A program made the position numbers and the translations under genes. Below the pieces are notes generated by a model that saw only the letters and a program-made list of their open reading frames with translations, was not told where the DNA came from and did no database searches. Shown here piece by piece: positions 1 to 64,000 of a DNA stretch of 64,000 nt; the first letter of the stretch is position 1; every line of letters begins with the position of its first letter. The stretch comes from a virus: IMG/VR virus record IMGVR_UViG_3300028854_000020, positions 1 to 64,000 of that record. One strand, given 5' to 3'.

Positions 1-195
1 GATCATGTCATACCACTTGATCACAATGGAACAAATAATTGGATGAATTTAGTTGGAAGTTGTCAAGTATGTAATCTTAAAAGACAGAGAAAGTGGTCAG
101 ATTATAAAATAATATCACTTATAAATCCAATTACTACAATTGGTGAAAATATAAAAATAAAAATTAAAGGTGAGGAAATCAAATGCAATATGTAG
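1..195 (+). CDS. HNH endonuclease, C-terminal part (cut by window edge)
   Basis: Frame 1 is open from the first base to TAG at 193-195. It reads DHVIPLDHNGTNNWMNLVG, then SCQVCNLKRQRK. This is the end of a classic HNH nuclease: DH catalytic pair, NLV, then CxxCN metal or structural cysteines. The N-terminus lies outside the window. The end overlaps the next start by 13 bp. It is probably a free-standing homing-type nuclease, as seen elsewhere in this window. Confidence 0.75.
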   Translation, partial: DHVIPLDHNGTNNWMNLVGSCQVCNLKRQRKWSDYKIISLINPITTIGENIKIKIKGEEIKCNM

Positions 196-605
196 AAACT
201 AATGAAGAAGTAAAAAATGAATACGTCACATCACCCGAAGAAATTTTTGCACAAGCACATTTTTATCTAGGTATGGCAACTGTGTTGGCTGAACGAGATA
301 TTCCAGAAACATTTATTATTTTTGCTAATGATGCAGAGAATACTACAGAATTAGTTACTCTAAACAATGCATCCGAAGACGTTCTTACTGAAATTGAAGA
401 AGCAATGCTTGAAAATAATTGGCGTCCATTGGCGGTTGAATTTTGTGAAAGCGATGAAGATGAATTTGACTTGATTAATTTGTGTTATTTCAGTAATCCA
501 TCTGAGGCAGATATGGTGTTAATTGATTCAATGTTTGAATCAGACGAAGAATGTTCTGAATGTCGATGTTCGGATTCAAAGAGATGCAACGGAAAGAATA
601 AATAA
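183..605 (+). CDS. Acidic hypothetical protein with C-terminal cysteine cluster
   Basis: 140 residues, strongly acidic, not recognised. Residues 1-115 look globular. The last 25 residues carry clustered cysteines (CSECRC, then C further on), a possible metal site. The ribosome site GGTGAGGAA lies 5-6 nt before ATG. It overlaps the end of the HNH gene, so the two are probably translationally coupled. Confidence 0.6.
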   Translation: MQYVETNEEVKNEYVTSPEEIFAQAHFYLGMATVLAERDIPETFIIFANDAENTTELVTLNNASEDVLTEIEEAMLENNWRPLAVEFCESDEDEFDLINLCYFSNPSEADMVLIDSMFESDEECSECRCSDSKRCNGKNK

Positions 606-625
606 ACTCAAAAAGAAAGGATATC

Positions 626-1102
626 ATGAATCAAATAAAGGCTCCAAATAAATATAATACTGATAAATTTACTATTTTTCTTGCCGGGAGCATAGATCAA
701 GGTGCGGCGGTTGACTGGCAAAATTATGTTGTTAAACATTTATCTGATTTGGATGTCACTATTCTTAATCCGCGAAGAGATAATTGGGATTCTTCGTTGG
801 AACAAACAAAAGACAATCCGAAATTTAAAGAACAGGTTTTGTGGGAACTTACAGCCATGGAAGCTGCCAATTTAATAGTGTTTGTTTTTGCAAGAGATTC
901 TAAGTCACCAATTACATTTTATGAATTGGGTAAGTTTAGTGAACAGATGGAAGTGGCTGTGTTGGTTTGTGCAGAAGAAGGCTTTTATCGTCAAGGAAAT
1001 CTTGATATTTATTGTGAATATTATAATATACCGGTTTATCATAGTATTGATAATATGCTCGTTGATCTTCGTAAAATTATAGATTCCGATTGTAGAATAT
1101 AA
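626..1102 (+). CDS. Nucleoside 2-deoxyribosyltransferase-like protein
   Basis: 158 residues. FLAGSID near residue 20 is the first strand and substrate loop of the nucleoside 2-deoxyribosyltransferase-like fold. NPRRDNWD (about 48-55) and the helix ending in ELTAMEAAN follow, then SPITFYELGKF, which matches the family's glutamate-bearing motif. The family cleaves or exchanges the base of deoxynucleosides, and phage members are thought to serve salvage. Its neighbour is a dCMP deaminase. The exact substrate is not visible. RBS AGAAAGGA precedes ATG. Confidence 0.75.
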   Translation: MNQIKAPNKYNTDKFTIFLAGSIDQGAAVDWQNYVVKHLSDLDVTILNPRRDNWDSSLEQTKDNPKFKEQVLWELTAMEAANLIVFVFARDSKSPITFYELGKFSEQMEVAVLVCAEEGFYRQGNLDIYCEYYNIPVYHSIDNMLVDLRKIIDSDCRI

Positions 1103-1112
1103 TATATAAAAG

Positions 1113-1121
1113 AATAAATAC
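1113..1121 (+). promoter_or_regulatory. Late-promoter-like motif AATAAATAC
   Basis: AATAAATAC lies 16 bp before the next start with no TTGACA upstream. The same NATAAATAC word occurs at 4730, 19252, 24889, 27266 and 48464, often before tail-type genes. It resembles the T4 late box TATAAATA. Assignment is by inference. Confidence 0.35.
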
Positions 1122-1136
1122 CATAGAGGATATGGT

Positions 1137-1721
1137 ATGCTTATTAAAGAACTTCTCATTGAACGAATTGTAAATCTGTTCAAAGCTGATGAAAAACAAA
1201 AATACGCCGATGAAGTATGGGATGTTCTTCAACAATCTTATGCTCCTATTGGTGGATTTGGAACATCTGCCACAGTTGATGAATTAATTGAAAAATCTGG
1301 TTTATGGAAATTGGTTGTGAGAAATGGAAACATTTCTGCTTTGGAAATTTATCGTGATCAATTCGGTAGAAAAGGAATTGGATTAGGAACAAACGGGACA
1401 TATCAAGGTAAAAAAGATTTAAGAATGATTATTAAAGATGGTATAAAATATAAACGTTCTTGGGCAGAAGTTAGCGGAAAACCAGAGTATATATATAAAA
1501 GATATGGAGGAATTCCAATATCTGCAACATATGCAGAATTATTAACAAAGCATCCAATAATATCTATAAATGATGATGGATATCATTATACTCGATTAAT
1601 ATATGGGGTTCCAAAAGAGAAAATTATATATGGAGTAATAAATCTATCATTACAAGATAGAGAAATGTTACGAAGCAAAGGAATAAAACTTCACGAGTTA
1701 CCACAAAATATAAAATTATAA
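1137..1721 (+). CDS. Conserved phage-type hypothetical protein
   Basis: 194 residues, no firm assignment. The VWDVLQQSYAPIGGF segment followed by LWKLVVRNGNISALEIYRDQ and a basic KYKRSWAEVSG segment recalls a family I have seen in marine myoviruses, with a GNAT-like layout, but acetyl-CoA motifs are not clear. It follows a late-promoter-like motif, so it may be expressed late. RBS is AGAGGATATGGT before ATG. Confidence 0.6.
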   Translation: MLIKELLIERIVNLFKADEKQKYADEVWDVLQQSYAPIGGFGTSATVDELIEKSGLWKLVVRNGNISALEIYRDQFGRKGIGLGTNGTYQGKKDLRMIIKDGIKYKRSWAEVSGKPEYIYKRYGGIPISATYAELLTKHPIISINDDGYHYTRLIYGVPKEKIIYGVINLSLQDREMLRSKGIKLHELPQNIKL

Positions 1722-1736
1722 AGGAAATTATATTAT

Positions 1737-2213
1737 ATGAATCATAAGAGTCCCGAATGGTGGGATATGTTTTTTCTTGGCATGGCAAAATATACTTCTC
1801 AGGCTTCAAAAGACCCATCAACAAAAGTTGGTGCAGTTATTGCAAATGGAAAACATTTAGTATCTGTTGGATTTAACGGTTTTCCAGAGGGTGTAGATGA
1901 TGATCCTGAATTATTACTTAATAAGGAATACAAATATTCAGTTATAATTCATGGAGAAATTAATGCTATTCTTGCTACAAATTCAATACTACTTGGCACC
2001 TGCTTGTATACTTTTCCATTCATGCCCTGTTCACGATGTGCGTCAATAATTATCCAAAAAGGAATTAAACGAATAGTATCGGTTAAAAATGATAATCCAA
2101 GATGGGGCGCTGACCAGATTTCTATGGATAATTTCAAGAAAGCTGGCGTAGAACTCGTTATATATGATGAACTTATAGAACTTTCAGAATTTGACAAACA
2201 CACTAAGATATAG
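1737..2213 (+). CDS. Deoxycytidylate (dCMP) deaminase
   Basis: 158 residues, full length for the phage family. It converts dCMP to dUMP for dTTP synthesis. The zinc site is visible: HGEINA (His ligand plus catalytic Glu) near residue 72 and PCSRC near 98. N-terminal STKVGAVIA and GFNGFPEGV are the substrate-facing motifs of this family. RBS AAAGGAAATTAT precedes ATG. It lies with the deoxyribosyltransferase-like gene and a ribonucleotide reductase, as a dNTP supply set. Confidence 0.9.
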   Translation: MNHKSPEWWDMFFLGMAKYTSQASKDPSTKVGAVIANGKHLVSVGFNGFPEGVDDDPELLLNKEYKYSVIIHGEINAILATNSILLGTCLYTFPFMPCSRCASIIIQKGIKRIVSVKNDNPRWGADQISMDNFKKAGVELVIYDELIELSEFDKHTKI

Positions 2214-2219
2214 TATACT
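2191..2219 (+). promoter_or_regulatory. Sigma-70 promoter
   Basis: TTGACA at 2191-2196 and TATACT at 2214-2219, spacer 17. It lies inside the 3' end of the dCMP deaminase gene and drives the esterase gene at 2240. Confidence 0.8.
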
Positions 2220-2239
2220 TAAATAGTGAGAGGAAATTG

Positions 2240-2770
2240 ATGAAGATAATTTATACACATGGATTTCGTAGCCAAGGCAATAGCTTTAAGAGCGTTGCTC
2301 TTCGTGAGCGTTTTGGAGATGATAACGTTGTGTATCCTGATCTTCCGACAAATGCTGACGCAACCGAAGCTATTCTTGATAAGATCGTAAAGGAAAATAC
2401 AAATTTTCCAATTGTTTTTGTTGGAACCAGTCTTGGTGGATTTTGGGCAAATTATATAGCTCAGAAATATGATATTCCTTGTGTCATTGTTAATCCATGC
2501 TTTAAGCCAAGTATATCTTTGAAGAAGTATGGTGAAAATGTTGATGGTTATGCGCAGCGCGAAGTATGGTTGGAAAACAACACAAATGGAAATCTGATAA
2601 GTCTGTTTGTTGCCAAGAATGATACAGTGTTATCAGCAAAGGAAATGTTGGCGGCATATCCTCATACTGCATCTACTACAATTCTAAAGGACGGTGGTCA
2701 TAGATTTGATATTCATTGGAATCTTGTTGTAGATAAGGTTTCGGAGATTGTCAAGTTCAAAGAAGAATAA
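2240..2770 (+). CDS. YqiA/YcfP-type alpha/beta hydrolase (putative esterase)
   Basis: 176 residues. YTHGFRSQGNS near the N-terminus is the oxyanion-loop region, GTSLGGFWA carries the nucleophile Ser, and DGGHRF near the end supplies the His. The layout and length match the UPF0227 YqiA/YcfP esterases. ATG at 2240 is preferred over TTG at 2237, because GAGAGGA ends 5 nt before it. It has its own promoter at 2191-2219. The substrate is unknown. Confidence 0.75.
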   Translation: MKIIYTHGFRSQGNSFKSVALRERFGDDNVVYPDLPTNADATEAILDKIVKENTNFPIVFVGTSLGGFWANYIAQKYDIPCVIVNPCFKPSISLKKYGENVDGYAQREVWLENNTNGNLISLFVAKNDTVLSAKEMLAAYPHTASTTILKDGGHRFDIHWNLVVDKVSEIVKFKEE

Positions 2771-2816
2771 TAATTTTAAGTCTTTGAAAATAAAGGGCTT
2801 AGGATTGTTGTTTTTG

Positions 2817-2845
2817 TTGACATTTAACCAAATTTTTGATATACT
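2817..2845 (+). promoter_or_regulatory. Sigma-70 promoter
   Basis: TTGACA at 2817-2822 and TATACT at 2840-2845, spacer 17, in the only real gap before the ArgRS-like gene. Confidence 0.85.
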
Positions 2846-2872
2846 AAAAGAGTAAGACAAGGAGAATTTGAA

Positions 2873-4030
2873 ATGAAACCAATGCCAGAGCATATCGGAG
2901 TCGGAATTACAGCAATGACTTCGTTGGAGTGCTTAGGCTCATTTAAACATGAATCTATAGGCATTTATCACAATTATTTTGTTACTGAAACTGCATGGGA
3001 CTGGCCCAGCAAACCTAAACCTTCTAACATTGTTTTAGATGGTTTCTCCCCTAATCTAAATAAAGAATTACACATCGGCCATTTAAAAAATTTGGTCATT
3101 GCTTCTGCTTTAACAAATATTACATCTGCTTCACCTGTTGCAATGTTAGGCGCAGCAAATGGAATAAACAATGGAGCGATGGAAGCATATAAAAAATGGT
3201 GTAATCTTGCAAACTACCATCCAAAAATTTATCTTGATATAGAACTCCCTGCGCCATCAGAAAATCTTTATGATGGAGTTTCTGAATATGCAGGTTGTAA
3301 AATGTTCAACAATGTTGTAATTTACAAGTCTACAGGCGCAAGCACATATGCAGCGCACGATTTAAGTTTTGCTAAACTTGTTGCGCCCGATTTTTATTTG
3401 ACTGGACAAGAACAAAAAGAACATTTTTCTAATTTGGGTTTGGGAACGAAGCATCTTCCAATGGGTTTGGTTCTTGGTAAAGATGGTTCTAAAATGAAAA
3501 GTACAATTAAAAAAGATGGAGATATTGCTAACGGAATTACTGCGCAAGAATTAATTGATGAAATTTCAAAAATAATTAAACCAACACCCGATCCAATGGC
3601 TTTAATTTGGAATGTACTGGCATGGCAGTTTAATTCTGCTTCCGTGAGCAAAAATACTATTTTGGATATAGAAAATTGGTGTAAAATTACAAGTCCGGGT
3701 ATTTATATTAGTTATACTTTTGCTAAAATTCAAAAAGCATTGAGTTTTGCAAAAATAATGGGAGATAAAAATCAATTAAGTTTGGATGATGCTAAACTTT
3801 GTGGGTTTGCAAGTTATTTTCATTATTATTTGAATAAAGCAATTGAAAATAATGAACCATATTATATTGCACAATTTGCATTGTCATTATCAAAAAAATT
3901 ATCTGAGATATATGATAAAAAATCTATTAAGGATGGCACTGCTAGTTTTATATTTTCTGTGAACTATTCGCTAGACATATTGAAGCAATGTATGATATTA
4001 TTAGGAATGAATGTTTTGAAAGAGATTTGA
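2873..4030 (+). CDS. Arginyl-tRNA synthetase-like protein (shortened class I synthetase)
   Basis: 385 residues against about 550-600 for bacterial ArgRS. The HIGH signature is seen as SPNLNKELHIGHLKN (HIGH at 67-70). An ArgRS-like STYAAHDLSFAKL is at about 157-169, a KMSKS-like GSKMKS at 205-210, and a C-terminal SPGIYISYTFAKIQKAL (274-290) matches the start of the ArgRS anticodon-binding DALR region. The N-terminal tRNA-binding domain and part of the C-terminal domain are missing or reduced. It has its own promoter and RBS AAGGAG, and is followed at once by an RNA ligase gene. It may charge phage tRNA-Arg (two are encoded here) or have another role such as tRNA binding. Confidence 0.8.
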   Translation: MKPMPEHIGVGITAMTSLECLGSFKHESIGIYHNYFVTETAWDWPSKPKPSNIVLDGFSPNLNKELHIGHLKNLVIASALTNITSASPVAMLGAANGINNGAMEAYKKWCNLANYHPKIYLDIELPAPSENLYDGVSEYAGCKMFNNVVIYKSTGASTYAAHDLSFAKLVAPDFYLTGQEQKEHFSNLGLGTKHLPMGLVLGKDGSKMKSTIKKDGDIANGITAQELIDEISKIIKPTPDPMALIWNVLAWQFNSASVSKNTILDIENWCKITSPGIYISYTFAKIQKALSFAKIMGDKNQLSLDDAKLCGFASYFHYYLNKAIENNEPYYIAQFALSLSKKLSEIYDKKSIKDGTASFIFSVNYSLDILKQCMILLGMNVLKEI

Positions 4031-4031
4031 T

Positions 4032-4682
4032 ATGAAACAACCAATTCACAAATTATATAAATATCCACGCTCTCTGCATTTACCCAATAGCCAAGGTATT
4101 ACATCCGATGATAAGGTTTTGTCGCAAGACATTGTTGATTCGTGGAATTGGGAGGTTGTTATTTCAGAAAAAAGAGACGGAGAAAATTTTTCTTTATATT
4201 CAGATTATTTCCATGCTCGTAGTTTGAATTTTGAACCTCATCCAAGCAGAAATAGAATTGCCGCGCTTCATTCTCGGATAGCTTATCAAATACCGACTAA
4301 TTTTAGAATCTGCGGAGAAAATTTAACAGCAGTTCATTCAATAAAATATTGCAATCTCAAAGAAATTTTTGAGGTCTTTGGTATATGGAATGAGGAACAA
4401 TGTTTATCTTGGGATGATACAGTTATTTTTGCTAATCTTTTAAATTTGCCAACTGTTCCTATTTTATATCAAGGAATTTGGGGAGAATCTGTAGCAAAAT
4501 CAATTGTAGAAACATTAGATACATCAAAACAAGAAGGTTTTGTTGTTAGACCAACCCGCGCATTTTATTTAAATGAGTTTAATAGTGTAGTTGGGAAATG
4601 GGTAAGACATAATCATGTAATATCAACGTCACATTGGATTCGCCAAAAAATAGAATACAATGAGCTATCTTCTGTGCTATAA
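4032..4682 (+). CDS. RNA ligase (Rnl2/DraRnl-like nucleotidyltransferase fold)
   Basis: 216 residues, a minimal ATP-dependent RNA ligase. Nucleotidyltransferase motifs appear in order: motif I SEKRDGEN with the adenylated Lys47, FRICGENL near 91-98, motif III EIFEVFGIW, motif IV EGFVVRP and motif V GKWVR. It would seal RNA nicks. There is only 1 nt between the ArgRS-like stop and this ATG, so the two are translationally coupled; this suggests joint work on cleaved tRNA. A second, Rnl1-type ligase is at 31540. Confidence 0.85.
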   Translation: MKQPIHKLYKYPRSLHLPNSQGITSDDKVLSQDIVDSWNWEVVISEKRDGENFSLYSDYFHARSLNFEPHPSRNRIAALHSRIAYQIPTNFRICGENLTAVHSIKYCNLKEIFEVFGIWNEEQCLSWDDTVIFANLLNLPTVPILYQGIWGESVAKSIVETLDTSKQEGFVVRPTRAFYLNEFNSVVGKWVRHNHVISTSHWIRQKIEYNELSSVL

Positions 4683-4729
4683 TAGTTACATCATGAACGA
4701 AATTAAGAGCACGTTTAATAAGTCAAAAG

Positions 4730-4738
4730 CATAAATAC
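4730..4738 (+). promoter_or_regulatory. Late-promoter-like motif CATAAATAC
   Basis: CATAAATAC in the gap upstream of the ribonucleotide reductase gene. The same word occurs at 19252. A hairpin with a T-run lies between it and the reductase, so a role in nrdJ expression is uncertain. Confidence 0.25.
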
Positions 4739-4754
4739 AGAGTAACACCATCGC

Positions 4755-4780
4755 GCCTGATTCAAAGTCAGGCCATTTTT
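4755..4780 (+). terminator. Rho-independent terminator
   Basis: GCCTGA (4755-4760), 7-nt loop and TCAGGC (4768-4773), then CATTTTT. It ends the ArgRS-like/RNA ligase unit before the reductase gene. Confidence 0.7.
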
Positions 4781-4806
4781 ATCTTATATTACAGAGGAAT
4801 ATTAAA

Positions 4807-7395
4807 TTGAATAATTCAGCAACAGATAAGTTACCACGCCCATCACAAACAACTATTTTTCAAGACCCATTTAGCGAGGAAGTTTGGAAAAAAACATATA
4901 AAGATTATAAAGATACTGACATTAATGATACATTTTGGAGAGTATCCGATGCTATTGCAAGTGTTGAAATTACAGAAGCATTACGAAATGAATGGCGCAT
5001 CAAATTTTATGAAATGATGACAGATTTTTGTGTATTGCCCGGTGGGAGAATTCTTGCCAATGCTGGAACAGAATTTAAAGGAACAACACTTATTAATTGT
5101 TTTACAGACCCAAAAGTAAAATATGATGAAGATAGTATGGTTGGTATTTTAGAATCATTAAGATATCAATCATTAACATTAAAATCAGAAGGTGGTTGGG
5201 GGAAAAATTTCTCGGCACTTAGACCACGTGGCGGATTTATTAAAGGTATTGGTGTTGAAACACCCGGCGCAGTAAAATTTATGGAATTGTTCGACAAGAG
5301 TAGTGAAATTATTACTGCTGGTTCTGGAACAAAATCTTTAAATAAAAAATCTAAAGGTAAAATTCGCAAAGGGGCCATGATGGGAATTTTAGATTGTTCC
5401 CACCCAGATATTATAGAATTTATTACAGCTAAACAAACTCCCGGAAGACTTTCAAAATTTAATGTTAGTATAAATTGCACAGATGCGTTTATGGATAAAG
5501 TTTTGATCGTTGAAAAACTTAAAAAAGAAAAAGCACCACAAGAAGTAATTGATTTAATAACTTGGGATTTAGTATTTCCAGATACAACACATACTGCGTA
5601 TAAATCTGAATGGCATGGAATTTTAAATGATTGGGTATCCAGTGGATATCCCATAAAAATTTATAAAACAGTAAAAGTTGAATGGTTATGGAATTTAATA
5701 ACACAAAGCACATACAATAGAAATGAACCGGGTATTTTATTCTTAGAAAGAGCTAATAAATTTCATACTTTAAATTATCATGATACTATTATTGCAAGTA
5801 ATCCATGTGCAGAGCAGATTATGTCATATGCAGGAACTTGTACATTGGGAACATTGAATTTAACTCAGTTTGTAAATAAAAATAGAACAGGTTTTGATAT
5901 AGAAAAAATTAAAAAATATACTTCATATTTAGTTCGTTTTCTTGATAATGTAGATTCTTATAGTGATGCTCCATTACCCGAATATATTGAATCCTTGCGA
6001 AAAAAGAGGCGTATTGGATGTGGTTTAATGGGATGGGGAAGTGCATTGTTTATGTTAAAGGTTAGATTTTCTTCATCAGAAGCAAAGAAGTTACAATATG
6101 AAGTTTTAAAAGCATTTACTTTATCTGGTGTTGAAGCATCAATTGATCTTGCAGAAGAAAAGGGGATGTTTGAATTATGTGATCCTGAAAAGCATTATTT
6201 AAGTCCGTATTGGGATAACATTGATTTACCAATAACATTAAGAAATAGAATGCGCAAACATGGTATTCGTAATAGTTCATTATTCTCAATGCAACCGAAT
6301 GGAAACAGTTCAGTTTTAGCAAATATTATCAGTGGTGGCATTGAACCAATTTTCCTACCAGAATATATTAGAACTGTTATTGTTGGTGAAACACCAGATC
6401 ATATTATTGATGTAGCACCCAATTGGAATCATGGAGATTTTGTTGAAACTGATATGTTTAAATTTATTCAAGAAGGGGATGAACAAATTCTTAAAGGAAC
6501 TGATAAATTTGGAATAGTTTATAAAATTGATAAAAATCGTGGAATGACAAAAGAAGTATTGTGTCAAGATTATGGTGTTAGATATTTAAGTGCAATAGGA
6601 GAATGGAATCCTATTGCAGATTGGGCAATAACTACAGAAAAATTATCAGTTGATGAACATATTTCCGATCTTAAAGGATTTGCAAAAGAAGTAGATTCTG
6701 CTTGCAGTAAAACTATTAATATTCCAAATGATTATTCTTTTGAAGATTTTAAAAATATATATTTAGATGCTTATAATACTGGTTATATAAAAGGATGCAC
6801 AACTTATAGAGCAGCTACAATGTCTTCTGTATTATCTGCTGTTGCCAGCAAAGATGTTGATGAAGAAGTTATTTTAACTGATATTCAAATGCCAGATTCT
6901 AGTCTTGCAGAAGTTAAAGTTTTACGAGATTATGAGGGCGGAAGTAGTAGAAAATGGTATGTAACTCTCACTCTTAACGACAATAAGGCTCCAATTGCAT
7001 TATTTGTTCAAACTAACGCTATGGAAAAATCAGTTACTACCAATGATGCTGTAGAAAAATTGATTGCTTTGGCAAGAATTAAAGGAATTCCTGAAAAATT
7101 TGTTCAAGGAACTATTGATAAATCATTAAATGATAATAATAGCACAAAGATTGCACGAACAATTGGTTTACTGCTTCGTCACGGCGTTCATATTAAAAAT
7201 GTTGTGGCAGAAATTGATAAGGTTGAAGGTGTTACCTTTTCCAGCTTTTTATTTCATATTAAAAAGCTACTTTGTGGATTTGTTAATGATGGAACAAAAA
7301 TTGAGGGTATAAAATGTTCGGAGTGCTCCGGTCAGTTAATTTATGAGAGTGGATGCCAACGATGTGTAAATTGTAGTAATTCAAAATGTGGATAA
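4807..7395 (+). CDS. nrdJ: Adenosylcobalamin-dependent (class II) ribonucleotide reductase
   Basis: 862 residues with a TTG start behind RBS AGAGGAAT. It reduces ribonucleotides to deoxyribonucleotides using a B12 radical, independent of oxygen and of a NrdB subunit. Visible landmarks are Cys98 (LINCFTDP, redox pair partner), NPCAEQ at 332-337 with the radical Cys334, Cys345 in GTCTLGTLNL, a C-terminal KGCTTYR segment, and a terminal zinc-ribbon-like cysteine cluster (CSEC, CQRC, CSNSKC) typical of NrdJ. The family usually reads NPCGEQ; here Ala replaces Gly. It depends on host cobalamin. A palindromic terminator follows. Confidence 0.92.
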   Translation: MNNSATDKLPRPSQTTIFQDPFSEEVWKKTYKDYKDTDINDTFWRVSDAIASVEITEALRNEWRIKFYEMMTDFCVLPGGRILANAGTEFKGTTLINCFTDPKVKYDEDSMVGILESLRYQSLTLKSEGGWGKNFSALRPRGGFIKGIGVETPGAVKFMELFDKSSEIITAGSGTKSLNKKSKGKIRKGAMMGILDCSHPDIIEFITAKQTPGRLSKFNVSINCTDAFMDKVLIVEKLKKEKAPQEVIDLITWDLVFPDTTHTAYKSEWHGILNDWVSSGYPIKIYKTVKVEWLWNLITQSTYNRNEPGILFLERANKFHTLNYHDTIIASNPCAEQIMSYAGTCTLGTLNLTQFVNKNRTGFDIEKIKKYTSYLVRFLDNVDSYSDAPLPEYIESLRKKRRIGCGLMGWGSALFMLKVRFSSSEAKKLQYEVLKAFTLSGVEASIDLAEEKGMFELCDPEKHYLSPYWDNIDLPITLRNRMRKHGIRNSSLFSMQPNGNSSVLANIISGGIEPIFLPEYIRTVIVGETPDHIIDVAPNWNHGDFVETDMFKFIQEGDEQILKGTDKFGIVYKIDKNRGMTKEVLCQDYGVRYLSAIGEWNPIADWAITTEKLSVDEHISDLKGFAKEVDSACSKTINIPNDYSFEDFKNIYLDAYNTGYIKGCTTYRAATMSSVLSAVASKDVDEEVILTDIQMPDSSLAEVKVLRDYEGGSSRKWYVTLTLNDNKAPIALFVQTNAMEKSVTTNDAVEKLIALARIKGIPEKFVQGTIDKSLNDNNSTKIARTIGLLLRHGVHIKNVVAEIDKVEGVTFSSFLFHIKKLLCGFVNDGTKIEGIKCSECSGQLIYESGCQRCVNCSNSKCG

Positions 7396-7413
7396 AACAA
7401 TATCAACCAAATT

Positions 7414-7441
7414 AAAAAGACCAGACTAGTCTGGTCTTTTT
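7414..7441. terminator. Bidirectional terminator (perfect 28-bp palindrome)
   Basis: A perfect inverted repeat of 14+14 bases (core GACCAGAC/GTCTGGTC) flanked by A-run and T-run. It sits between nrdJ (plus) and the convergent minus-strand operon and can stop transcription from both sides. Confidence 0.9.
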
Positions 7442-7458
7442 ATTGCTATAACTAATCA

Positions 7459-7692
7459 TTAAGATATTAAATCATCATTCCATAATTGATCCATTAATTG
7501 CCAATTGTCACGAAACATGTAATAATCTTTGTCGTGACCACTACGATCAAATCCATCATCATCATATCCATATGAATCATATCCTTCTATGTCATAGATA
7601 TCTTCTTCGTTTTTACAATTTTCTCGAAACCAATTTTCGTTTTCTTCATATAAATTACTAACAGTTGGTGAATAATCTTCTTCGTTAAACAT
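7459..7692 (-). CDS. Acidic Tyr/Asp-rich hypothetical protein
   Basis: 77 residues, very acidic with many Tyr and Asp (YDSYGYDDDGFD). It is not recognised. A strong RBS AGGAGG is placed 8-9 nt before ATG. It is the last gene of the minus-strand operon that starts at 8853. Confidence 0.65.
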   Translation of the reverse strand: MFNEEDYSPTVSNLYEENENWFRENCKNEEDIYDIEGYDSYGYDDDGFDRSGHDKDYYMFRDNWQLMDQLWNDDLIS

Positions 7693-7717
7693 ATTATGAT
7701 TCCTCCTATGATTTAAT

Positions 7718-7936
7718 TCACTGTTCTAACAAATGCACCATTACGTAATGCGAGTTTATTTTGGCCATTGGTGTTGTTTTGGGTAATATGGTGTTATATT
7801 TATATTTACCACATTTTTCGAGTGATATTGTTATATTATTAATTTTAGCAACCCGGAACAAATCTAGATAATTGCTTAATATTGATATAACAACATAATC
7901 ATCGATATTTATCTCTTGTCCAATAATATCTTTCAT
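7718..7936 (-). CDS. Small GDYV-domain protein with LLEQ tail
   Basis: 72 residues: N-terminal MKDIIGQEINIDDYVV and C-terminal YVMVHLLEQ. It is a close relative of the 9297 protein and a member of the large family of tiny proteins described in the findings (SH3-like GDxV start, xxMLxxLE end). RBS GGAG precedes ATG. It overlaps the upstream gene by 4 bp (ATGA), so it is translationally coupled. Confidence 0.65.
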   Translation of the reverse strand: MKDIIGQEINIDDYVVISILSNYLDLFRVAKINNITISLEKCGKYKYNTILPKTTPMAKINSHYVMVHLLEQ

Positions 7937-8181
7937 TGTGGCTCCATATCATAGGCATCTACCAGTTCACTTGGTCGTGGTTTTGCATAATTTTTCCAAA
8001 TTAATCTGTTATCATTAGCTATTTGATAATCTGGAAGACAATAATAATCATTGTTCAATTCATGCCGCCAACAAGGAATTCGTGCAACATAATCTCGTTT
8101 TAATCGTTGGCCACAATTTTGGCATAGAACAATCATGCCAAGTTTTTCAGCCATTAATTCAGTATCGGGAATATTATTCAT
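7933..8181 (-). CDS. Zinc-finger-like protein, paralogue 3 of the minus operon
   Basis: 82 residues from ATG at 8181; an upstream ATG at 8202 is also in frame. NIPDTELMAEKLGMIVLCQN aligns with NIPDSYLMGEMFGVFSLCIH in the next gene, which is why 8181 is chosen. CxxC near residue 25 and further Cys/His suggest a small zinc-binding fold. Function is unknown. Confidence 0.55.
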   Translation of the reverse strand: MNNIPDTELMAEKLGMIVLCQNCGQRLKRDYVARIPCWRHELNNDYYCLPDYQIANDNRLIWKNYAKPRPSELVDAYDMEPQ

Positions 8182-8392
8182 ATATTCTTTTCGGCCTCGC
8201 ATAACACGGAATTAAACTTGGAGTATTTACAGGACAATAATATTTACCTGTTTCTTGATGAAGCCAAATAGATTCTGATGAAGTTTCTATTTTATGAATA
8301 GGGTGAGAACAATGAATACATAGAGAAAATACACCAAACATTTCACCCATCAAATATGAATCTGGAATATTAATATTCTGGTTCTGTTCCAT
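8174..8392 (-). CDS. Zinc-finger-like protein, paralogue 2 of the minus operon
   Basis: 72 residues. ATG at 8392 has RBS GGTGG 5 nt upstream and gives an N-terminus like its paralogue (NIPDSYLMGE). It contains CIHC, then H and a C-terminal YYCP. It overlaps both neighbours, a compact coupled operon. Function is unknown. Confidence 0.55.
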   Translation of the reverse strand: MEQNQNINIPDSYLMGEMFGVFSLCIHCSHPIHKIETSSESIWLHQETGKYYCPVNTPSLIPCYARPKRIYE

Positions 8393-8687
8393 TATACCAC
8401 CATTCATCTTTTTGGATATCATCAAACAAATCTTCTAAATCAATGTCATTCATTGGCCAAGCTATTCCATCAGATTCATCATTGTAGCAATATGGATGAT
8501 CACCACCTAATTGATTTTTATGCTTATAATTATAATCCATAAAATTAACACGACAATTACTAGCGTATATTTCGCTATGACAAGTTTGACATAACTGTAT
8601 TAGACCAAGTTTAGCAGACATATATTCTGTCTTACGCGCATTATGCTCGTCAATTTGTTCTTGTGTCGGTCCAAATTTATTTTCCAT
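8370..8687 (-). CDS. Zinc-finger-like protein, paralogue 1 of the minus operon
   Basis: 105 residues. YMSAKLGLIQLCQTCHSEIY matches the core of the two downstream paralogues (KLGxIxLCxxC). The C-terminal half is acidic with many Trp and Asp. It starts within the stop region of the small membrane gene (TAATATG). Confidence 0.6.
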   Translation of the reverse strand: MENKFGPTQEQIDEHNARKTEYMSAKLGLIQLCQTCHSEIYASNCRVNFMDYNYKHKNQLGGDHPYCYNDESDGIAWPMNDIDLEDLFDDIQKDEWWYNGTEPEY

Positions 8688-8688
8688 A

Positions 8689-8853
8689 TTAGTGTTTCCA
8701 GTAATAAATCATCCAATAAAATACATACAACCATCCCAATAGACAATGAATCACGGCCCAACCAAGAGAATGCCAAGTTTGCCAAGACAAAATTGCTGCA
8801 ATTATACAACCTATAAGACCTAATGATTCTCCATTATTATTTGAATTAGACAT
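8689..8853 (-). CDS. Small membrane protein, first gene of the minus operon
   Basis: 54 residues: polar start MSNSNNNGESLG, then two hydrophobic stretches (about 12-24 and 32-50) rich in Ile, Leu, Trp and Tyr. A perfect RBS GGAGG precedes ATG, and the promoter at 8882-8910 lies directly upstream. Likely an inner-membrane protein; function is unknown. Confidence 0.65.
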   Translation of the reverse strand: MSNSNNNGESLGLIGCIIAAILSWQTWHSLGWAVIHCLLGWLYVFYWMIYYWKH

Positions 8854-8881
8854 ATTTCCTCCATTTCTTGACTACAAGATT

Positions 8882-8910
8882 AGTATACCAAAATAAAGGT
8901 ATATTGTCAA
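8882..8910 (-). promoter_or_regulatory. Sigma-70 promoter (minus strand)
   Basis: On the minus strand, TTGACA (8910-8905), spacer 17, TATACT (8887-8882). The leader that follows reads AATCTTGTAGTCAAGAAA, the same leader seen after plus promoters at 30753, 45673, 46038 and 58837. It drives the operon 8853-7459. Confidence 0.85.
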
Positions 8911-8947
8911 GCACAAAATAATAGTTGTAAAAATATTATAAACAGGT

Positions 8948-8976
8948 TTGACAAACAAACCAAAGTTTGATATACT
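8948..8976 (+). promoter_or_regulatory. Sigma-70 promoter, leaderless type
   Basis: TTGACA 8948-8953, spacer 17 containing ACCAAAGTTTGA, TATACT 8971-8976. An ATG lies exactly 6 nt after the -10 box, at 8983. Confidence 0.85.
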
Positions 8977-9005
8977 ATATTTATGAATGAAAAGATTACA
9001 ATTCG

Positions 9006-9245
9006 ATGTCGGAATCGGAGCAATTGGCTGCTGTTAATCGATATGGTTATGCAATTTATTATATCAAAAACCCAAGCGAAGCCGTGCAATTGGCTGCGGT
9101 TAAACAAAATGTTTGGGCCATTGATGCCATCAAAAATCCAAGTGAAACTGTTCAATTGGCTGCTGTTAATAAAGATAGTCGGGTCATTAATTACATCAAG
9201 AATTCAACAATATCTGTTCAAATGTTGGCAAAATTTTTATCTTGA
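9006..9245 (+). CDS. DUF4116-like 22-residue repeat protein (3 repeats), N-terminus frameshifted
   Basis: 79 residues from ATG 9006: three repeats of the pattern VQLAAVNxxxxAIxYIKNPSEx, then the conserved end ISVQMLAKFLS. Paralogues are at 30470, 33143 and 58290. In the 58290 copy translation starts at the leaderless ATG with MNEKDYNLMSES. Here the matching ATG is at 8983, but one A is missing from the A-run at about 8989-8992, so that ATG reads out of frame and only the internal ATG 9006 gives the repeat frame. The TGA stop lies inside the TTGACA of the next promoter. Function is unknown; the repeat probably forms helical pairs. Confidence 0.65.
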   Translation: MSESEQLAAVNRYGYAIYYIKNPSEAVQLAAVKQNVWAIDAIKNPSETVQLAAVNKDSRVINYIKNSTISVQMLAKFLS

Positions 9246-9270
9246 CAAACAAACCAAAATTTGATAAATT
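9242..9270 (+). promoter_or_regulatory. Sigma-70 promoter (weak -10)
   Basis: TTGACA 9242-9247, spacer 17, TAAATT 9265-9270. It is a near copy of the promoter at 8948 with a degraded -10 box. It drives the 9297 gene. Confidence 0.65.
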
Positions 9271-9296
9271 GTATTTGTATATGAAAGGATATCTAT

Positions 9297-9584
9297 TTGA
9301 AAGATGTGATTGATCAAGAATTGTCCATCGGTGATTATGTCACTGGTATATGGGCAAATGCCGAGCTTGAATTATTTGAAATAGTGGATTTACAAGAGAA
9401 TGGAAAATTTACAAGTAATTCACGAATCAAACGTGGCGCTGTTGTTGTTTTAAAGCGTTTATTTAACAGTGATGTTTCGGAAGATCGTCAAAATAAACCA
9501 GTTAAGAAACTTAATTCTCAGGTTACCAAAGTTCCAGAGCAAGCGGTTCGTGATTACGTTATGATGTATAAATTGGAAAATTGA
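9297..9584 (+). CDS. Small GDYV-domain protein with YKLEN tail
   Basis: 95 residues with a TTG start; AAGGA lies 7 nt upstream. The start MKDVIDQELSIGDYVTG matches the 7718 minus-strand protein, and the end is YVMMYKLEN. It is a member of the LE-tail family. The middle is basic. Function is unknown; the GDYV start suggests a small SH3-like barrel. Confidence 0.6.
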   Translation: MKDVIDQELSIGDYVTGIWANAELELFEIVDLQENGKFTSNSRIKRGAVVVLKRLFNSDVSEDRQNKPVKKLNSQVTKVPEQAVRDYVMMYKLEN

Positions 9585-9585
9585 G

Positions 9586-9614
9586 TTGACTTTTAATTGA
9601 AATTTTGATATACT
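9586..9614 (+). promoter_or_regulatory. Sigma-70 promoter
   Basis: TTGACT 9586-9591, spacer 17, TATACT 9609-9614, right after the stop codon of the previous gene. Confidence 0.8.
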
Positions 9615-9634
9615 ATATTTGAGGTTGAGAAAGG

Positions 9635-10018
9635 ATGACAATATTGTCTACTTTTCGTTTTAACACGGTGAAATTTTGTGAACCAAATTTTTGTAAACTT
9701 TGTAAAATTCAATGTTTATCTTCGTTGGATTATACAGATCATGTAAAAAATGTTCACCGCGCAACTATAGGCAATAATGGATGTATTCAAAAAGAATTTT
9801 GTAGTTGTGGAAAGAAGGCATTATACAGAGTTCGAGATAATGGATATTGTTCGGAGCATAGACAAAACGCCATCGATGATACTAAACAACAAACCATTAG
9901 GTATGATGGTTGGAAAACATCAATTGATGTTGCAATTGCAAAACGAGATAAGAATGATAAGAATACCGCTGGATTTCAAGTTGAATATCGTATACCGAAA
10001 GGAATAACAAATGTATAA
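9635..10018 (+). CDS. Zinc-finger protein (C2H2-like plus second Cys/His set)
   Basis: 127 residues. CKLCKIQCLSSLDYTDHVKNVH resembles a C2H2 finger (split here: CxxC ... HxxxxH). A second set CSCGKKA...YCSEH follows at about 55-75. The C-terminal third is basic. It may bind nucleic acid. RBS GAGAAAGG precedes ATG. Confidence 0.6.
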   Translation: MTILSTFRFNTVKFCEPNFCKLCKIQCLSSLDYTDHVKNVHRATIGNNGCIQKEFCSCGKKALYRVRDNGYCSEHRQNAIDDTKQQTIRYDGWKTSIDVAIAKRDKNDKNTAGFQVEYRIPKGITNV

Positions 10019-10262
10019 AAAGGGTGATAGTGTAGTTTTGACAACTTCCGAAAGCGGAGATTGGATTGGCTTGTATATAAATGGAGAATTGGTTGGCCAA
10101 GATCATTCTTTTACATCCACTAAACTTTTGTCAATGCTTGGAGTTTCTCATCGAAATACTGTTGTTTCTGACGATATTATGGCACATGTTGCTGGATTTC
10201 CGGCAACTTTTGAGGAACTTGACGAATATCTTGACGACGAAATGAACTGTAATCTTTTTTAA
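10011..10262 (+). CDS. Hypothetical protein
   Basis: 83 residues, overlapping the zinc-finger gene by 8 bp. N-terminal KKGDSVVLTTSESGDWIGLY looks like a small beta-barrel; the C-terminus is acidic (EELDEYLDDEMN). Not recognised. Confidence 0.55.
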   Translation: MYKKGDSVVLTTSESGDWIGLYINGELVGQDHSFTSTKLLSMLGVSHRNTVVSDDIMAHVAGFPATFEELDEYLDDEMNCNLF

Positions 10263-10271
10263 GGAAAGACC

Positions 10272-10592
10272 ATGATTATATTAGCTTTAGTTTGGATACA
10301 TTTTATTGCAGATTTTTTGTTGCAATCTGACAATATGGCGATTAACAAATCAATTAGTAATAAATGGTTGACAATTCATGTTTTTACATATAGTTTGCTA
10401 TTTGTAATGTTTGGTTGGAAGTTCTGGTTAATCACTTTTGTTTTCCATTTTGTGACTGATTATATTACGTCACGTGGAACATCATATTTATGGAAGAAAA
10501 ATGAACGTCATTGGTTTTTTGTTTTGATTGGTTTGGATCAGGCAATTCATTTAACCACACTTTTTCTAACGTATCGGTATTTATTCCTCTAA
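10272..10592 (+). CDS. DUF3307-like membrane protein
   Basis: 106 residues, mostly membrane-embedded. [18 protein letters not shown] near the N-terminus and a later HFVTDY match the DUF3307 pattern of paired His/Asp motifs in transmembrane helices. Three to four helices are predicted by eye. RBS AAGGAAAG precedes ATG. Function is unknown. Confidence 0.7.
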
Positions 10593-10611
10593 TACAAAGA
10601 AAGGAACATAA

Positions 10612-11322
10612 ATGAAAATAACCTTCCCGTCAACAATAAACCCGGAAAAATATCAATTCATATATGACACTGATAGTTATGCTCGAAGTGGCCCATTTGG
10701 TTATTGTTTTGAGTATCAAGAACGAAGAAATGATGGTATTTCATTTACATATGCTATGTCTCTTCCAACTAATTTGGCAGGAGAATATCTTATATCATTG
10801 TCAGCAATTTTGATGGGTGAAGAAAATGATGAATTGTATCGATCACTGTTTTATAGATTGACAAATAATATACCAAATACAGACATTATTTTCGCTTCCA
10901 AAGTTGTTTATAATGCAAAAAAGAGAAAGTATTATTCCACATCGTTAAGAAAAATTTCATCTGTATCATCTAAGCAATATGATAAGAGGTTTGAGCAAGT
11001 TCATGATGAATTGGATGGTTCTGTAAAAAGCATTTTTGAAATTTTGAATGGTCGTAATAATGAAGGTTTTCATCAATATGATGTTGCAAAGACAATTAAT
11101 AAGTGGAGGCAATCCTTAAAAATGCGCGAGTATCGTAAATTGTTTATGGAACTGCCAGCTAAATATTTGAAATGGACAGATAGTTATAATGAAGCGGCAG
11201 CAATAGATTATGCTTATGAAGCCGTTATGTCTGCTCTTACTATTTGGAAAACAAAAAAAGAATACAAAAATCATGTAGATCAATATATGCAAAATGCAAT
11301 GGTTGCAAAACTGGAGTCGTAG
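10612..11322 (+). CDS. Hypothetical protein with KLES tail
   Basis: 236 residues, not recognised. The N-terminal half is mixed alpha/beta, the C-terminal half is helical and basic. It ends in NAMVAKLES, the same tail as the small-protein family, although the rest is unrelated. RBS AAAGGAAC precedes ATG. Confidence 0.6.
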   Translation: MKITFPSTINPEKYQFIYDTDSYARSGPFGYCFEYQERRNDGISFTYAMSLPTNLAGEYLISLSAILMGEENDELYRSLFYRLTNNIPNTDIIFASKVVYNAKKRKYYSTSLRKISSVSSKQYDKRFEQVHDELDGSVKSIFEILNGRNNEGFHQYDVAKTINKWRQSLKMREYRKLFMELPAKYLKWTDSYNEAAAIDYAYEAVMSALTIWKTKKEYKNHVDQYMQNAMVAKLES

Positions 11323-11324
11323 AC

Positions 11325-11353
11325 TTGACAAAAGAACTAAAATTTGGTATACT
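11325..11353 (+). promoter_or_regulatory. Sigma-70 promoter
   Basis: TTGACA 11325-11330, spacer 17, TATACT 11348-11353, just after the previous stop codon. Confidence 0.85.
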
Positions 11354-11377
11354 TTAAATAGTGGAGGAAACAATAAT

Positions 11378-11581
11378 ATGATGGGTGTTCGTGGGTATGC
11401 AACAAAAAAGTTGTTGAAGGCTGCAATTGGCAAACCGTTGCGGTATGTTGAAACGTCTATGTTTGGTCCAGAATATAAGGAAACTGGAAAGTTTTGTGTT
11501 GTTGGGCCTGATGCATATAATGATCGGCGCTGGTATGCCGAAGTAACCATGGAAAATGGATTGATAAAGAAAGTTACCTAA
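11378..11581 (+). CDS. Hypothetical protein
   Basis: 67 residues from ATG 11378 (a second ATG follows at 11381). RBS GTGGAGG is upstream and the promoter lies about 25 bp before. Basic N-terminus, then a compact mixed region. Longer in-frame extension upstream is not used because it would run through the promoter. Confidence 0.55.
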   Translation: MMGVRGYATKKLLKAAIGKPLRYVETSMFGPEYKETGKFCVVGPDAYNDRRWYAEVTMENGLIKKVT

Positions 11582-11769
11582 TGAAAAATTGGCATATAAC
11601 ATGGCAGTTATTGTTATCAGTGATAGTAAGTTATATCATTATTATACCAATGACTCGTTATATAATAATTCCATATATGCCATGGCATACGGTGTTAACA
11701 ATTGATGGTGGAGCATTCACAATATTTCTGCCTTTTATATTGACATTGGGATGGAAGCTAGAGAGATAA
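11581..11769 (+). CDS. Small membrane protein
   Basis: 62 residues with two hydrophobic segments (about 8-32 and 40-58). It starts on the last base of the previous stop (TAATG). It ends in WKLER. Function is unknown. Confidence 0.5.
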   Translation: MKNWHITWQLLLSVIVSYIIIIPMTRYIIIPYMPWHTVLTIDGGAFTIFLPFILTLGWKLER

Positions 11770-11811
11770 ACGGCTTGGCAACGAAAAAGAATTTTTAAAA
11801 AAATTGGAAAG

Positions 11812-11928
11812 TTAATAAATTTTGCGACGGGGAGCGGCACCGCGAAAGGTTGTCAAACGTTCGTCTTGGTCGCGTCCAAGAGCCTGATAGCGCACGTCCG
11901 TCGCCATATCTTTAAAACCATTCACCAT
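11812..11928 (-). CDS. Small basic protein, unusually GC-rich
   Basis: 38 residues from ATG 11928 (ATG 11907 also possible). It contains MATDVRYQALGRDQDERL then TTFRGAAPRRKIY. Codons CGC, GCC, CCC and GAC stand out against the AT-rich neighbours. It overlaps the next minus ORF by 17 bp. No clear RBS. Possibly recently acquired, or a short coding remnant. Confidence 0.35.
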   Translation of the reverse strand: MVNGFKDMATDVRYQALGRDQDERLTTFRGAAPRRKIY

Positions 11929-12043
11929 TAAATTTTGGTGGATAGTAGTATGGATTAATTGGTTTTGGTTTTTTGATTAATATAAGACCAAAACTAATTA
12001 ATGCAATGCTGGCTAGAAGCGCAATTTTTGTTGGAATGTTCAT
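11912..12043 (-). CDS. Small signal-anchored peptide
   Basis: 43 residues: MNIPTKIALLASIALISFG plus a few more hydrophobic residues, then KKPKPINPYYYPPKFNGEWF. One N-terminal membrane anchor with a Pro/Tyr-rich tail. No clear RBS or promoter on the minus strand, so confidence is low. Together with the ORF above it fills the 290-bp gap between plus genes. Confidence 0.35.
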   Translation of the reverse strand: MNIPTKIALLASIALISFGLILIKKPKPINPYYYPPKFNGEWF

Positions 12044-12061
12044 ATGGTTATTTAGGAGATT

Positions 12062-12322
12062 ATGTTGTCTACTTCTCACGATCCTTTAAAAATGATTGAT
12101 AAAAATAGTAAACTAATTAATAAAAATGATTTGGTTAAATACCCTACATATGCAACTTATGCTGTTGCTCCTGTAAATAAGATTGAAAACTGGTCCACTC
12201 AAATTGTTTTTGTATTTGACGAGTATATTCGTAGAAATCCATATGAAGTTGAAGTTATTACTTTAGAAGAAGCAATGCTATTGGCATTTGAAGGGATTTC
12301 AGTGAAATTCGATGAAACATAA
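12062..12322 (+). CDS. Hypothetical protein with internal EEAMLLAFE motif
   Basis: 86 residues. ATG 12062 and TTG 12065 both follow RBS AGGAG. It contains TLEEAMLLAFEG near the end, like the family tail, but continues 8 residues further. It overlaps the next gene. Confidence 0.5.
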   Translation: MLSTSHDPLKMIDKNSKLINKNDLVKYPTYATYAVAPVNKIENWSTQIVFVFDEYIRRNPYEVEVITLEEAMLLAFEGISVKFDET

Positions 12323-12515
12323 ATTTTCTATCGGTGATTATGTTTGGTATCGTCCAATATATTTTTGGTTAATGGGAACCCAACTTGGAACAATAGAACG
12401 CATCGATGATGATACTATTTGGTTTAAATGTAAGTTTGGATTATATGGTTTACAAATTTGGGAAGTAACACCAGCAACAAACGAAGAAGTTATGTTGTGG
12501 AAATTTGAAAATTGA
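12312..12515 (+). CDS. Small GDYV-domain protein with KFEN tail
   Basis: 67 residues: KFSIGDYVWYRP start, GTIERID middle and EEVMLWKFEN end, the full layout of the small-protein family. It overlaps the previous gene by 11 bp. Confidence 0.6.
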   Translation: MKHKFSIGDYVWYRPIYFWLMGTQLGTIERIDDDTIWFKCKFGLYGLQIWEVTPATNEEVMLWKFEN

Positions 12516-12528
12516 AAGGAATATAAAA

Positions 12529-12963
12529 ATGATTGATGAAAGAATTTATGTAATCGTTCCGCAGACAGTTCAGTGTGAAGTGATTACTCCGTTGGATAAT
12601 GAAACAATAAAAGTGGAAACCAAGTCATTTCCAATGGTCGCTGGTCGTCTTATTGCGCAGGGAGTTCATATCGGAAGGATGCTTGGAAATTGGTATTTTA
12701 ATAGAGGTAATCCAGAAATTACTACAATTGTATTGAGTGTTCGTAATACAAAGGAACTGCGTAAAGTATCTGATGAAATTAAAAGAAAAGTGGATGAACT
12801 TGTAGAAACTGTTGATAGGATTCCTTATGAAGAGTTTCATGACACCAATGTTGCTTTTTATGGAACAGAAGATAAAATCCACACGATTACTGCATTTGGA
12901 CCGATCACACCAGAGATTCGCGAATTGTTTGAAGAAGCGATTGGTCATTTGGAATTGTTCTAA
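12529..12963 (+). CDS. Peptidyl-tRNA hydrolase type 2 (PTH2)-like protein
   Basis: 144 residues from ATG 12529, which has RBS AAAGGA. The order of motifs matches PTH2: VAGRLIAQGVHIGRML (family GKxAAQxxHA helix), a TTIVLSVRNTKELRKV strand-helix, VAFYGTEDKIHTITAFGPI, and a final IGHLELF (family GHLKL). PTH2 enzymes free tRNA from stalled peptidyl-tRNA. It is more divergent than cellular PTH2 and the Lys of the GK motif is absent. It fits the tRNA theme of this genome. Confidence 0.55.
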   Translation: MIDERIYVIVPQTVQCEVITPLDNETIKVETKSFPMVAGRLIAQGVHIGRMLGNWYFNRGNPEITTIVLSVRNTKELRKVSDEIKRKVDELVETVDRIPYEEFHDTNVAFYGTEDKIHTITAFGPITPEIRELFEEAIGHLELF

Positions 12964-12980
12964 ATATTAGAAAGGGATAT

Positions 12981-13244
12981 ATGATTAGCACCAAAGAGGA
13001 TCGAAGAAAAAAAGCAATTAATTTAATTGATATTTTAACAAGCAATGTTTTATGCTTCAAAAGAACAAAACCAAAAACATTACCAAAAGGAATAAATTTT
13101 AATAACAATGAATGGATAAGTATTGAAACAGTATATAGATTAATTTTAAATGGAAAAGATATTTCAATAAATTTTTTATTTGATCTTGAAGAAATAGAAA
13201 ATAAATATAAAGAATATTTATTTTTGGCAAAATTGGAAAGTTGA
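12981..13244 (+). CDS. Hypothetical protein with AKLES tail
   Basis: 87 residues, basic N-terminal half, ends YLFLAKLES. It shares only the tail with the family. RBS AGAAAGGGA precedes ATG. Confidence 0.55.
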   Translation: MISTKEDRRKKAINLIDILTSNVLCFKRTKPKTLPKGINFNNNEWISIETVYRLILNGKDISINFLFDLEEIENKYKEYLFLAKLES

Positions 13245-13251
13245 AAATATT

Positions 13252-13668
13252 ATGAAGCAGAATATGTCAAAACGGTGGTCTCGTGGATTTGAAGTTGCTC
13301 GTGCAGCTTCGTTCCATAGCAATGGAATAACCAATGGCCAAAAGATGGGTGCGGCATTGTATGCTGGCTCTACTTTACTATCCCTTGGATTCAACGATTA
13401 TGACCGCACATCGAAGCATTCTCAACATTCTACTTACGTTGGTAATCTCCACGCCGAAATAGCTTGTCTGACAAGGCGTTGGCATTACGATAAATCCAAT
13501 AATTTGATTTTGTATATAGCAAGAACGGTCACTGATACGAAAAAGACTGTTCTGCAATATGGAGTATCTCGCCCATGCCAAAGTTGTATGAAAGCAATAC
13601 AAGCATTTGGAGTTCGTCGTGTTAGATTTTTTGATGAAAATGGAATACCAACCGAAGTGAAAATTTAA
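13252..13668 (+). CDS. Cytidine deaminase-fold protein
   Basis: 138 residues. Zinc-site motifs of the cytidine/deoxycytidylate deaminase superfamily: LHAEIACL (His ligand and catalytic Glu, about 73-80) and RPCQSCMKAI (two Cys ligands, about 108-113). It differs from the dCMP deaminase at 1737 and lacks its nucleotide motifs. Substrate could be a nucleoside, a base or RNA. Confidence 0.75.
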   Translation: MKQNMSKRWSRGFEVARAASFHSNGITNGQKMGAALYAGSTLLSLGFNDYDRTSKHSQHSTYVGNLHAEIACLTRRWHYDKSNNLILYIARTVTDTKKTVLQYGVSRPCQSCMKAIQAFGVRRVRFFDENGIPTEVKI

Positions 13669-13669
13669 C

Positions 13670-13698
13670 TTGACTTTTATTCTAAAATGCGATAAACT
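13670..13698 (+). promoter_or_regulatory. Sigma-70 promoter
   Basis: TTGACT 13670-13675, spacer 17, TAAACT 13693-13698. It drives the exported protein gene at 13726. Confidence 0.7.
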
Positions 13699-13725
13699 AA
13701 ATTCATTATGTTATTTGGAGGAAAA

Positions 13726-14061
13726 ATGAAAGTATTTTTAGGCATTATTTTTACATTATGTTCTATTTCAAGTTTTGCTCAGACAAATCCAACAGAAACA
13801 AAGACAGTTCAAGCATCTGTTCCACCGGCTATTGTGATGGGAACAGCACCAGTGATTTCAGATATTCAACAGAAAAATTTTTATAAGGCTTTGGCGGAAC
13901 AACTTAAAATTCAAATAGATTTAAAACAAGCACAAGATGCCGTGAACGCTGCTGCAAAGTCTATGGTTGCAACATGCGGTGATAATTATAATCTAAATTA
14001 TACTTTAACTCTTAATGGTCCCGATCCAATTTGTGTAAAAAAACCAAAGCAAAATAAGTAA
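13726..14061 (+). CDS. Exported protein with signal peptide
   Basis: 111 residues. A clear Sec signal peptide (MKVFLGIIFTLCSISSFAQ, cleavage after FA or AQ) is followed by a Pro/Thr-rich linker, a helical segment and a C-terminal part with two Cys. ATG 13726 has RBS GGAGG; the ATG 18 nt upstream has none. Probably periplasmic; function is unknown. Confidence 0.7.
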   Translation: MKVFLGIIFTLCSISSFAQTNPTETKTVQASVPPAIVMGTAPVISDIQQKNFYKALAEQLKIQIDLKQAQDAVNAAAKSMVATCGDNYNLNYTLTLNGPDPICVKKPKQNK

Positions 14062-14073
14062 GAAAGGAAATAT

Positions 14074-14418
14074 ATGAATATTCCAGAAGATTTGCAACAG
14101 ATATATGAATTTTGCAATGATATGGTAATTAATAAGGTTGAAACATTCAAAATAACACCAAAGAGCATGTTGTGTTTGATTGAACGCATTGGAGCATTAG
14201 AAGATTCTACTAATACATCTTCTTGTATTCATGATAGTTGCCGGGAAAAAATCAACGAAGGAAAGAAAACTATAATTGAATTGAGACATGATAATAAACT
14301 TTTATCTCAACAGATTATTGATGTGACAAAAACAGAAAGCCAAAAATTATGGAATAGTGTTGATGATGCCGCTAAAGAAATAGCTACGTGGCCAGAGTGG
14401 ATGAAGGAAGGTAATTAA
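14074..14418 (+). CDS. Hypothetical protein, partly coiled coil
   Basis: 114 residues. A helical central region (about 60-95) with heptad-like spacing, and two Cys in SSCIHDSC. RBS AAGAAAGGAAA precedes ATG. Not recognised. Confidence 0.55.
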   Translation: MNIPEDLQQIYEFCNDMVINKVETFKITPKSMLCLIERIGALEDSTNTSSCIHDSCREKINEGKKTIIELRHDNKLLSQQIIDVTKTESQKLWNSVDDAAKEIATWPEWMKEGN

Positions 14419-14868
14419 ATGTCAAATTCTACAAAGGTTTCTATATTTTTTGCAACTTGTATGGCTTTAATTTGTATAAATTTTACCATAGGCTGGTGTA
14501 TACTTAATTATCATCCACACATGTTACAACCAATTAATTCCGAAGTAATTACTACAAAATATAATAAATTTGTAACAGATGCAAAAGGAACAAAAGTTGT
14601 AATATATCATTCACCCTTGGTAAAAGATATGCCAGAAAACGAAAGATTTAAAAATACGATTTTCTTTGTTCAAGATGGTAGTGCAGTTTTACTTAATCTT
14701 GATTCTCTAAACTATAACATAGGCGAAGATGTCGTATGGAAATCAAATGGAAAATGGTATGGTGTATTAAAAGACAAAAATATTGATCCAGCAAGTATCA
14801 GATTTATTAATTATAACACACCAGAACAATGTCATTGTGTTCCTATTACTTTAATGGATGAAAAATAA
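14419..14868 (+). CDS. Membrane-anchored hypothetical protein
   Basis: 149 residues. One N-terminal membrane segment (about 7-29), then an outside domain rich in beta-strand with a C-terminal CHC pair. The start directly abuts the previous stop. Function is unknown. Confidence 0.55.
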   Translation: MSNSTKVSIFFATCMALICINFTIGWCILNYHPHMLQPINSEVITTKYNKFVTDAKGTKVVIYHSPLVKDMPENERFKNTIFFVQDGSAVLLNLDSLNYNIGEDVVWKSNGKWYGVLKDKNIDPASIRFINYNTPEQCHCVPITLMDEK

Positions 14869-14878
14869 AAAGGATAAA

Positions 14879-15208
14879 ATGTTTCTATGGCTCGATGATA
14901 TACGTGATCCCGCTCAATGTGGAGCAATTGGTGTAACTTGGGTTAAAACATACGATGAAGCAGTTGATTTGTTGAAAACAGGAAATGTAATAATTGCAGA
15001 TTTAGATCATGATCTTAATATTCAACAAACTTTAGGATTGACAGATGGCAACAAAACAGGATATGATGTGATTGTATGGATGGAAGAACATAATATATGG
15101 CCGGAAAAAGTTTTGATTCATAGTCAAAATCCATCTGGAAAATATAAAATGCTTCAAGCAGTTCAACGACATTATGGAAAGCTATTTCAGCCTCCATTTC
15201 GCGTGTAA
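14879..15208 (+). CDS. Cyclic-phosphate processing receiver-like (cREC) protein
   Basis: 109 residues from ATG 14879, which has RBS AAAAAGGA; the upstream ATG 14858 lies inside the previous gene. FLWLDDIRDP at the start, IIADLDHDL in the middle and LIHSQNPSGKYKM near the end are the signature blocks of the cREC receiver-like family. That family is linked to RNA repair with ligases and predicted to act on 2',3'-cyclic phosphate ends. It fits the two RNA ligases here. Activity is inferred from the family only. Confidence 0.7.
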   Translation: MFLWLDDIRDPAQCGAIGVTWVKTYDEAVDLLKTGNVIIADLDHDLNIQQTLGLTDGNKTGYDVIVWMEEHNIWPEKVLIHSQNPSGKYKMLQAVQRHYGKLFQPPFRV

Positions 15209-15214
15209 ACAGTT

Positions 15215-15521
15215 CTAATCCTGATAATGATTAGATGGCTGGTCCGGTGGTTTAACAAAACTAAGATAATTGACAGGTATCTTCATAAACGTCTTATTCC
15301 GTATGAATAAGTGGAGTCGGGGTATGTATCATTTCATAAAATAAATGATTGGTGGAGGCGCATTACGGTTTTTTTGTGACGTGGTGCCCCCAAATTTGGT
15401 GGAGTGTAATAGAATAAAAGAACGGCAAAGGATATATGCAATGTGTTAGCTACTATATTCCGTAGGTCTCAAATAAACACAGATTTAGTGACCCACGTTT
15501 TGAATATTCTATTACATTCCA
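15215..15521 (+). ncRNA. Candidate structured RNA in a 330-bp gene-free gap
   Basis: No credible ORF between 15209 and 15542. Several hairpins are visible: CTAATC/GATTAG (15215-15234), CTTATTC/GAATAAG (15293-15311), ATCATTT/AAATGAT (15328-15349). A 17-bp stem pairs 15400-15416 with 15505-15521 with a single G-U, closing an 88-nt internal region. No known family was recognised. It could be a small RNA or the long leader of the gene at 15543. Confidence 0.5.
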
Positions 15522-15542
15522 TCTAAATTAAAAGAGAGAATT

Positions 15543-16088
15543 ATGAAAACAGGAACAAAATCAATATTATTCGGAGCACATTGTTTTTTCCTACATCCTT
15601 TTTTTGTGGCATATTCATGGTATAAACTATATGGTTTTCCATTTGATCCAAGATTATGGTTTTGTTTCGGATTGCATGACATTGGATATTGGGGTAAAAC
15701 TCATATGGATGATAATTTAGGGGAAACACATCCAGAAACAGGTGCTAAAATAATTGAATTTTTGTTTGGTAAAGAATGGGGAGATTTTTGCTTATTTCAT
15801 TCAAGACATTATGCTAAGAGAGTTGGAAGACAACCTTCAAAATTGTGTTTTGCTGATAAATTAGCTTTTGTTTATACACCAAAATGGCTTTATATTCCAA
15901 TGGTAAGTTGGACAGGAGAAATTAACGAATATTTACAGAATGCACAAAAAAATGATAATTCGCGTTGGGCACCAACAAATTTTGATAAAAATAAATGGCA
16001 TTCTCAATTAAAAGAATATTTCATTAATTGGGTAGAAACTCATAAATCTGGTGCCGACGATACATGGACATTAAAAAGACATTCTTAG
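15543..16088 (+). CDS. HD-superfamily-like hydrolase (putative)
   Basis: 181 residues. FGLHDIGYWGKT (His-Asp pair, about 42-53), an acidic HMDDNLGETHPETG, and FHSRHYAKR give a spacing of His and Asp residues like an HD metal-dependent phosphohydrolase. The N-terminus has hydrophobic aromatic stretches. RBS AGAGAGAATT precedes ATG. Substrate is unknown. Confidence 0.5.
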   Translation: MKTGTKSILFGAHCFFLHPFFVAYSWYKLYGFPFDPRLWFCFGLHDIGYWGKTHMDDNLGETHPETGAKIIEFLFGKEWGDFCLFHSRHYAKRVGRQPSKLCFADKLAFVYTPKWLYIPMVSWTGEINEYLQNAQKNDNSRWAPTNFDKNKWHSQLKEYFINWVETHKSGADDTWTLKRHS

Positions 16089-16092
16089 CTTG

Positions 16093-16101
16093 TATAAATA
16101 G
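16093..16101 (+). promoter_or_regulatory. Late-promoter-like box TATAAATAG before tRNA genes
   Basis: TATAAATAG lies 11 bp upstream of tRNA-Gln with no -35 box. It equals the T4 late consensus core. It could drive the tRNA cluster. Confidence 0.3.
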
Positions 16102-16111
16102 AAGTATATGT

Positions 16112-16184
16112 TCCGAAGTGGTGAAATTAGCTATCACGAGAGTCTCTGAAACTTTAATTACTGGATCGTGCCCAGTCTTCGGAG
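16112..16184 (+). tRNA. tRNA-Gln (anticodon CUG)
   Basis: 73 nt. Acceptor TCCGAAG/CTTCGGA, D stem GTGA/TCAC, anticodon stem AGAGT/ACTTT with loop CTCTGAA, T stem ACTGG/CCAGT. The T loop ATCGTGC is odd: A54 and T58 replace the usual T54 and A58. CCA is encoded at 16185-16187. Confidence 0.8.
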
Positions 16185-16206
16185 CCAATAAATTGGGTGA
16201 TGATAA

Positions 16207-16365
16207 ATGCCAACAACAGATGATCTTATAACACTATATGCAAACCTTGAAACGATTTTGAATGATTTGGATATTTATATAAAAAATGTTCAAGAAAAAA
16301 GAAAACTTGCCGCTGATTGTTTGGCAAAGTTAAAAGATAAAGCAATGAAAGAAATGGATAAATAG
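16207..16365 (+). CDS. Small helical hypothetical protein between tRNAs
   Basis: 52 residues, mostly helical (coiled-coil-like), ending in Lys-rich helix AKLKDKAMKEMDK. RBS GGTGA is 5 nt before ATG. It sits between tRNA-Gln and the tRNA-Thr genes. Confidence 0.5.
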   Translation: MPTTDDLITLYANLETILNDLDIYIKNVQEKRKLAADCLAKLKDKAMKEMDK

Positions 16366-16372
16366 AAATAAC

Positions 16373-16444
16373 GCCTTGTTAGTATAGTGTTTATTACCCT
16401 ACGCTGGTATCGTAGAAACGTGAGTTAGATTCTCACACAAGGCT
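16373..16444 (+). tRNA. tRNA-Thr (anticodon GGU)
   Basis: 72 nt. Acceptor GCCTTGT/ACAAGGC, anticodon stem CTACG/CGTAG with loop CTGGTAT, T stem GTGAG/CTCAC with loop TTAGATT. CCA encoded at 16445-16447. First of three threonine tRNAs. Confidence 0.85.
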
Positions 16445-16462
16445 CCAAGATTTTATAAATTA

Positions 16463-16534
16463 GCCAGATTAGTTTAACTAGAAAAACAAGACTCCTGTAA
16501 AGTTTAGTTTTCGGGGCGGTTCCGAAATTTGGCT
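16463..16534 (+). tRNA. tRNA-Thr (anticodon UGU)
   Basis: 72 nt. Acceptor GCCAGAT/ATTTGGC, D stem GTTT/AAAC, anticodon stem AGACT/AGTTT with loop CCTGTAA (C at position 33 instead of U), T stem TTCGG/CCGAA with unusual loop GGCGGTT. CCA encoded at 16535-16537. Confidence 0.7.
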
Positions 16535-16543
16535 CCAATATAT

Positions 16544-16615
16544 TCCGAATTAGTTTAACTGGAAAAACATAGCCTTCGTAACGCTAAATTATCGGGTCAG
16601 TTCCGATATTCGGAT
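16544..16615 (+). tRNA. tRNA-Thr (anticodon CGU), CCA not encoded
   Basis: 72 nt. Acceptor TCCGAAT/ATTCGGA, D stem GTTT/AAAC, anticodon stem TAGCC/CGCTA with a C-C mismatch next to loop TTCGTAA, T stem ATCGG/CCGAT with odd loop GTCAGTT. After discriminator T the genome reads CAT, so CCA must be added. It is similar to the UGU tRNA in its D arm, suggesting duplication. Confidence 0.65.
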
Positions 16616-16680
16616 CATTGATTAATTTAGTTAACAAATTCTCAAAAATATTATAATGAATATAGAAAGGAAATAACTAT

Positions 16681-16848
16681 ATGAAGGTTGGATATCGGTG
16701 GGCGTTAGCATCTTTTATTTTTGCATTTATTATGGAACTTGCAGGAACGGTAACAAACGTATATAAATTGCAAATGTTTTTTCAATCTTTTGGTGCTCTT
16801 GGAATAGTATTCATGATGTTGTTTTTGATGATAACATATATGGTTTAA
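16681..16848 (+). CDS. Small membrane protein
   Basis: 55 residues with two hydrophobic helices (about 7-24 and 35-54). RBS AGAAAGGAAA precedes ATG. Too short for function prediction. Confidence 0.55.
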   Translation: MKVGYRWALASFIFAFIMELAGTVTNVYKLQMFFQSFGALGIVFMMLFLMITYMV

Positions 16849-16891
16849 TCTGATTATTTTATGCTATAAAATTAATAGAAAGGAAATAGAA

Positions 16892-17332
16892 ATGGAACCG
16901 ATTCTAGGATTTTTTGATAAGTATAGATTTTTAAGCAATTTTCATGAACATCCCGCTGTTGTAATTTATATTGATGATTTAACTGGTGGAAGACTTCCGT
17001 GTAAAAATGTTGAAGCTGCATTTCAAGCATCTAAAACATTAAATGCTCTTGAAAGATTGACTGTTTCTTTATCGCAAACTCCAAACGAAGCTAAGAAATT
17101 GGGGCGTCAAGTATCAATGCGTTCTGATTGGGAAAATATAAAATTTGATGTAATGTTAGAATTGTTAAATCAAAAATTTTCCTATCCTTATTATCGCGAT
17201 CTTCTTAAAGCTACTGGTGATGCTTATCTAGAAGAAACAAATCCATGGAACGATAAAATTTGGGGTGTTTGTAATGGTGTTGGAATGAATTGGCTTGGAA
17301 AACTTTTAATGAAGGTTCGTGAAGGTTTATAA
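16892..17332 (+). CDS. NADAR/YbiA-like protein
   Basis: 146 residues, full domain. GFFDKYRFLSNFHEHPAVV start, KNVEAAFQASKT, NEAKKLGRQVSMRSDWE, LLKATGDAYLEE, and DKIWGVCNGVGMNWLGKLLM are the consecutive NADAR blocks. Family members are N-glycosidases acting on ADP-ribose-linked or flavin-pathway N-ribosides; some remove ADP-ribose from nucleobases. In a phage it might counter ADP-ribosylating defence, which is inference. RBS AGAAAGGAAA. Confidence 0.85.
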   Translation: MEPILGFFDKYRFLSNFHEHPAVVIYIDDLTGGRLPCKNVEAAFQASKTLNALERLTVSLSQTPNEAKKLGRQVSMRSDWENIKFDVMLELLNQKFSYPYYRDLLKATGDAYLEETNPWNDKIWGVCNGVGMNWLGKLLMKVREGL

Positions 17333-17334
17333 TC

Positions 17335-17595
17335 ATGATTGATATTGAACTAGTAAACGAATTAGAAGAAAAACAATTAAAAATACGAATTAAAAAAGAG
17401 CAGGAAGACCAACAAAAACGCAATAAAGAACTTGAGGCAAATAGATTAGCAAATATTGAAAAAACAATAGCGGCTAGAAAAAAAGCAGAAGAAGTTTTTC
17501 CAGAAGCATTAAAAAGGATTGAAGCAGATATTAAAGAGGCAATTGCCAATAGAAGAAGAAAGATTATTTTTTATTGTTCTTATATATGCCGATGA
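17335..17595 (+). CDS. Coiled-coil protein, likely frameshifted near the C-terminus
   Basis: 86 residues, a long charged Glu/Lys coiled coil to about residue 76. After RRRKI the frame ends quickly. If one T is removed from the T6 run near 17567, the frame continues as IIFIVLIYADENMTQYL and on to a stop at about 17694, adding a membrane-like segment and filling the otherwise gene-free space to 17700. So this may be a truncated version of a longer gene. Confidence 0.55.
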   Translation: MIDIELVNELEEKQLKIRIKKEQEDQQKRNKELEANRLANIEKTIAARKKAEEVFPEALKRIEADIKEAIANRRRKIIFYCSYICR

Positions 17596-17699
17596 AAATA
17601 TGACTCAGTATTTACAAATAATGTTAATGCAAGCTCTTCCTTTAAATGGTTTTTTGTGTAATATGGACGGAAATACTATCAATATAAGTTGGTAATAAT

Positions 17700-18059
17700 A
17701 TGAATACAGAAAATAATAAAAAAATTCTTAATAGATTTCCAGACTTATTTCCAAGTAACTTTTATTTAGGTATAGGTGATGGATGGTTTAATATTTTTAA
17801 TGATCTATGCGAAGATTTGAAACCAATAGTAAAAAATTTAAATCCTCCCTTTACATTTATACAAGTAAAAGAAAAATTTGGTGGATTAAGAGTATATACT
17901 AACTATGATGGAGATGATAAAGTTAATCCTGTTATATGTCTTGCAGAAAAGAAAGCATTGGAAACTTGTGATATGTGCGGGGAAAAGGGTCTTTTACGAA
18001 ATAGTGGTTGGCTTAAAATAAGATGTGATAATCACGTTGATACTAAACATTATCTGTAG
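17700..18059 (+). CDS. Conserved phage-type hypothetical protein, zinc-binding C-terminus
   Basis: 119 residues. GIGDGWFNIFNDLCEDL and VKEKFGGLRVYTNY are blocks I associate with a phage family of unknown function. The end carries CDMCGEKG and CDNH, a probable zinc knuckle. RBS not obvious; start ATG follows TTGGTAATAAT. Confidence 0.6.
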   Translation: MNTENNKKILNRFPDLFPSNFYLGIGDGWFNIFNDLCEDLKPIVKNLNPPFTFIQVKEKFGGLRVYTNYDGDDKVNPVICLAEKKALETCDMCGEKGLLRNSGWLKIRCDNHVDTKHYL

Positions 18060-18075
18060 AAAGGTTTTATAAAAT

Positions 18076-18267
18076 ATGGCATTATACGAATATCATTGTT
18101 CTTCTTGTAAAAATGTATATGAAAAGATTCAAAATTTTAATTCTGAACCAGATAAATTTTGTCCAAAATGCGGAGAGCCTGTGGAACGTCCATTATTTGG
18201 TTCATCTTTAATATTTCATGGGACAGGTTTTTATGTAAATGATTATGGAAAACACAATGACAATTGA
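18076..18267 (+). CDS. FmdB-type zinc ribbon protein
   Basis: 63 residues. MALYEYHCSSCKNVYEKIQ then FCPKCGEPVERPLFGSS is the FmdB/CxxC_CxxC regulatory-protein zinc ribbon, followed by a short tail with GTGFYVNDYGK as in bacterial FmdB proteins. RBS AGAAAGG. Role unknown; possibly nucleic-acid or protein binding. Confidence 0.8.
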   Translation: MALYEYHCSSCKNVYEKIQNFNSEPDKFCPKCGEPVERPLFGSSLIFHGTGFYVNDYGKHNDN

Positions 18268-18583
18268 ATTAGTATATAAAGAAATACCTCATATTTCTAA
18301 AAAAACACAAGAATATATAAACTATGTTCGTGAAATTTATCCTAATGCTGCTATAATATTTGATTCTCATGAATATTACAATAAAAAAATACAATTGAAA
18401 CCGTTTTGTATTGGTGACATATATAATATTTCATTTGATAAAAATAAAATATTGGTTTGTGATTATATAAACAGAAATATTTCGTGGAGGAATATTAGTG
18501 ATTTTAAAAAAAACGTTTCCACGGCTTGGAAAAATGCATATAAAACTATACAAGATGAAACTTTAAAAAAACTAGAATCCTAA
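18239..18583 (+). CDS. Hypothetical protein with KKLES tail
   Basis: 114 residues from ATG 18239; in-frame ATGs at 18245 and 18257 are alternatives and none has a good RBS. It overlaps the FmdB-type gene. It ends in TLKKLES, the family tail. Otherwise not recognised. Confidence 0.5.
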   Translation: MIMENTMTIELVYKEIPHISKKTQEYINYVREIYPNAAIIFDSHEYYNKKIQLKPFCIGDIYNISFDKNKILVCDYINRNISWRNISDFKKNVSTAWKNAYKTIQDETLKKLES

Positions 18584-18603
18584 ATACTTAGAAAGAGAAA
18601 AAT

Positions 18604-19200
18604 ATGTCTAATTTGTGCAGTAAACCAGTTCTTGTTTTAAATCAAGCATTTGAGCCACTATCGATTTGTAGTGTTCAGAGAGCAATGAAACTTATTGTCA
18701 AAAATCGTGCTCGTGTTGAAGAATCAAATGGGCAAAAATTTTATACTGGAAAAATGTGGGATGAAAGAACTGGAGATTTGGTAACAGTTGATTTCTTTCT
18801 TCCAAGCGTTATTAGATTATTGGAATACAGATACATCCCAGTTAGAATGCCAATCGTAACACGTAAAAACATTTTTAATCGAGATGGAAAAAAATGTGTA
18901 TATTGTGGTCTTCATTTTTCGGAGCGGCAGTTAACATTGGACCATGTAATTCCAAGATCACGTGGTGGTAAATCAACATATGAAAATCTTGTTACTTGTT
19001 GCTGGCCATGTAACAAGAAAAAAGATAATAAACTACTTAGCGAATTACCAGATATGCAACCTTGTTATTTACCTAAACCAAGCAATATTCACACAGGAAG
19101 ATTTATTTTACGTAATATAGGAGATAGTGACCCACTGTGGAGAAAATATTTATTTTTTAACAATATTTCAAAAGAAGATAATCAGTGGGTTGATATGTAA
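18604..19200 (+). CDS. HNH endonuclease
   Basis: 198 residues. N-terminal part PVLVLNQAFEPLSICSVQRA is the usual start of phage/bacterial HNH proteins of the 5-methylcytosine-nuclease-like group. The nuclease is at about 97-145: CVYCGLHFSERQLTLDHVI, PRSRGGKSTYENLV and CCWPCNKKK. Full length with intact H-N-H and four Cys. RBS AGAAAGAGAAA. Followed by a terminator. Confidence 0.88.
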   Translation: MSNLCSKPVLVLNQAFEPLSICSVQRAMKLIVKNRARVEESNGQKFYTGKMWDERTGDLVTVDFFLPSVIRLLEYRYIPVRMPIVTRKNIFNRDGKKCVYCGLHFSERQLTLDHVIPRSRGGKSTYENLVTCCWPCNKKKDNKLLSELPDMQPCYLPKPSNIHTGRFILRNIGDSDPLWRKYLFFNNISKEDNQWVDM

Positions 19201-19216
19201 TAACTTAAAACAAATA

Positions 19217-19246
19217 CCTCAGTTTTGAAACTGGGGTTTTGTTTTG
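19217..19246 (+). terminator. Rho-independent terminator
   Basis: CCTCAGT (19217-19223), short loop, ACTGGGG (19230-19236), then TTTTGTTTT. It ends the HNH gene. Confidence 0.75.
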
Positions 19247-19251
19247 AATAG

Positions 19252-19260
19252 CATAAATAC
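19252..19260 (+). promoter_or_regulatory. Late-promoter-like motif CATAAATAC
   Basis: CATAAATAC directly after a terminator and 30 bp before the collagen-like tail gene, with no -35 box. This is the best-placed of the late-type motifs. Confidence 0.5.
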
Positions 19261-19289
19261 ATTAAGATCGTTGTTTGGAGAATGTATTC

Positions 19290-19727
19290 ATGGCTGTAAA
19301 AATAAGTCAATTACCGGCAGCAATCACTATTAATAGTGACGCAATTTTTCCTCTGGTTCAAAATTCTACAACTGAAAAGGTGACAATTGAACAATTATCT
19401 GCCTATATTGGCGGTGGTGGTGGTGGTGGCCCACAAGGTCCACAAGGATTTCAAGGTGCAAGTGGTTCACAAGGTCCACAAGGATTTCAAGGTGCAAGTG
19501 GTGGCGGCGGTGGCACAATATTATTATCTAATGTTGCTCCTATTTCAGCAGGAGTATTTACGGCTTCGCATTCGTTAGGATCGGTTCCATTGGCAGTTGT
19601 TTTTACCATGACATCCGGTGGTCAAATTTGGTTAAATACGGCAAATGTATCACTTGGTTACGATTCTTCAAATGTTTATTGTGTGGCATCAGATGGCAAT
19701 GTAACAGCGCATATGTATGTATTTTAA
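19290..19727 (+). CDS. Collagen-like tail protein
   Basis: 145 residues from ATG 19290 (RBS GGAG). N-terminal MAVKISQLPAAITINSDAIF is a common start of phage tail or neck proteins. A Gly run and two copies of GPQGPQGFQGAS form a collagen-like shaft (about 48-80), then a beta-rich tip domain. Probably a short fibre or decoration. First gene of a late-type cluster. Confidence 0.75.
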   Translation: MAVKISQLPAAITINSDAIFPLVQNSTTEKVTIEQLSAYIGGGGGGGPQGPQGFQGASGSQGPQGFQGASGGGGGTILLSNVAPISAGVFTASHSLGSVPLAVVFTMTSGGQIWLNTANVSLGYDSSNVYCVASDGNVTAHMYVF

Positions 19728-19739
19728 TATGGGGATAAA

Positions 19740-20891
19740 ATGAAGAAAATATTTATTACAGCAATTTTAATATCATGTATGGCTATTGTTGGGCATTCCC
19801 AACAAATAAATCTCGGCCCAACAAATCCACAAGTAAAAGGTATTTTGGGTCAAGATTACGGTGGAACAGGATCAAATCAACCAATTCCTGATTGTCATGG
19901 GCCAAGTGATGCTTTATCATGGAATGCATCTCTTTTTACATTTGGTTGTAATACATCTGGTGGTGGCGGTGGGGTTTCCTCAGTTTCGGCAGCAAGCATA
20001 TATATGTTCACATTGAATGTTGCAAGCCCAACAACAACTCCTGTAATTACAGTTACTTTTGGAAATGTGTTAAATCAACTTTATATTGGAACCGGCGCTG
20101 GAACAGGAGTTTGGACTACTATTCCTGATTGTGAAGGTGGATCAAACGCTCTTACTTATAATAATACTACTCAAGCATTTTCCTGTCCCGGAATTTCTGG
20201 TGGTGGAGGCGGAACCACAACACACCCAGTAACATTTGCAGCAAGTGGTGGTAGTTCTGCTGGTGCTACTTTTAATGGTGCTTCTGCTTTAACTGTTGAT
20301 TATCATACCATTGGTGCTCCTTCTACTACTGGAACAGGAGCATCTGGAACATGGGGAATTTCTCTTGGAAATTCCGTAACATTTGCTGCAACATCAGGCG
20401 CATCTCCCGGCGCGACATATAATGGTGGTTCAATATTAACAGTTGATTATCTTACTGTTGGTGCTCCTTCTGTTACTGGCAGCGGGGCATCTGGAACATG
20501 GGGTATTAATATTTCAGGGACAGCAGTAGCATTAGCTTCCGCTCCTACAACATGTTCGCTTGGTTCATATAGCTTTGGAATTGGAACCAATGGAAATGCA
20601 ATATGTAGTTCTCAAAATATATCTATTACTTTGCCTTCTGGAACACCAATAAGTGCGCTTACTTGCACTGGTTATTTAACAGCTACCTTGGTTGGAACTC
20701 GTTCAACATCTGCTTTTAATACAGGTTTTGGAACTAATCCATTGGCTGTTGCTGGATGGGGAGCAAACGGTGGATTGGTTTTTAACGTATGGCCAGATGC
20801 ATCCAATGATATTATTGATTGGTCAGTATGCAATCAAAGTAATTTTTCAATAACTCCCGGAGCAGAAACAATGAATGTTGGAGTTAAATAA
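19740..20891 (+). CDS. Gly/Ser/Thr-rich adhesin-like protein with signal peptide
   Basis: 383 residues. A Sec signal peptide (MKKIFITAILISCMAIVGHS, cut near HSQ) comes first, then Gly/Ser/Thr-rich beta repeats: TFAASGGSSAGATFNGA and TFAATSGASPGATYNGG, each followed by GAPS and GASGTWGI, a motif common in phage tail fibres. A C-terminal 100-residue domain has pairs of Cys. A tail-fibre-like body behind a signal peptide is unusual. It overlaps the next gene by 1 nt. Confidence 0.65.
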   Translation: MKKIFITAILISCMAIVGHSQQINLGPTNPQVKGILGQDYGGTGSNQPIPDCHGPSDALSWNASLFTFGCNTSGGGGGVSSVSAASIYMFTLNVASPTTTPVITVTFGNVLNQLYIGTGAGTGVWTTIPDCEGGSNALTYNNTTQAFSCPGISGGGGGTTTHPVTFAASGGSSAGATFNGASALTVDYHTIGAPSTTGTGASGTWGISLGNSVTFAATSGASPGATYNGGSILTVDYLTVGAPSVTGSGASGTWGINISGTAVALASAPTTCSLGSYSFGIGTNGNAICSSQNISITLPSGTPISALTCTGYLTATLVGTRSTSAFNTGFGTNPLAVAGWGANGGLVFNVWPDASNDIIDWSVCNQSNFSITPGAETMNVGVK

Positions 20892-21403
20892 TGAAGATTT
20901 TACCTATTTTATTATCAATCATGATTGTCATACAACCATGTATGTCAATACCACAAACGGTTGGTGGTGCCGGTAGAACAACTGGAAACAAAGGTATTCA
21001 TGGATCATTTAATGTAAGCACATCGGGTTTAACAGTATCATGTTCCAGTTCAGCGGCGTGTTCCGTTAATCCAACAAGCGGAACTGTTAATGGTCCAAAT
21101 CAACTAGCTGGTGGAATAATACAATTTACCGCAACACACGATGGAAGTGGAACAATTGGTGGTGCGGCTGGCGGTGGGGCCGGTGAACTTTTAATTAGTT
21201 GTAATGGTGGACCAACCTTTGCAGTAACTATTGCGTCTTATTCATTACCAACGACATCTGCATCTATGAGCTATCTAACACCAACATGTTCTGGAGTTAC
21301 AAATCTAAATCAAATAACTTTTCAGTCAACCTTGGGCGGCGGTGGTAGTAGTGGTTTTAATATGAATTTTTTTCCATCTTCCACGATTACAATGACTTTT
21401 TAA
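20891..21403 (+). CDS. Exported Gly/Ser-rich protein with signal peptide
   Basis: 170 residues. Signal peptide MKILPILLSIMIVIQPCMS, then Gly/Ser/Thr-rich beta sequence with several Cys (CSSSAACS). The start overlaps the previous stop, so the two are co-translated. Both may form a secreted or virion-surface complex; function is unknown. Confidence 0.6.
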   Translation: MKILPILLSIMIVIQPCMSIPQTVGGAGRTTGNKGIHGSFNVSTSGLTVSCSSSAACSVNPTSGTVNGPNQLAGGIIQFTATHDGSGTIGGAAGGGAGELLISCNGGPTFAVTIASYSLPTTSASMSYLTPTCSGVTNLNQITFQSTLGGGGSSGFNMNFFPSSTITMTF

Positions 21404-21431
21404 GTTCTTTATTTTCAACATAAAATTTTTC

Positions 21432-21460
21432 TTGACAAATGAATCCATATATTGTATACT
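21432..21460 (+). promoter_or_regulatory. Sigma-70 promoter
   Basis: TTGACA 21432-21437, spacer 17, TATACT 21455-21460. It starts a run of small genes at 21497. Confidence 0.85.
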
Positions 21461-21496
21461 AAAAATGTTGATAATTTGTTTTAAGAAAGGTATTTC

Positions 21497-21682
21497 ATGA
21501 AACAGAATTCAAATCCATCATTTGAAAAGGCTTCTCTAGAAGCACTAGCACGTGCGCGGTCATTTGGTGATGTCCCACGTATTATGGAAGCTGTAAATAG
21601 GGCTGCGATGTTAATTTCACTTTCACCGGAAAAGTCAGAAGAAATTTTTCGTGAAAAGATGCAGGAAGGTGTAAAGTTGTGA
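21497..21682 (+). CDS. Small helical hypothetical protein
   Basis: 61 residues, all helical by composition. RBS AAGAAAGG precedes ATG. Promoter directly upstream. Not recognised. Confidence 0.6.
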   Translation: MKQNSNPSFEKASLEALARARSFGDVPRIMEAVNRAAMLISLSPEKSEEIFREKMQEGVKL

Positions 21683-21888
21683 ATATTCTAACTAAATGGT
21701 TTCATCGTCATACTTATGATGGTGATTCATGGAAATTAATTGATGCAGTAGAACTTGTTGATTCTACTCCTCGGTATACATATGTTGTTGGTGATCAACC
21801 AAAACCAATAATTATTGGAAAAAGATATGTTTATACTAATACCTGTATGGATTGTGGAATGCTAACCGAAAAAATAATTAATTCATAA
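21679..21888 (+). CDS. Hypothetical protein, GTG start
   Basis: 69 residues. The GTG start overlaps the previous TGA (GTGA), with upstream AGGAAGGTG as RBS. It contains HRHTYDG at the start and CMDC near the end, which could share a metal. Not recognised. Confidence 0.5.
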   Translation: MNILTKWFHRHTYDGDSWKLIDAVELVDSTPRYTYVVGDQPKPIIIGKRYVYTNTCMDCGMLTEKIINS

Positions 21889-21899
21889 AGAAGGAAATA

Positions 21900-22049
21900 A
21901 TGTCTAGTGATTGGTGGAATGGTTTTAATTGTGGGATGTATTTTTGTCTTGGAATTTGGTTTGTAAATTATTGGATAGTTCAACCAATTAAAAGAGTTCT
22001 TGTAATAATGAAAAAGAAAGGAAGAAAAAATGAGCGTAACGGCTGCTGA
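21900..22049 (+). CDS. Small membrane protein
   Basis: 49 residues: Trp-rich N-terminus, one hydrophobic helix (about 12-32), basic C-terminus (KKKGRKNERNGC). RBS AAGGAAAT. It overlaps the next gene by 20 bp. Confidence 0.5.
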   Translation: MSSDWWNGFNCGMYFCLGIWFVNYWIVQPIKRVLVIMKKKGRKNERNGC

Positions 22050-22368
22050 TTTTATTAAGAATGTAAAAACCGGAGATACGGCTGTTGTTGAACTTGCAAC
22101 TCGTGATACAGAAGATGGTTTTGCACCTGATTATAGAAAACCACAGACTGTCATTCTTTATGTTCAACGGCGAACAAAGGCATATAAAGATAGATGGGGT
22201 GTGCATCCCGCTGGAGAATTGTCTAATTGCACTATTCAAGGTGGTGGTTGGGCCGAGGGAGGAATAGATTCTTGGTCTGAAATATTTTGTGAATTTCAAG
22301 TTGAAAATTATCGGATGCATATCTTGTCTTGGAACGGCGATGATGTTATTCCATCTCAAACAGTTTAA
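22030..22368 (+). CDS. Hypothetical protein
   Basis: 112 residues, beta-rich, with GGGWAEGGIDSWSE in the C-terminal half. RBS AGAAAGGAAG. Not recognised. Confidence 0.55.
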   Translation: MSVTAADFIKNVKTGDTAVVELATRDTEDGFAPDYRKPQTVILYVQRRTKAYKDRWGVHPAGELSNCTIQGGGWAEGGIDSWSEIFCEFQVENYRMHILSWNGDDVIPSQTV

Positions 22369-22385
22369 TATTAGAAAGACAAAAA

Positions 22386-22469
22386 ATGAAAATCGCAGCC
22401 ATAATTGATGTAGTGTTTATTTTTATTTGGATTATTCTTGGAATTCATGATGAATTAAAGCATAAATAG
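22386..22469 (+). CDS. Very small membrane peptide
   Basis: 27 residues, MKIAAIIDVVFIFIWIILGI then HDELKHK: one membrane helix with a charged end. AGAAAG lies 7-8 nt upstream. Coding is plausible but short. Confidence 0.4.
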   Translation: MKIAAIIDVVFIFIWIILGIHDELKHK

Positions 22470-22477
22470 AGGATAGT

Positions 22478-22710
22478 ATGAAATATACAAAAATTTTGTG
22501 GATATTTTTAATTGGATTTTTTCAGGAATATTGATGTCTCGGTTGTGCATTAACTATAAACCATCAGAACTTGGAAGTTCATTGGTTACTAACACTGTGA
22601 CATGTGAAGTTCTTGATAATAAGATTTATGATTGTAAAATAAATGCTGATTACACGCTTGACGATGTAGTGAATGATTGGTATACTATTTATATAGAGAA
22701 TACAAAGTAA
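22478..22710 (+). pseudogene. Exported/anchored small protein, frameshifted in a T-run
   Basis: ATG 22478 has RBS AGAGGA and reads MKYTKILWIFLIGFF, a signal peptide or anchor, then stops at 22532-22534. The rest of the gene continues in another frame (from ATG 22533: MSRLCINYKPSELGSS and on to 22710). Adding one T to the T6 run at about 22511-22516 joins the two. Either a real frameshift or a sequencing error in a homopolymer. Confidence 0.5.
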
Positions 22711-22713
22711 TTT

Positions 22714-22804
22714 AGCCCTATAGTTTAATGGCAGAACAGCGGTCTTATAAACCGTATTATCACTAGATTGGTGAATTGTCTCAGTTCGAATCTGAGTAGG
22801 GCTA
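22714..22804 (+). tRNA. tRNA with UAU anticodon and long variable arm
   Basis: 91 nt. Acceptor AGCCCTA/TAGGGCT, D arm with GG, anticodon stem GCGGT/ACCGT with loop CTTATAA (UAU, isoleucine AUA), a 24-nt variable region with stem TCAC/GTGA, T stem CTCAG/CTGAG with canonical loop TTCGAAT. CCA encoded at 22805-22807. A type-II variable arm is normal for Leu, Ser and Tyr but not Ile, so identity is uncertain. Confidence 0.7.
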
Positions 22805-22832
22805 CCATAAATTTATTTTAGAAAGGCAATAA

Positions 22833-23075
22833 ATGAAATCATATGAACGATTGTTAAGTTCTCGTTTATTGGAATTGTCGGCAGATGCATTTAGTAATCA
22901 TGGTTGTAATGATATGAGTAATGAAACTTTAGCTAATATTTCTATTACAGATTTAGTGCAATTAGAAAAAGATTTTAATAAATGGTATTTTCCTAAAAGT
23001 GAAGATTATATCCCATTTGATGCTATTGGTGATTGGATGTGGATGAGTTATTTAGCATATAGATTAAAACAGTAA
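22833..23075 (+). CDS. Hypothetical protein between tRNAs
   Basis: 80 residues, helical, with Trp-rich C-terminus (DAIGDWMWMSYLAYRLKQ). RBS AGAAAGGCAA. Not recognised. Confidence 0.55.
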   Translation: MKSYERLLSSRLLELSADAFSNHGCNDMSNETLANISITDLVQLEKDFNKWYFPKSEDYIPFDAIGDWMWMSYLAYRLKQ

Positions 23076-23085
23076 ATAGTATTAT

Positions 23086-23159
23086 GCCCCTATAGCTCAG
23101 TGGACAAGAGCAAACGGTTTCTACCCGTAAGGTCGGGAGTTCAAATCTCTCTAGGGGTT
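23086..23159 (+). tRNA. tRNA-Arg (anticodon UCU)
   Basis: 74 nt. Acceptor GCCCCTA/TAGGGGT (G1-U72), D stem GCTC/GAGC, anticodon stem closed by ACGG/CCGT with loop TTTCTAC, T stem GGGAG/CTCTC with loop TTCAAAT. CCA encoded at 23160-23162. It reads AGA, a codon frequent in this AT-rich genome. Confidence 0.85.
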
Positions 23160-23172
23160 CCAAAAATTTTAT

Positions 23173-23245
23173 GGACCCATTGGCAATGGATAGTCAACTT
23201 GAATTCGAATCAAGTTTAGTGTAGGTTCGAGTCCTACTGGGTCTG
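23173..23245 (+). tRNA. tRNA-Arg (anticodon UCG)
   Basis: 73 nt. Acceptor GGACCCA/TGGGTCT, anticodon stem CTTGA/TCAAG with loop ATTCGAA (A at 32), T stem GTAGG/CCTAC with loop TTCGAGT. CCA encoded at 23246-23248. Its 3' end overlaps the stop region of the minus-strand nuclease gene. Confidence 0.8.
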
Positions 23246-24037
23246 CCATTTTAAAACAGTATTTTTGATTTCTTCTCTATTACCAACAATAAGTGGAAAA
23301 AGTTGAATCAATTGTTTAATTTTGTCTGCATCCTCCCTCATTTTCATTGGGTTTTTAACATCAAGAAACTTATTAAAAGATGGCAAATAAAAATCGGGAA
23401 GATATGTTCTCCATTTATTGTTAGTAGTATCAAACCAATGTAATCTTTTAGATGGACGCAACCAAATAATGTTTTTTTCATCTAACCATTTTGCGATAAA
23501 TAATTCCCAAGAAGATTGTAAACTTGTTTCTGTATTGTCATTTTTATTAAAATAAGAAATTCTAATTTTGGCACATTTATTTTTGGAACGAATTGAATCA
23601 CGACATTCAATCGAACAACATTTTTGATCATAAAATTCTCTTTTAAAAGTAATATGACAATGATGACATTCATAAAATGGTTTTGATCGTGAAGTAATAT
23701 TTTTATTTTGTATACCTTTTCGCGTTCCTTTTGGTAAACATATTTTTCCTTCTTTATAAAGAAATTTCATTTTTTGAGAAAATTTTTCTTTAACATCTCT
23801 TGGCCACGAACCACGTTTAATATTTCTAAATGAAGCAGCACAAGATTGATTACAAAAATTATTATAATGTTTTTCATATGGTATTGTTAAATTACAATGT
23901 TTACATAATTTAGGATTTTGGTTATATTTGTCTATATATTCTTTCGATCTGAATATATTGGCACAATTAGAAGAACAGAATTTTATTCGTTTATCAGTTC
24001 TATTAAAAATCATTTGACATTGTTTGCAATTTTTCAT
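23234..24037 (-). CDS. Zinc-finger homing endonuclease, Vsr/PD-(D/E)XK-like
   Basis: 267 residues. Three Cys-rich fingers (CKQC...CSSNC, CKHC...CNQSC, CHHC...CSIEC) occupy residues 1-145. Then comes SSWELFIAKWLDEKNI and WRTYLPDFYLP...FLDVKNP, a Vsr-like nuclease core (D in LPDF, D-x-K in DVKNP). This layout is typical of free-standing phage homing nucleases. Its last codons lie inside the 3' end of tRNA-Arg(UCG) on the other strand, so the tRNA acceptor end encodes its C-terminus. Likely a mobile insertion. Confidence 0.75.
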   Translation of the reverse strand: MKNCKQCQMIFNRTDKRIKFCSSNCANIFRSKEYIDKYNQNPKLCKHCNLTIPYEKHYNNFCNQSCAASFRNIKRGSWPRDVKEKFSQKMKFLYKEGKICLPKGTRKGIQNKNITSRSKPFYECHHCHITFKREFYDQKCCSIECRDSIRSKNKCAKIRISYFNKNDNTETSLQSSWELFIAKWLDEKNIIWLRPSKRLHWFDTTNNKWRTYLPDFYLPSFNKFLDVKNPMKMREDADKIKQLIQLFPLIVGNREEIKNTVLKWQTQ

Positions 24038-24101
24038 ATAATATATTTATATATTTTTCTAAAAATTATGAAGTAACGGTTCAAAAAGAAAAGAGCTAAC
24101 A

Positions 24102-24875
24102 ATGCAATATATTATCCAAAATTCGGGTGTTACTTTTGCTTGTTTAGATAATAATGTTGCTCCATTAGTAAAAGCAATTGATGAGATTGGTGCAACAAGA
24201 ATTGCATGTGGTGTTATACCTTTTACTGATACTATTGTGGGTATTGACGATATTGATCCAACGATTCCAACTATGTTTTATGGTTCTACTCGGTTGGTTG
24301 AAATTGTATCCAAACTTTCATTTTCGCCCGGTGTGTGGTTTAAACCTGAATGGTTTGATCCTAAAAATTGGTGCGGAAAACGAAACGATCTTCTCAATGA
24401 AAATCAAACATATATGACTGTTGGAGAACTTAGAAAAAATTGGATCGACAAAGAATTTTTTGTAAAATCTTCCGATCCAAAAATTTTAACTGGAATGGTG
24501 CTTGAAAGTGATGATTATAAATGGTGGATTGAAGAATATTCCCATTTAAAAGATGAAGATAGGTTAGTGATTAGTCCAGTTCAAAACATTGTTCAAGAGT
24601 GGAGATTTTTTATAATCAATGGAGAAGTAGTTACAGGGTCTCAATATAAACACAATGGATTATTGAGAATACGAGAACCAATTTCTGATTATGTTTGGGA
24701 TAAAGCCAGAGAAATGTCTAGAGATTGGATGCCATCACAAAATATTGTGATGGATATTTGTAAACTTGAAAATGATGAATTCAAAGTTGTAGAGTTTAAT
24801 ACAATTTCATGTAGCGGTTTTTATGCAAGTCCTATAAAACCATTATTAGAGAAAATTTCATTTATATATGATTAA
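24102..24875 (+). CDS. ATP-grasp domain protein (R2K clade)
   Basis: 257 residues. DKEFFVKSSDPKILTGMVL (ATP-binding Lys), VQEWRFFIINGEVVTGSQYK, and VMDICKLENDEFKVVEFNTI (metal-binding E-x-N) are ATP-grasp blocks of the R2K (DUF4343-like) group found in phages. Such enzymes form amide or peptide-like bonds with ATP. Substrate is not deducible. RBS AAAAGAG; start ATG 24102. Confidence 0.75.
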   Translation: MQYIIQNSGVTFACLDNNVAPLVKAIDEIGATRIACGVIPFTDTIVGIDDIDPTIPTMFYGSTRLVEIVSKLSFSPGVWFKPEWFDPKNWCGKRNDLLNENQTYMTVGELRKNWIDKEFFVKSSDPKILTGMVLESDDYKWWIEEYSHLKDEDRLVISPVQNIVQEWRFFIINGEVVTGSQYKHNGLLRIREPISDYVWDKAREMSRDWMPSQNIVMDICKLENDEFKVVEFNTISCSGFYASPIKPLLEKISFIYD

Positions 24876-24888
24876 TTTATATAAATTT

Positions 24889-24897
24889 GATAAATAC
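24889..24897 (+). promoter_or_regulatory. Late-promoter-like motif GATAAATAC
   Basis: GATAAATAC 25 bp before the start of the homing nuclease gene at 24923; no -35 box. Confidence 0.4.
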
Positions 24898-24922
24898 TTC
24901 TGGGTTTTATTGGAGGTATTTT

Positions 24923-25669
24923 ATGATTCCATTTACATATTTAATTACTCATATTCCATCAGGAAAAAGATACTATGGTTGTAGATACGGAAAAAGAAGC
25001 AACCCATCACAATTAGGAAAAACATATTTTTCAAGCTGCAAAGAACTATATAAATTAATAAAATTAGAAGGAGTTATTAATTTTATTTTTGAAATTAGAA
25101 AAATTTTTAATGATCCTTTAAAATGTAGAGCATGGGAAGCAATTGTATTACGACGATTAAAAGCTGCCCAAAGTGATAATTGGTTTAATAAATCAAATGG
25201 TAATAAACAATTTTATTGCACCGGTCATTCTAAAGAAACAGTTGAAAAAATGGTTCTTGGACACAAAGGTTATAAGCATTCTGATGAAACAAAGAAAAAA
25301 ATAGGACAATCACATAAAGGGAAAAAAGGTCAGGCATGGACTCCACAACAAAGGGAAAAAATCCTACAAAAACAAATAGGTTCAACTCGATCAGATAAAA
25401 CTAAGCAAAAGATGAGTTTATCAGCAAAAAATAGAACTAAAGAATCTTATTTGTGGTCAGAAGAACGAAAAAATAGAAGCAAAGGAAAATTCAAGGGAAA
25501 AGAAAATGGTTTTTATGGAAAAAATCATTCTGAAGAAAGTAGAAAGAAAATGAAAGATTATCATGCAACTGCCCCTAAAGCAATATGTAAAGTGTGTGGA
25601 TTTTCTACTATTCCACCATTAATTAAGCGATGGCATAATGAAAATTGTAAAATGTTAAAATCTAAATAA
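24923..25669 (+). CDS. Homing endonuclease with NUMOD3 motifs (Seg-like)
   Basis: 248 residues from ATG 24923 (RBS GGAGG). The N-terminal 100 residues start FTYLITHIPSGKRYYGCRYG, a divergent GIY-YIG-type start. Then NUMOD3 DNA-binding repeats follow: HSDETKKKIGQSHKGKK, RSDKTKQKMS and GFYGKNHSEESRKKMK. A C-terminal CKVCGF...HNENC finger closes the protein. Likely a free-standing mobile nuclease. Confidence 0.75.
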   Translation: MIPFTYLITHIPSGKRYYGCRYGKRSNPSQLGKTYFSSCKELYKLIKLEGVINFIFEIRKIFNDPLKCRAWEAIVLRRLKAAQSDNWFNKSNGNKQFYCTGHSKETVEKMVLGHKGYKHSDETKKKIGQSHKGKKGQAWTPQQREKILQKQIGSTRSDKTKQKMSLSAKNRTKESYLWSEERKNRSKGKFKGKENGFYGKNHSEESRKKMKDYHATAPKAICKVCGFSTIPPLIKRWHNENCKMLKSK

Positions 25670-25681
25670 GAAAGGAATAGT

Positions 25682-25891
25682 ATGAAATATAAGTTAGAAG
25701 CAACAAATCGCAGTAAATGGATTGGTTTTTTATCTATTATTATATTTTTTATATCTGTTGGAACATGGTCTTATAGAGGATTATTGTGTTCAATTTATTG
25801 TTTGATAATCTCTCTTGCTCAATGTGAGTTAATCACAATTAAAAATAGTAAAGAAAACAAAGAAGAGGATAATGATGAAGAAAACAGTTGA
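25682..25891 (+). CDS. Small membrane protein with acidic tail
   Basis: 69 residues: two hydrophobic helices (about 14-30, 33-50), then a very acidic tail KENKEEDNDEENS. RBS AGAAAGGAAT. Function unknown. Confidence 0.55.
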   Translation: MKYKLEATNRSKWIGFLSIIIFFISVGTWSYRGLLCSIYCLIISLAQCELITIKNSKENKEEDNDEENS

Positions 25892-26045
25892 TATTGCTTT
25901 AGAATATTTACTAAAAGCACAAAAAGAAATTTATGAACAATGTCCACCACCGTATGAATTTCCATCTGATAATGGAAGAGTAGCTCAACTTATATCAGAT
26001 GCTATAAACACCGCAACTATAATCAAAAATAAAGCAACCAATTAA
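25872..26045 (+). CDS. Small hypothetical protein
   Basis: 57 residues from ATG 25872 (second ATG 25875), RBS GAGGAT inside the previous gene. Helical with a central CPPPYEFPSDNG loop. It overlaps the previous gene by 20 bp. Confidence 0.5.
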   Translation: MMKKTVDIALEYLLKAQKEIYEQCPPPYEFPSDNGRVAQLISDAINTATIIKNKATN

Positions 26046-26058
26046 TAAAGGAAATAAA

Positions 26059-26805
26059 ATGCAAATAACACAGTTTTCAAAACAAAATAATAGACCATAT
26101 CAAGAAGATAGATCATTTATAAAAATTATGAAAACTGGTGTTCTTTTGGGTGTATTTGATGGACATGGTGGAGAAGAGGTTTCGGATTTTTGTGCAGATA
26201 ATACTGTAAAGATTTTTAATCATATTAGTAAAGAAATAAAAAAAGACCCCGAAGAAACATTAAAACAGCTTGTTAAAAAATTAGATGAAAAAACAAATTA
26301 TAGTTATTGTGGATCAACGGCTGCAATTGTTTTGATTAAAAATAACGAAGCACATGTTGCAATTTTAGGAGATAGTGGTGTTTTAATTAAAACATCCTCT
26401 GGTTCATTGTGGCAATCACCTGAACATAATGTTCGAACAAATGCAAAAGAATGTGATGAAGCTAAAGCACGTGGTGGATGGGTTGACACAAATCGTGGTT
26501 ATCTATTTGATAGAAATGTATATAATGGACAAGGTTTGCAAATGAGTCGTGCCCTTGGTGATCGTGAATTATCAAGAGTATTAAATAGAGAACCAGAAAT
26601 TTTTCATATCCCAATTAACAAAACTAGTTGGATATTGGTTTATTCAGATGGTTTAATTGATCCATCTCATGCTAATCAAAATGCAGTTATTGGAATTGTA
26701 AAGGCTATTGAAACTTTACCAATTGGTGCAGAAGAATTGGTTCATGCCGTCTCCGATGTTCAAAATAATGATAATTCAACAGCTATTTTAGCTAGAATGG
26801 AATAA
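26059..26805 (+). CDS. PP2C-type serine/threonine protein phosphatase
   Basis: 248 residues. Ordered PP2C motifs: YQEDRS, FDGHGGEEV (metal Asp and Gly), GSTAAIVLI, HVAILGDSGV, LQMSRALGDRE, VYSDGLID and DNSTAI near the end. All metal-binding Asp residues are present. It would remove phosphate from proteins in the host cytoplasm, perhaps countering host kinase signalling or defence (inference). It is followed 3 nt later by a phosphoribosyltransferase gene. Confidence 0.88.
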   Translation: MQITQFSKQNNRPYQEDRSFIKIMKTGVLLGVFDGHGGEEVSDFCADNTVKIFNHISKEIKKDPEETLKQLVKKLDEKTNYSYCGSTAAIVLIKNNEAHVAILGDSGVLIKTSSGSLWQSPEHNVRTNAKECDEAKARGGWVDTNRGYLFDRNVYNGQGLQMSRALGDRELSRVLNREPEIFHIPINKTSWILVYSDGLIDPSHANQNAVIGIVKAIETLPIGAEELVHAVSDVQNNDNSTAILARME

Positions 26806-26807
26806 AT

Positions 26808-27245
26808 ATGAGTTCTGTTATTAAAGATTTTAATTCTGATTATCTATCAGTATACCTTAATCATCCAACTTTTACTTCATCAATAAAAAAAGCTAAAACA
26901 TTTATTCCAAAAATCGAATTTGATTCTTTTGCGTTTCGAGGAATGAGTGGCGCTTTATTAGCTCCTATTCTTGCAATTAAATGTAAAAAACATCTAATCA
27001 TGATTAGAAAATCTATTGAGGGTTCTCATAGTAATAGTATGGTAGAAGGATATATTAAAACAAAAAAATTTATTATTATTGATGATTTTATAGAAAGCGG
27101 AAATACAGTTAATACTATTATTGCAGAAGTAAAAAGATTTGCACCGAATGCAAAATGTAGTGGAATTTTGTTAATTGGTGGTTATAGTCGTATTCCTATA
27201 TTTTATACAATGGCCAAGTATAAAAAAATGTATTTAATAAAATAA
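26808..27245 (+). CDS. Phosphoribosyltransferase-fold protein
   Basis: 145 residues. FAFRGMSGALLAPILA and the PRPP-binding signature KFIIIDDFIESGNTVNTII are typical of type I phosphoribosyltransferases. The acceptor base is unknown; the protein is short and its N-terminal hood is minimal. It is closely coupled to the PP2C gene (2 nt gap). Confidence 0.75.
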   Translation: MSSVIKDFNSDYLSVYLNHPTFTSSIKKAKTFIPKIEFDSFAFRGMSGALLAPILAIKCKKHLIMIRKSIEGSHSNSMVEGYIKTKKFIIIDDFIESGNTVNTIIAEVKRFAPNAKCSGILLIGGYSRIPIFYTMAKYKKMYLIK

Positions 27246-27265
27246 ACACAAAAACAATCATAACT

Positions 27266-27274
27266 AATAAATAC
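27266..27274 (+). promoter_or_regulatory. Late-promoter-like motif AATAAATAC
   Basis: AATAAATAC 36 bp before the leader peptide of the clpX-like gene; no -35 box. Confidence 0.4.
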
Positions 27275-27309
27275 TAGTGTCATTTCAATTTAGATTTCAG
27301 GAGACAATA

Positions 27310-27375
27310 ATGATGTGTCCTACCGAAATATCTTATCCTCAATTAAAAACTTCATTTCCATGGCAAAATAAATAA
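27310..27375 (+). CDS. Leader peptide before the ClpX-like gene
   Basis: 21 residues (MMCPTEISYPQLKTSFPWQNK) with a strong RBS AGGAG. Its stop overlaps the ATG of the next gene (TAATG). It probably couples translation of the ClpX-like gene, which has no RBS of its own outside this ORF. Confidence 0.5.
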   Translation: MMCPTEISYPQLKTSFPWQNK

Positions 27376-28616
27376 TGATTAAAAATAATATAACATGTAT
27401 TTTCTGTCGTAAATCTAGAGATAAAAGTTTAAAAATGGTTATTAGTGGAAACTATGCAATATGTGATAAATGTGTTTTTTTATTTGGTGGTCTTATTAAA
27501 GGGTCTGTTACTCCACAAGTAGCTTCAAAAGAAGCAGAAAAAAAACAATTGGCTGAACAATTAGATAGTATGAAAATTCGTGAATTTTTGGATCAATATG
27601 TTATTGGCCAAGAACCAGCAAAAATTGCATTATGTGTAAGCATAGTAAATCATTATAAAAGAATGTTGTATGGCCAAGATAATGATGAATTAAGTAAAAG
27701 CAATCTAATGATTACTGGACCAAGTGGGAGTGGCAAAAGTTTACTAATTCGCACAATAGCTAAATTTTTAGATGTGCCATTTATATCAATTGATGCGACT
27801 ACTTTAACCGAAGCTGGATATATTGGCCAAAATGTAGATACGATTGTATCTAGATTATTAATTGAGGCCAATGGTGATATCGCTACAGCAGAAAATGGTA
27901 TTGTGTTTTTGGATGAAATAGATAAAATTGCGATTGGAAAAACAAGAGTATCAGCTAATGATGGAAGAGTATCGGGTATACAATCTGCATTATTAAAAAT
28001 GGTCGAGGGTTCAATTATTCCACTTGGTATGAATTTTGAATTAAAAAGGTCATCTAAAATGGCAGAAATTAATACTTCTCATATTCTTTTTATTTGCGGA
28101 GGATCATTTACAGGTTTAAACGAAATTGTAACTTCACGATTAAAAAAGAAAAAAGGTATTGGGTTTACTGATAATATTACAGGAATGAATAATATGGAAT
28201 CAGAATATACTACCGAAGATTTTATAGAATTTGGCATGATTCCTGAATTTGTTGGAAGATTTCCAATAAAAACATATACAAAAGAATTAACTAAAGAAGA
28301 ATTATTACAAATTTTGAATAATAGCAAAAATAATATTCTTACCGATTATAAATTTTATTTTTCTGTAGATGAAATTGATTTAGATTTTACACCTGAATTT
28401 TTAGAAGCAGTTGCAACCAAAGCAAAAACAGAAAAAACTGGAGTTAGAGGGCTTCGATCAATTTGTGATGAATTGATGTTAATGCATTTATATCTACTAC
28501 CAGAATATAAAAAACGTGACGTAGCAAAAATTACTTTTTTTGAAGATTGTATCGACAAACAAAAATTACCAAAAATTGAAATATTTGAAAAGAAAAAAAT
28601 GGTAAAATCAAAATAA
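27375..28616 (+). CDS. clpX: ClpX-like AAA+ unfoldase
   Basis: 413 residues, full length. N-terminal zinc domain CIFC...CDKC (Cys 8, 11, 30, 33), IREFLDQYVIGQEPAK, Walker A GPSGSGKS (115-122), pore-loop-like GYIGQNV, Walker B GIVFLDEIDKI, sensor region RGLRSICDELML. An IGF tripeptide (262-264) in a basic loop matches the ClpP-docking loop of bacterial ClpX, so it could use host ClpP. With Hsp20 and ClpS homologues downstream it forms a proteostasis cluster. It may redirect proteolysis to host or phage targets (inference). Confidence 0.9.
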   Translation: MIKNNITCIFCRKSRDKSLKMVISGNYAICDKCVFLFGGLIKGSVTPQVASKEAEKKQLAEQLDSMKIREFLDQYVIGQEPAKIALCVSIVNHYKRMLYGQDNDELSKSNLMITGPSGSGKSLLIRTIAKFLDVPFISIDATTLTEAGYIGQNVDTIVSRLLIEANGDIATAENGIVFLDEIDKIAIGKTRVSANDGRVSGIQSALLKMVEGSIIPLGMNFELKRSSKMAEINTSHILFICGGSFTGLNEIVTSRLKKKKGIGFTDNITGMNNMESEYTTEDFIEFGMIPEFVGRFPIKTYTKELTKEELLQILNNSKNNILTDYKFYFSVDEIDLDFTPEFLEAVATKAKTEKTGVRGLRSICDELMLMHLYLLPEYKKRDVAKITFFEDCIDKQKLPKIEIFEKKKMVKSK

Positions 28617-28629
28617 TATTTTATTTTTC

Positions 28630-28658
28630 TTGACAAACATGTTAATTACTGGTATAAA
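28630..28658 (+). promoter_or_regulatory. Promoter with both sigma-70 and late-type elements
   Basis: TTGACA 28630-28635, spacer 17, TATAAA 28653-28658. The -10 region reads TATAAATA, which is also the T4 late box. It could be used early and late, for the Hsp20 gene. Confidence 0.65.
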
Positions 28659-28721
28659 TAAAGATGTGGATGCCTTCGGGGTTCACTAAATCATACTTGC
28701 TAAATATAGGAGAAATATATT

Positions 28722-29183
28722 ATGACAATGCTCACTAAATCCTCGCTTATTCGAAATCCAGAAATATTAAATTTATATCACTCTTTAATTGGTTTTGATC
28801 AGTTTTTTGATGATCTTGATAGTTTTCACAAGAAAACAAACTATCCTCCATTTAATGTGATTCGTGTAGATGAATTACATTATGTTATGGAATTGGCTGT
28901 TGCTGGATTCTCACCAAAAGATATTTCAGTTACAAGTAAACAAGGAGTGCTTACTATATCCGCAAAAACTACAGAATCAGACTCTTTAAAAGAAACAAAT
29001 TATATTTATAAAGGGCTTGCATCAAGAGCATTTACCAAAGATTTCAAGCTATATGAACATATTTTTGTGACCGGAGCAACTTTTGATAACGGTATTCTTA
29101 AAGTAAATCTTGAAGTTAAACTTCCAGATCAACTAAAAGAACAAAAATTTACAGTTATGGATCATAATCAACCAAAAGTATAA
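28722..29183 (+). CDS. Small heat-shock protein (Hsp20/IbpA-like)
   Basis: 153 residues. An alpha-crystallin domain spans about 44-143: PPFNVIRVDELHYVMELAVA, GVLTISAKT, ASRAFTKDFKLYEHIFVTGA and DNGILKVNLEVKLP. Hsp20 holds unfolded proteins for refolding or degradation. Related genes occur in marine T4-like phages. RBS AGGAGAAAT. Placed between ClpX-like and ClpS-like genes. Confidence 0.9.
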   Translation: MTMLTKSSLIRNPEILNLYHSLIGFDQFFDDLDSFHKKTNYPPFNVIRVDELHYVMELAVAGFSPKDISVTSKQGVLTISAKTTESDSLKETNYIYKGLASRAFTKDFKLYEHIFVTGATFDNGILKVNLEVKLPDQLKEQKFTVMDHNQPKV

Positions 29184-29197
29184 AGAAAAGAGAAAAT

Positions 29198-29515
29198 ATG
29201 AGCGAAACTTCCTGTGATGTAATAACAAAGGTAAAAATTGATACTACTTTGAAGCCTCCTACGCTTTATAGTGTAATTTATTTCAATGATGAAACAACCA
29301 GTGTTGTGTTTGTGGTTCAATCATTAATTGATGTTTTTGGATATTCAGTGGAGGCTGCGATAGAAATGGCTCAAAAAATTGATGAACAAGGATCAGGAAA
29401 CGCAGCATCAGGTTTACCTAAAGAACTTGCTAATCATCTTAGAGATTTGGTTATTGTTCAAGCCAGATCAGAAAATTTTCCTCTGGTTGTAACAACCAAA
29501 GAGGATGGTATATAA
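29198..29515 (+). CDS. ClpS-like adaptor
   Basis: 105 residues. LYSVIYFNDETTSVVFVVQSLIDVFG and later ARSENFPLVVTTKEDG follow the ClpS pattern (family NDxxT then PLxxTxE). The ND pair that contacts the N-degron is kept, but the conserved His of the VHxxG motif is replaced (KIDEQG). In bacteria ClpS delivers N-end-rule substrates to ClpA. Here it may have altered specificity or block host ClpS. RBS AGAAAAGAG. Confidence 0.75.
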   Translation: MSETSCDVITKVKIDTTLKPPTLYSVIYFNDETTSVVFVVQSLIDVFGYSVEAAIEMAQKIDEQGSGNAASGLPKELANHLRDLVIVQARSENFPLVVTTKEDGI

Positions 29516-29719
29516 ATGGAAAAAAATTTTTGGGATAGTGTTCCATCACGTCTGAAACAACAATGGGGTGATCATGGATATCCAGAATGTGATTGTGATA
29601 TGTGTGGTGGAGACGAAACCTGTAAAATTCTACCACCATTTGAAACAGGTGAAGAATATATAAAAAGGCTAGTGAGTTATATTATGTATTTAGAAAAATA
29701 CAACTCACTAGATATTTAA
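29516..29719 (+). CDS. Small Cys-rich hypothetical protein
   Basis: 67 residues. CDCDMCGGDETC in the middle could bind metal. It directly abuts the ClpS-like gene, so it probably belongs to the same transcript. Confidence 0.55.
   Translation: MEKNFWDSVPSRLKQQWGDHGYPECDCDMCGGDETCKILPPFETGEEYIKRLVSYIMYLEKYNSLDI
29669..29711. terminator. Hairpin at a convergent gene end
   Basis: CTAGTGAGTT (29669-29678) pairs with AACTCACTAG (29702-29711), a 10-bp perfect stem inside the 3' end of the previous gene. No strong T-run, so termination is only possible. Confidence 0.4.
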
Positions 29720-29720
29720 A

Positions 29721-30017
29721 CTATTTAATTTTAACCTTGTTCTTTTTTGGTAATTTTGTTTCTGGTTTAACAACAACTGTTGTGATCTTCTTTTTAGCTT
29801 TCTTTTTTGGTTCTGGAATAATTTCAATTGATTGAACTTTTGGTTCCATAGCTAATTCAATTTTTACATCTTCATCAGAAGCCTTGTTAGTGATACATTC
29901 TTCACAAACAATAGCAGACGTTTTTAATTCTTTGGCTTCTACTTTTGATTTTGGAATTACCAGTAATAATGCAATAATCGCAATTATTAAAATAAAAAAT
30001 ACAATAACATATGTCAT
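29721..30017 (-). CDS. Membrane-anchored Lys/Pro-rich protein
   Basis: 98 residues. One N-terminal membrane helix (about 3-21), a CEEC pair, and a Lys/Pro-rich C-terminal half (PKKKAKKKITTVV). RBS AAGGAG. Topology is like an inner-membrane spanin or a periplasm-spanning protein, but there is no partner gene beside it. Function unknown. Confidence 0.55.
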   Translation of the reverse strand: MTYVIVFFILIIAIIALLLVIPKSKVEAKELKTSAIVCEECITNKASDEDVKIELAMEPKVQSIEIIPEPKKKAKKKITTVVVKPETKLPKKNKVKIK

Positions 30018-30058
30018 ATTAATACTCCTTGGCCGTATTTAGTATTAAAATAATTGTG

Positions 30059-30087
30059 TTGACAAAGAGTTGACAATTTGATATAAT
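30059..30087 (+). promoter_or_regulatory. Perfect consensus sigma-70 promoter
   Basis: TTGACA 30059-30064, spacer 17, TATAAT 30082-30087. It is the only exact consensus pair in the window and drives a single small HTH gene. Confidence 0.92.
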
Positions 30088-30135
30088 TCATTCAACTCAA
30101 GCAATGCTTGAAAACAATAAGGAGAAATAAATATT

Positions 30136-30384
30136 ATGGCTTTTACAAATATTTCAACTACGCAGCTTGTATTTCTGCATGATTATCTTAGAGGTAATAC
30201 TCGCACATTGACTTCAAGACAGGCAGCAAGTCAATTTGGAATTCTTAATCTTCGTGCTCGTATGAGCGAACTTAGACAGATGGGGCTTCGTGTTCGCAGA
30301 GAACCATCAACAACTGGATATTCAAAGTATGCAGTAAGCGCACGTGATGTATGGGGATCAAAGGCAAGCCTAACCACTCGGTAA
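30136..30384 (+). CDS. Small helix-turn-helix protein
   Basis: 82 residues. TLTSRQAASQFGILNLRARM then SELRQMGLRVRRE is a winged-HTH-like DNA-binding region (HTH_39-like), followed by a basic C-terminus. RBS AAGGAG. It has its own consensus promoter and a strong terminator: an abundant monocistronic DNA-binding protein, a candidate regulator of the repeated phage promoters (inference). Confidence 0.7.
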   Translation: MAFTNISTTQLVFLHDYLRGNTRTLTSRQAASQFGILNLRARMSELRQMGLRVRREPSTTGYSKYAVSARDVWGSKASLTTR

Positions 30385-30407
30385 TTCAACTAAACAACTA
30401 ACAAGAG

Positions 30408-30436
30408 AGGATGGCAATTGCCATCCTTTTCTTTTT
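30408..30436 (+). terminator. Rho-independent terminator
   Basis: AGGATGGCAATTGCCATCCT (30408-30427), a perfect palindrome, followed by TTTCTTTTT. Its T-run overlaps the -35 box of the next promoter. Confidence 0.9.
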
Positions 30437-30463
30437 GACAAACAACCCAAATTCTGATATACT
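30435..30463 (+). promoter_or_regulatory. Sigma-70 promoter, leaderless type
   Basis: TTGACA 30435-30440, spacer 17, TATACT 30458-30463; a GTG start lies exactly 6 nt downstream. Confidence 0.85.
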
Positions 30464-30469
30464 GTATTT

Positions 30470-30733
30470 GTGAATGAGAAAAATTACAATTCAATGTCTG
30501 TATCGGGACATTTGTCTGCTGTTCAACAAGATGGTTATGCCATTCAATACATCAAGAATCCAAGTGAAGCTGTGCAATTGGCTGCTGTTAATAAAAATGG
30601 TTATGTCATTTATTATATTAAGAATCCAAGTGAAGCCGTGCAATTGTCTGCTGTTCAACAAGATAGTTCTGCCATCGATTATATTGAAAACCCAACAATA
30701 TCTGTTCAAATGATGGCAAAATTATTGTCTTGA
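30470..30733 (+). CDS. DUF4116-like 22-residue repeat protein (3 repeats)
   Basis: 87 residues, GTG start with no RBS, at the predicted transcription start. The N-terminus MNEKNYNSMSVSGHLS is homologous to the 58290 protein start. Three repeats VQLxAVxxxxxxIxYIxNPxxx, then ISVQMMAKLLS. TGA stop overlaps the TTGACA of the next promoter. Function unknown. Confidence 0.75.
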   Translation: MNEKNYNSMSVSGHLSAVQQDGYAIQYIKNPSEAVQLAAVNKNGYVIYYIKNPSEAVQLSAVQQDSSAIDYIENPTISVQMMAKLLS

Positions 30734-30758
30734 CAACCAAACCAAAGTTTGATATACT
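30730..30758 (+). promoter_or_regulatory. Sigma-70 promoter with AATCTTGTAGTC leader
   Basis: TTGACA 30730-30735, spacer 17, TATACT 30753-30758; leader AATCTTGTAGTCAAAGAAAGG contains the RBS. The previous stop codon lies in the -35 box. Confidence 0.88.
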
Positions 30759-30784
30759 AATCTTGTAGTCAAAGAAAGGAACAA

Positions 30785-31516
30785 ATGAAGAAAGTTGCAG
30801 AAGTTGTAATGCCGGTTTCTTATCCGCGTAATGAGGTTTTTGCTGCCGCAATTGCGGCTCAACGAATCAATGGCGAATATGTGAAACGCGCATTTACTCC
30901 ATATGTTCCCTATCGTCGCGGAAGAACTTATTATGCTCCTGTGAACCGAACCCAAACTGATGTTTCGATTTGCAATAAACCATACAATGCTTATCTAATG
31001 AAGTCTATTTTGGAATCAAATAAAAGTGATATTTTGCCGGAAGATTATGAACAGGGGGAAGTGATTCGTTCATATTTTTGTAGCAAGATCACTGCAATTT
31101 TTGATGGAACCGCGCAGGATTTTTTAAAGGGTGCTATTGAAGCGTCTATTGCTGATGAAATTTCTTCCACTCAACAGTTTGGTCTTATTGCTTCCCTTCC
31201 ATCGGTATATGAACGCAATATTAAGCGTTCCAATGATCGCGCTATTCTATCTGATATTTCTTCAAATAGCGTTCCATTGACATCTGTGATTGGAGACTAT
31301 GTTAAACTTAATGTCACCGTTCTTGATTCAATTTATAAAGAAAAGTATAATTCACACGCAGTTAATGTCAAAGTGAACAATGTATCTGAGAATCATGTAT
31401 TGTTTTTCTTTGGCAAAGATACATATCAAAAAGGTTCGTCATATAATATTTCTGGACGAATCAAGTCAAAAGGAAATCAGATAACACAGCTTCATTATGT
31501 TAAGAAGATTGATTAA
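30785..31516 (+). CDS. Hypothetical protein upstream of RNA ligase 1
   Basis: 243 residues, not recognised. The N-terminal 80 residues include a basic YVPYRRGRTYY. The C-terminal 70 residues (VIGDYVKLNVTVLDSIY onward) look like an OB-type beta-barrel. RBS AGAAAGGAAC. It has higher GC than its neighbours and may be co-transcribed with the RNA ligase. Confidence 0.6.
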   Translation: MKKVAEVVMPVSYPRNEVFAAAIAAQRINGEYVKRAFTPYVPYRRGRTYYAPVNRTQTDVSICNKPYNAYLMKSILESNKSDILPEDYEQGEVIRSYFCSKITAIFDGTAQDFLKGAIEASIADEISSTQQFGLIASLPSVYERNIKRSNDRAILSDISSNSVPLTSVIGDYVKLNVTVLDSIYKEKYNSHAVNVKVNNVSENHVLFFFGKDTYQKGSSYNISGRIKSKGNQITQLHYVKKID

Positions 31517-31539
31517 TAATTTTAAGAAAGAGGATAACA

Positions 31540-32661
31540 ATGACGTATTTAAATGACATTCTCGATATAAATTTTCTTGCTCAGTTGATCAAGGATGGAT
31601 ATATTTCACAAAAATTTCATAATGATTATCCTCTTGCTATATTAAATTATAGTAAATTGGCTCAGTTTGACGAAAAATTAGTTTGGAACAACGAAATGAA
31701 TTTGTCTCGTGGGTTGATTTACAATACTGACACGATGGAAGTTGTGGCCGTTCCTTTTCGTAAGTTTTGGAACATTTCAGACTCTCGGCATCCTGAAACT
31801 ATGCCTGAAAATCTTCCGAATGAAATTCCTTTGTTTTTGGAGAAGTTGGACGGTTCGCTTGGAATTTTGTTTGAATGGGATAACTTGAATCATGTAGCAA
31901 CTAGGGGTAGCTTTCATTCAGATCAAGCAGTTTGGGCAACTAACTGGCTTCGAACCACTCATCCTAATTTGCAATTGCCGAAGGAAGGCACGATACTTGC
32001 TGAAATTCTTTATAAACAAAACAAAATAGTAATTGATTATGATTTTGAAGGTCTTGTTGTTATTGGTGCAATCAATAAGGCAACTACAAAGGAAATGAAT
32101 CGTGACGATTTGAAGGTTTATTGCCGAGTGATGGAATTGAATATTGTTCAGGAGTATAAGAAATCTTTGAACACTTGTCTTTCTGAGGATGAAAAAAATC
32201 GGGAAGGATATGTTCTTACTTATCCGTCAACTGGTATAAAGGTTAAAGTTAAATTTGAAACTTATTGTCAGTTACATAAGATTTTGACAAATTTGAACGC
32301 ACATAGTATTTGGGAATTGCTGCGTGATGAAAAGTCTCAAACTATTTCTGATTGGTTGAAAGATGAAAATATGCCTGATACTTTTAAGAAGTGGGTTAAG
32401 ACGGTTTGGTTTTCATTAATCGGGAAATTTGAAAATATTTTAACGGAAGCAAATCATCGCTATGTTTCTCGTCCAATGACTGATCCATTTATGCCGTATA
32501 AGGAATCTCGTAAGATTATGGCACAATATTTCACTTTGGAAGAAAATCGTAAATATTCTGGTTTGTTGTTTGGTATGCTCGATAAGAAAAATATTGACAA
32601 ATCAATTTGGAAAATGATTGAACCTGCTGGAAGTGATGTATTTCTTGTGGACGGAGAGTAA
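31540..32661 (+). CDS. T4 Rnl1-type RNA ligase
   Basis: 373 residues, the same length as T4 RNA ligase 1. FLEKLDGSLGILF carries the adenylated Lys (KxDG motif I). REGYVLTYPSTGIKVKVKF covers motifs IV and V. MNLSRGLIYNTDTMEVVAVPF is the T4 Rnl1 N-terminal block. The C-terminal all-helical domain (about 250-373) is the tRNA-specificity domain in T4. It repairs tRNA cut by host anticodon nucleases. RBS AGAAAGAGG. Confidence 0.92.
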   Translation: MTYLNDILDINFLAQLIKDGYISQKFHNDYPLAILNYSKLAQFDEKLVWNNEMNLSRGLIYNTDTMEVVAVPFRKFWNISDSRHPETMPENLPNEIPLFLEKLDGSLGILFEWDNLNHVATRGSFHSDQAVWATNWLRTTHPNLQLPKEGTILAEILYKQNKIVIDYDFEGLVVIGAINKATTKEMNRDDLKVYCRVMELNIVQEYKKSLNTCLSEDEKNREGYVLTYPSTGIKVKVKFETYCQLHKILTNLNAHSIWELLRDEKSQTISDWLKDENMPDTFKKWVKTVWFSLIGKFENILTEANHRYVSRPMTDPFMPYKESRKIMAQYFTLEENRKYSGLLFGMLDKKNIDKSIWKMIEPAGSDVFLVDGE

Positions 32662-32671
32662 TTTTCCGTCC
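32649..32671. terminator. Hairpin at convergent gene ends
   Basis: GGACGGA (32649-32655) pairs with TCCGTCC (32665-32671); the RNA ligase stop codon lies in the loop. ATATTTT follows. Probable bidirectional terminator. Confidence 0.55.
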
Positions 32672-32676
32672 ATATT

Positions 32677-33093
32677 TTAAGAAATCCACCCTTGCCAATA
32701 TAAATTATCAGTTGAAATTGGGGGAACAAAATAAGTAACGGTATAGCCAGAAATGGAAAAACCGACACCCAAAATAAGTGGAAAATTATTCCAAACAATC
32801 ACAGTTGCGGGAATAGGAGAGACAAAACCGGTTGTTGTAAAAACTGTTCTAATTCCATCGGGTGTTTCTTGAAATGTTCCAGAAACGGGAATATTTGCTG
32901 GTGTAGTGGCAGCAGTTACTACGGTAAGAATTTCTGTATTTCCTTGAAATGGAGCACCATCTGAAATGGTCCCGTTTCCAATAAACAATCTTTGACTATC
33001 CACCGACCACCCAAGTTCACCTTTAGAAAGCAATGGAAGATTTTGTTGAAGTCCTGATCTTACTTGTATTTTAGAGTTTTGTCGAATTCCCAT
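32677..33093 (-). CDS. Tail/virion-associated protein
   Basis: 138 residues. IQVRSGLQQNLPLLSKGELG and SQRLFIGNGTISDGAP form the N-terminal domain found in many phage tail fibre and neck proteins (GELG ... LFIGNG). The C-terminal half is beta-rich. It stands alone on the minus strand, with GATAAATAA just upstream (33120-33112), a late-type box. Likely a virion component. Confidence 0.7.
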   Translation of the reverse strand: MGIRQNSKIQVRSGLQQNLPLLSKGELGWSVDSQRLFIGNGTISDGAPFQGNTEILTVVTAATTPANIPVSGTFQETPDGIRTVFTTTGFVSPIPATVIVWNNFPLILGVGFSISGYTVTYFVPPISTDNLYWQGWIS

Positions 33094-33111
33094 TATTTTA
33101 ATTCCTCTGTA

Positions 33112-33120
33112 TTATTTATC
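33112..33120 (-). promoter_or_regulatory. Late-promoter-like motif GATAAATAA (minus strand)
   Basis: On the minus strand GATAAATAATAC lies 16-19 bp before the tail-protein start. No -35 box. Confidence 0.35.
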
Positions 33121-33142
33121 TATGTTTTTAAATTTGGAGATT

Positions 33143-33652
33143 ATGAAAACTTCTAAACAAGAACAACTCGAATCAGTGAATAGAAATGGATATAATATTG
33201 TAAATATTAAAAACCCAAGCGAAGATGTTCAACTGGCTGCTGTTCAACAAGATGCTCGTGCCATTTGTTACATCAAAAATCCAAGCGAAGCCATGCAATT
33301 GGCGGCTGTTAATCAAAATGGTTATGCCATTGAATATATCAAGAAACCAAGCGAAGCTGTGCAATTGGCTGCGGTTAATCAAGATGGTTATGCCATTAAA
33401 TATATCAAAAACCCAAGCGAAGATGTTCAATTGGCTGCGGTTAATCAAAATGGTCATGCCATTCGACGTATCAATAATCCAAGCGAAGATGTGCAATTGG
33501 CTGCGGTTAATGAAAATGGTAATGTCATTCGACGTATCAATAATCCAAGCGAAGATGTGCAATTGGCTGCGGTTAATCAAAATGGTCATGCCATTGAATA
33601 TATCAAAAACCCAACAATTTCTGTTCAAATGTTGGCCAAATTATTGTCTTGA
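33143..33652 (+). CDS. DUF4116-like 22-residue repeat protein (7 repeats)
   Basis: 169 residues from ATG 33143, which has GGAGA close upstream; ATG 33122 is also in frame. Seven repeats of 22 residues with consensus VQLAAVNQNGxAIxYIKNPSE, ending ISVQMLAKLLS. Two adjacent repeats (ending RRINNPSED) are almost identical in DNA, showing recent expansion. Unlike its paralogues it lacks the MNEKxYN start and no leaderless promoter is seen. Its stop codon lies in the next TTGACA. Confidence 0.75.
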   Translation: MKTSKQEQLESVNRNGYNIVNIKNPSEDVQLAAVQQDARAICYIKNPSEAMQLAAVNQNGYAIEYIKKPSEAVQLAAVNQDGYAIKYIKNPSEDVQLAAVNQNGHAIRRINNPSEDVQLAAVNENGNVIRRINNPSEDVQLAAVNQNGHAIEYIKNPTISVQMLAKLLS

Positions 33653-33677
33653 CAAATGAACCAAAGTTTGATATACT
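33649..33677 (+). promoter_or_regulatory. Sigma-70 promoter with AATCTTGTAGT leader
   Basis: TTGACA 33649-33654, spacer 17, TATACT 33672-33677. Confidence 0.88.
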
Positions 33678-33702
33678 AATCTTGTAGTAGAAATAGGATA
33701 TT

Positions 33703-34053
33703 ATGAAAAACATTTCGATTCAAGTATTGGAATTTTTAAAATTGTCATATCACAATAAATGGCTTTGTGATAACAAGATGGCAGTGTATGTGCGAAAAGG
33801 TCATCATATTGGATCAGATAATAAAATGCATTTATTTTTTGATATAGCTTCGGTTGAGGTTAAAGAAAAATTTCAGAAACAAGGAATATTTAAAAATTTT
33901 CTTTTGGAATGTCAAAAAATACAATTATATGATGGTATTTTTATTGAAAATGTTTTAAATGAACATTTGAAGAAATATTTACAGAGACTTGCCAACGAAG
34001 ATTCTAGATGGACTGAAAAAGACTCCTGTTTTATTTGGGAAATATATACTTGA
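33703..34053 (+). CDS. GNAT-like acetyltransferase (putative)
   Basis: 116 residues. ASVEVKEKFQKQGIFKNFLL resembles the GNAT acetyl-CoA loop (V-x-x-x-x-Q/R-x-x-G) as seen in short phage GNAT proteins, and IFIENVLNEHLKKYLQRL matches the following strand-helix. RBS AATAGGA. The stop codon lies in the next promoter's -35 box. Confidence 0.5.
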   Translation: MKNISIQVLEFLKLSYHNKWLCDNKMAVYVRKGHHIGSDNKMHLFFDIASVEVKEKFQKQGIFKNFLLECQKIQLYDGIFIENVLNEHLKKYLQRLANEDSRWTEKDSCFIWEIYT

Positions 34054-34078
34054 CAAATGAATCAAAGTTTGGTATACT
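34050..34078 (+). promoter_or_regulatory. Sigma-70 promoter, copy 1 of an exact duplicate
   Basis: TTGACA 34050-34055, spacer 17, TATACT 34073-34078. From the -35 through the leader ATTAAAAGAAAG it is identical to the promoter at 34283. Confidence 0.88.
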
Positions 34079-34106
34079 ATATTTGTGATTAAAAGAAAGG
34101 AACAAA

Positions 34107-34277
34107 ATGAGAATTTGGAGTTGTAATCCTAAAACTGGAAATTTTCCGCCACTGCGAATTGCTTGGAATTTATTTTGGGCAATCCCTGCGTATTTTTCAA
34201 TGTTTGTTTTTATTTTCTTTTGTTTTATGCAAGGTGGTCCCACTCGTGCCGAAGATGCGTGGGATAGATTGAAGTAA
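34107..34277 (+). CDS. Small membrane protein
   Basis: 56 residues: polar N-terminus, one hydrophobic helix (about 17-42), charged C-terminus RAEDAWDRLK. RBS AGAAAGGAAC. Monocistronic between two identical promoters. Confidence 0.6.
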   Translation: MRIWSCNPKTGNFPPLRIAWNLFWAIPAYFSMFVFIFFCFMQGGPTRAEDAWDRLK

Positions 34278-34282
34278 TATTG

Positions 34283-34311
34283 TTGACAAATGAATCAAAG
34301 TTTGGTATACT
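34283..34311 (+). promoter_or_regulatory. Sigma-70 promoter, copy 2 of an exact duplicate
   Basis: TTGACA 34283-34288, spacer 17, TATACT 34306-34311. Same sequence as 34050-34100. Confidence 0.88.
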
Positions 34312-34337
34312 ATATTTGTGATTAAAAGAAAGAAAAT

Positions 34338-34514
34338 ATGAAGAGAACACCAGATTCAGAACTTAAAGAGGAACTTCGTATTGCTCTTTGTGATGCACAA
34401 GATCATTTTAGTAAATGCTCAAATGATCTTGATAGAGACGAAGCAAATTATGAATTTTTGAAAGCATTATATACTCGATTTAATCGAATTAAACCATCAA
34501 CTGAGCCTCAATAA
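34338..34514 (+). CDS. Small helical hypothetical protein
   Basis: 58 residues, charged and helical. AGAAAGAAAAT precedes ATG, a weaker RBS than its neighbour. Not recognised. Confidence 0.55.
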   Translation: MKRTPDSELKEELRIALCDAQDHFSKCSNDLDRDEANYEFLKALYTRFNRIKPSTEPQ

Positions 34515-34556
34515 GCTCCACAACAGTTGGCAAAACCAACGAAAGGAATTATTTTT

Positions 34557-34976
34557 ATGCATATTGATCCAAGAACATTTTCATTTGCTGGCACTAGTAT
34601 GGACTCCGATGGAGTTTATAAGGCTCGTTTTGCCAACAAGCTAGACACTCGGCCAAAGGTTATGGAAAAGCTATTTGGTTATACCAATGTTGTTTTTGTT
34701 CCGCTTCCAAATCCGATGTCAAAGCTAGATGCTATTGCATATCTACTTGAAACTAAGCCAGAGGGTGTTAATGTTGATGCTCTGTGTGCCAAGGCTATCT
34801 ATATTAATACACAGATTGGCAAGATTGATGGCACTATTCCGAAGCGTCTCCGTGGTCGCCCTCGTAAGAATCCATTGGTTATTACTTCGCCAGTGGTTGC
34901 ACCAAATAGTATTGTAAATACTATTGTCAATGCGGTTCGTGAGGATACAAATCATAAGACATTGACTTCAAATTAA
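34557..34976 (+). CDS. AT-hook DNA-binding protein (putative)
   Basis: 139 residues from ATG 34557 (RBS AAAGGA, 10 nt); a TTG at 34527 would extend it. RLRGRPRKNP near residue 100 is an AT-hook (core GRP flanked by basic residues), which binds the minor groove of AT-rich DNA. The first 95 residues form a compact mixed domain. It ends right at a promoter leading into a repeat array. Confidence 0.6.
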   Translation: MHIDPRTFSFAGTSMDSDGVYKARFANKLDTRPKVMEKLFGYTNVVFVPLPNPMSKLDAIAYLLETKPEGVNVDALCAKAIYINTQIGKIDGTIPKRLRGRPRKNPLVITSPVVAPNSIVNTIVNAVREDTNHKTLTSN

Positions 34977-34977
34977 G

Positions 34978-35006
34978 TTGACAGTCGGATAAATAAGTGG
35001 TATACT
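34978..35006 (+). promoter_or_regulatory. Sigma-70 promoter reading into the repeat array
   Basis: TTGACA 34978-34983, spacer 17, TATACT 35001-35006. There is no gene for 430 bp downstream, so it would transcribe the repeat region. Confidence 0.85.
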
Positions 35007-35026
35007 TGTTTTATAAGTGAGTATTA

Positions 35027-35445
35027 ATACCAAAATGTTTAATAAATGAACTGGAGGGTATTTGTATGTAGCGAATAATAATCAAATAAAGGAACATCTG
35101 ATAATAAATACCAAAAAGTAATATAAGTAAATTTATGATATGAAATACCAATACCAAAAAGTAGTAAATTTAGAAGAGTGTTGTAAGTAATACCCTGACC
35201 TTGTATAAGCAAGGCAGTAAATCCTAAGATATGACTGATAATAAAGCTATCTTAGAGTAAATGTAATAAAATAATTTAGTATACGAATACCAAAAAGTAG
35301 TAAATTTGTAGTAAAAATTTAATGATTATAAATACCAAAAAGTAGTAAATTTAATGTAATGTAATAAACAATTTATATCAATACCAAAAAGTAATAGGAA
35401 ATGCGCCGGAGGCTTAAATTTAAAGGCCATAGATGGCGCATTTCC
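35027..35445 (+). repeat. AATACCAAAAAGTA repeat array, possible ncRNA or iterons
   Basis: A gene-free 420-bp stretch. AATACCAAAAAGTA is found exactly at 35107, 35150, 35286, 35331 and 35380, often followed by GTAAATTTA; a degenerate copy (A-to-T change) starts at 35027. Spacing is about 43-49 bp within pairs. Hairpins: CCTTG/CAAGG (35199-35214), CTAAGATA/TATCTTAG (35224-35255), and an 11-bp GGAAATGCGCC/GGCGCATTTCC at 35397-35445 that closes the region. Either a transcribed RNA or iteron-like sites. Confidence 0.65.
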
Positions 35446-35468
35446 ATTTCAAAGAAAAGAGAAATAAA

Positions 35469-35801
35469 ATGGCAACGGATATTACAATAACAACAAAAGC
35501 AATTATCGATCAGATTGATAAATTTCCAACGCTCGATGATTGGTGGACTGCGTGTATTCTTACACCGGAAATTAAGGTGTTTTTACCACAACTTTTTGCA
35601 TTATTATTGCTTGAAAGTGCTATTTTTTATATTCATGATTGGTTAGCCGCCATTTTATGTTTCATGATTATCATATCTAAAATATATAATTTTATTGCAT
35701 CGCTTGCAATAAAATTGACACAGGGATATTTGCTTCTACAGATTCGCGATTCATATAATAAAGGAATAAAAGATAGCGAATCACTACAAAATAAAATTTA
35801 A
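35469..35801 (+). CDS. Membrane protein
   Basis: 110 residues from ATG 35469 (RBS AAGAGA). A hydrophobic stretch of two to three helices at about 36-80 lies between a soluble N-terminus and a helical C-terminus. Not recognised. Confidence 0.6.
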   Translation: MATDITITTKAIIDQIDKFPTLDDWWTACILTPEIKVFLPQLFALLLLESAIFYIHDWLAAILCFMIIISKIYNFIASLAIKLTQGYLLLQIRDSYNKGIKDSESLQNKI

Positions 35802-35811
35802 AAGGAATAAT

Positions 35812-36108
35812 ATGATTAGCTCTAAATTACACACTATTCAGCAACATGAAGAACTTATTGGAAGTCGTTTCCAAATTGCACATCTTGTAATGCTCAGAAC
35901 AAAACAATTAATGAATGGCGCACCAATCAGCAAAGGTATGCCAGAAGAATTTACATGTCAAAAATATGCTGATATTCCGAATCACAGATATCCAAAAGTT
36001 GCATTGGAAGAATTGCGCCTCGGCAAGTTAAAATGGAAACGTGGTAATGCTCCTGAACCGGCTGCAATTCCATTAATTGAAGTAAATCCTGTTGTTTTTG
36101 GAAGTTAA
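35812..36108 (+). CDS. RNA polymerase omega-subunit-like protein
   Basis: 98 residues. ELIGSRFQIAHLVMLRTKQL then a gap and YPKVALEELRLGKLKWKRGN follow the bacterial RpoZ pattern (NRFxLVxxAxxRARQL ... ALxEIxxGKI). Length is right for omega. Host-like omega in a phage could alter host RNA polymerase or be part of a divergent polymerase; the identification rests on pattern only. RBS AAAGGAAT. Confidence 0.55.
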   Translation: MISSKLHTIQQHEELIGSRFQIAHLVMLRTKQLMNGAPISKGMPEEFTCQKYADIPNHRYPKVALEELRLGKLKWKRGNAPEPAAIPLIEVNPVVFGS

Positions 36109-36130
36109 AATATTTTAAGTGAGGTTATAA

Positions 36131-36802
36131 ATGATTTTTTGGGGTGATCCACATGGAAATCTCGATCTTCTTCGTCGAAAGATGAAAGAGCAACATACCA
36201 AATTTCCAAATGATACACAAATTTCAGTAGGTGATAACGGGTTTGGATTCCCCAAATCTCAGAGTATTGTTTTTCCAGATTATTTTAAGATGATTCGTGG
36301 AAATCATGATTCACCAGAAGTTTGTCGTGCTCACCCAAATTATCTTGGAGACTACGGAACAAAAGAAATTGATGGTTATAAAGTATTCTTTGTTTCGGGT
36401 GGGTGGTCAATCGATAGGCAATTTCGCAAAGAAGGGGTAAGCTGGTGGCCAGATGAAGAATTATCCATTGCAGAATTGAATATTGCTATGGAAGAATATC
36501 TTGATGTTAAACCTGACGTAATGTTAAGTCATGACGGGCCTACTCCAGCAACACATTATATTCTTAATCGTTATGCTCTTCAAAATAATAATTATTATAG
36601 CGAAAGCAGCGTGACACCAACTAGAACCGGTCAAGCACTTTCAGCTATGTTTAGAGAATATCAACCAAAAATGTGGATTTTTGGTCATTGGCATTGTAAT
36701 TTTGACAAAATAATCAATGGAACAAGATTTATATGTATTCCAGAACTAGAATCGATTAGGGTTGAAGATATTCTACCACTTGACAAAGATATCAAAATTT
36801 GA
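36131..36802 (+). CDS. Calcineurin-like metallophosphoesterase
   Basis: 223 residues. Metal-site motifs in order: FWGDPHG (family DxH), SVGDNG (GD), IRGNHDS (GNHD), LSHDGP, and FGHWHCNFD (GHxH). A complete two-metal site. Substrate could be a nucleotide, RNA or protein phosphate. A different member of the superfamily is at 56784. Confidence 0.85.
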   Translation: MIFWGDPHGNLDLLRRKMKEQHTKFPNDTQISVGDNGFGFPKSQSIVFPDYFKMIRGNHDSPEVCRAHPNYLGDYGTKEIDGYKVFFVSGGWSIDRQFRKEGVSWWPDEELSIAELNIAMEEYLDVKPDVMLSHDGPTPATHYILNRYALQNNNYYSESSVTPTRTGQALSAMFREYQPKMWIFGHWHCNFDKIINGTRFICIPELESIRVEDILPLDKDIKI

Positions 36803-36808
36803 TATACT
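36780..36808 (+). promoter_or_regulatory. Sigma-70 promoter
   Basis: TTGACA 36780-36785, spacer 17, TATACT 36803-36808, overlapping the end of the phosphoesterase gene. Confidence 0.85.
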
Positions 36809-36832
36809 ATATATAGTAAAAGAAAGGACTAT

Positions 36833-36982
36833 ATGTTAACATTGATTCTGATTCTTTTGGTTGCCGTGTATTTTTCACAAAAACGAAAAAATGCAATAAC
36901 AGAAGATGAAAAACGCGCATGTAGTAGATTAGTTGTTTTCATGTGGGTTTTCTTGATTTTAATTTTGTTTCATGGTTGTTAA
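36833..36982 (+). CDS. Small membrane protein
   Basis: 49 residues with hydrophobic segments at both ends (about 1-14 and 34-48) and a charged middle KRKNAITEDEKRACSR. RBS AAAGGA. Confidence 0.55.
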   Translation: MLTLILILLVAVYFSQKRKNAITEDEKRACSRLVVFMWVFLILILFHGC

Positions 36983-36993
36983 GAAAGGTAATT

Positions 36994-37182
36994 ATGTCCA
37001 GATCAAGGCGTAGACAAAAGAAAGATGTTTTCAGTGTCGTTGCTGCGGTTAAGAGCAATGCTAGGGATCGTATTGGAACTCCAAAGGCATCTTTTGTGAT
37101 TACACCAAAGAATCAACGGTCTCCCCGTTACAAAGAAAAATTTACGGAAATTGATGATGAAATTAATACGGAGAAAGAATAA
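36994..37182 (+). CDS. Small basic protein
   Basis: 62 residues from ATG 36994 (RBS AAGAAAGG). MSRSRRRQKKDVFSV start and overall strong positive charge suggest nucleic-acid binding. Overlaps the next start by 1 nt. Confidence 0.55.
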   Translation: MSRSRRRQKKDVFSVVAAVKSNARDRIGTPKASFVITPKNQRSPRYKEKFTEIDDEINTEKE

Positions 37183-37907
37183 TGGATTTAGTAGAATGTT
37201 CGGATTGTAAACATATTTGGATCATACAAAAAGTTATACCATATAGTTATTATCAAAAAAAAGGCCATACTGTTTGTCCAAAATGTTTAAAATTTAATTT
37301 ACGAGTTAAGTATACTCATATTGACGACAATGCGTATTTATATTTGCGCAAACTTCCAATAGTTACTTTTATTAAATCAAATTTTTGGTGCGATGATCAT
37401 ATCATAAAATATCCAAAAGATACATTATTAAAATTGTTAAATAAAAACAAATTTCTTTTTAAAAGAAATGAATCATCGAGTTATTGTGTTTATTATTATG
37501 ATACTAATAATAATTTTGTGTTGATTAATTATTCTAGAAAAAATAAAATGTCACATGCTTATCTTGGTTTTAAAAATAACAATGATCCGTTAATTAAGAA
37601 AATTATTGATGCTATCAAAGAAGATAAGCGAATCAAGAAAGAGTTTGTTCCGCCAACAAAACCAATAATTGAATCGATAAAGGATGCAATTGGATATGAT
37701 GTAACAGTTGGTGATTGGGTTGCACACTGGTCCACAAAATCACTTGGTTTTGGAAAAGTAAAAAGTATTGAATCATTTTCGATTTATGGAAGAGAAGATA
37801 TTGGAATAAAAGTTCAACGATATAAACAAACATCACAAATTAAAACATCGGATCAATTTGTTTTGATATCTCCAGAAAAAAGCATGCTTTTGGAATTGGA
37901 AAGGTAA
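37182..37907 (+). CDS. Two-domain protein: zinc ribbon plus GDWVA barrel, LELER tail
   Basis: 241 residues. CSDC ... CPKC (about 6-33) is a zinc ribbon; a middle domain (45-150) follows. The C-terminal part DAIGYDVTVGDWVAHWS...GFGKVKSIE ends in SMLLELER. It is paralogous to the 38155 protein, and its C-terminal domain alone makes up the 37908 protein. This shows the family domain can be fused to other modules. Confidence 0.65.
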   Translation: MDLVECSDCKHIWIIQKVIPYSYYQKKGHTVCPKCLKFNLRVKYTHIDDNAYLYLRKLPIVTFIKSNFWCDDHIIKYPKDTLLKLLNKNKFLFKRNESSSYCVYYYDTNNNFVLINYSRKNKMSHAYLGFKNNNDPLIKKIIDAIKEDKRIKKEFVPPTKPIIESIKDAIGYDVTVGDWVAHWSTKSLGFGKVKSIESFSIYGREDIGIKVQRYKQTSQIKTSDQFVLISPEKSMLLELER

Positions 37908-38150
37908 ATGGCACTTAACATAAAACCTAAATCAATGAATGATGCAATCGGCGGAACGGTTATTATTGGTGATTGGGTTGCATTTTCAACAGGAATTCAT
38001 GGTAAACTTTCCATTGGTAAAATTAATAAATTTAACGATTGTTCAATGATTGTTTATCGTCGCAAAGGTAAGGCATTACGTAAACAATCAACCCAAGTAA
38101 TCAAAATAACAGATGAACAAGTAATGCTTCATATGTTCACGGAGAATTAA
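37908..38150 (+). CDS. Stand-alone GDWVA-domain protein
   Basis: 80 residues: SMNDAIGGTVIIGDWVAFST, LSIGKINKFND, and EQVMLHMFTEN. It equals the C-terminal domain of its two neighbours. It abuts the previous stop with GGAAAGG as RBS inside that gene. Confidence 0.65.
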   Translation: MALNIKPKSMNDAIGGTVIIGDWVAFSTGIHGKLSIGKINKFNDCSMIVYRRKGKALRKQSTQVIKITDEQVMLHMFTEN

Positions 38151-38154
38151 AAAT

Positions 38155-38901
38155 ATGACACAACATGTGCTGGCGCAGTGCCCAAATAGACATATAATAC
38201 CATTATCGTTTAATGGAAGTATTAATAAATCTTATTGGAATAAGATTGTTCCTGCCATCGGAGAAACATTATCATGTCATGAGTGCAAAACTACAAACAA
38301 CTATAATTATAATTTTTATGCTATAGCACAATATGATGCGAGACTTTCAATTAATAAATTTGTAGTTGAAACATTTGGCAGAGTATCATATTTTAATAAA
38401 GACCAACTTTTGAAAATGAACAAAGATTCCGTTCGCAAAATATTAACAGATCATAATTTTGTTTATGATGAAAAATCAAATATTTGTGATAAAACTATGG
38501 TTTTTTCATCTCCAGAAGGTTATAAAGCTGTATTTATTGTAAAATCTGGATGTAAAACACAACAAATGTTTTTGTTAGTTCCAGCAAAACATGAACTAAT
38601 TAAAAAAATTGATAGTGCAAATAAGAACGATAAAAGACAATTTAAGATTGAGGCTCCTCCAAAGATTATTTGTCCAACTGTTATTAAAGATTGTCTTGGA
38701 ACTGAATTGTTTGTTGGTGATTGGGTTGCATATTCTTCGATGTCTTATACTGCATTGAGATTTGGAAAAATTACTAAAATTAATCCAAAATCTGTAACAT
38801 TAAAAGACAGTAAAGGCGGAAGAAAAATTCCGGGTAAAGATGTATCACAGATTATTAAAATTCCAGATGAAAGGGCGATGCTTTTGATGTTGGAAAGTTG
38901 A
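38155..38901 (+). CDS. Two-domain protein: zinc ribbon plus GDWVA barrel, MLES tail
   Basis: 248 residues, paralogue of the 37182 protein. Residues 1-45 have a C ... CHEC metal site, the middle domain contains a DKTMVFSSPEGYKAVF strand pair, and the C-terminal domain LGTELFVGDWVAYSS...RFGKITKIN ends in ERAMLLMLES. Confidence 0.65.
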   Translation: MTQHVLAQCPNRHIIPLSFNGSINKSYWNKIVPAIGETLSCHECKTTNNYNYNFYAIAQYDARLSINKFVVETFGRVSYFNKDQLLKMNKDSVRKILTDHNFVYDEKSNICDKTMVFSSPEGYKAVFIVKSGCKTQQMFLLVPAKHELIKKIDSANKNDKRQFKIEAPPKIICPTVIKDCLGTELFVGDWVAYSSMSYTALRFGKITKINPKSVTLKDSKGGRKIPGKDVSQIIKIPDERAMLLMLES

Positions 38902-38908
38902 TTTGTCC

Positions 38909-38937
38909 TTGACTTCCTTCATAAATAAATGTATACT
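38909..38937 (+). promoter_or_regulatory. Sigma-70 promoter, duplicate copy 1
   Basis: TTGACT 38909-38914, spacer 17, TATACT 38932-38937. Confidence 0.8.
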
Positions 38938-38994
38938 AAGAATGTGTACAACTATAAAGGGGATCATGACAATGACTGGAAAGTTGATTTGTCC

Positions 38995-39023
38995 TTGACT
39001 TCCTTCATAAATAAATGTATACT
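38995..39023 (+). promoter_or_regulatory. Sigma-70 promoter, duplicate copy 2
   Basis: TTGACT 38995-39000, spacer 17, TATACT 39018-39023. It drives the 39058 gene. Confidence 0.8.
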
Positions 39024-39057
39024 AAGAATGTGTACAACTATAAAGGGGATCAAGACA

Positions 39058-39339
39058 ATGACAAAATGGTTTGATGATGTGATCGCTGAAAAGATACACA
39101 GTGCTAATAATCATGTAATTTTGATTCCTGCACAAAACCCAAACGCTCCTCTAGATACAGTGGATGTTTATGATGGCGTAACTGGAAAAGTTCTTGTTAC
39201 TGATGTTCCAGAATCATCTGCCCAAGATTTTGCAATTATTTGGAATTCTTTTATTGATGATTCGGAAAATAATGAAACTGCCAAGAAAATAAATTTGGCA
39301 TGGTTAACTGACAGTGTTGGAAACAGAAAGAGATATTAA
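39058..39339 (+). CDS. Hypothetical protein
   Basis: 93 residues from ATG 39058 (MTKWFDDVIAEKIHS) behind RBS AAAGGGG. The reading frame is open further upstream, but that part is just the duplicated promoter, so it is not taken as coding. Not recognised. Confidence 0.6.
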   Translation: MTKWFDDVIAEKIHSANNHVILIPAQNPNAPLDTVDVYDGVTGKVLVTDVPESSAQDFAIIWNSFIDDSENNETAKKINLAWLTDSVGNRKRY

Positions 39340-39506
39340 TGAAAAAGATTGATAATTTTGACACCTGTATTGCTGCATTAGATTTTATCGATAGTTTAGC
39401 AAAGAAGAATAAAAAATACAAAGGATTACTAAATAACACGTCAAATAATGATTTTAGTAAGGTTGTTTGGCAGGTTACTTACGATACAGAGTGGTTAAAA
39501 GATTAA
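39339..39506 (+). CDS. Small hypothetical protein
   Basis: 55 residues, starting on the last base of the previous stop (TAATG). AGAAAGAG provides the RBS inside the upstream gene. Charged, helical N-terminus. Confidence 0.5.
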   Translation: MKKIDNFDTCIAALDFIDSLAKKNKKYKGLLNNTSNNDFSKVVWQVTYDTEWLKD

Positions 39507-39557
39507 ATGCTCAGAAGTCGAAAGACTTTAATAATAGTGAGAGGAGACTAACTTTAT

Positions 39558-39815
39558 ATGTATTCGGACGCGGATTGCGATATTCCGCCGGTTCCACCAA
39601 AATATGATTTAATGTTAGACACGAAACGTCTATACGGGACCGACCAGTTTCGACGGGTATATTATAGGGAAACGTTACTATTCATGATGTGGTTCTCGCT
39701 TCATGTAAAACAGAGAGCACCATTTATAATTGCTGCTAACCGCATCAATGGCGTTAATGAAATTGCAACCTACAATGTAGTGCGCAATCAAGTTAACGTG
39801 CCAGTTCTAGCGTAA
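39558..39815 (+). CDS. Hypothetical protein
   Basis: 85 residues, acidic and Pro-rich start (DADCDIPPVPPKYD), then helical. RBS GAGAGGAG is 11 nt upstream. Codons differ from neighbours (more CG, e.g. GCG, CCG). Not recognised. Confidence 0.55.
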   Translation: MYSDADCDIPPVPPKYDLMLDTKRLYGTDQFRRVYYRETLLFMMWFSLHVKQRAPFIIAANRINGVNEIATYNVVRNQVNVPVLA

Positions 39816-39832
39816 TTGCAGAACTCCGGGGA

Positions 39833-39861
39833 ATGGCCCACCCTGTAAAATAACGGGCCAT
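39833..39861 (+). terminator. Hairpin ATGGCCC/GGGCCAT
   Basis: 7-bp perfect stem with a 15-nt loop in the 117-bp gap after the 39558 gene. No T-run; may be a weak terminator or RNA-stability element. Confidence 0.4.
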
Positions 39862-39932
39862 ATAAATTTAGAAAGAAGTTATAATGTTAAATATAAAATA
39901 TAATTCGCTAAAATTGAAAAACTTTTAAATTT

Positions 39933-40214
39933 ATGAATATAGAAATAATTGAACCAAATTTAAACATTGTTTTTAATGGTTATAAAAATATTATAGCAAT
40001 GGATATGGTTAACATACAACCACTAATGAAACCTTTTTCTATATCATCACCAAAAAAGCATTGGGAAATAAAGAAATCCGGTCATCGATGGATTTTGGAA
40101 AGATGGACAGATTATAATTTTTTCACTCTATCTAGTCCAACACATCTTCACGAATGGTTTGATACCGAGGAAGAAGCTATTCAAGTAATGATGTTGGAAA
40201 AATTTGAAGAATAG
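39933..40214 (+). CDS. Small LE-tail protein (EKFEE)
   Basis: 93 residues. C-terminal FDTEEEAIQVMMLEKFEE aligns with the ends of the next two genes (EEAxxxxMLKMLEQ). Middle part Trp-rich. RBS weak. Confidence 0.5.
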   Translation: MNIEIIEPNLNIVFNGYKNIIAMDMVNIQPLMKPFSISSPKKHWEIKKSGHRWILERWTDYNFFTLSSPTHLHEWFDTEEEAIQVMMLEKFEE

Positions 40215-40225
40215 GAAAAGATATA

Positions 40226-40390
40226 ATGAAAAATTATAGAATTCAATTTCGTGGAATTGGTCCTTTATGGACATATGAAAAACCATGGGCAGTTATTGAA
40301 TATAGTGCAGAACATCTTCCATCAGCAAAAATATTTGCTACAGAAAAAGAAGCAAATGAACATTTAATGTTAAAGATGTTGGAGCAATAA
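40226..40390 (+). CDS. Small LE-tail protein (KMLEQ)
   Basis: 54 residues: MKNYRIQFRGIGPLWTYE start, TEKEANEHLMLKMLEQ end. RBS AGGAAAAG. Followed after 1 nt by a paralogue; its TTGGAGCAATAA supplies GGAG for the next ATG. Confidence 0.55.
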   Translation: MKNYRIQFRGIGPLWTYEKPWAVIEYSAEHLPSAKIFATEKEANEHLMLKMLEQ

Positions 40391-40391
40391 A

Positions 40392-40637
40392 ATGATGCCA
40401 AGTGATATGTGGGAATTCTTTTATGAATATGTAGAAGATTGTAATAATATTATAAAATATGGTGATATAAGAAAACTCCCTCGAAAATTTGATTGGAAAC
40501 ATCTATGTTGGTATAATGATAGATGGGAAGTAACAGAAGGTGTTCTTCATACAAGAGCAGAAGGAAACAAATATTATATCTTTGATACCGAAGAACAGGC
40601 AAATGAATTTATAATGTTAAAGATGTTGGAACAGTAA
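40392..40637 (+). CDS. Small LE-tail protein (KMLEQ)
   Basis: 81 residues. C-terminal FDTEEQANEFIMLKMLEQ nearly equals that of the previous gene. It starts 1 nt after the previous stop, with the previous LEQ codons as RBS. Confidence 0.6.
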   Translation: MMPSDMWEFFYEYVEDCNNIIKYGDIRKLPRKFDWKHLCWYNDRWEVTEGVLHTRAEGNKYYIFDTEEQANEFIMLKMLEQ

Positions 40638-40660
40638 AATTTATAATAAGAAAGATTAAA

Positions 40661-41221
40661 ATGAAAATACAGTTTTTAGATTGTGAAATGTTATGTTGGG
40701 ATAATATTGAGCCACCACAAGGACAAATCAAACATATTATTCAAATAGGAATAGTTGAAGTAAATTCAGAAGACCTAAAAATATCCAGAAGTAAAAGTTA
40801 TTACATTCGACCAAAAAATAAAGATTTTGAATGTAGTGATTATTGCTCAAATTTAACAGGTATTACTCGCTCTAAGATTTTAGATGAAGGAAGATATTTT
40901 CCTGATGCAATGAATACAATAAAGAAAGAGTTTGGTCCTTCTTCAAAAATAACATATGCTTGGGGTAGTGATTACGAACCAATAGCAACTCATTGCTCAG
41001 ACTATGATTGTAGTAACCCATGGGTAACATCAGGTATTTTAGATTTTGGAATAATTTTTCGTTCTGCATATAATTATAAACATAAAATGCCACTTATTGA
41101 TGCATTAAAATCAGTTGGTATTCAATTTGAAGGACGGCAACATGATGCAGAATGGGATGCAAGAAATTTAGCATTACTACATAATAAAATGATGATGACA
41201 ATTCGTAAATCTATGCTATAA
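40661..41221 (+). CDS. DEDDh-type 3'-5' exonuclease
   Basis: 186 residues. FLDCEM (first Asp and Glu) at 6-11, an internal WGSDYEPI (second Asp), and RQHDAEWDARNLALL (His plus final Asp) match the DnaQ/ERI-1 exonuclease group. It would trim RNA or DNA 3' ends. RBS AGAAAG. Confidence 0.8.
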   Translation: MKIQFLDCEMLCWDNIEPPQGQIKHIIQIGIVEVNSEDLKISRSKSYYIRPKNKDFECSDYCSNLTGITRSKILDEGRYFPDAMNTIKKEFGPSSKITYAWGSDYEPIATHCSDYDCSNPWVTSGILDFGIIFRSAYNYKHKMPLIDALKSVGIQFEGRQHDAEWDARNLALLHNKMMMTIRKSML

Positions 41222-41222
41222 T
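41195..41222 (+). promoter_or_regulatory. Sigma-70 promoter, leaderless type
   Basis: ATGACA 41195-41200, spacer 16, TATAAT 41217-41222, inside the exonuclease 3' end. The next ATG is exactly 6 nt after the -10 box and has no RBS. Confidence 0.6.
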
Positions 41223-41228
41223 AGACAA

Positions 41229-41792
41229 ATGGATATTAATGAACTATTAATGGTAATTAAAGATATTACACCTTCTGCAATTGAAGAGTTTAATGATGTT
41301 CGTTTACCGTGTTTATTTAATTTTTGGGGAAGATCATTAATAGAAGAGTTAGAAAACGAAGATCAAAAAACAGTTGAAATTACAAAGGCATATTCACGAG
41401 GAATCAATAATTCGTTTTTTAGACGTATTGCTGATAAGTTACCTGATTATAGTGAACACACAACAAATGGTGCAGATTATAAATATCATGATTTGTTAAT
41501 TGAAGATAAAAATTCCTTTTCACATAAATCTGGTCATTGGATTGGAAATGGATTTGTAAAATGTGGAACATATTTACTTAAAAAATTTGAAGTTGACGAA
41601 ACTGGTAGAATAGTAGCAGCTTTTGTTGCATTAATTATTGATCCAGATAGTGTTTGGACAGAAAGAACATTAAAAACAAATAGGTCTGTGATAGAATTTA
41701 AAATATCAGATCAACATAAGATGAATATTATTTATGGTTCTATAAAAATAAATAAAAAAAATATAAAACCAATTTTATATAAGGTGAGTTAA
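41229..41792 (+). CDS. Putative PD-(D/E)XK restriction-type endonuclease
   Basis: 187 residues. DYKYHDLLIEDKNSF contains D88, E92 and K94, the D...ExK arrangement of PD-(D/E)XK nucleases, in a strand-like context; HKSGHWIGNGFVK follows. Directly downstream, overlapping by 1 nt, is a DNA methyltransferase, the layout of a type II restriction-modification pair. Leaderless start predicted. Nuclease activity is inferred from motif and context. Confidence 0.5.
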   Translation: MDINELLMVIKDITPSAIEEFNDVRLPCLFNFWGRSLIEELENEDQKTVEITKAYSRGINNSFFRRIADKLPDYSEHTTNGADYKYHDLLIEDKNSFSHKSGHWIGNGFVKCGTYLLKKFEVDETGRIVAAFVALIIDPDSVWTERTLKTNRSVIEFKISDQHKMNIIYGSIKINKKNIKPILYKVS

Positions 41793-42673
41793 TGGCTGAT
41801 CGTAAATTATCAGATATTTTTGTGGTTCCTCCAATTTCTGTATTGGACATTCGTCAAAAATATTGGAAAGATCGTAGGAAATTTTGGTTGTCGCTTGGAA
41901 TACAAAGTGAATTAGGAAGAAATGAAAATTTACTAAGTTTGTCACCATTGTTACAAATAAAACAAAAAGCAACTTCTATTTTTGACCCAGTTTTATGTGA
42001 AATAATATATAAATGGTTTTCAGGTAAAGATGACATTGTTTTTGATCCTTTTGCTGGTGGTTCAGTTCGCGGTATTGTAGCGAGTATATTGGATAGAAAT
42101 TACATTGGTATTGATTTACGAAAAGAACAAATAGAACATAATAATTTACAAGCAAATAATCTTTGTTTAAATCATATTCCTACTTGGTTATATGGTTCTT
42201 CTATAGATATCAGTGTTGAACAAAAATATGATTTATTTTTTACTTGTCCACCGTATTATGATTTGGAAAAATATAGCAATGATGATAAAGATTTATCAAA
42301 TATGTCAGTTGAAAATTTTGAATTTACATATGAAAATATTTTAGAAAAAAGTTTAGATAAATTGGAAAATGATAGATTCGCCGCAATTGTTGTTGGTGAT
42401 GTAAGAGATGAAAATGGAAATTATAGAAAATTCCCTCAAAAGACAATAAATATTTTTGAAAAATATGGATGTAAATATTATAATGATTTAATATTGTTAC
42501 AGGAACCAGCAACAGCCGCAATGAGAAGTTTCAATTATATGAATTCTTCAAGAAAAATTGCCAAGGCACATCAAAATGTATTAGTATTTATTAAAGGGGA
42601 TGCGAAAAAAGCAACAGAAAGATTAGAAGTATTTCAAGATAGTAATTCGCAATATGAAAATTTTTTTATTTAG
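41792..42673 (+). CDS. DNA (amino) methyltransferase
   Basis: 293 residues. SAM-binding motif I DPFAGGSVRG (85-94), a following acidic GIDLRKEQ, and catalytic motif IV TCPPYYD (CPPY at 152-155) are those of adenine-N6 or cytosine-N4 methyltransferases. A C-terminal LVFIKG strand closes the fold. It may protect phage DNA from the upstream nuclease or from host enzymes. Confidence 0.85.
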   Translation: MADRKLSDIFVVPPISVLDIRQKYWKDRRKFWLSLGIQSELGRNENLLSLSPLLQIKQKATSIFDPVLCEIIYKWFSGKDDIVFDPFAGGSVRGIVASILDRNYIGIDLRKEQIEHNNLQANNLCLNHIPTWLYGSSIDISVEQKYDLFFTCPPYYDLEKYSNDDKDLSNMSVENFEFTYENILEKSLDKLENDRFAAIVVGDVRDENGNYRKFPQKTINIFEKYGCKYYNDLILLQEPATAAMRSFNYMNSSRKIAKAHQNVLVFIKGDAKKATERLEVFQDSNSQYENFFI

Positions 42674-42680
42674 GAGAAAT

Positions 42681-42869
42681 ATGAATACTTATAAAGTAAC
42701 ATTTGACCGTATCGATTCATCAAGCGGTGATCAATTAGTAAAAACTATTACAGCAGATAAATATAAATTTGAATCTGATCACAATGCATATATATTTTAT
42801 ATTAACGATATGAAATTTGCGGAAGTAATATATGAACATATTTTATTAATTGAAGTAATTGAAGAATAA
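42681..42869 (+). CDS. Small hypothetical protein
   Basis: 62 residues from ATG 42681 (RBS GGAGAAAT). Beta-rich; ends HILLIEVIEE. Last gene before a long non-coding region. Confidence 0.55.
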   Translation: MNTYKVTFDRIDSSSGDQLVKTITADKYKFESDHNAYIFYINDMKFAEVIYEHILLIEVIEE

Positions 42870-42889
42870 ATAGCACAAGTATAAAGATT

Positions 42890-43236
42890 CTGTGATGGAG
42901 AAATAGTCCACTAGTAGAGAAAACAGTTCATAGAAATGGTTATGAAATATTTACTGGGAAAGTAGTCTCACTGATTGGTGCAACATGCGTCCGATAGCAA
43001 TGTTTCGGAAGTCAGCAAAATTGATGAGTGGCAGAGGGAAATCTCATCTCACAGATAAATCTATTAATGGCGGAATAGTAATCCACCCGGAATAAAATAA
43101 TTTATTGAAATGACAATAAATAAATAAGGGGAATGTAGACGCATAGGTAGCTGGTCCCACGCGATTATCAATAGCAATGGTTTGATTAGCCTAAAAATTG
43201 TTACGTGACAGAGGGAAATCGTAACTTCATAGTATG
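42890..43236 (+). ncRNA. Structured RNA with two copies of conserved hairpin loops
   Basis: No ORF of note for 430 bp. Two repeats about 177 bp apart carry the same loops on different stems: loop TGGCAGAGGGAAAT on GATGAG/CTCATC (43023-43048) and loop TGACAGAGGGAAAT on GTTACG/CGTAAC (43200-43225). Upstream in each is a second hairpin with loop TAGCAATGTT or ATAGCAATGGTT (42990-43009; 43167-43186). More hairpins: TTCATA/TATGAA and TTTATTG/CAATAAA. The region ends in a strong terminator. No known RNA family recognised. Confidence 0.65.
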
Positions 43237-43266
43237 AAAAGGCAGGAGTTAATCTCTTGCCTTTTT
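43237..43266 (+). terminator. Rho-independent terminator of the structured RNA
   Basis: AAAAGGCA-GGAG stem pairs with CTCT-TGCCTTTT, followed by T-run. It overlaps the -35 box of the nadA promoter. Confidence 0.85.
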
Positions 43267-43285
43267 GTGTATATTTTGTTATACT
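43257..43285 (+). promoter_or_regulatory. Sigma-70 promoter of nadA
   Basis: TTGCCT 43257-43262, spacer 17, TATACT 43280-43285; the RBS AGAGG and ATG 43302 follow. Confidence 0.65.
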
Positions 43286-43301
43286 TGAAATAGAGGTTTA
43301 T

Positions 43302-44390
43302 ATGGAAAACCAAATTTGTTCTCTTGAAAATTATCTACAGTTTCCTGATAATACAATGGATAGTAGAATTGCTATAGCAAGAAAAATACTTGGTGATTCT
43401 GTAGTAATTTTAGGTCACCATTATCAGCGTGACGAAGTTCTAAAATTTGCTGATTTTACAGGAGATAGTTTCAAACTTGCAAAAGATGGTGCAAAAACAA
43501 AGGCAAAATATATTATTTTCTGCGGAGTATATTTTATGGCCGAAACTGCGGATATTCTTGGCCACGATCAAATTGTTATTCTACCCGATTTGAATGCTGG
43601 TTGTTCGATGGCTGATATGGCTGAAATTTCTCAAGTAGAAGCATGTTGGGAAACTTTAGAAAAAATTGGAATAACAAATGATTTAATTCCAATTACTTAT
43701 ATGAATTCTACCGCTGCAATTAAAGCATTTGTTGGAGAATATGGAGGATTAGTTTGCACTTCTTCTAATGCCCAAAAAGCATTTGAATGGGCGTTTGCTC
43801 GTGGCAAAAGAATTTTGTTTCTTCCAGATCAGCATCTTGGTCGTAACACTGGTTATAATATGGGAATTGCATTAAACGAAATGATTGTATATGATCAATG
43901 GAGTATTCAGGGTGGACAAAGTAAAGCAAGTTATGATCAAAGTAAAATTATTTTATGGAAGGGTCATTGTGCAGTTCATCAGCGATTTTTACCAGATCAA
44001 GTTGATATAATTAGACAGAAGCATCCAGATATTCAAGTAATTGTTCATCCTGAATGTAGGTTAGAGGTTTGTCTAAAAGCTGATCAAATAGGTTCTACAG
44101 AACAGTTGATCAAAATTGTAGAAGAATCTCCTATTGGTTCTAAATTTGCAATTGGAACTGAAATTCATTTGGTTAATCGTCTTGCCAAAAAATATGCTCC
44201 GTTAGGGAAAACCATTTATAATCTTACTGATCAAGGATGTTTATGCACCACAATGTTTAGAATTACTCCACAACATTTAGCTTGGGCGCTGGAAAATTTA
44301 GTAAACGGAAATGTGGTCAATCAAATCAAGGTTCGTGATAATGTAAAGAAATGGGCCAGAGTTGCACTTGACAAAATGCTTATTTTATGA
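43302..44390 (+). CDS. nadA: Quinolinate synthase (NadA)
   Basis: 362 residues from ATG 43302. NadA condenses iminoaspartate with dihydroxyacetone phosphate to quinolinate in de novo NAD synthesis, using a 4Fe-4S cluster. Family blocks: GHHYQRDEV, FCGVYFMAETA, LPDLNAGCSMADM, TYMNSTAAIKA, VCTSSNA, LPDQHLGRNTG, WKGHCAVHQRF, VHPECRLEV, GTEIHLVNRL. The three cluster Cys are in FCGV, VCTS and near the end in QGCLCTTM. Complete and probably active. It needs host NadB and NadC. Rare in phages. Confidence 0.93.
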   Translation: MENQICSLENYLQFPDNTMDSRIAIARKILGDSVVILGHHYQRDEVLKFADFTGDSFKLAKDGAKTKAKYIIFCGVYFMAETADILGHDQIVILPDLNAGCSMADMAEISQVEACWETLEKIGITNDLIPITYMNSTAAIKAFVGEYGGLVCTSSNAQKAFEWAFARGKRILFLPDQHLGRNTGYNMGIALNEMIVYDQWSIQGGQSKASYDQSKIILWKGHCAVHQRFLPDQVDIIRQKHPDIQVIVHPECRLEVCLKADQIGSTEQLIKIVEESPIGSKFAIGTEIHLVNRLAKKYAPLGKTIYNLTDQGCLCTTMFRITPQHLAWALENLVNGNVVNQIKVRDNVKKWARVALDKMLIL

Positions 44391-44416
44391 TATTAATCAA
44401 ATAAGAAAGGAATATT

Positions 44417-44598
44417 ATGACTAAACCGGTTTGGACTCAAGAAGAACTTAAAAATAAAATTGCGGAAAATCTTGATATGTGGATTGGAATTTATTTTAAT
44501 AGTTCCAATGAGAGAAAAATCAAACGTTGGGTGAATTTCTAACAACAACGATTAATGAACTTGCGCCTGATTATTATGGCGATTATTTCAAGTTTTAA
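44417..44598 (+). pseudogene. Small gene broken by a frameshift in an A-run
   Basis: ATG 44417 (RBS AGAAAGGAA) reads MTKPVWTQEELKNKIAENL and on to a stop at 44540-44542. From the A5 run at about 44515 the next frame reads NQTLGEFLTTTINELAPDYY and ends properly at 44596-44598. One extra A would join both into a 59-residue protein. Either a true frameshift or a homopolymer error. Confidence 0.5.
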
Positions 44599-44603
44599 TT
44601 AGT

Positions 44604-44762
44604 GGCAGATGGAATTTTCGGCCAATAGAAACATCTGCCGGGGCGGTGAATGCTGTATCCAATTGATTCTAAAGGGACGAAAATTCAATTTCGTCCCTAT
44701 TTGGTGTTTTAAGAGGTTCGGTGATGTCTCAGTATCATTTTATTTTAAAGACCTCTTAAAAC
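44604..44762 (+). other. Gene-free stretch with three strong hairpins
   Basis: GGCAGATG/CATCTGCC (44604-44639), AGGGACGAAA/TTTCGTCCCT (44673-44698, 10 bp) and GTTTTAAGAGGT/ACCTCTTAAAAC (44706-44762, 12 bp). None has a clean T-run. They may be a structured RNA 3' region or processing sites. Confidence 0.5.
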
Positions 44763-44795
44763 GCATTTTATGACGATAAAATAATCATATTTTAG

Positions 44796-44824
44796 TTGAC
44801 AAACCACAACATATTTGGTATTCT
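44796..44824 (+). promoter_or_regulatory. Sigma-70 promoter
   Basis: TTGACA 44796-44801, spacer 17, TATTCT 44819-44824. It starts a 180-nt leader. Confidence 0.75.
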
Positions 44825-45005
44825 ATATTTGTTGGTAGGGATTGAAAGTCCTAATCTGACAAGTTGACAGGAGTGATATCTGAGTCAACATTGCATCATC
44901 GGGTTTCTACCTGTGAAATTTGGAATGGCACCGTTTTGAAGGGCATCAGACGGGCCAAATGGAATGGGAGCCATAGAAACCCACGATTTTATTTGAGGTA
45001 ATAAT
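44825..45005 (+). promoter_or_regulatory. Long structured 5' leader (candidate cis-regulatory RNA)
   Basis: 180 nt between promoter and ATG 45006, much longer than other leaders here. GTTGAC/GTCAAC (44863-44889) and a 9-bp GGGTTTCTA/TAGAAACCC (44901-44982) enclosing about 64 nt are visible. It may be a riboswitch-like or protein-binding leader; no known class recognised. Confidence 0.5.
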
Positions 45006-45470
45006 ATGAAAAGCACCGAAGTAAATCCAGTTCTGACAACGATTCGCGCTCTGTTGAAGTTCAAAAATGATACCACTATTGCTGAAATTTCTACGACTGC
45101 TGGTATTTCTCGAAAAATAGTTCTGGATGTCATCAATCGTAATGGAAATATGGTGTGGCGTGATCGCACCAATGGAAAAATTACTCGTGTTGATCCACAG
45201 AATATTCTGTGGGGGAAATTGTGGGCAGATGGAGCATATTTTCGCATTGGTGAAGAGAATTACGGATGTGCTCATACCTTGGTATTCATCGGTCACGAAG
45301 AACTAAAAAATGATTTGCTTAAAAACGATTGGGCTGGTGGTTTGGGTGATTGCTACCCCATCAAGTATGTTCCAGATACTCCTGAAAACAGGGCAGTTAT
45401 GGTTGCCAATGGTTGTATTTTTCATGATGATATTGCTCCTACAGTTGATGATCGTTTGTGGAAGGAATAA
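45006..45470 (+). CDS. HTH-containing hypothetical protein
   Basis: 154 residues. TTIAEISTTAGISRKIVLDVI (about 22-42, split: TTIAEISTTAGIS + RKIVLDVI) looks like a helix-turn-helix. The C-terminal 80 residues are a compact domain with GLGDCYPIKYVPDTPENRAV. RBS TGAGGTAAT. Possibly regulates its own structured leader (inference). Confidence 0.55.
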   Translation: MKSTEVNPVLTTIRALLKFKNDTTIAEISTTAGISRKIVLDVINRNGNMVWRDRTNGKITRVDPQNILWGKLWADGAYFRIGEENYGCAHTLVFIGHEELKNDLLKNDWAGGLGDCYPIKYVPDTPENRAVMVANGCIFHDDIAPTVDDRLWKE

Positions 45471-45496
45471 TTTAACATTTTTGAAAGAGGAATATT

Positions 45497-45661
45497 TTGG
45501 AAAATGAAAAACTGATTGCACCAGAACTATTGAAAGAAATCATTGCAATTCTAGCATGGAGAGCAAATTATCCACTTAACAAATTGTCGGAACTTGTTGT
45601 CCCGGCCCAAAATAATTTGAAAATGCGCGGAAAGAATGAGTTGCCACCATTGACATTCTAA
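45497..45661 (+). CDS. Small hypothetical protein, TTG start
   Basis: 54 residues from TTG 45497 behind RBS AGAGGA. Helical; its last codons contain the -35 box of the next promoter. No alternative ATG in frame. Confidence 0.45.
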   Translation: MENEKLIAPELLKEIIAILAWRANYPLNKLSELVVPAQNNLKMRGKNELPPLTF

Positions 45662-45678
45662 CCAAAATCTGATATACT
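45650..45678 (+). promoter_or_regulatory. Sigma-70 promoter with AATCTTGTAGTC leader
   Basis: TTGACA 45650-45655, spacer 17, TATACT 45673-45678. Confidence 0.88.
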
Positions 45679-45707
45679 AATCTTGTAGTCAGAAATGGAG
45701 GAAATTT

Positions 45708-45998
45708 ATGATCACGCCTGACCAAACTCGTGAACTTCTTGATTTATTTCCAGATGCCGATCTATCTATCATTGAATCAATTATTTACGACAATGGTTGG
45801 TCTGGATATGAAGATTCTGCATGGTTGATCATTTTTGAGGGTATTGATGGATCAACACAGGCTCTCGAATATTCATCTTGTTCTATGTGCGATGGGGAAA
45901 CGTCTAATACATTTACTCCACGAGAAATAAACGACTATGAAATGGAAGAACTTGTTTTACAAATGGAATCTGATATTGCTGAAAATGCTAATAGTTAA
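45708..45998 (+). CDS. Acidic hypothetical protein
   Basis: 96 residues, strongly acidic, with CSMC in the second half. RBS TGGAGG. Similar in charge to the 183 protein but not clearly homologous. Confidence 0.6.
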   Translation: MITPDQTRELLDLFPDADLSIIESIIYDNGWSGYEDSAWLIIFEGIDGSTQALEYSSCSMCDGETSNTFTPREINDYEMEELVLQMESDIAENANS

Positions 45999-46014
45999 AT
46001 AAATCATTTTTTGG

Positions 46015-46043
46015 TTGACAAGTGTCTCCAGACTTGATATACT
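46015..46043 (+). promoter_or_regulatory. Sigma-70 promoter with AATCTTGTAGTC leader
   Basis: TTGACA 46015-46020, spacer 17, TATACT 46038-46043, for the AAA+ ATPase gene. Confidence 0.88.
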
Positions 46044-46086
46044 AATCTTGTAGTCAGAAATCAACCCGAAAGGAACAAAAAGACAA

Positions 46087-47214
46087 ATGGCAACAGTGAC
46101 GATTATCAGAGGATTTAGCCGTGGGCAGTTCATCCATAACCAAACCTTCACTCTTCTCAAAGGTTTGCAGAAATGCAAGTCTGGAAAGCAGCACGTTACC
46201 GTTGACGGTATGGCTCTTTATGGTATTCCTTCGGCCCGTATCAAGGTGAAGTCCGAGAAGGATTTTGTCATTGATGGTGAACTTCCGGTTGACGAAAAGA
46301 TAGAAAAGACTCCCAAGACTGAAAAGGCGCAAACTGCACGTCAGATCGCCGCTGCTTCAAAGAACAATGAGGCCGTTTCTCTGTTGGAAGATACAACTAT
46401 TCCTGATATTGAGTCGAATGAAACTGATGAAGAGGTTGTTACTCGTATCAGTGATCGCTTCTCGGTGCTCAACAAGCTGACTCTTGGTGCCCGTCGCGGT
46501 GATATTCGTGCTCTGTTTGTTACGGGTGCTCCGGGTGTTGGAAAGACTTTTGGTGTGGAACAGACTCTTGCCGAAGCAAACATGATTGAACAGTTTGAAG
46601 GATCGAAGAAGCGATATGAGATTGTAAGTGGCGCTTGTAGTGCTCTTGGGTTGTTTATGAAGTTGTATGAATATAGCAGCGAAAACGATGTTCTTGTTTT
46701 TGATGATTGTGATATGGTTTTCCAAGATGAGACTGCTTTGAATTTGATGAAGTCTGCTCTTGATACTTCTGCAAAGCGCAGGATTTATTGGAATCTTGCT
46801 TCCAAGTTACTTGATAAGAAGGATATTCCCAACGATTTTGACTTCAAGGGAAGTATTATTTTCATTTCAAACATCAATTTTCGTAAGGTTCGCGGAGAAA
46901 AAATGAGAGCACATTTGTCAGCCCTCATGTCGAGAAGTTTTTTCCTCGATTTAACTGTTAGCACTTTCCGCGAGAAGATGTTGCGCATCGAAGATTTGGT
47001 TTCAAACAAGGGGATGTTGGATCAGTTCCGTCTTTCTGCAAAATGTAGTCGTGAGATTATGGCTTTCCTTCGTGAGAATGCAACCAAATTCAATGAACTT
47101 TCTTTGAGAACGGTGATTAAACTCGCGTGTGTTGCAAAAACATTCGATGAAGATGCCACCGAGTGGAAAAAGGTAGCGGTGATGAGTTTGTGTGGTAATC
47201 CACTTAGCTACTAA
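46087..47214 (+). CDS. AAA+ ATPase
   Basis: 375 residues. A 120-residue N-terminal region, then Walker A TGAPGVGKTFGVEQ (about 148-160), Walker B VLVFDDCDM, and sensor-1-like SIIFISNINF. A final helical domain follows. Related ATPases occur in large myoviruses; role unknown, maybe DNA or protein remodelling. Codon use is GC-richer (CGT, GGC, GCC) than in neighbouring small genes, suggesting high expression or different origin. RBS GAAAGGAAC. Confidence 0.8.
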   Translation: MATVTIIRGFSRGQFIHNQTFTLLKGLQKCKSGKQHVTVDGMALYGIPSARIKVKSEKDFVIDGELPVDEKIEKTPKTEKAQTARQIAAASKNNEAVSLLEDTTIPDIESNETDEEVVTRISDRFSVLNKLTLGARRGDIRALFVTGAPGVGKTFGVEQTLAEANMIEQFEGSKKRYEIVSGACSALGLFMKLYEYSSENDVLVFDDCDMVFQDETALNLMKSALDTSAKRRIYWNLASKLLDKKDIPNDFDFKGSIIFISNINFRKVRGEKMRAHLSALMSRSFFLDLTVSTFREKMLRIEDLVSNKGMLDQFRLSAKCSREIMAFLRENATKFNELSLRTVIKLACVAKTFDEDATEWKKVAVMSLCGNPLSY

Positions 47215-47222
47215 TCAATAAT

Positions 47223-47954
47223 TTAAGAAAGGGAAGATTCTAATTCTTCCCTTTTCTTTTTGTTTTCAAAATAAGTTTTAATTTGTTTATCAATTGATTC
47301 TTGGCTACGAACATATGAACCATTAGCTTTTCTGGTGGCGGTTATATTAGCAATATGCTCTGGTGATTTTGGTGTAACTTTTATTCCAGCTTCTTGTCTT
47401 TTCTTACAAGTGTCTCTTTGTGCTTGTTTTGATTTTTCTGATCGTGCATAATTATCATTCTTTTTTCGAGTAGCAACACCATTTTTGATAACTTCTGGAG
47501 AATTTGGTCTTCTATATGTTCCGTTTATGATTTTGGTTTCTTTGCTTTTTCTTGCTGATTCTGGTGTATTTGTGTTCCATTTCCCTCTTTCAAGCCTTGT
47601 CGCTAAACTTCTTTCAATTGCATCTTGGGAGCGAATACTTCCTAATGATCCATCTCCGCCATCTGACTTGTTTCGTAAACAACCAGTTCCAATATTAATA
47701 CGACCATATAAATAAATTTTTAATATTTCCAATTGAAATGCATCGGCTTCATTTATTGGTTCTGAAATTATAATATTATTTTTATCTTTTGGAACAGATA
47801 TTCCTTTTTGATGTTTAGAATAAGGTCGTCGTTTTATTCCTTTGCCAATATAATAAGGTGTTCCAATATCACCATATTTTGATTTTCGCGAACGTATGTA
47901 TTCGTAGACATAATATTTCTTTTCTTGAGAATATATTGCAGTATAAATAGTCAT
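47223..47954 (-). CDS. GIY-YIG homing endonuclease
   Basis: 243 residues from ATG 47954, which has RBS GGAGGG; a start at 48026 is also open but has none. KKYYVYEYIR...GTPYYIGKGIKRRPY is the GIY-YIG domain (residues 12-50). The C-terminal half has three repeats of the type SPExIxxxxATRKxNG followed by YxRSxES, a DNA-contacting helix array like NUMOD repeats. Likely a mobile nuclease inserted on the minus strand. Confidence 0.8.
   Translation of the reverse strand: MTIYTAIYSQEKKYYVYEYIRSRKSKYGDIGTPYYIGKGIKRRPYSKHQKGISVPKDKNNIIISEPINEADAFQLEILKIYLYGRINIGTGCLRNKSDGGDGSLGSIRSQDAIERSLATRLERGKWNTNTPESARKSKETKIINGTYRRPNSPEVIKNGVATRKKNDNYARSEKSKQAQRDTCKKRQEAGIKVTPKSPEHIANITATRKANGSYVRSQESIDKQIKTYFENKKKREELESSLS
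47228..47254. terminator. Bidirectional terminator at convergent genes
   Basis: AAAGGGAAGA (47228-47237) pairs with TCTTCCCTTT (47245-47254), then TCTTTTTG. It serves the AAA+ gene and, in reverse, lies in the end of the GIY-YIG gene. Confidence 0.8.
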
Positions 47955-48028
47955 TAGCTGATTGCCCTCCATGGCATTAGAACTAGCAGGATTTCGCGAT
48001 CCGTGGCTAGTATATTTATTTATCAAAT

Positions 48029-48409
48029 TTATGTAATCTTCTTCACAACCAAAATACTTCTTCTCTTTTTCTTTTGACTCAATGCCGATAATGATACAGC
48101 CTGTCCATGAATAATTGTAACTTCCTTAGTAATAAAGGTTTTGAAAATTTTATTAAAAGGTTTCCATTCTTCTTTTAAATAAATGTCGATGGGTAATTGA
48201 CGATTCGATTCATAATACCATTTTTCGGCGAGTGCCAAAAATAATCGTTTTTCTTCTTCTGTTTTCAAAAGACCAAAATCATAAATACTGGTAATTGTGG
48301 CATCTGTATTTTGTATGATTCCAACATATTCGTCATGAGAATCACCGTATAATAATACTGATATAAATGGAAAAGATTCAGTTAGTTTTTTATATAAATT
48401 ATTTGGCAT
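48029..48409 (-). CDS. Hypothetical protein
   Basis: 126 residues, N-terminal mixed region, C-terminal basic SQKKKRRSILVVKK. RBS AAAGGGA. Not recognised. The proposed start of the GIY-YIG gene lies 75 bp downstream on the same strand. Confidence 0.55.
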   Translation of the reverse strand: MPNNLYKKLTESFPFISVLLYGDSHDEYVGIIQNTDATITSIYDFGLLKTEEEKRLFLALAEKWYYESNRQLPIDIYLKEEWKPFNKIFKTFITKEVTIIHGQAVSLSALSQKKKRRSILVVKKIT

Positions 48410-48463
48410 TGTATCCCTTTATACATATTTAATTTCCAATTCTATTTATGTTTTTGATTTATA

Positions 48464-48472
48464 ACTAAATAC
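48464..48472 (+). promoter_or_regulatory. Late-promoter-like motif ACTAAATAC
   Basis: ACTAAATAC lies 5 bp before ATG 48477, with no RBS between. If used, the mRNA would be leaderless. Confidence 0.3.
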
Positions 48473-48476
48473 AAAT

Positions 48477-49304
48477 ATGCAACTTATACGAACATATTTT
48501 GAAAATAAGGAACCAAAAATTCGAGCACAGATCGTTGGATTTTCAAATGCCAATACTGGTATTGGATTGATTGGTTATAATGAGGATCGCGTTATGTATT
48601 CAACTCCGTTACAATTATTTTCGGGTGTAAATAATCCAGTTAAAATTTCATGCTTGAATTCAGATCAAAAAAGAATAAATGTTTCCAATGTGAATATTCA
48701 ATGTGGATTATTTGTTCCAAATACTCAAAATGAACTTATAACCGCAAACGCAACAAATATTGATTCGGCTAACGGAATTGTTGAAATAATTTTTACTCCA
48801 AGCCAATTAGCCCCTCTTGATTTTGGATTATATGAAGTTGCTTTGACCGCCACAGATGCGAATTTAAATTGTTATCCCATTTATATTGACGATAACTATA
48901 ATTCTCGCCTTACGACAAGATTATCCAAAGGTCCAGTTCTTGCTTATGCTGATCCAATTCCTCTTTCATTTACTGATACTGTTGATGTTGGAGTAGTAAG
49001 TAACAACATTGATTTAACTCAACGTCCGATGAACAGCACAACAGCAACAGTATGTGCAAATCTTATCGCATATACAGGAAATATTATTGGTCAGGGTTCA
49101 CTTGTTACAATACCATTTCCAAATGATTGGGGAAATGTTTCAAGTTCATATTATGCAAATGTAACGGGATTAGTTTTTCAAAACATGATAGGTTCGTTTG
49201 CGTTGGCTCGTTTTGTAATTGAGGGTATCGATCCACATGGATATGGAAATGTGTCACCATCAAATATTGCATTATATATCAATGGTGCAAACATCAGAAT
49301 TTAA
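48477..49304 (+). CDS. Probable virion structural protein
   Basis: 275 residues, beta-rich, low charge, many Asn, Ser and Thr, no Cys-metal sites and no enzyme motifs. Composition and length fit a tail or baseplate protein. No RBS is visible; the start is placed just after a late-type box. Exact role unknown. Confidence 0.5.
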   Translation: MQLIRTYFENKEPKIRAQIVGFSNANTGIGLIGYNEDRVMYSTPLQLFSGVNNPVKISCLNSDQKRINVSNVNIQCGLFVPNTQNELITANATNIDSANGIVEIIFTPSQLAPLDFGLYEVALTATDANLNCYPIYIDDNYNSRLTTRLSKGPVLAYADPIPLSFTDTVDVGVVSNNIDLTQRPMNSTTATVCANLIAYTGNIIGQGSLVTIPFPNDWGNVSSSYYANVTGLVFQNMIGSFALARFVIEGIDPHGYGNVSPSNIALYINGANIRI

Positions 49305-49306
49305 TA

Positions 49307-49335
49307 TTTACATTTGAAAATTGATCTGATATAAT
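49307..49335 (+). promoter_or_regulatory. Sigma-70 promoter, leaderless type
   Basis: TTTACA 49307-49312, spacer 17, TATAAT 49330-49335; ATG 49342 is exactly 6 nt downstream. Confidence 0.75.
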
Positions 49336-49341
49336 CAATTC

Positions 49342-50346
49342 ATGAACCTCGTCTCACAGACAATTTATGATTATTGGTGTCGATCCAGAACAAAAATGTC
49401 TCCGTCTGGATGGTTAACACGCAATGCTCCGTGCTGTATTCATCGTGGAACTACTCAAGACAAACGTGGGCGCGGTGGATTAAAACTAGATAATAATACC
49501 GAAGCAATAACCATAAAATGTTTTAATTGTAATTTTGTTTGTAGTTTTACTCCCGGAAAACCTCTTTATCCTAAAATGCTTTCTATGATGAAATGGCTTC
49601 TTATTGATGATAATAACATAAATCAACTAAAATTAGAGAGTCTAAGAATATTAAGTTCCACAGGAAATGAAATAATAACTCATACACGAAGAGAAATAAA
49701 ACCAATTGAATTACCGGAATGTTATCTATTACAAAATGAATTATCAAAATATTCAAAACATGTTGATTTTTTGAAAAGTAGAGGATTTAATTGCGATGAT
49801 TTTCCGTTTCTTGTTTCTCCTGATTTAACATATAGAAGTCGGGTTATTCTTCCATTTATATTACAAGATACAATAATAGGATATTCAGCAAGGTCAATTG
49901 TTCCAACTGAAAAACTTAGATATATAATGCGTATGACAACCGAATTTGTTTTTGGTTTAGAATGGGTTTTACCAGATCATGAATGGGTTTTTGTAACTGA
50001 GGGTTTGTTCGATGCATTAAGCGTAAAATGTTTAGCAATTATGCATAATGAAGTTGGAGATGCACAGGCAGAAATAATAAATGATCTACAAAAGAAAATT
50101 ATTATTGTTCCAGATTTAGATGTTTCTGGTTTAGCTAAAAGAGATAATAGTTTGATTGATACTGCAATAGACAACGGTTGGTCAGTTTCTTTTCCATTAT
50201 GGAAAGAAAAAGATATAAACGCTGCATATGTTAATTATGGCCCGCTTTTTGTTGTTAAACATCTTCTTGACCAAAGCACGAATAATACTACAACGATTAG
50301 GTTGAAACAAAAACTATTACTTGATGAATTAAAAAGTAAAAAATAA
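49342..50346 (+). CDS. DNA primase (DnaG/T4 gp61-like)
   Basis: 334 residues. Zinc-binding part near the N-terminus: CCIHRG ... IKCFNCNF (about 31-68). Toprim core: WVFVTEGLFDALSVKCLAI (Glu) and IIIVPDLDVSGL (DxD) at about 213-277. It lays RNA primers for lagging-strand synthesis and lies next to the helicase gene, as in a primosome set. Leaderless start, no RBS. Confidence 0.82.
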   Translation: MNLVSQTIYDYWCRSRTKMSPSGWLTRNAPCCIHRGTTQDKRGRGGLKLDNNTEAITIKCFNCNFVCSFTPGKPLYPKMLSMMKWLLIDDNNINQLKLESLRILSSTGNEIITHTRREIKPIELPECYLLQNELSKYSKHVDFLKSRGFNCDDFPFLVSPDLTYRSRVILPFILQDTIIGYSARSIVPTEKLRYIMRMTTEFVFGLEWVLPDHEWVFVTEGLFDALSVKCLAIMHNEVGDAQAEIINDLQKKIIIVPDLDVSGLAKRDNSLIDTAIDNGWSVSFPLWKEKDINAAYVNYGPLFVVKHLLDQSTNNTTTIRLKQKLLLDELKSKK

Positions 50347-50418
50347 TTTTCTCGGAGGAATAAATCACAGGGTTCGCCTGATCTTGATTACGATTCAAAT
50401 GAGGATAATATTTAAGTA

Positions 50419-50446
50419 TTGACTTATAAATTAATAAGAGTATACT
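50419..50446 (+). promoter_or_regulatory. Sigma-70 promoter of the helicase gene
   Basis: TTGACT 50419-50424, spacer 16, TATACT 50441-50446, in the 137-bp gap after the primase gene. Confidence 0.7.
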
Positions 50447-50483
50447 TATTTTAACGCATATATAATTTCAAGGATTAAAAAGA

Positions 50484-51761
50484 ATGGCAATAGAAAAATG
50501 TTCACCTGAATTACAACGAATTTTCTTGAATTTTATTCTTAGTAGTGGAACTCTTTATGTAAGAATTCAAAATATTTTTAATCCTCAAAATTTTGATCGA
50601 AGTCTTCAAAAAGCCGCATCATTTATTCAAGGGCATGTTCAAAAACACAACACAATCCCAACAGTTCAACAAGTCAATGCAATTGCTGGAACAGAATTGG
50701 AATTGATTGGTGATATTATGGAAGGTCATGAATCTTGGTTTTTAGATGAATTTGAACAATTTACAAAACGAGAGGAACTCGAAAGAGCAATTTTAAAAAG
50801 TGCTGATTTATTAGGAAAGGGAGAGTTCGATCCGGTAGAACAGATAATTAAAAAAGCGGTTCAAATATCTCTAACACGAGATTTGGGTATTGAATATTTT
50901 TATGATCCCAAGGGGAGATTAATGAGATTAAAAAATAGTAATGGACAAGTTAGCACCGGATGGAAAGATATCGATGAAAAGTTGTATGGTGGATTCAATC
51001 GCGGCGAGTTGAATGTATTTTGTGGTAGTTCTGGAACCGGAAAAAGTTTATTTCTACAAAATCTTGCATTAAACTGGATGCAAATGGGACTTAACGGAAT
51101 TTATATTACATTGGAATTAAGTCAAGACCTTGTAGCAATGAGAATTGACAGTATGATATCTGAGATTGGCAGTCGAGATATTTATAAAAATCTTGATGAT
51201 GTTGAATTAAAAATTTCAATGGCCGGAAAAAAATGTGGTAGACTAAAAATTAAATATATGCCATCACAAAGCACAGTTAATCAAATAAAAGCATATGTTA
51301 AAGAATTGGCGATTCAAGAAAATTTTAAACCTGATTTTATATGTTTGGATTATTTAGATTTGATTATGCCAAGTGGTGCAAAAGTTGATGTGGCAGATGT
51401 ATTCACAAAAGATAAATTGGTATGCGAAGAAATACGAAATTTTGCTGGTGAGTTAAAGTGTTTATTATCAACAGCTTCACAATTTAATCGTTGTCAAACT
51501 TTAGATTCGGAAATCATTATTAATGGACAAAAAACTACAATTAATAATGTGAAGGTTGGAGATATTTTAGATTCCAACGGAGAATCAGTGATAGTAACAG
51601 AAGTTCTTCCAATTATAAAACAACCAGTTTGGGAAATTGTAACAAAATCAGGTAAAAAAATAAAAGTTAGTAGCAGACATAACTTTCCAACACAAGCGGG
51701 AATTAAAAGTTTAGAAACTGGTTTGATTATTGGAGATAAATTGAGTAGCCGTGATAAATAG
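50484..51761 (+). CDS. Replicative DNA helicase (gp41/DnaB-type), N-part fused to N-intein
   Basis: 425 residues: helicase residues 1-336 and an N-terminal split intein 337-425. Helicase: GSSGTGKSLFLQNLAL (Walker A), FICLDYLDLIMPSG (Walker B), LLSTASQFNR (motif H4), where the intein begins with Cys337 (CQTLDSEI). Intein block A (CQTLDSEIIINGQ, VKVGDIL), then VTEVLPIIKQPVWEIV and block B SSRHNFPTQAGIKS; it ends at LSSRDK. It closely resembles the gp41-8 split intein. It must splice with the 52898 product. Confidence 0.92.
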   Translation: MAIEKCSPELQRIFLNFILSSGTLYVRIQNIFNPQNFDRSLQKAASFIQGHVQKHNTIPTVQQVNAIAGTELELIGDIMEGHESWFLDEFEQFTKREELERAILKSADLLGKGEFDPVEQIIKKAVQISLTRDLGIEYFYDPKGRLMRLKNSNGQVSTGWKDIDEKLYGGFNRGELNVFCGSSGTGKSLFLQNLALNWMQMGLNGIYITLELSQDLVAMRIDSMISEIGSRDIYKNLDDVELKISMAGKKCGRLKIKYMPSQSTVNQIKAYVKELAIQENFKPDFICLDYLDLIMPSGAKVDVADVFTKDKLVCEEIRNFAGELKCLLSTASQFNRCQTLDSEIIINGQKTTINNVKVGDILDSNGESVIVTEVLPIIKQPVWEIVTKSGKKIKVSSRHNFPTQAGIKSLETGLIIGDKLSSRDK

Positions 51762-51782
51762 AATAAAGGAGAGCTACTCAAA

Positions 51783-52922
51783 ATGAATCATATTTATATT
51801 CGCAGCCGAAAATTAAAAAAACTAAATTTAACACAAAGTGATATTGATCATTTAAACCAAATTGAATATTCAAATAAAAATTTAACACTGTTAGTAAAAG
51901 CAATTGTAAAAAATTATAATTTTGGGTTGTCTATGGAACATTTATCCAAAAATTGGAATAAAATTGTTGCTCTTGGTAGAGATTCTTCCAGCTTAGAGGC
52001 TTATATAATTAGATATGGAAAAGAATTTGGTGAGAAATATTTTCAAGAAAAGATTCAAAAAACAACCTGTGATACTCAATATTATGTTGCTTTATATGGT
52101 GTTGAGAAAGCAAAAGAACAACTTAGGTTAAGAGGTGCATCTGAACAAATATATATTGAAAGACTTGGTGAAGAGTTAGGAAAACAAAGATGGCAAGAAT
52201 ATTTGGTTCGTAGGAAAATGGCATATGTAAAGAATAGAAAAAATGGTTATGAATATGCAAAATACAATCGTGAATATTATCATAATTTACATGGTATTGA
52301 AAAGGGAAATGAAATATATGATAAGAAAATCGCAGCACAAGCATATAAAGTAAGTTTGGCTTATTATATAGAAAAATTTGGAGCCGTTAATGGGCCAGAA
52401 AAATGTCGTGAAAATAAAGATCATCTTAGTATAAGTTATTTTATAAAGAAACATGGAAAAGATTTAGGAACAGAAAAATATACTGAATATTGGGAAAATT
52501 TTCGAAAAAATAACGGTTCTATGACACGCTCAAAAATTAGTAAATGGTCAATGGAAGTTGTTGATGAATTATTAAAGGTATTTCCAGATTTAATTCAATA
52601 TGGAAACAATGAAAAAAGTTTTATTTTATGTGAGGGTGATAATTTAATAGGTTATGCAATTTATCCAGATTTGGTGTATAATGATAAAATAATTGAGTTC
52701 AATGGAGATTTGTTTCATGCAAATCCAAAAATATTTGAAAAAGATGAACATCCACATCCATTTGACAAAGAAAAAACTTCAAAAGATATATGGCAACACG
52801 ATGCATTACGAAAAATGGTATTTGAAAAAGCTGAATTTAAAGTTTTAGAAATTTGGAATTCTGATTGGATTGATGATAAAGAAGGAGTTTTAGAAAAATG
52901 TGTGAAACATCTGAAATCTTAG
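51783..52922 (+). CDS. Free-standing Vsr-like homing endonuclease between helicase halves
   Basis: 379 residues. N-terminal helical repeats with recurring IERLGEELGKQRWQEYL-type units (about 75-220) likely contact DNA. The C-terminal nuclease has KIIEFNGDLFHANP, DIWQHDALRKMVFEKA and VLEIWNSDW, the E/D-x-H-D Vsr-related family known from fractured intein genes. RBS AAAGGAGAG. It overlaps the next ORF by 25 bp. It lies where an intein-embedded nuclease would normally sit. Confidence 0.85.
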   Translation: MNHIYIRSRKLKKLNLTQSDIDHLNQIEYSNKNLTLLVKAIVKNYNFGLSMEHLSKNWNKIVALGRDSSSLEAYIIRYGKEFGEKYFQEKIQKTTCDTQYYVALYGVEKAKEQLRLRGASEQIYIERLGEELGKQRWQEYLVRRKMAYVKNRKNGYEYAKYNREYYHNLHGIEKGNEIYDKKIAAQAYKVSLAYYIEKFGAVNGPEKCRENKDHLSISYFIKKHGKDLGTEKYTEYWENFRKNNGSMTRSKISKWSMEVVDELLKVFPDLIQYGNNEKSFILCEGDNLIGYAIYPDLVYNDKIIEFNGDLFHANPKIFEKDEHPHPFDKEKTSKDIWQHDALRKMVFEKAEFKVLEIWNSDWIDDKEGVLEKCVKHLKS

Positions 52923-53407
52923 ATTATAATGATGAAATCGTTGCAATAAATTATATTGGTATCGAGGAAACCATTGATATTAATACAAATGGAAATAGAT
53001 TATTTTGGTCAAATGGAATTCTTACGCATAATAGTTCATTTGACGAAACTGAATTTACTGGTGCATCTATTGCTGGTGGTTTAAGTAAATTGAATACTGC
53101 CGATATTCTATTTGGTATTTTTACAAGTCGTATGATGAAAGAGCGTGGAGCAATCCAACTTCAATTTATGAAAACTCGTAATAGTGGTGGAGTTGATAGT
53201 AAAGTTGATTTAGATTTTGATGTTAATTCATTACGTATTACTGATTCTTCAAAACCAACAGATCAAAATTCAGCAATGACCGGTAGTAATGTTTTAGCTA
53301 AAATTAAAAACAGACAAAAAACTGACGAAGTAACAATTGGTGGAGTAACAGATAATAGAAAAGATTTATTAAAGTCTTTGTTGGGGAATATAAAAGCAAA
53401 CGGATAA
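52898..53407 (+). CDS. C-intein fused to C-part of the replicative helicase
   Basis: 169 residues: C-terminal split intein 1-45 (MCETSEILDYNDEIV, block F ETIDINTNGNRLF, block G NGILTHN) and helicase 46-169 starting at Ser46 (SSFDETEFTGASIAGG). Start MCE matches known gp41-8 C-inteins. Trans-splicing would give a 460-residue helicase, close to T4 gp41 size. RBS GAAGGAG inside the nuclease gene. Confidence 0.92.
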   Translation: MCETSEILDYNDEIVAINYIGIEETIDINTNGNRLFWSNGILTHNSSFDETEFTGASIAGGLSKLNTADILFGIFTSRMMKERGAIQLQFMKTRNSGGVDSKVDLDFDVNSLRITDSSKPTDQNSAMTGSNVLAKIKNRQKTDEVTIGGVTDNRKDLLKSLLGNIKANG

Positions 53408-53418
53408 GAAAGGATTTT

Positions 53419-53709
53419 ATGATATTTATTATTTTTATTATTTTTTTAATATGGTTAATAGTTGGATTAATTTGCGGAGGGTTTTCTATAAGTGAATTTG
53501 ATATTAACCCATATGAAAATAAATTTGAAATTAAAAAATTAAATGTATATGAATTTGGTCTTTTGGTATCTTATATGATGTTTGGACCATTAACGCTTTT
53601 ATTAAATTTTATTAGGATTGGATCAATTAACAAGTGGCATTGGTCAGAAAAATTATTGACAATTAAAAGAAAAAGAGAATTATTTATTTTACGAAAGTTG
53701 GAGTCTTAG
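53419..53709 (+). CDS. Membrane protein with RKLES tail, paralogue A
   Basis: 96 residues: N-terminal membrane helix (1-22), second helix (about 47-65), then KWHWSEKLL and tail FILRKLES. Paralogue of the next gene (shared FxxxxGPxxLL, HW, KLES). RBS AGAAAGGA. Confidence 0.6.
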   Translation: MIFIIFIIFLIWLIVGLICGGFSISEFDINPYENKFEIKKLNVYEFGLLVSYMMFGPLTLLLNFIRIGSINKWHWSEKLLTIKRKRELFILRKLES

Positions 53710-53719
53710 AAAGGATTTT

Positions 53720-53998
53720 ATGATATTTTTATATGTTTTTATTTGGGTTATGTGTGGATATATATCTTGGGGGATTTTAGAGGGTCAAATGCAATATATG
53801 TTTCCAATTAACAACTTTCATATTTTAAATATAAATTCTATGGCTATTTTATCTTTTTATCTTTTAATTGGACCGTTTTCGTTAATTGCTGTAATAATTA
53901 TTATATTAAGAGAAACAGGATTTCATAAACCACATTGGATATGGAGTGTTATTAAAGAACAAGAGCGACAAGCATTTCTTAAAAAGTTGGAGTCTTAG
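53720..53998 (+). CDS. Membrane protein with KKLES tail, paralogue B
   Basis: 92 residues: MIFLYVFIWVMCGYISWG start, second helix LSFYLLIGPFSLIAVIIII, then HKPHWIW and tail AFLKKLES. RBS AGAAAGGA inside the gap from paralogue A, identical in both copies. Confidence 0.6.
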   Translation: MIFLYVFIWVMCGYISWGILEGQMQYMFPINNFHILNINSMAILSFYLLIGPFSLIAVIIIILRETGFHKPHWIWSVIKEQERQAFLKKLES

Positions 53999-54026
53999 AT
54001 TTGAAGCAGAGTAGTAAGAGGTAGTT

Positions 54027-54215
54027 ATGGCTATATTAAAATTTGAAATTTATATTAATGATGAACTGGTTGATACTATTGATTCCCCATATAAATTAAT
54101 GACAACTCGCTCTATAATAGATAAATATCTAGATGAAAATCCTTCTATAAATAGAAAAACTGCTAAAATAAATGTGAGAATTGTAAATGCTGATTGCAAG
54201 GGGTGTGGCAACTAA
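54027..54215 (+). CDS. Small hypothetical protein
   Basis: 62 residues, ends NADCKGCGN. RBS AGAGGTAGTT. Mixed alpha/beta. Not recognised. Confidence 0.5.
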   Translation: MAILKFEIYINDELVDTIDSPYKLMTTRSIIDKYLDENPSINRKTAKINVRIVNADCKGCGN

Positions 54216-54243
54216 CCTGTTTGTTTTCAATGATTTATTTTTG

Positions 54244-54272
54244 TTGACATTTAACCACTATTTTGGTATACT
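54244..54272 (+). promoter_or_regulatory. Sigma-70 promoter, near-leaderless
   Basis: TTGACA 54244-54249, spacer 17, TATACT 54267-54272; ATG 54281 lies 8 nt after the -10 box with no RBS. Confidence 0.85.
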
Positions 54273-54280
54273 GGAACTGT

Positions 54281-55303
54281 ATGAAAAAACTATTCACTAC
54301 CGAGTATGGAAGTCGTCTTTATGGTACTGCCACGCCCACGTCTGATACGGATGTGAAGCACATTGTGCTGCCGTCTATGAATGATCTTTTGCTTGGAAAA
54401 TCTCTTGTAAACAAAGTAGATAAAACCAATTCTGTAAAATTTACTAAGAATTCTGCCGAAGATATTGATGAAGAATTCATCAATGTTCAAACGTTTGCAA
54501 AGGATTTTATTGGTGGTCAAACATATGCTTTGGAAATGTGTTTTGCAGTAGATTATGATAATGCAGGTCAGATTATTCATGATCCCTTGTTCAAGGGATT
54601 TTGTCATGAACTTAGAAATATGTTTTTAACTTCAAATATGACAGCATTGATTGGATATGCTGTAAATCAGGCATCATTATATTCTTTTAAGGGTGAGAGA
54701 CTCAATGCTTGCCGCGCAGCGAAAGAATTATTTGAAGAGATGATTGAAAATTTTGGTGAGGATTTTAAACCTGTTGACTGTCGTGAAATATTTGAAAATA
54801 AAGCTAAAATCATTGCTGAAAATTTTCCAAAATATTTTTCTTTGGAAGAATATGCCATTAATCACGAGGGAATGTTGCGTCCATGTATTAAATTGTTGGA
54901 GAAGATTTTGCCATATACAAGCACGTTTAAAACTACGCTTGGTGTGGTTAATACAAATCTCAAGAAATATGGAAGTCGAGCAGATGCAGCCTCCATCGAT
55001 AATGTGGACTGGAAAGCTGTGATGCATGCCCGTAGAGTAGTGGATGAAGGTATTTCTATACTAACTGATCGAAAACTTTCCTTTCCTTTTAATAAAGAAT
55101 ATGTAGATTTTTTGCTTTCTATAAAAAGAGGAGAACTTCCAAGAGAAGAAGTGTTTAGTGAATTAAACTCGCGTCTTGAAATATTGAAAACGCTGGAAGC
55201 AAATTCTACTCTTCCAAAAAAATCTGTTGAACTTTCTAATACCTTGGATGTATGGTTGCTTGAGTGGTTGCGTATATGGTATGGATTGGAATTTTCATTA
55301 TGA
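54281..55303 (+). CDS. RlaP-type nucleotidyltransferase (RNA repair)
   Basis: 340 residues from ATG 54281. YGSRLYGTATPTSDTDVKHI is the GSRxxG...SDxD catalytic motif of the polymerase-beta-like RlaP family, often encoded with RNA ligases. QTYALEMCFAVDY carries the third acidic position. The C-terminal 200 residues are helical. It is thought to add nucleotides during RNA repair. Upstream in-frame ATGs overlap the promoter and are not used. Confidence 0.8.
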   Translation: MKKLFTTEYGSRLYGTATPTSDTDVKHIVLPSMNDLLLGKSLVNKVDKTNSVKFTKNSAEDIDEEFINVQTFAKDFIGGQTYALEMCFAVDYDNAGQIIHDPLFKGFCHELRNMFLTSNMTALIGYAVNQASLYSFKGERLNACRAAKELFEEMIENFGEDFKPVDCREIFENKAKIIAENFPKYFSLEEYAINHEGMLRPCIKLLEKILPYTSTFKTTLGVVNTNLKKYGSRADAASIDNVDWKAVMHARRVVDEGISILTDRKLSFPFNKEYVDFLLSIKRGELPREEVFSELNSRLEILKTLEANSTLPKKSVELSNTLDVWLLEWLRIWYGLEFSL

Positions 55304-55515
55304 AATACTCAATTCCTTTGGATTGTAATTGGTTGCCGTATGTGAATGCATTACAATCATTATATAATGGCGAAAATTTTAATATTACAACTTTTGAACA
55401 ACAGTGGAAAAGTAAATTTGGTGTATCGTTTGTTAAAATAACTGGACCAAAAGCATGGTTGATGGAATTTGAAAGCAAAGAACATTATGTATTATTCATG
55501 TTGGAATGGAGTTAG
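55300..55515 (+). CDS. Tandem LEWS-tail protein 1
   Basis: 71 residues from ATG 55300, overlapping the RlaP stop by 4 bp (ATGA). WKSKFGVSF in the middle and FESKEHYVLFMLEWS at the end. First of six tandem paralogues; its last codons (GGAATGGAG) serve as RBS for the next. Confidence 0.65.
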   Translation: MKYSIPLDCNWLPYVNALQSLYNGENFNITTFEQQWKSKFGVSFVKITGPKAWLMEFESKEHYVLFMLEWS

Positions 55516-55517
55516 AT

Positions 55518-55772
55518 ATGCGTTATAAAGTTAAACTTGAAGATATTGAAGAATGTTTTAATAATGCATGGTCTGTTGCCTGTTCTGAAATACCAGAACA
55601 TGGTATTGGACAAGATATAGAAGAATATTTTTGGAAAAAATATAAAATATTGTTAATTAATTCTAATCTTGATCGTATACCACGGACAAAAAAATATAAT
55701 TTTGGTTGGACACATTTAGTTTTTAAAAGTAGAGCGAGTTATGTTTTATTTATTTTGGAATGGAGTTCATAA
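55518..55772 (+). CDS. Tandem LEWSS-tail protein 2
   Basis: 84 residues from ATG 55518 (the GGAG of the previous gene's LEWS codons is the RBS). MRYKVKLEDIEECFNNAW start, FWKKYK middle, FKSRASYVLFILEWSS end. Closest relative is the fifth member (56287). Confidence 0.65.
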   Translation: MRYKVKLEDIEECFNNAWSVACSEIPEHGIGQDIEEYFWKKYKILLINSNLDRIPRTKKYNFGWTHLVFKSRASYVLFILEWSS

Positions 55773-56048
55773 ATGTCTGTTACTATAACTGCTCGTGAAT
55801 TAGGAAAAAATTTCATTGATGCCCATGATTCTTTATGGTATGATCGCGGAATAACTTTGAGTGATGGTATGGATGTAGTAGATCAAATTAAAGGATGGAA
55901 AAATAAATTTGGTGCTCGTGTATATGGTGGTCATTTTGATCATGTGCAAGCAGGAGTCTACGTCGAGGGAGAATGGAATACTATTGATGCTGTTGTAGAA
56001 TTTGAAAGTAAAGAAGCATATGTATTATTCATGCTGGAATGGAGTTAA
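55773..56048 (+). CDS. Tandem LEWS-tail protein 3
   Basis: 91 residues. WKNKFGARVYGGHFDHV middle and FESKEAYVLFMLEWS end. Start ATG abuts the previous TAA. Same fold pattern as its neighbours: helix, WKxKFG, beta pair, tail. Confidence 0.65.
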   Translation: MSVTITARELGKNFIDAHDSLWYDRGITLSDGMDVVDQIKGWKNKFGARVYGGHFDHVQAGVYVEGEWNTIDAVVEFESKEAYVLFMLEWS

Positions 56049-56050
56049 TA

Positions 56051-56284
56051 ATGCGTTATAAAATTTATGGAAATAATATATATAAATGTTGGATTAAAGC
56101 ACACGAGGCTCTATGGAATGGAGAGAATACTCTTTCAATAAAAGATCAAATAAGGTTATATAAAGAAATATATCATATTGATGTATCTGGTGGTCCATAT
56201 GACAATACTATAACAACCAGACCAATATGTTTAAACTTTGAAAGTAAAGAAGCATATGTATTATTCATGCTGGAATGGAGTTAA
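56051..56284 (+). CDS. Tandem LEWS-tail protein 4
   Basis: 77 residues from ATG 56051. NIYKCWIKAHEALWNGEN start region and the identical tail FESKEAYVLFMLEWS. RBS lies in the previous gene's last codons. Confidence 0.65.
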   Translation: MRYKIYGNNIYKCWIKAHEALWNGENTLSIKDQIRLYKEIYHIDVSGGPYDNTITTRPICLNFESKEAYVLFMLEWS

Positions 56285-56286
56285 TA

Positions 56287-56526
56287 ATGCGTTATAAAGT
56301 TAAACTTAAAGATATTGAAAATACTTTTAATAATGCATGGCTGGTTGCATGTTCTGAAATACCAACACGTGGTATTGGAAGAGAGATAGAAAATTATTTT
56401 TGGAAAAAGTATAAATTATTATTAGTTAAACGAAATCCTAAAACTCAAAGTGTTGGTTGGATATGGTCGCATTTAGTTTTTAAAAGTAGAGCAAGTTATG
56501 TATTATTCATGTTGGAGTGGAATTAA
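56287..56526 (+). CDS. Tandem LEWN-tail protein 5
   Basis: 79 residues from ATG 56287. MRYKVKLKDIENTFNNAW start and FWKKYK middle, a recent duplicate of member 2. Ends FKSRASYVLFMLEWN. Confidence 0.65.
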   Translation: MRYKVKLKDIENTFNNAWLVACSEIPTRGIGREIENYFWKKYKLLLVKRNPKTQSVGWIWSHLVFKSRASYVLFMLEWN

Positions 56527-56528
56527 TA

Positions 56529-56780
56529 ATGCCATATAAAGTTGATATAAACCAATATTTACAAGATCGTAATATATTTCATAATGCACATGATGCATTG
56601 ATTTTTACATATCCTAACCATAATCTTGAAGATATAAGACAATTATGGAAAAATATATATGGTGTAAAAATAATTTATAAAACGATAACATCACAAGCGT
56701 GTGATCCATATCAGATATGGACAGCAATGGAATTTGAAAGTAAAGAAAAATATATGTTGTTTATTTTGGAATGGAGTTAA
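56529..56780 (+). CDS. Tandem LEWS-tail protein 6
   Basis: 83 residues from ATG 56529. LWKNIYGVKIIY middle, FESKEKYMLFILEWS tail. Last of the six-gene array; followed 3 nt later by a phosphoesterase gene whose RBS is again GGAG of this gene. Confidence 0.65.
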   Translation: MPYKVDINQYLQDRNIFHNAHDALIFTYPNHNLEDIRQLWKNIYGVKIIYKTITSQACDPYQIWTAMEFESKEKYMLFILEWS

Positions 56781-56783
56781 ATT

Positions 56784-57362
56784 ATGAGCACTTTTATAAC
56801 GGCTGATCCCCATTGGGGGCACAAAAATATTATCAAATATACCAAAAGACCATTTAACAATGTAACAGAAATGGACGAAACATTAATTAAAAATTGGAAT
56901 AGTGTTGTTCAACCAAATGATGAGATTCATGTTGTTGGTGATGTTGCATTTTGTTGTTCTATGGATTATGCTCTTGGTGTTATGAAGAGATTAAATGGAA
57001 CAAAACATTTGGTTGTTGGTAATCATGATCAACTGGCATTAGGTATGAATGATATTAGACCCGGAACATGGAAGACAATCAAGGAAATGAATGAAATTAT
57101 AATTCATAATCAAAAAATTGTTCTTTGCCATTATCCTATTGCCGAGGGACATTGGCACCATGCATATAAAGGAACTTGGATGTTATATGGTCACGTGCAT
57201 GGAACCTTTCAAAATTCTGGAAAATCATTGGATGTTGGGGTAGATTGTTGGAATTATACTCCTGCAAGTTTTTGGAATATAAAAAAGAAAATGGATGAAA
57301 TTCCTAATCCATTTGTTATAGATAAAAAAGATGAATGGGATAAATCAGATAGAAAGGAATAA
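56784..57362 (+). CDS. Calcineurin-like metallophosphoesterase
   Basis: 192 residues. TADPHWGHKNII (DxH), VVGDVAF (GD), VVGNHDQ (GNHD), VLCHYPI and YGHVHG with DVGVD at the end: the complete motif set of the small phage/YfcE-like phosphoesterases. Substrate unknown. Confidence 0.88.
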   Translation: MSTFITADPHWGHKNIIKYTKRPFNNVTEMDETLIKNWNSVVQPNDEIHVVGDVAFCCSMDYALGVMKRLNGTKHLVVGNHDQLALGMNDIRPGTWKTIKEMNEIIIHNQKIVLCHYPIAEGHWHHAYKGTWMLYGHVHGTFQNSGKSLDVGVDCWNYTPASFWNIKKKMDEIPNPFVIDKKDEWDKSDRKE

Positions 57363-57364
57363 AA

Positions 57365-57592
57365 ATGTTAGATGATATTTTAGAAATGTTAATTTGGCCT
57401 TTTTTTATTAGTTTTGTATTATATATTTGTTGGGTTTTGAATTATAATTCACATATTGATGATATGAATAATATTATCCGCTATCAACAAATAGTTTCAT
57501 CTGTGCAATTTGAACAAGCAACATTCTTAATTGCACATGATGAAGAATTAAAATATGAGATTCGATTGGAAATTAAAAATGAATGTTTATGA
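57365..57592 (+). CDS. Small membrane protein
   Basis: 75 residues: one N-terminal membrane helix (about 8-27) and a helical cytoplasmic or periplasmic tail. RBS AGAAAGGAAT. Overlaps the next start. Confidence 0.55.
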   Translation: MLDDILEMLIWPFFISFVLYICWVLNYNSHIDDMNNIIRYQQIVSSVQFEQATFLIAHDEELKYEIRLEIKNECL

Positions 57593-57791
57593 CAAAAATG
57601 GTATACCTTTGGAAATAGGTGATTTCGTTCGCAATGACAAAAATATTATAGGTAAAGTTCTAAAAATACCTAATGAAAGTTTAATTCAAATATTTTGGTT
57701 CTCACTATTAACTATGAGTCTTTGGATGAAGACAAACAATTTAGAAAAATTATCAGATGAAGAAGTTATGTTATGGATGTTGGAGCAATAA
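57579..57791 (+). CDS. Small GDFV-domain protein with MLEQ tail
   Basis: 70 residues from ATG 57579: MNVYDKNGIPLEIGDFVRND, GKVLKIP, and LSDEEVMLWMLEQ. Canonical family layout. TTGGAGCAATAATG couples it to the next gene. Confidence 0.65.
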   Translation: MNVYDKNGIPLEIGDFVRNDKNIIGKVLKIPNESLIQIFWFSLLTMSLWMKTNNLEKLSDEEVMLWMLEQ

Positions 57792-58006
57792 TGAACAAAG
57801 ATAATATTGGAGATGTGGTAAGATTTGATTTAAATTTTCCTTACATTGTTGAATCTAAGATTGGTAAAATAATAGATATAATTTTAGATTCATGGGGAGA
57901 TGTGTGCTATTATATTAAATACGATGATGGTTGGGAGCTTAGAAAATTAAATGAATTTGAATCTTTGACAGATGAACAGGCAATGCTATGGATGTTGGAA
58001 CAGTAA
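57791..58006 (+). CDS. Small GDVV-domain protein with MLEQ tail
   Basis: 71 residues from ATG 57791: NIGDVVRFDL start, GKIIDII, LTDEQAMLWMLEQ end. Start overlaps previous TAA by 1 nt. Confidence 0.65.
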   Translation: MNKDNIGDVVRFDLNFPYIVESKIGKIIDIILDSWGDVCYYIKYDDGWELRKLNEFESLTDEQAMLWMLEQ

Positions 58007-58245
58007 TGAACGAAGATATATGTGTTGATAAAAATGGGGTAATATTGGAAAAAGGTGACATCGTTAAATTTAGACAAAGTGATTTTGGAAAAATAGAAAT
58101 AATGGAAGATTCGTGGGGAATAAATAATTGGGTTATTACTGTGAAATGGTTATTTGTTGGAGAAAATAACCGTATTTGTTGGGATGCAAATCGAGTTGAA
58201 AAATTATCAGATGAAGAGGCAATGATAATATATTTAGAGCAGTGA
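58006..58245 (+). CDS. Small GDIV-domain protein with YLEQ tail
   Basis: 79 residues from ATG 58006: CVDKNGVILEKGDIVKFRQS, GKIEIME, LSDEEAMIIYLEQ. Third member in this mini-array. Confidence 0.65.
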   Translation: MNEDICVDKNGVILEKGDIVKFRQSDFGKIEIMEDSWGINNWVITVKWLFVGENNRICWDANRVEKLSDEEAMIIYLEQ

Positions 58246-58254
58246 AATAAGATG

Positions 58255-58283
58255 TTGACAACCAAACCAAATTCTGATATACT
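58255..58283 (+). promoter_or_regulatory. Sigma-70 promoter, leaderless type
   Basis: TTGACA 58255-58260, spacer 17, TATACT 58278-58283; ATG 58290 is exactly 6 nt downstream. From TTGACA to TATACTA it is identical to the promoter at 58814. Confidence 0.9.
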
Positions 58284-58289
58284 AGATTT

Positions 58290-58817
58290 ATGAATGAAAA
58301 AGATTACAATTTGATGTCGGAATCGGAGCAATTGGTAGCTGTTAATCAAGATGGTCATGCAATTTATTATATCAAAAACCCAAGCGAAGATGTGCAATTG
58401 GCGGCTGTTAATCAAGATGGTCATGCCATTCAATATATCAAAAACCCAAGCGAAGATGTACAACTGGCTGCTGTTCAACAAGATGCTCGTGCCATTCGTT
58501 ACATCAAGAATCCAAGCGAAGCCATGCAACTGGCTGCGGTTCAACAAGATGCTTATATTATTCGATTTATTAAAAACCCAAGCGAAGCCGTGCAACTGGC
58601 GGCTATTAATAAAAATAGGTATGCCATTCAAAACATCAAGAAACCAACGGAAGCCGTGCAATTGGCTGCTGTTAATCAAAATGGCGAGGTCATTTATTTT
58701 ATTAAAAACCCAAGCGAAGCCGTTCAATTGGCTGCTGTTAATCAAAATAGTTATGCTATCGATCATATTGAAAATCCAACAATTTCTGTTCAAATGTTGG
58801 CAAAATTATTGTCTTGA
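58290..58817 (+). CDS. DUF4116-like 22-residue repeat protein (7 repeats)
   Basis: 175 residues. N-terminus MNEKDYNLMSESEQL, seven repeats (VQLAAVNQDGHAIQYIKNPS type), end ISVQMLAKLLS. Intact reference for the frameshifted 9006 copy. Repeat copy numbers in the four paralogues are 3, 3, 7 and 7. The gene lies between two copies of the same promoter sequence. Function unknown; DUF4116-like repeats are often in surface or effector proteins. Confidence 0.78.
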   Translation: MNEKDYNLMSESEQLVAVNQDGHAIYYIKNPSEDVQLAAVNQDGHAIQYIKNPSEDVQLAAVQQDARAIRYIKNPSEAMQLAAVQQDAYIIRFIKNPSEAVQLAAINKNRYAIQNIKKPTEAVQLAAVNQNGEVIYFIKNPSEAVQLAAVNQNSYAIDHIENPTISVQMLAKLLS

Positions 58818-58842
58818 CAACCAAACCAAATTCTGATATACT
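58814..58842 (+). promoter_or_regulatory. Sigma-70 promoter with AATCTTGTAGTC leader
   Basis: TTGACA 58814-58819, spacer 17, TATACT 58837-58842; the previous TGA stop is inside TTGACA. Confidence 0.88.
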
Positions 58843-58869
58843 AATCTTGTAGTCAAAGAAAGGAATCAA

Positions 58870-59076
58870 ATGGACACAATTTCAAAGATTTTGGATGGAA
58901 TAACGGGCGATGGGTGTATTCGTTTCAATGACGATGGACCCGATGAATGTAAATATTGCGGAGAGCGTTTTACGCTATCATATAGTTGCAATCATAGCAT
59001 TGATTGTATCTATGATATGGCAACTAAACTTTATTACAATGAAGATGAACTACGAAGGCAGCGCAGGAACTTTTGA
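58870..59076 (+). CDS. Small zinc-binding protein
   Basis: 68 residues. CKYCGERFTLSYSCNHSIDC gives CxxC ... CxH ... C, a likely zinc site. RBS AGAAAGGAAT. Confidence 0.6.
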   Translation: MDTISKILDGITGDGCIRFNDDGPDECKYCGERFTLSYSCNHSIDCIYDMATKLYYNEDELRRQRRNF

Positions 59077-59264
59077 AAAAGTGTGTAAATATGCTTTATT
59101 ATTTTTTGTTTTTTATTTGTTTGATTAATTGGGCAGCATTACCAATTAATATTATTTTGCTTATATTGATTAATAATCAAACACAAGATATTTTAGAATA
59201 TATTTATGATCGTGGTCCAACACGATCTGAATTATATCTTGAGGAAACTGAATGGAGACGGTAA
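59073..59264 (+). CDS. Small membrane protein
   Basis: 63 residues from TTG 59073 (overlapping the previous TGA) or 57 from ATG 59091. One or two hydrophobic helices (about 8-33), charged C-terminus ELYLEETEWRR. The end supplies GGAGACGG as RBS for the next ATG. Confidence 0.5.
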   Translation: MKKCVNMLYYFLFFICLINWAALPINIILLILINNQTQDILEYIYDRGPTRSELYLEETEWRR

Positions 59265-59266
59265 CC

Positions 59267-59425
59267 ATGTATATGCAAGATAAAAATGGAAAAATGTTGT
59301 CATATGGTGATGTTGTTTGGATTGAAGTTTTTGAACCAAAATTTGAACATAGTGGAGTTAAAAGAGTTTTAGGAAAAATTATAGCCGACCGCGAATATGA
59401 TACTTGGGGAAAATCAGAATTATGA
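59267..59425 (+). CDS. N-part of a split LE-tail family protein
   Basis: 52 residues: MYMQDKNGKMLSYGDVVWIE start and GKIIADREYD, the family's barrel half, then stops. The matching tail half is in the next, overlapping ORF. Either broken by a frameshift near 59410 or a natural two-part form. Confidence 0.5.
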   Translation: MYMQDKNGKMLSYGDVVWIEVFEPKFEHSGVKRVLGKIIADREYDTWGKSEL

Positions 59426-59523
59426 TTAGTCCTCTAGAGAACATTGCAGACAGACCAAGAAAACCAAATGAAACAGAAAAAGCAACAACTGACCAAGCCA
59501 TGATGTTTTTGCTTGAAAATTAA
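59422..59523 (+). CDS. C-part of a split LE-tail family protein
   Basis: 33 residues: MISPLENIADRPRKP and the tail TTDQAMMFLLEN. It starts in ATGA overlapping the previous stop. It carries only the family tail. Confidence 0.4.
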   Translation: MISPLENIADRPRKPNETEKATTDQAMMFLLEN

Positions 59524-59559
59524 AAACATAAACCGTTTATTTTCAATGGTTTATGTTTT
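59523..59559 (+). terminator. Rho-independent terminator
   Basis: AAAACATAAACC (59523-59534) pairs with GGTTTATGTTTT (59548-59559), 12 bp, followed by ATTTTATT. Confidence 0.8.
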
Positions 59560-59568
59560 ATTTTATTG

Positions 59569-59597
59569 TTGACTTTTAATTTTAATTTTGGTATACT
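59569..59597 (+). promoter_or_regulatory. Sigma-70 promoter
   Basis: TTGACT 59569-59574, spacer 17, TATACT 59592-59597, for the CCA-adding enzyme gene. Confidence 0.82.
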
Positions 59598-59616
59598 TTT
59601 AATAGTGAGGGAAGAG

Positions 59617-60948
59617 ATGACAACTCGTGAGAATGCAAATTTCGTGATGGAGAAACTTGAAAATGCTGGATTTAAAGCATTTTTAGTTGGTGGCGCAGTG
59701 AGAAATTTATTGTTGGGATTGAATCCTCATGATCTGGACCTCGCAACCAGCGCAAATCCAACTCAAGTTGCAACGTTGTTCCCAAATAGCAAATTTGTAG
59801 GTGAAAATTTCGGTGTATCTTTGGTTAATATCGAAGATGATCAGTTTGAAGTTGCTACTTTTCGTCTTGATGCAGCGTTTACTGCAACTTCTGATGGTCG
59901 GCACCCCGATGAAGTAAAATTTACCACTTCTGCCGAAGAAGATTGCCAACGAAGAGATTTTACGTGCAATGCATTATTTATGGATAGGCATGGCAAAGTA
60001 TTTGATTTTGTTGATGGTGTTGCAGATATCAATAATAAAGTTTTGCGATGTGTTGGCAATCCACTTGATCGTTTTCGTGAGGATAGTTTGCGAATGCTTC
60101 GTGCTGTAAGATTTTGTGCTTGTCTTGATTTTACAATGGATAAGGAAACAAAGGTCGCGGTTGTTGCTTTGGCGCATACAGTTAAAAATCTCCCCGCAGA
60201 GCGCGTTGCCAGCGAACTTAGCAGAATGTTGACAAGTGGACACGCCGATGTTGCCTTTGATCTGTTGCTGGAAACTGGTTTGGCTGCTGTTGTTATTCCG
60301 GAACTTTGTGACTTTGTTGGTTGTGAGCATAATTCCAATTTTCATCCAGAGGGAGACGTTGCTAATCATGTTCGTTTGCTGCTTGCTGGTTTGGAGAAGG
60401 GTTGTAGTTTGACTCTTGCTCTCAGCGTACTTTTGCATGATGTTGCGAAACCAAAGACTCGTCGTTTGAATAAGGATGGAAAGACACAGTTTCTTGGTCA
60501 CGAAACAGTTGGTGCAGCTATGGCCGAAGATATCTTGCATCGGTTGAAGTTTAGTAATGACGTAATTAAGACTGTTGTTAGTCATGTAAGGAACCACATG
60601 AAGTTTTTCTGCACTCGACAGATGAAGCGTAGCACTCTTATGAGGTTTTTGCGCACGGATAATTTTCAGGAACTTTTGGCACTTGGTAAGTTGGATGTTG
60701 CTGCAAGCAATAAGGATTTCAGCGACGTTGATTTTGTTGAGAGGTTCTTGAAGGAAAACGCCGATGAATTGAAGGCGGATCGTCTTGTTAACGGTGATGA
60801 TTTGGTTGCTATGGGTTTTGTTCCCGGCCCCAATTTCAAGGTATTGCTGGAACAGGTAGAGACGGCTCAGTTTGAAGGCAAGTTTACAACTCGCGAAGGG
60901 GCGCTGAATTTCCTTCGGAATAAAGCGCCCCGAAAAATGAAGGGATAG
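59617..60948 (+). CDS. cca: CCA-adding tRNA nucleotidyltransferase / poly(A) polymerase family
   Basis: 443 residues from ATG 59617 (RBS GAGGGAAGAG). FLVGGAVRNLLLGLNPHDLD (catalytic DxD, GGxVR), EDCQRRDFTCNALF, RFREDSLRMLRAVRF (nucleotide-selecting block), and an HD domain LSVLLHDVAKPKT. It adds or repairs the 3' CCA of tRNA. One tRNA here (Thr-CGU) lacks an encoded CCA. Codons are GC-richer than in the small genes. Bacterial-like full length suggests capture from a host. Confidence 0.9.
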   Translation: MTTRENANFVMEKLENAGFKAFLVGGAVRNLLLGLNPHDLDLATSANPTQVATLFPNSKFVGENFGVSLVNIEDDQFEVATFRLDAAFTATSDGRHPDEVKFTTSAEEDCQRRDFTCNALFMDRHGKVFDFVDGVADINNKVLRCVGNPLDRFREDSLRMLRAVRFCACLDFTMDKETKVAVVALAHTVKNLPAERVASELSRMLTSGHADVAFDLLLETGLAAVVIPELCDFVGCEHNSNFHPEGDVANHVRLLLAGLEKGCSLTLALSVLLHDVAKPKTRRLNKDGKTQFLGHETVGAAMAEDILHRLKFSNDVIKTVVSHVRNHMKFFCTRQMKRSTLMRFLRTDNFQELLALGKLDVAASNKDFSDVDFVERFLKENADELKADRLVNGDDLVAMGFVPGPNFKVLLEQVETAQFEGKFTTREGALNFLRNKAPRKMKG

Positions 60949-60950
60949 TT

Positions 60951-61166
60951 ATGTTTGCCATTGGAGATTATGTTTTGGTAACATTTGGGGGTGGCCAAAG
61001 TTTGTTAAGTAGTAGAAAATATCCCGGTCAAATTATTGAATATCTTGGTGATAATCAATTTAATGTTCAGCTTTTTGCTGTTAAGAATCGTGATTATGTT
61101 ATTTATTCCACAGAGTTAGAACTTATAACAAATGAAGAAGCTATGCTTTATATGTTGGAGCAATGA
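60951..61166 (+). CDS. Small GDYV-domain protein with MLEQ tail
   Basis: 71 residues: MFAIGDYVLVTFGGG start, GQIIEYLGD, ITNEEAMLYMLEQ end. First of a ten-gene array to 63562. RBS AGGGAT. Confidence 0.65.
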   Translation: MFAIGDYVLVTFGGGQSLLSSRKYPGQIIEYLGDNQFNVQLFAVKNRDYVIYSTELELITNEEAMLYMLEQ

Positions 61167-61372
61167 TGAAAATTGGAGACTATTGTAAATTCAAACCGCT
61201 CTTTCAATATGAATCAATGATTGTTAAAATTTTTTCATATGAATATAAAAACAATACATCATCTTATTATTTGGTTACAAATATTTATACACATGAAAAA
61301 TATGCAGCATATGATTTTCAACTTGGTGAGTTATGCAATGAAGAAACAACAATTTATTTATTAGAAAGGTAA
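61163..61372 (+). CDS. Small GDYC-domain protein with LLER tail
   Basis: 69 residues: MMKIGDYCKFKPL start, LCNEETTIYLLER end. Overlaps the previous TGA; GGAG of the previous tail is the RBS. Confidence 0.6.
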   Translation: MMKIGDYCKFKPLFQYESMIVKIFSYEYKNNTSSYYLVTNIYTHEKYAAYDFQLGELCNEETTIYLLER

Positions 61373-61376
61373 TAAT

Positions 61377-61613
61377 ATGACAGATATTAATGGAGTAGAA
61401 TTAAAAATCGGTGATATTATTTGTTATCGTAATACCGCTGCTAATATTTATTTTAATGATGGTATTGGAAGAATTATTAGATTTATAGATAATTTCTGCG
61501 GAGAACAAACCGTGCTAATAAATCCGCCTAATTCTTGTGAGCAATATAAATTTTTGTTCAATGTTGAGCTATGTCCAGAAACTATAGCAATGCTTTATAT
61601 GTTGGAGAATTAA
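61377..61613 (+). CDS. Small GDII-domain protein with MLEN tail
   Basis: 78 residues: MTDINGVELKIGDIICYRNT, GRIIRFID, PETIAMLYMLEN. Intact parent-like copy of the pseudogene at 61875. Confidence 0.65.
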   Translation: MTDINGVELKIGDIICYRNTAANIYFNDGIGRIIRFIDNFCGEQTVLINPPNSCEQYKFLFNVELCPETIAMLYMLEN

Positions 61614-61615
61614 TT

Positions 61616-61873
61616 ATGTCAATTAAAAATAAAATGACAGATCGCAATGGAAAAGAATTAAAAATAGGTGATATTGTTAAATTGCGTAAAGATAAAGATG
61701 GGGATAATTTTAATCGTATTGGAAAAATTGTTGATAGCCATATAAATGAATATGGTGAATATTTTTTAGACGTTTACTATTATGCTGATAATATTGGCAT
61801 GTGCGGTAAGTTTCCAATCAATGTCGAATTTTTATCTGATGAAGAAGCAATGTTGTTTTTGTTAGAAAGATAA
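61616..61873 (+). CDS. Small GDIV-domain protein with LLER tail
   Basis: 85 residues from ATG 61616: MTDRNGKELKIGDIVKLRKD, GKIVDSH, LSDEEAMLFLLER. Confidence 0.65.
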   Translation: MSIKNKMTDRNGKELKIGDIVKLRKDKDGDNFNRIGKIVDSHINEYGEYFLDVYYYADNIGMCGKFPINVEFLSDEEAMLFLLER

Positions 61874-61874
61874 T

Positions 61875-62109
61875 ATGACAGATATTAATGGAGTTGAGCT
61901 AAAAATAGGCGATGTTGTTTGCTTTCGTATAACGAAAGCAAAATTTATTTTAATGATGGTATTGGAAAAATTATTGATTAATCAACAATTTTTGTGGAGA
62001 GAAAACAGCATTAATAAAAATTTCAGGAAAGTATACTCAATATAAATTTTTGTTCAATGTTGAGCTATGTCCAAAAGAAAAAGCTATGTTATGGATATTG
62101 GAGCAATAA
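61875..62109 (+). pseudogene. Decayed copy of the 61377 family gene
   Basis: ATG 61875 reads MTDINGVELKIGDVVCFR and then loses frame. The DNA further on (TTTATTTTAATGATGG, and a 30-bp stretch ending in GAGCTATGTCC) matches the 61377 gene, and the end still codes KAMLWILEQ in another frame. A 1-base deletion near 61935 and later indels broke it. The remnant tail still provides GGAG for the next ATG. Confidence 0.75.
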
Positions 62110-62366
62110 TGAATGATCGTTTTAAAAAGAAAATTAATATCGGTGATTGGGTAGTATACTGGCATAAAAGAGAAGGATTTTCTCGTCCAGATATTGCAGA
62201 AGTTGTAGAAATTACCAAAGTTCCATATACATCCAGATCATTTGCAAAAATTCGTTATACTTCTCCGCATAAACAAATATGTTATTGTGATAGAAATGCT
62301 TCTGGAATTACTTTGTTAACTAACGAAGAAGCTATGTTGAAAATTTTGGAAAAGGTAACAGAATGA
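62109..62366 (+). CDS. Small GDWV-domain protein with LEKVTE tail
   Basis: 85 residues from ATG 62109: KINIGDWVVYWHK, LTNEEAMLKILEKVTE. RBS GGAG from the pseudogene remnant. Confidence 0.6.
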   Translation: MNDRFKKKINIGDWVVYWHKREGFSRPDIAEVVEITKVPYTSRSFAKIRYTSPHKQICYCDRNASGITLLTNEEAMLKILEKVTE

Positions 62367-62893
62367 TTGCTACAGACATAAACGAAAATGTTTTAATATT
62401 TAATGATTATGTTGTTTATAAACACGAATATGCTGGTGAAGATATTGATGAAAATTATGAAAAATTTACAGGATTTGGTAATTTCATACGTATAGATGGA
62501 GACAAGCAACGTGAGGCATGTTGGTTGAGGATATACAATAAAAAAATGGGAACATTTATCAAACATAGATTAAATGTTAAAAAAATTGACAAACGAAGAA
62601 GCCATGTTGAGAATGTTGGAGAACTAATGGATTATTATTTTGATAAAAACGGAAATGAGATTAATATTGGTGATCTTATATATTATTATGCATATGATTC
62701 TGAGTATGTCATGAAAAAGAAAATAGGTAAGATAGTTGATCTTACTAAATTTGGAAAAGTTTATTTTGGTATATGTGATTTATATGGAGATAGTAATAAG
62801 TATAGTGGCAGCGGAGAACGAAATATTTATGAAGTCGTAAAAGTTCCTATAATAGACCAAACAATGATGATTCTAGAAAAGTATACAATATGA
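62363..62893 (+). CDS. Two family proteins fused by a homopolymer frameshift
   Basis: 176 residues. The first part (1-75) begins MIATDINENVLIFNDYVVY. At the A7 run near 62579-62585 the frame shifts: the other frame reads LTNEEAMLRMLEN and a stop at 62625-62627, exactly a family tail. The second part begins at ATG 62627, MDYYFDKNGNEINIGDLIYY, a normal family start. One base less in the A-run would restore two ordinary genes (about 88 and 88 residues). Confidence 0.6.
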   Translation: MIATDINENVLIFNDYVVYKHEYAGEDIDENYEKFTGFGNFIRIDGDKQREACWLRIYNKKMGTFIKHRLNVKKIDKRRSHVENVGELMDYYFDKNGNEINIGDLIYYYAYDSEYVMKKKIGKIVDLTKFGKVYFGICDLYGDSNKYSGSGERNIYEVVKVPIIDQTMMILEKYTI

Positions 62894-63081
62894 AAAACGA
62901 TTTACAAATTGGAGAAATGGCAAAATTTGGTTCCCCAATGATATATGTAAAAATTATTGCTATGAACCGTTTAACTAATATAGCTAGAATTGAATATAGT
63001 GGAGTAGAATATTGCGTTTGTCTCAATCACCTTTCTCCTATTATAATAGAAGAATATGTTTTATGGAAATTGGAAAATTGA
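62890..63081 (+). CDS. Small family protein with KLEN tail
   Basis: 63 residues: MKNDLQIGEMAKFGSPMIYV start, EEYVLWKLEN end. Overlaps the previous stop by 4 bp (ATGA). Confidence 0.6.
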   Translation: MKNDLQIGEMAKFGSPMIYVKIIAMNRLTNIARIEYSGVEYCVCLNHLSPIIIEEYVLWKLEN

Positions 63082-63083
63082 TA

Positions 63084-63311
63084 ATGACATCAGATTGTAA
63101 TAAAAACAAACTTCGAAAAGGTGATTGGGTAAAATTTTCTCAGGGTTGCATTGGACAAATTATTAATATAAAACCTTATATCGATGACGAACTTTGGAAA
63201 TCTGCCGACGGAATTGAGATTTTATATAAAAACCGACGTATTATTGAATATGGTAAATATGTTCAAAAAGTATCAGATGAAGAAGCTATGTTATGGATGT
63301 TGGAGCAATAA
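63084..63311 (+). CDS. Small GDWV-domain protein with MLEQ tail
   Basis: 75 residues from ATG 63084: KNKLRKGDWVKFSQG, GQIINIK, VSDEEAMLWMLEQ. Ends TTGGAGCAATAATG into the next gene. Confidence 0.65.
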   Translation: MTSDCNKNKLRKGDWVKFSQGCIGQIINIKPYIDDELWKSADGIEILYKNRRIIEYGKYVQKVSDEEAMLWMLEQ

Positions 63312-63562
63312 TGAAAAAAGCATTTGATTATTACAAAACACCATTATATGTTGGAGATTATGTTTTGTTTCGTATTGATGGCTGTGGCCATACTGATATC
63401 ATGGGAAATATTTCATCAATATTTGACTGCACGGATAAAGATATTATTAAAGATAATTTACTTGTTAATATAAGACATGGAAACGTTTTTTATACTAGAT
63501 ATGGATTTCAAGTTGAAAAAATTTCCGATAAAAAGGCAATGGTAAGATTACTAGAACAGTAA
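63311..63562 (+). CDS. Small GDYV-domain protein with LLEQ tail
   Basis: 83 residues from ATG 63311: PLYVGDYVLFRID start, ISDKKAMVRLLEQ end. Last member of the array in the window. Confidence 0.65.
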   Translation: MKKAFDYYKTPLYVGDYVLFRIDGCGHTDIMGNISSIFDCTDKDIIKDNLLVNIRHGNVFYTRYGFQVEKISDKKAMVRLLEQ

Positions 63563-63580
63563 ATTTAAGAAAGGAATTTT

Positions 63581-64000
63581 ATGAAAAAATTAATAGTTGG
63601 TGGAACGTTTGATGATAATAATGGCAAAACATCATATATTGTCAAACAATTGATTGATTCTCTTGGAACAGATTGGGAAAATGTCAATGGTGGTAATATA
63701 ACATATATTAATACATTTGATCCAACGGGAATTGATGTTTTACTTTGGATGCCAAATATTGCTAATGACGAAGTAAAAATTTTAGATAGTTTAAAAATAA
63801 AAAATTCACATATGTTATTGATTCAATCAAAACGTGTAATTGAAAAAGAATATTATCCTTCTGATATTGTTGGTCGGTTATTAAAATCACATTCTGCTCT
63901 TGGTATTATGATTTCCAAAGATGAAACATATCGTTTTCGTGTTCTTGATCCGTTAGGAAATTTGTGGTGCGATACCAAAGATATTAATATCGTTGGGGAA
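63581..64000 (+). CDS. Hypothetical protein (cut by window edge)
   Basis: First 140 residues only. MKKLIVGGTFDDNNGKTSYI at the start looks like a Rossmann-type beta strand and glycine loop, and VLLWMPNIANDE follows. RBS AGAAAGGAA. Function not recognised; I see related starts in T4-like phage hypothetical proteins but cannot name it. Confidence 0.55.
   Translation, partial: MKKLIVGGTFDDNNGKTSYIVKQLIDSLGTDWENVNGGNITYINTFDPTGIDVLLWMPNIANDEVKILDSLKIKNSHMLLIQSKRVIEKEYYPSDIVGRLLKSHSALGIMISKDETYRFRVLDPLGNLWCDTKDINIVGE

What the first reader, a model, noticed from the sequence alone, without database searches (positions are those of the whole stretch)
2873..4682. Shortened ArgRS-like protein coupled to an RNA ligase
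A 385-residue ArgRS homologue with HIGH and KMSKS-like motifs lacks much of the normal protein and is co-translated with a minimal RNA ligase. The phage also has two tRNA-Arg genes. A ligase-synthetase pair could recognise, repair and recharge cleaved tRNA-Arg, a defence counter-strategy.
Basis: partly seen in the sequence, partly recalled or inferred. Interest (0 to 1): 0.72.

Follow-up and report, generated by a model that had tools for sequence, protein, structure and literature searches.

The report
Compact phage arginyl-tRNA synthetase beside RNA ligase
This giant-phage fragment carries a naturally small enzyme that very probably loads arginine onto tRNA, next to an ordinary RNA-repair enzyme; both belong to known phage toolkits for keeping translation going, and the two are neighbours here but are not a fixed pair in other phages.

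Summary
Window 2873-4030 encodes a 385-aa arginyl-tRNA synthetase (ArgRS) homologue and 4032-4682 a 216-aa Rnl2-type RNA ligase, one base apart, framed by promoter-like and terminator-like sites. The synthetase is not a decayed fragment. It is a divergent member of a compact (about 390 aa) ArgRS family found in about 20 huge-phage contigs: half an N-terminal domain, a trimmed catalytic domain and the DALR domain. HIGH, the lysine before it, the KMSKS-like lysine and most arginine-pocket residues are invariant. So is the Asn aligned with the one that reads A20 of tRNA-Arg, and phage tRNA-Arg genes at these loci carry A20 (12/12 scorable, against 7/87 other tRNAs). It most likely charges tRNA-Arg. 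The dedicated ligase-synthetase pair is not supported: 0 of 14 records with the closest ligase relatives encode the mini-ArgRS, and a syntenic relative lacks it. Only 2 of 17 other mini-ArgRS records have any RNA ligase within 1.5 kb, from different subfamilies (P about 0.03). The ligase fits the published jumbo-phage RNA-repair kit, also present here (RlaP, cREC, NADAR, CCA-adding enzyme, second ligase). Verdict: new compact variant of phage-encoded ArgRS; activity untested.

The parts
2817..2845 (+). sigma-70-like promoter TTGACA-17-TATACT with TG extension
   Evidence: consensus scan, 11/12 matches; not tested
2873..4030 (+). compact arginyl-tRNA synthetase, 385 aa
   Evidence: PF00750 and PF05746 above cut-off; TIGR00456 2.8e-17; AlphaFold model pTM 0.81 whose best PDB match is ArgRS 1f7u, E 1.9e-16
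2960..2974 (+). residues 30-34 GIYHN: remnant of the N-terminal Add1 domain end (cellular GPGF[IL]N); N34 aligned with the A20-reading Asn, Y32 with the A20-stacking aromatic
   Evidence: profile alignment; N 20/20 and Y/F 20/20 in the phage family
3047..3082 (+). residues 59-70 SPNLNKELHIGH: HIGH motif with preceding Lys64 and arginine-contacting Asn61
   Evidence: invariant in 20/20
3347..3361 (+). residues 159-163 YAAHD: arginine pocket Tyr159 and Asp163
   Evidence: aligned to yeast ArgRS Y347 and D351; 20/20
3491..3505 (+). residues 207-211 KMKST: KMSKS-like loop
   Evidence: K207 20/20; KMSSS, KMSSR or KMRSR in relatives; cellular relatives L050, L052 and L053 have KMKSR
3713..4024 (+). 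DALR anticodon-binding domain (residues 281-384)
   Evidence: PF05746 22.8 bits, cut-off 22.3
4032..4682 (+). Rnl2-type RNA ligase, nucleotidyltransferase domain only, 216 aa; K47-R-D-G motif I, E96 motif III, E168-G169 motif IV, K189-W-V-R motif V
   Evidence: PF09414 1e-27; motifs conserved in relatives; model pTM 0.86, best PDB match T4 Rnl2, E 2e-6
4755..4773 (+). intrinsic-terminator-like hairpin
   Evidence: consensus scan; not tested
23086..23162 (+). tRNA-Arg (TCT) with A20; plausible substrate
   Evidence: ARAGORN and Rfam
23173..23248 (+). tRNA-Arg (TCG) with A20; plausible substrate
   Evidence: ARAGORN and Rfam
59566..60948 (+). CCA-adding tRNA nucleotidyltransferase; same functional theme, not part of the operon
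   Evidence: PF01743 2e-34

Best explanation
The first gene encodes a working, miniaturised arginyl-tRNA synthetase of a huge-phage family. It activates arginine with ATP through the HIGH and KMSKS-like motifs. It then charges A20-bearing tRNA-Arg (the phage's own two tRNAs and possibly the host's), holding the tRNA through a halved Add1 domain that keeps the A20-reading Asn and through the DALR domain, so that arginine codons are still translated late in infection. The second gene encodes an Rnl2-type RNA ligase that adenylates and joins 5'-phosphate/3'-OH RNA ends, most likely tRNAs cut by host defences, together with the end-healing enzymes encoded elsewhere on the contig. The two are co-transcribed here because tRNA-supply and RNA-repair genes are shuffled together in these genomes, not because they form an obligate pair. 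Shown by sequence: family identity, conserved catalytic and A20-reading residues, A20 in phage tRNA-Arg, lack of a fixed pairing. Inferred: enzymatic activity, substrate, timing, benefit to the phage.
For: ArgRS is the only family found in the PDB by profile search (best 2e-12) and the best by fold. Twenty phage-family sequences keep N61, K64, H67, H70, Y159, D163, Q181 and K207 without exception, and the Y/F32 and N34 positions. Tree: the phage sequences are separated from 26 cellular ArgRS with full support. Phage tRNA-Arg at these loci have A20 in 12/12 scorable cases against 7/87 for other tRNAs; A20 is the bacterial arginine identity element, read in E. coli by F36, Q40, A78, F82 and N84 (PMC8975779). 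tRNA-Arg genes lie within about 5.5 kb of the mini-ArgRS at several loci, 0.7 kb away in L001 and 0.3 kb away in L015. 13 of 21 mini-ArgRS records also encode other synthetases. The ligase keeps all NTase motifs and sits in a contig with RlaP, cREC, NADAR, a second RNA ligase and a CCA-adding enzyme, the kit described for jumbo phages (PMC7824862).
Against: No activity has been measured. The position aligned with yeast Glu294, which contacts the guanidinium (own knowledge), is Asp122 in the window clade and Ala in all 18 main-clade sequences, so arginine binding could be altered. About 40 residues of Add1 and roughly 70 or more residues of the catalytic domain are missing, so catalytic efficiency is unknown. 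Host ArgRS also reads A20, so A20 does not show which enzyme charges the tRNAs. The window's two tRNA-Arg genes are 19 kb from the synthetase, and no other synthetase of the families searched is in this 65-kb record.
Confidence: 0.72

Rival explanations
1. Dedicated tRNA-Arg restoration module: the ligase seals cleaved tRNA-Arg and the synthetase recognises and recharges it, as a counter-defence unit.
For: One-base junction and predicted two-gene transcription unit; two tRNA-Arg genes and an RNA-repair kit on the contig; RNA ligases also lie 0.16 kb upstream (L033) and 1.2 kb downstream (L019) of other mini-ArgRS genes, 2/17 against 0.28 expected, P 0.03.
Against: The neighbouring ligases are of three different kinds (216 aa; 203 aa divergent; 362 aa with OB domain), in different order. 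0/14 records with the closest ligase relatives have a mini-ArgRS. The syntenic locus L002 (ribonucleotide reductase 74%, ligase 58%) has peptide deformylase upstream of the ligase and no ArgRS in its record. L001 has the two genes 68 kb apart. The association P value fades to 0.09 at 3 kb.
Confidence: 0.1
2. The synthetase has lost or changed tRNA charging and uses the ArgRS fold for another purpose: binding or masking tRNA, making Arg-AMP for another acceptor, or charging a different amino acid.
For: Glu294-equivalent is Asp or Ala; large deletions; TIGR00456 score is far below the equivalog cut-off; aaRS paralogues with such roles exist (own knowledge: GluQ-RS, EpmA/PoxA, HisZ, MshC).
Against: The other pocket residues and both signature motifs are conserved across the family; the DALR domain and the A20-reading Asn are kept, which a tRNA-independent enzyme would not need; genes often sit in tRNA arrays.
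Confidence: 0.14
3. A recently truncated or decaying host ArgRS picked up by chance.
For: Shorter than cellular ArgRS; L001 appears to have lost the C-terminal end.
Against: The other complete members are 388-396 aa with collinear ends and an aligned C-terminus; one separate clade in the tree; open frame with conserved residues across sequences at 27-34% identity.
Confidence: 0.03

Closest known systems
Bacterial arginyl-tRNA synthetase (ArgRS, PF00750 + PF05746; PDB 1f7u, 4oby, 5yym)
   Same: Class I fold, HIGH, Lys before HIGH, KMSKS-like loop, Asn/Tyr/Asp/Gln of the arginine pocket, DALR domain, GxxFxN-type end of Add1
   Different: 385 aa instead of about 545-597; Add1 about halved, catalytic insertions trimmed; Glu294-equivalent replaced by Asp (window clade) or Ala (main clade); 27-33% identity between the window protein and the main phage clade
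A0A8D9CCB2, 'Arginine--tRNA ligase' of an uncultured marine phage (BFVD)
   Same: 385 aa, best structural match (E 4e-27, TM 0.73), already named ArgRS in the database
   Different: 27% identity; I found no report of it as a compact family and no functional data
Synthetases of huge phages (Al-Shayeb et al. 2020, PMC7162821)
   Same: Huge phages carry up to 15 tRNA synthetases; the authors propose that these charge phage tRNAs, and note genes for ligating tRNAs cleaved by host defences
   Different: The main text does not mention arginyl or truncated synthetases; supplementary tables were not read
Phage Rnl2-type RNA ligases (PF09414, phrog_34045, phrog_24030; T4 Rnl2, PDB 2hvr)
   Same: All NTase motifs; stand-alone about 210-aa form also in XacN1 and Phosso; repair role as in PMC7824862
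   Different: No T4-type C-terminal domain; lacks the HNH-like N-terminal extension of its closest relative in L002 (344 aa)
Jumbo-phage RNA-repair kit (Iyer et al. 2021, PMC7824862)
   Same: RlaP, cREC, NADAR, two RNA ligases and CCA-adding enzyme on this contig
   Different: The passages read there do not describe an ArgRS-ligase unit

Membership tests
Arginyl-tRNA synthetase (class I) | HIGH motif and KMSKS-like motif | tested here: met
   HIGH 67-70, KMKS 207-210; K207 20/20
Arginyl-tRNA synthetase (class I) | Lysine upstream of HIGH | tested here: met
   K64 20/20
Arginyl-tRNA synthetase (class I) | Arginine-pocket residues (yeast N153, E294, Y347, D351, Q375; numbering from own knowledge) | tested here: inconclusive
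   N61, Y159, D163, Q181 invariant; E294 position is Asp122 here and Ala in the main clade
Arginyl-tRNA synthetase (class I) | DALR anticodon-binding domain | tested here: met
   PF05746 above cut-off, residues 281-384
Arginyl-tRNA synthetase (class I) | N-terminal Add1 domain that reads A20 | tested here: inconclusive
   Only about the last half remains; A20-reading Asn and stacking aromatic aligned and invariant
Arginyl-tRNA synthetase (class I) | Score above NCBIfam TIGR00456 equivalog cut-off | tested here: not met
   62.3 bits against 261.65; so filed as a homologue and variant of ArgRS, not as the equivalog
Arginyl-tRNA synthetase (class I) | Arginine attached to tRNA-Arg | not testable with these tools
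   needs an enzyme assay
Rnl2-type RNA ligase (PF09414) | Nucleotidyltransferase motifs I (KxDG), III, IV (EGxV), V (K) | tested here: met
   K47-R-D-G, E96, E168-G169, K189
Rnl2-type RNA ligase (PF09414) | C-terminal domain of T4 Rnl2 | tested here: not met
   216 aa, NTase domain only; TM normalised to T4 Rnl2 0.39
Dedicated ArgRS-ligase repair-and-recharge unit | Conserved adjacency of the same two families across phages | tested here: not met
   0/14 in the ligase direction; 2/17 with any RNA ligase within 1.5 kb, other subfamilies
Jumbo-phage RNA-repair kit | RNA ligase with RlaP, cREC and CCA-adding enzyme in one genome | tested here: met

The most novel reading that the evidence does not exclude
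Huge phages carry a systematically miniaturised aminoacylation set (this ArgRS, plus 211-aa HisRS-like, 225-266-aa GlyRS-like and 230-290-aa GluRS-like proteins found here in the same genomes as other mini-ArgRS genes). In the window's lineage one member has been wired to an RNA ligase so that charging follows repair of cut tRNA-Arg.
Probability: 0.1. Interest if true: 0.75.

Novelty: new variant of a known kind. Interest (0 to 1): 0.42.

Why it matters
A natural ArgRS of about 390 residues that keeps the A20-reading Asn shows how far a full aminoacylation module can shrink. Together with the still smaller HisRS-, GlyRS- and GluRS-like proteins in genomes that carry its relatives it gives a testable natural series of minimal synthetases, useful for questions on tRNA recognition and synthetase evolution and perhaps as compact tools. 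The ligase neighbour itself is ordinary for jumbo phages.

Tried and rejected
Dedicated pair: rejected as the main explanation by three surveys and by the syntenic locus L002. Decayed fragment: rejected by family length and conservation. Unusual KMSKS meaning loss of catalysis: rejected, since KMKS(R) is also found in cellular ArgRS L050, L052 and L053. phmmer and hmmsearch of the ligase against the PDB gave only chance-level hits; fold search worked. The single-sequence viral scan for the synthetase found one relative only; the alignment scan found 20. Paper searches for phage ArgRS, minimal phage synthetases or jumbo-phage anticodon-domain loss found nothing; the 2016 RNA-repair review was not held. 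'phylum of' searches first failed on the handle format. The first regular expression for cellular ArgRS missed most sequences and was replaced by phmmer. The tree is weak on origin: the cellular sample comes from two phyla only and branches are long.

Full report
OBSERVATION. A consensus promoter (TTGACA-17-TATACT, 11/12) lies 28 bases upstream of the first ATG and a terminator-like hairpin lies 73 bases after the second stop, so a two-gene transcript is likely but unproven. The window lies in a 64,932-base IMG/VR record, probably a fragment of a larger phage.

THE SYNTHETASE. Pfam gives the ArgRS catalytic domain and the DALR domain above cut-off. TIGR00456 matches at 2.8e-17 but far below its equivalog threshold. 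A profile scan of viral contigs found 20 related loci, several in records of 270-600 kb; two assembled huge-phage genomes (LR756504, 636 kb; LR745206, 635 kb) also have it, and so do two bacterial MAG contigs, whose genomes also have a full-length ArgRS. Apart from one truncated hit (L032) and L001, members are 388-396 aa once starts are aligned, so this is a family with its own standard size. The window protein and L001 (59% identical) form one clade, the other 18 sequences a second, and together they are separated from 26 cellular ArgRS with full support. The cellular sample comes from only two phyla, so this shows distinctness, not ancestry.

CATALYTIC COMPETENCE. In 20 sequences the HIGH histidines, Lys64 before HIGH, Asn61, Tyr159, Asp163, Gln181 and Lys207 never vary. 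Aligned with yeast ArgRS, N61, Y159, D163 and Q181 fall on N153, Y347, D351 and Q375 (residue roles from own knowledge of the yeast structure). The window's KMKST is not a defect: cellular ArgRS L050, L052 and L053 have KMKSR. One pocket residue does change: the position aligned with yeast Glu294 is Asp122 here and Ala in the whole main clade. That is the main reason for caution about amino-acid specificity, more for the main clade than for the window. The AlphaFold model (pLDDT 82.8, pTM 0.81) has ArgRS as its 20 best PDB matches, best 1f7u at 1.9e-16, and its best viral match is a 385-aa protein already named arginine-tRNA ligase from an uncultured marine phage.

WHAT IS MISSING AND WHAT IS KEPT FOR tRNA. 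The deletions are about half of Add1 (the A20-reading Asn sits at residue 34 in the window and at about 79-91 in cells) and pieces of the catalytic domain (global profile alignment). The end of Add1, GPGF[IL]N in cells, is kept as Gx[YF][TH]N: Y/F and N in 20/20. In E. coli F82 stacks on A20 and N84 contacts it (PMC8975779); that these are the F and N of the GPGFxN motif is my inference from their spacing. Fitting this, phage tRNA-Arg genes in these loci have A directly after G18G19 in 12/12 scorable cases, other tRNAs in 7/87. This is consistent with arginylation by the phage enzyme, but host ArgRS needs A20 too.

GENOMIC SETTING OF THE SYNTHETASE. In several records it lies in a tRNA array near tRNA-Arg (L001, L012/L015, L013, L017, L022/L023) and, in one record or another, near ThrRS, AsnRS, GluRS, TyrRS, peptidyl-tRNA hydrolase, RlaP, PhoH or polynucleotide kinase. 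Thirteen of 21 mini-ArgRS records carry other synthetases, some reduced to about the catalytic core (211-aa HisRS-like, 225-266-aa GlyRS-like, 230-290-aa GluRS-like). Some of these records are near-duplicates of each other (L012 and L015; L028 and L029). The window's record has none of the synthetase families searched, but it is a fragment.

THE LIGASE. It is a PF09414 nucleotidyltransferase with motifs I, III, IV and V intact and T4 Rnl2 as best fold match. Its size is normal for stand-alone members (XacN1 216 aa, Phosso 209 aa). It fits the jumbo-phage RNA-repair kit of PMC7824862, of which this contig also has RlaP, cREC, NADAR, a second RNA ligase and a CCA-adding enzyme.

IS THE PAIR REAL? 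(a) From the ligase side: of 14 records holding its closest relatives, including four complete jumbo phages, none has the mini-ArgRS. (b) From the synthetase side: 11 of 23 other records searched also have this ligase type, at about 11 kb or more wherever the distance was worked out. (c) Any PF09414 or PF09511 ligase: 2 of 17 other non-redundant records have one within 1.5 kb (L033 0.16 kb upstream, 362 aa with OB domain; L019 1.2 kb downstream, 203 aa divergent), against 0.28 expected by random placement, P 0.03, fading to 0.09 at 3 kb. (d) Synteny: L002 has a 58% identical ligase followed, one gene later, by a 74% identical ribonucleotide reductase, as in the window, but the gene before the ligase is a peptide deformylase and no ArgRS of this family is found in its 70-kb record. 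So the synthetase is an interchangeable neighbour of a ligase-reductase locus. A mild clustering of tRNA-supply and RNA-repair genes is real or nearly so; a dedicated unit is not supported.

CONCLUSION. Most likely a working compact ArgRS and a standard repair ligase, both serving to keep tRNAs usable in infected cells, side by side by gene shuffling. New as a compact variant of phage-encoded ArgRS; not a new counter-defence system. Activity remains to be measured.

Noticed in passing
L071, L075 (HisRS-like, 211 aa); L072, L073, L074, L079 (GlyRS-like, 225-266 aa); L076, L077, L078 (GluRS-like, 230-290 aa): Catalytic-core-sized synthetase homologues in the same huge-phage records as other mini-ArgRS genes; possibly the more novel finding. 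L071, L072 and L077 were checked against NCBIfam: best matches hisS, glycine-tRNA ligase and gltX, all below equivalog cut-offs.
   Followed up: partly
window 50484-53407: DnaB helicase gene split in two by a split intein (N-half ends QFNR|CQTLDSE..., C-half begins ...ILTHN|SSFDE) with a free-standing ORF (51783-52922) carrying a weak MTES_1575/Vsr-type endonuclease match between: resembles the known fractured-gene arrangement.
   Followed up: partly
window 39533-39773: Permuted (two-piece) tmRNA, Rfam RF04321, 63 bits.
   Followed up: no
window 14858-15208, 16892-17332, 31540-32661, 54263-55303, 59566-60948: RNA-repair and NAD-related set: cREC, NADAR, T4 Rnl1-like RNA ligase, RlaP, CCA-adding enzyme.
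   Followed up: partly
window 43257-44390; 626-1102; 24102-24875: Quinolinate synthase NadA, nucleoside deoxyribosyltransferase-like protein and an R2K ATP-grasp protein in a phage.
   Followed up: no
L009, about 4370-6490: RNA ligase gene that appears interrupted by an intein directly at the catalytic motif I (KYDGEN|C... ILVHN|C), in two ORFs.
   Followed up: no
L001 7040-7110: Closest relative of the window synthetase ends about 45 residues early; the DALR C-terminus is missing or frame-shifted.
   Followed up: partly
window 30470-30733, 33122-33652 (+); antisense frames at 57939-58793 and 8907-9155: Repeated segments of the type 'DGYAIQYIKNPSEAVQLAAV' in several proteins.
   Followed up: no
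window 60951-63562 and 7718-7936, 9297-9584: Run of small, apparently paralogous proteins with a '(K)IGDYV'-like motif.
   Followed up: no
L020 2066-2908, L021 7022-7876, L027 8123-8962: Metallo-beta-lactamase-fold protein, related to RNase Z or anti-Pycsar Apyc1, downstream of the mini-ArgRS in one sub-clade (L021 copy checked).
   Followed up: partly
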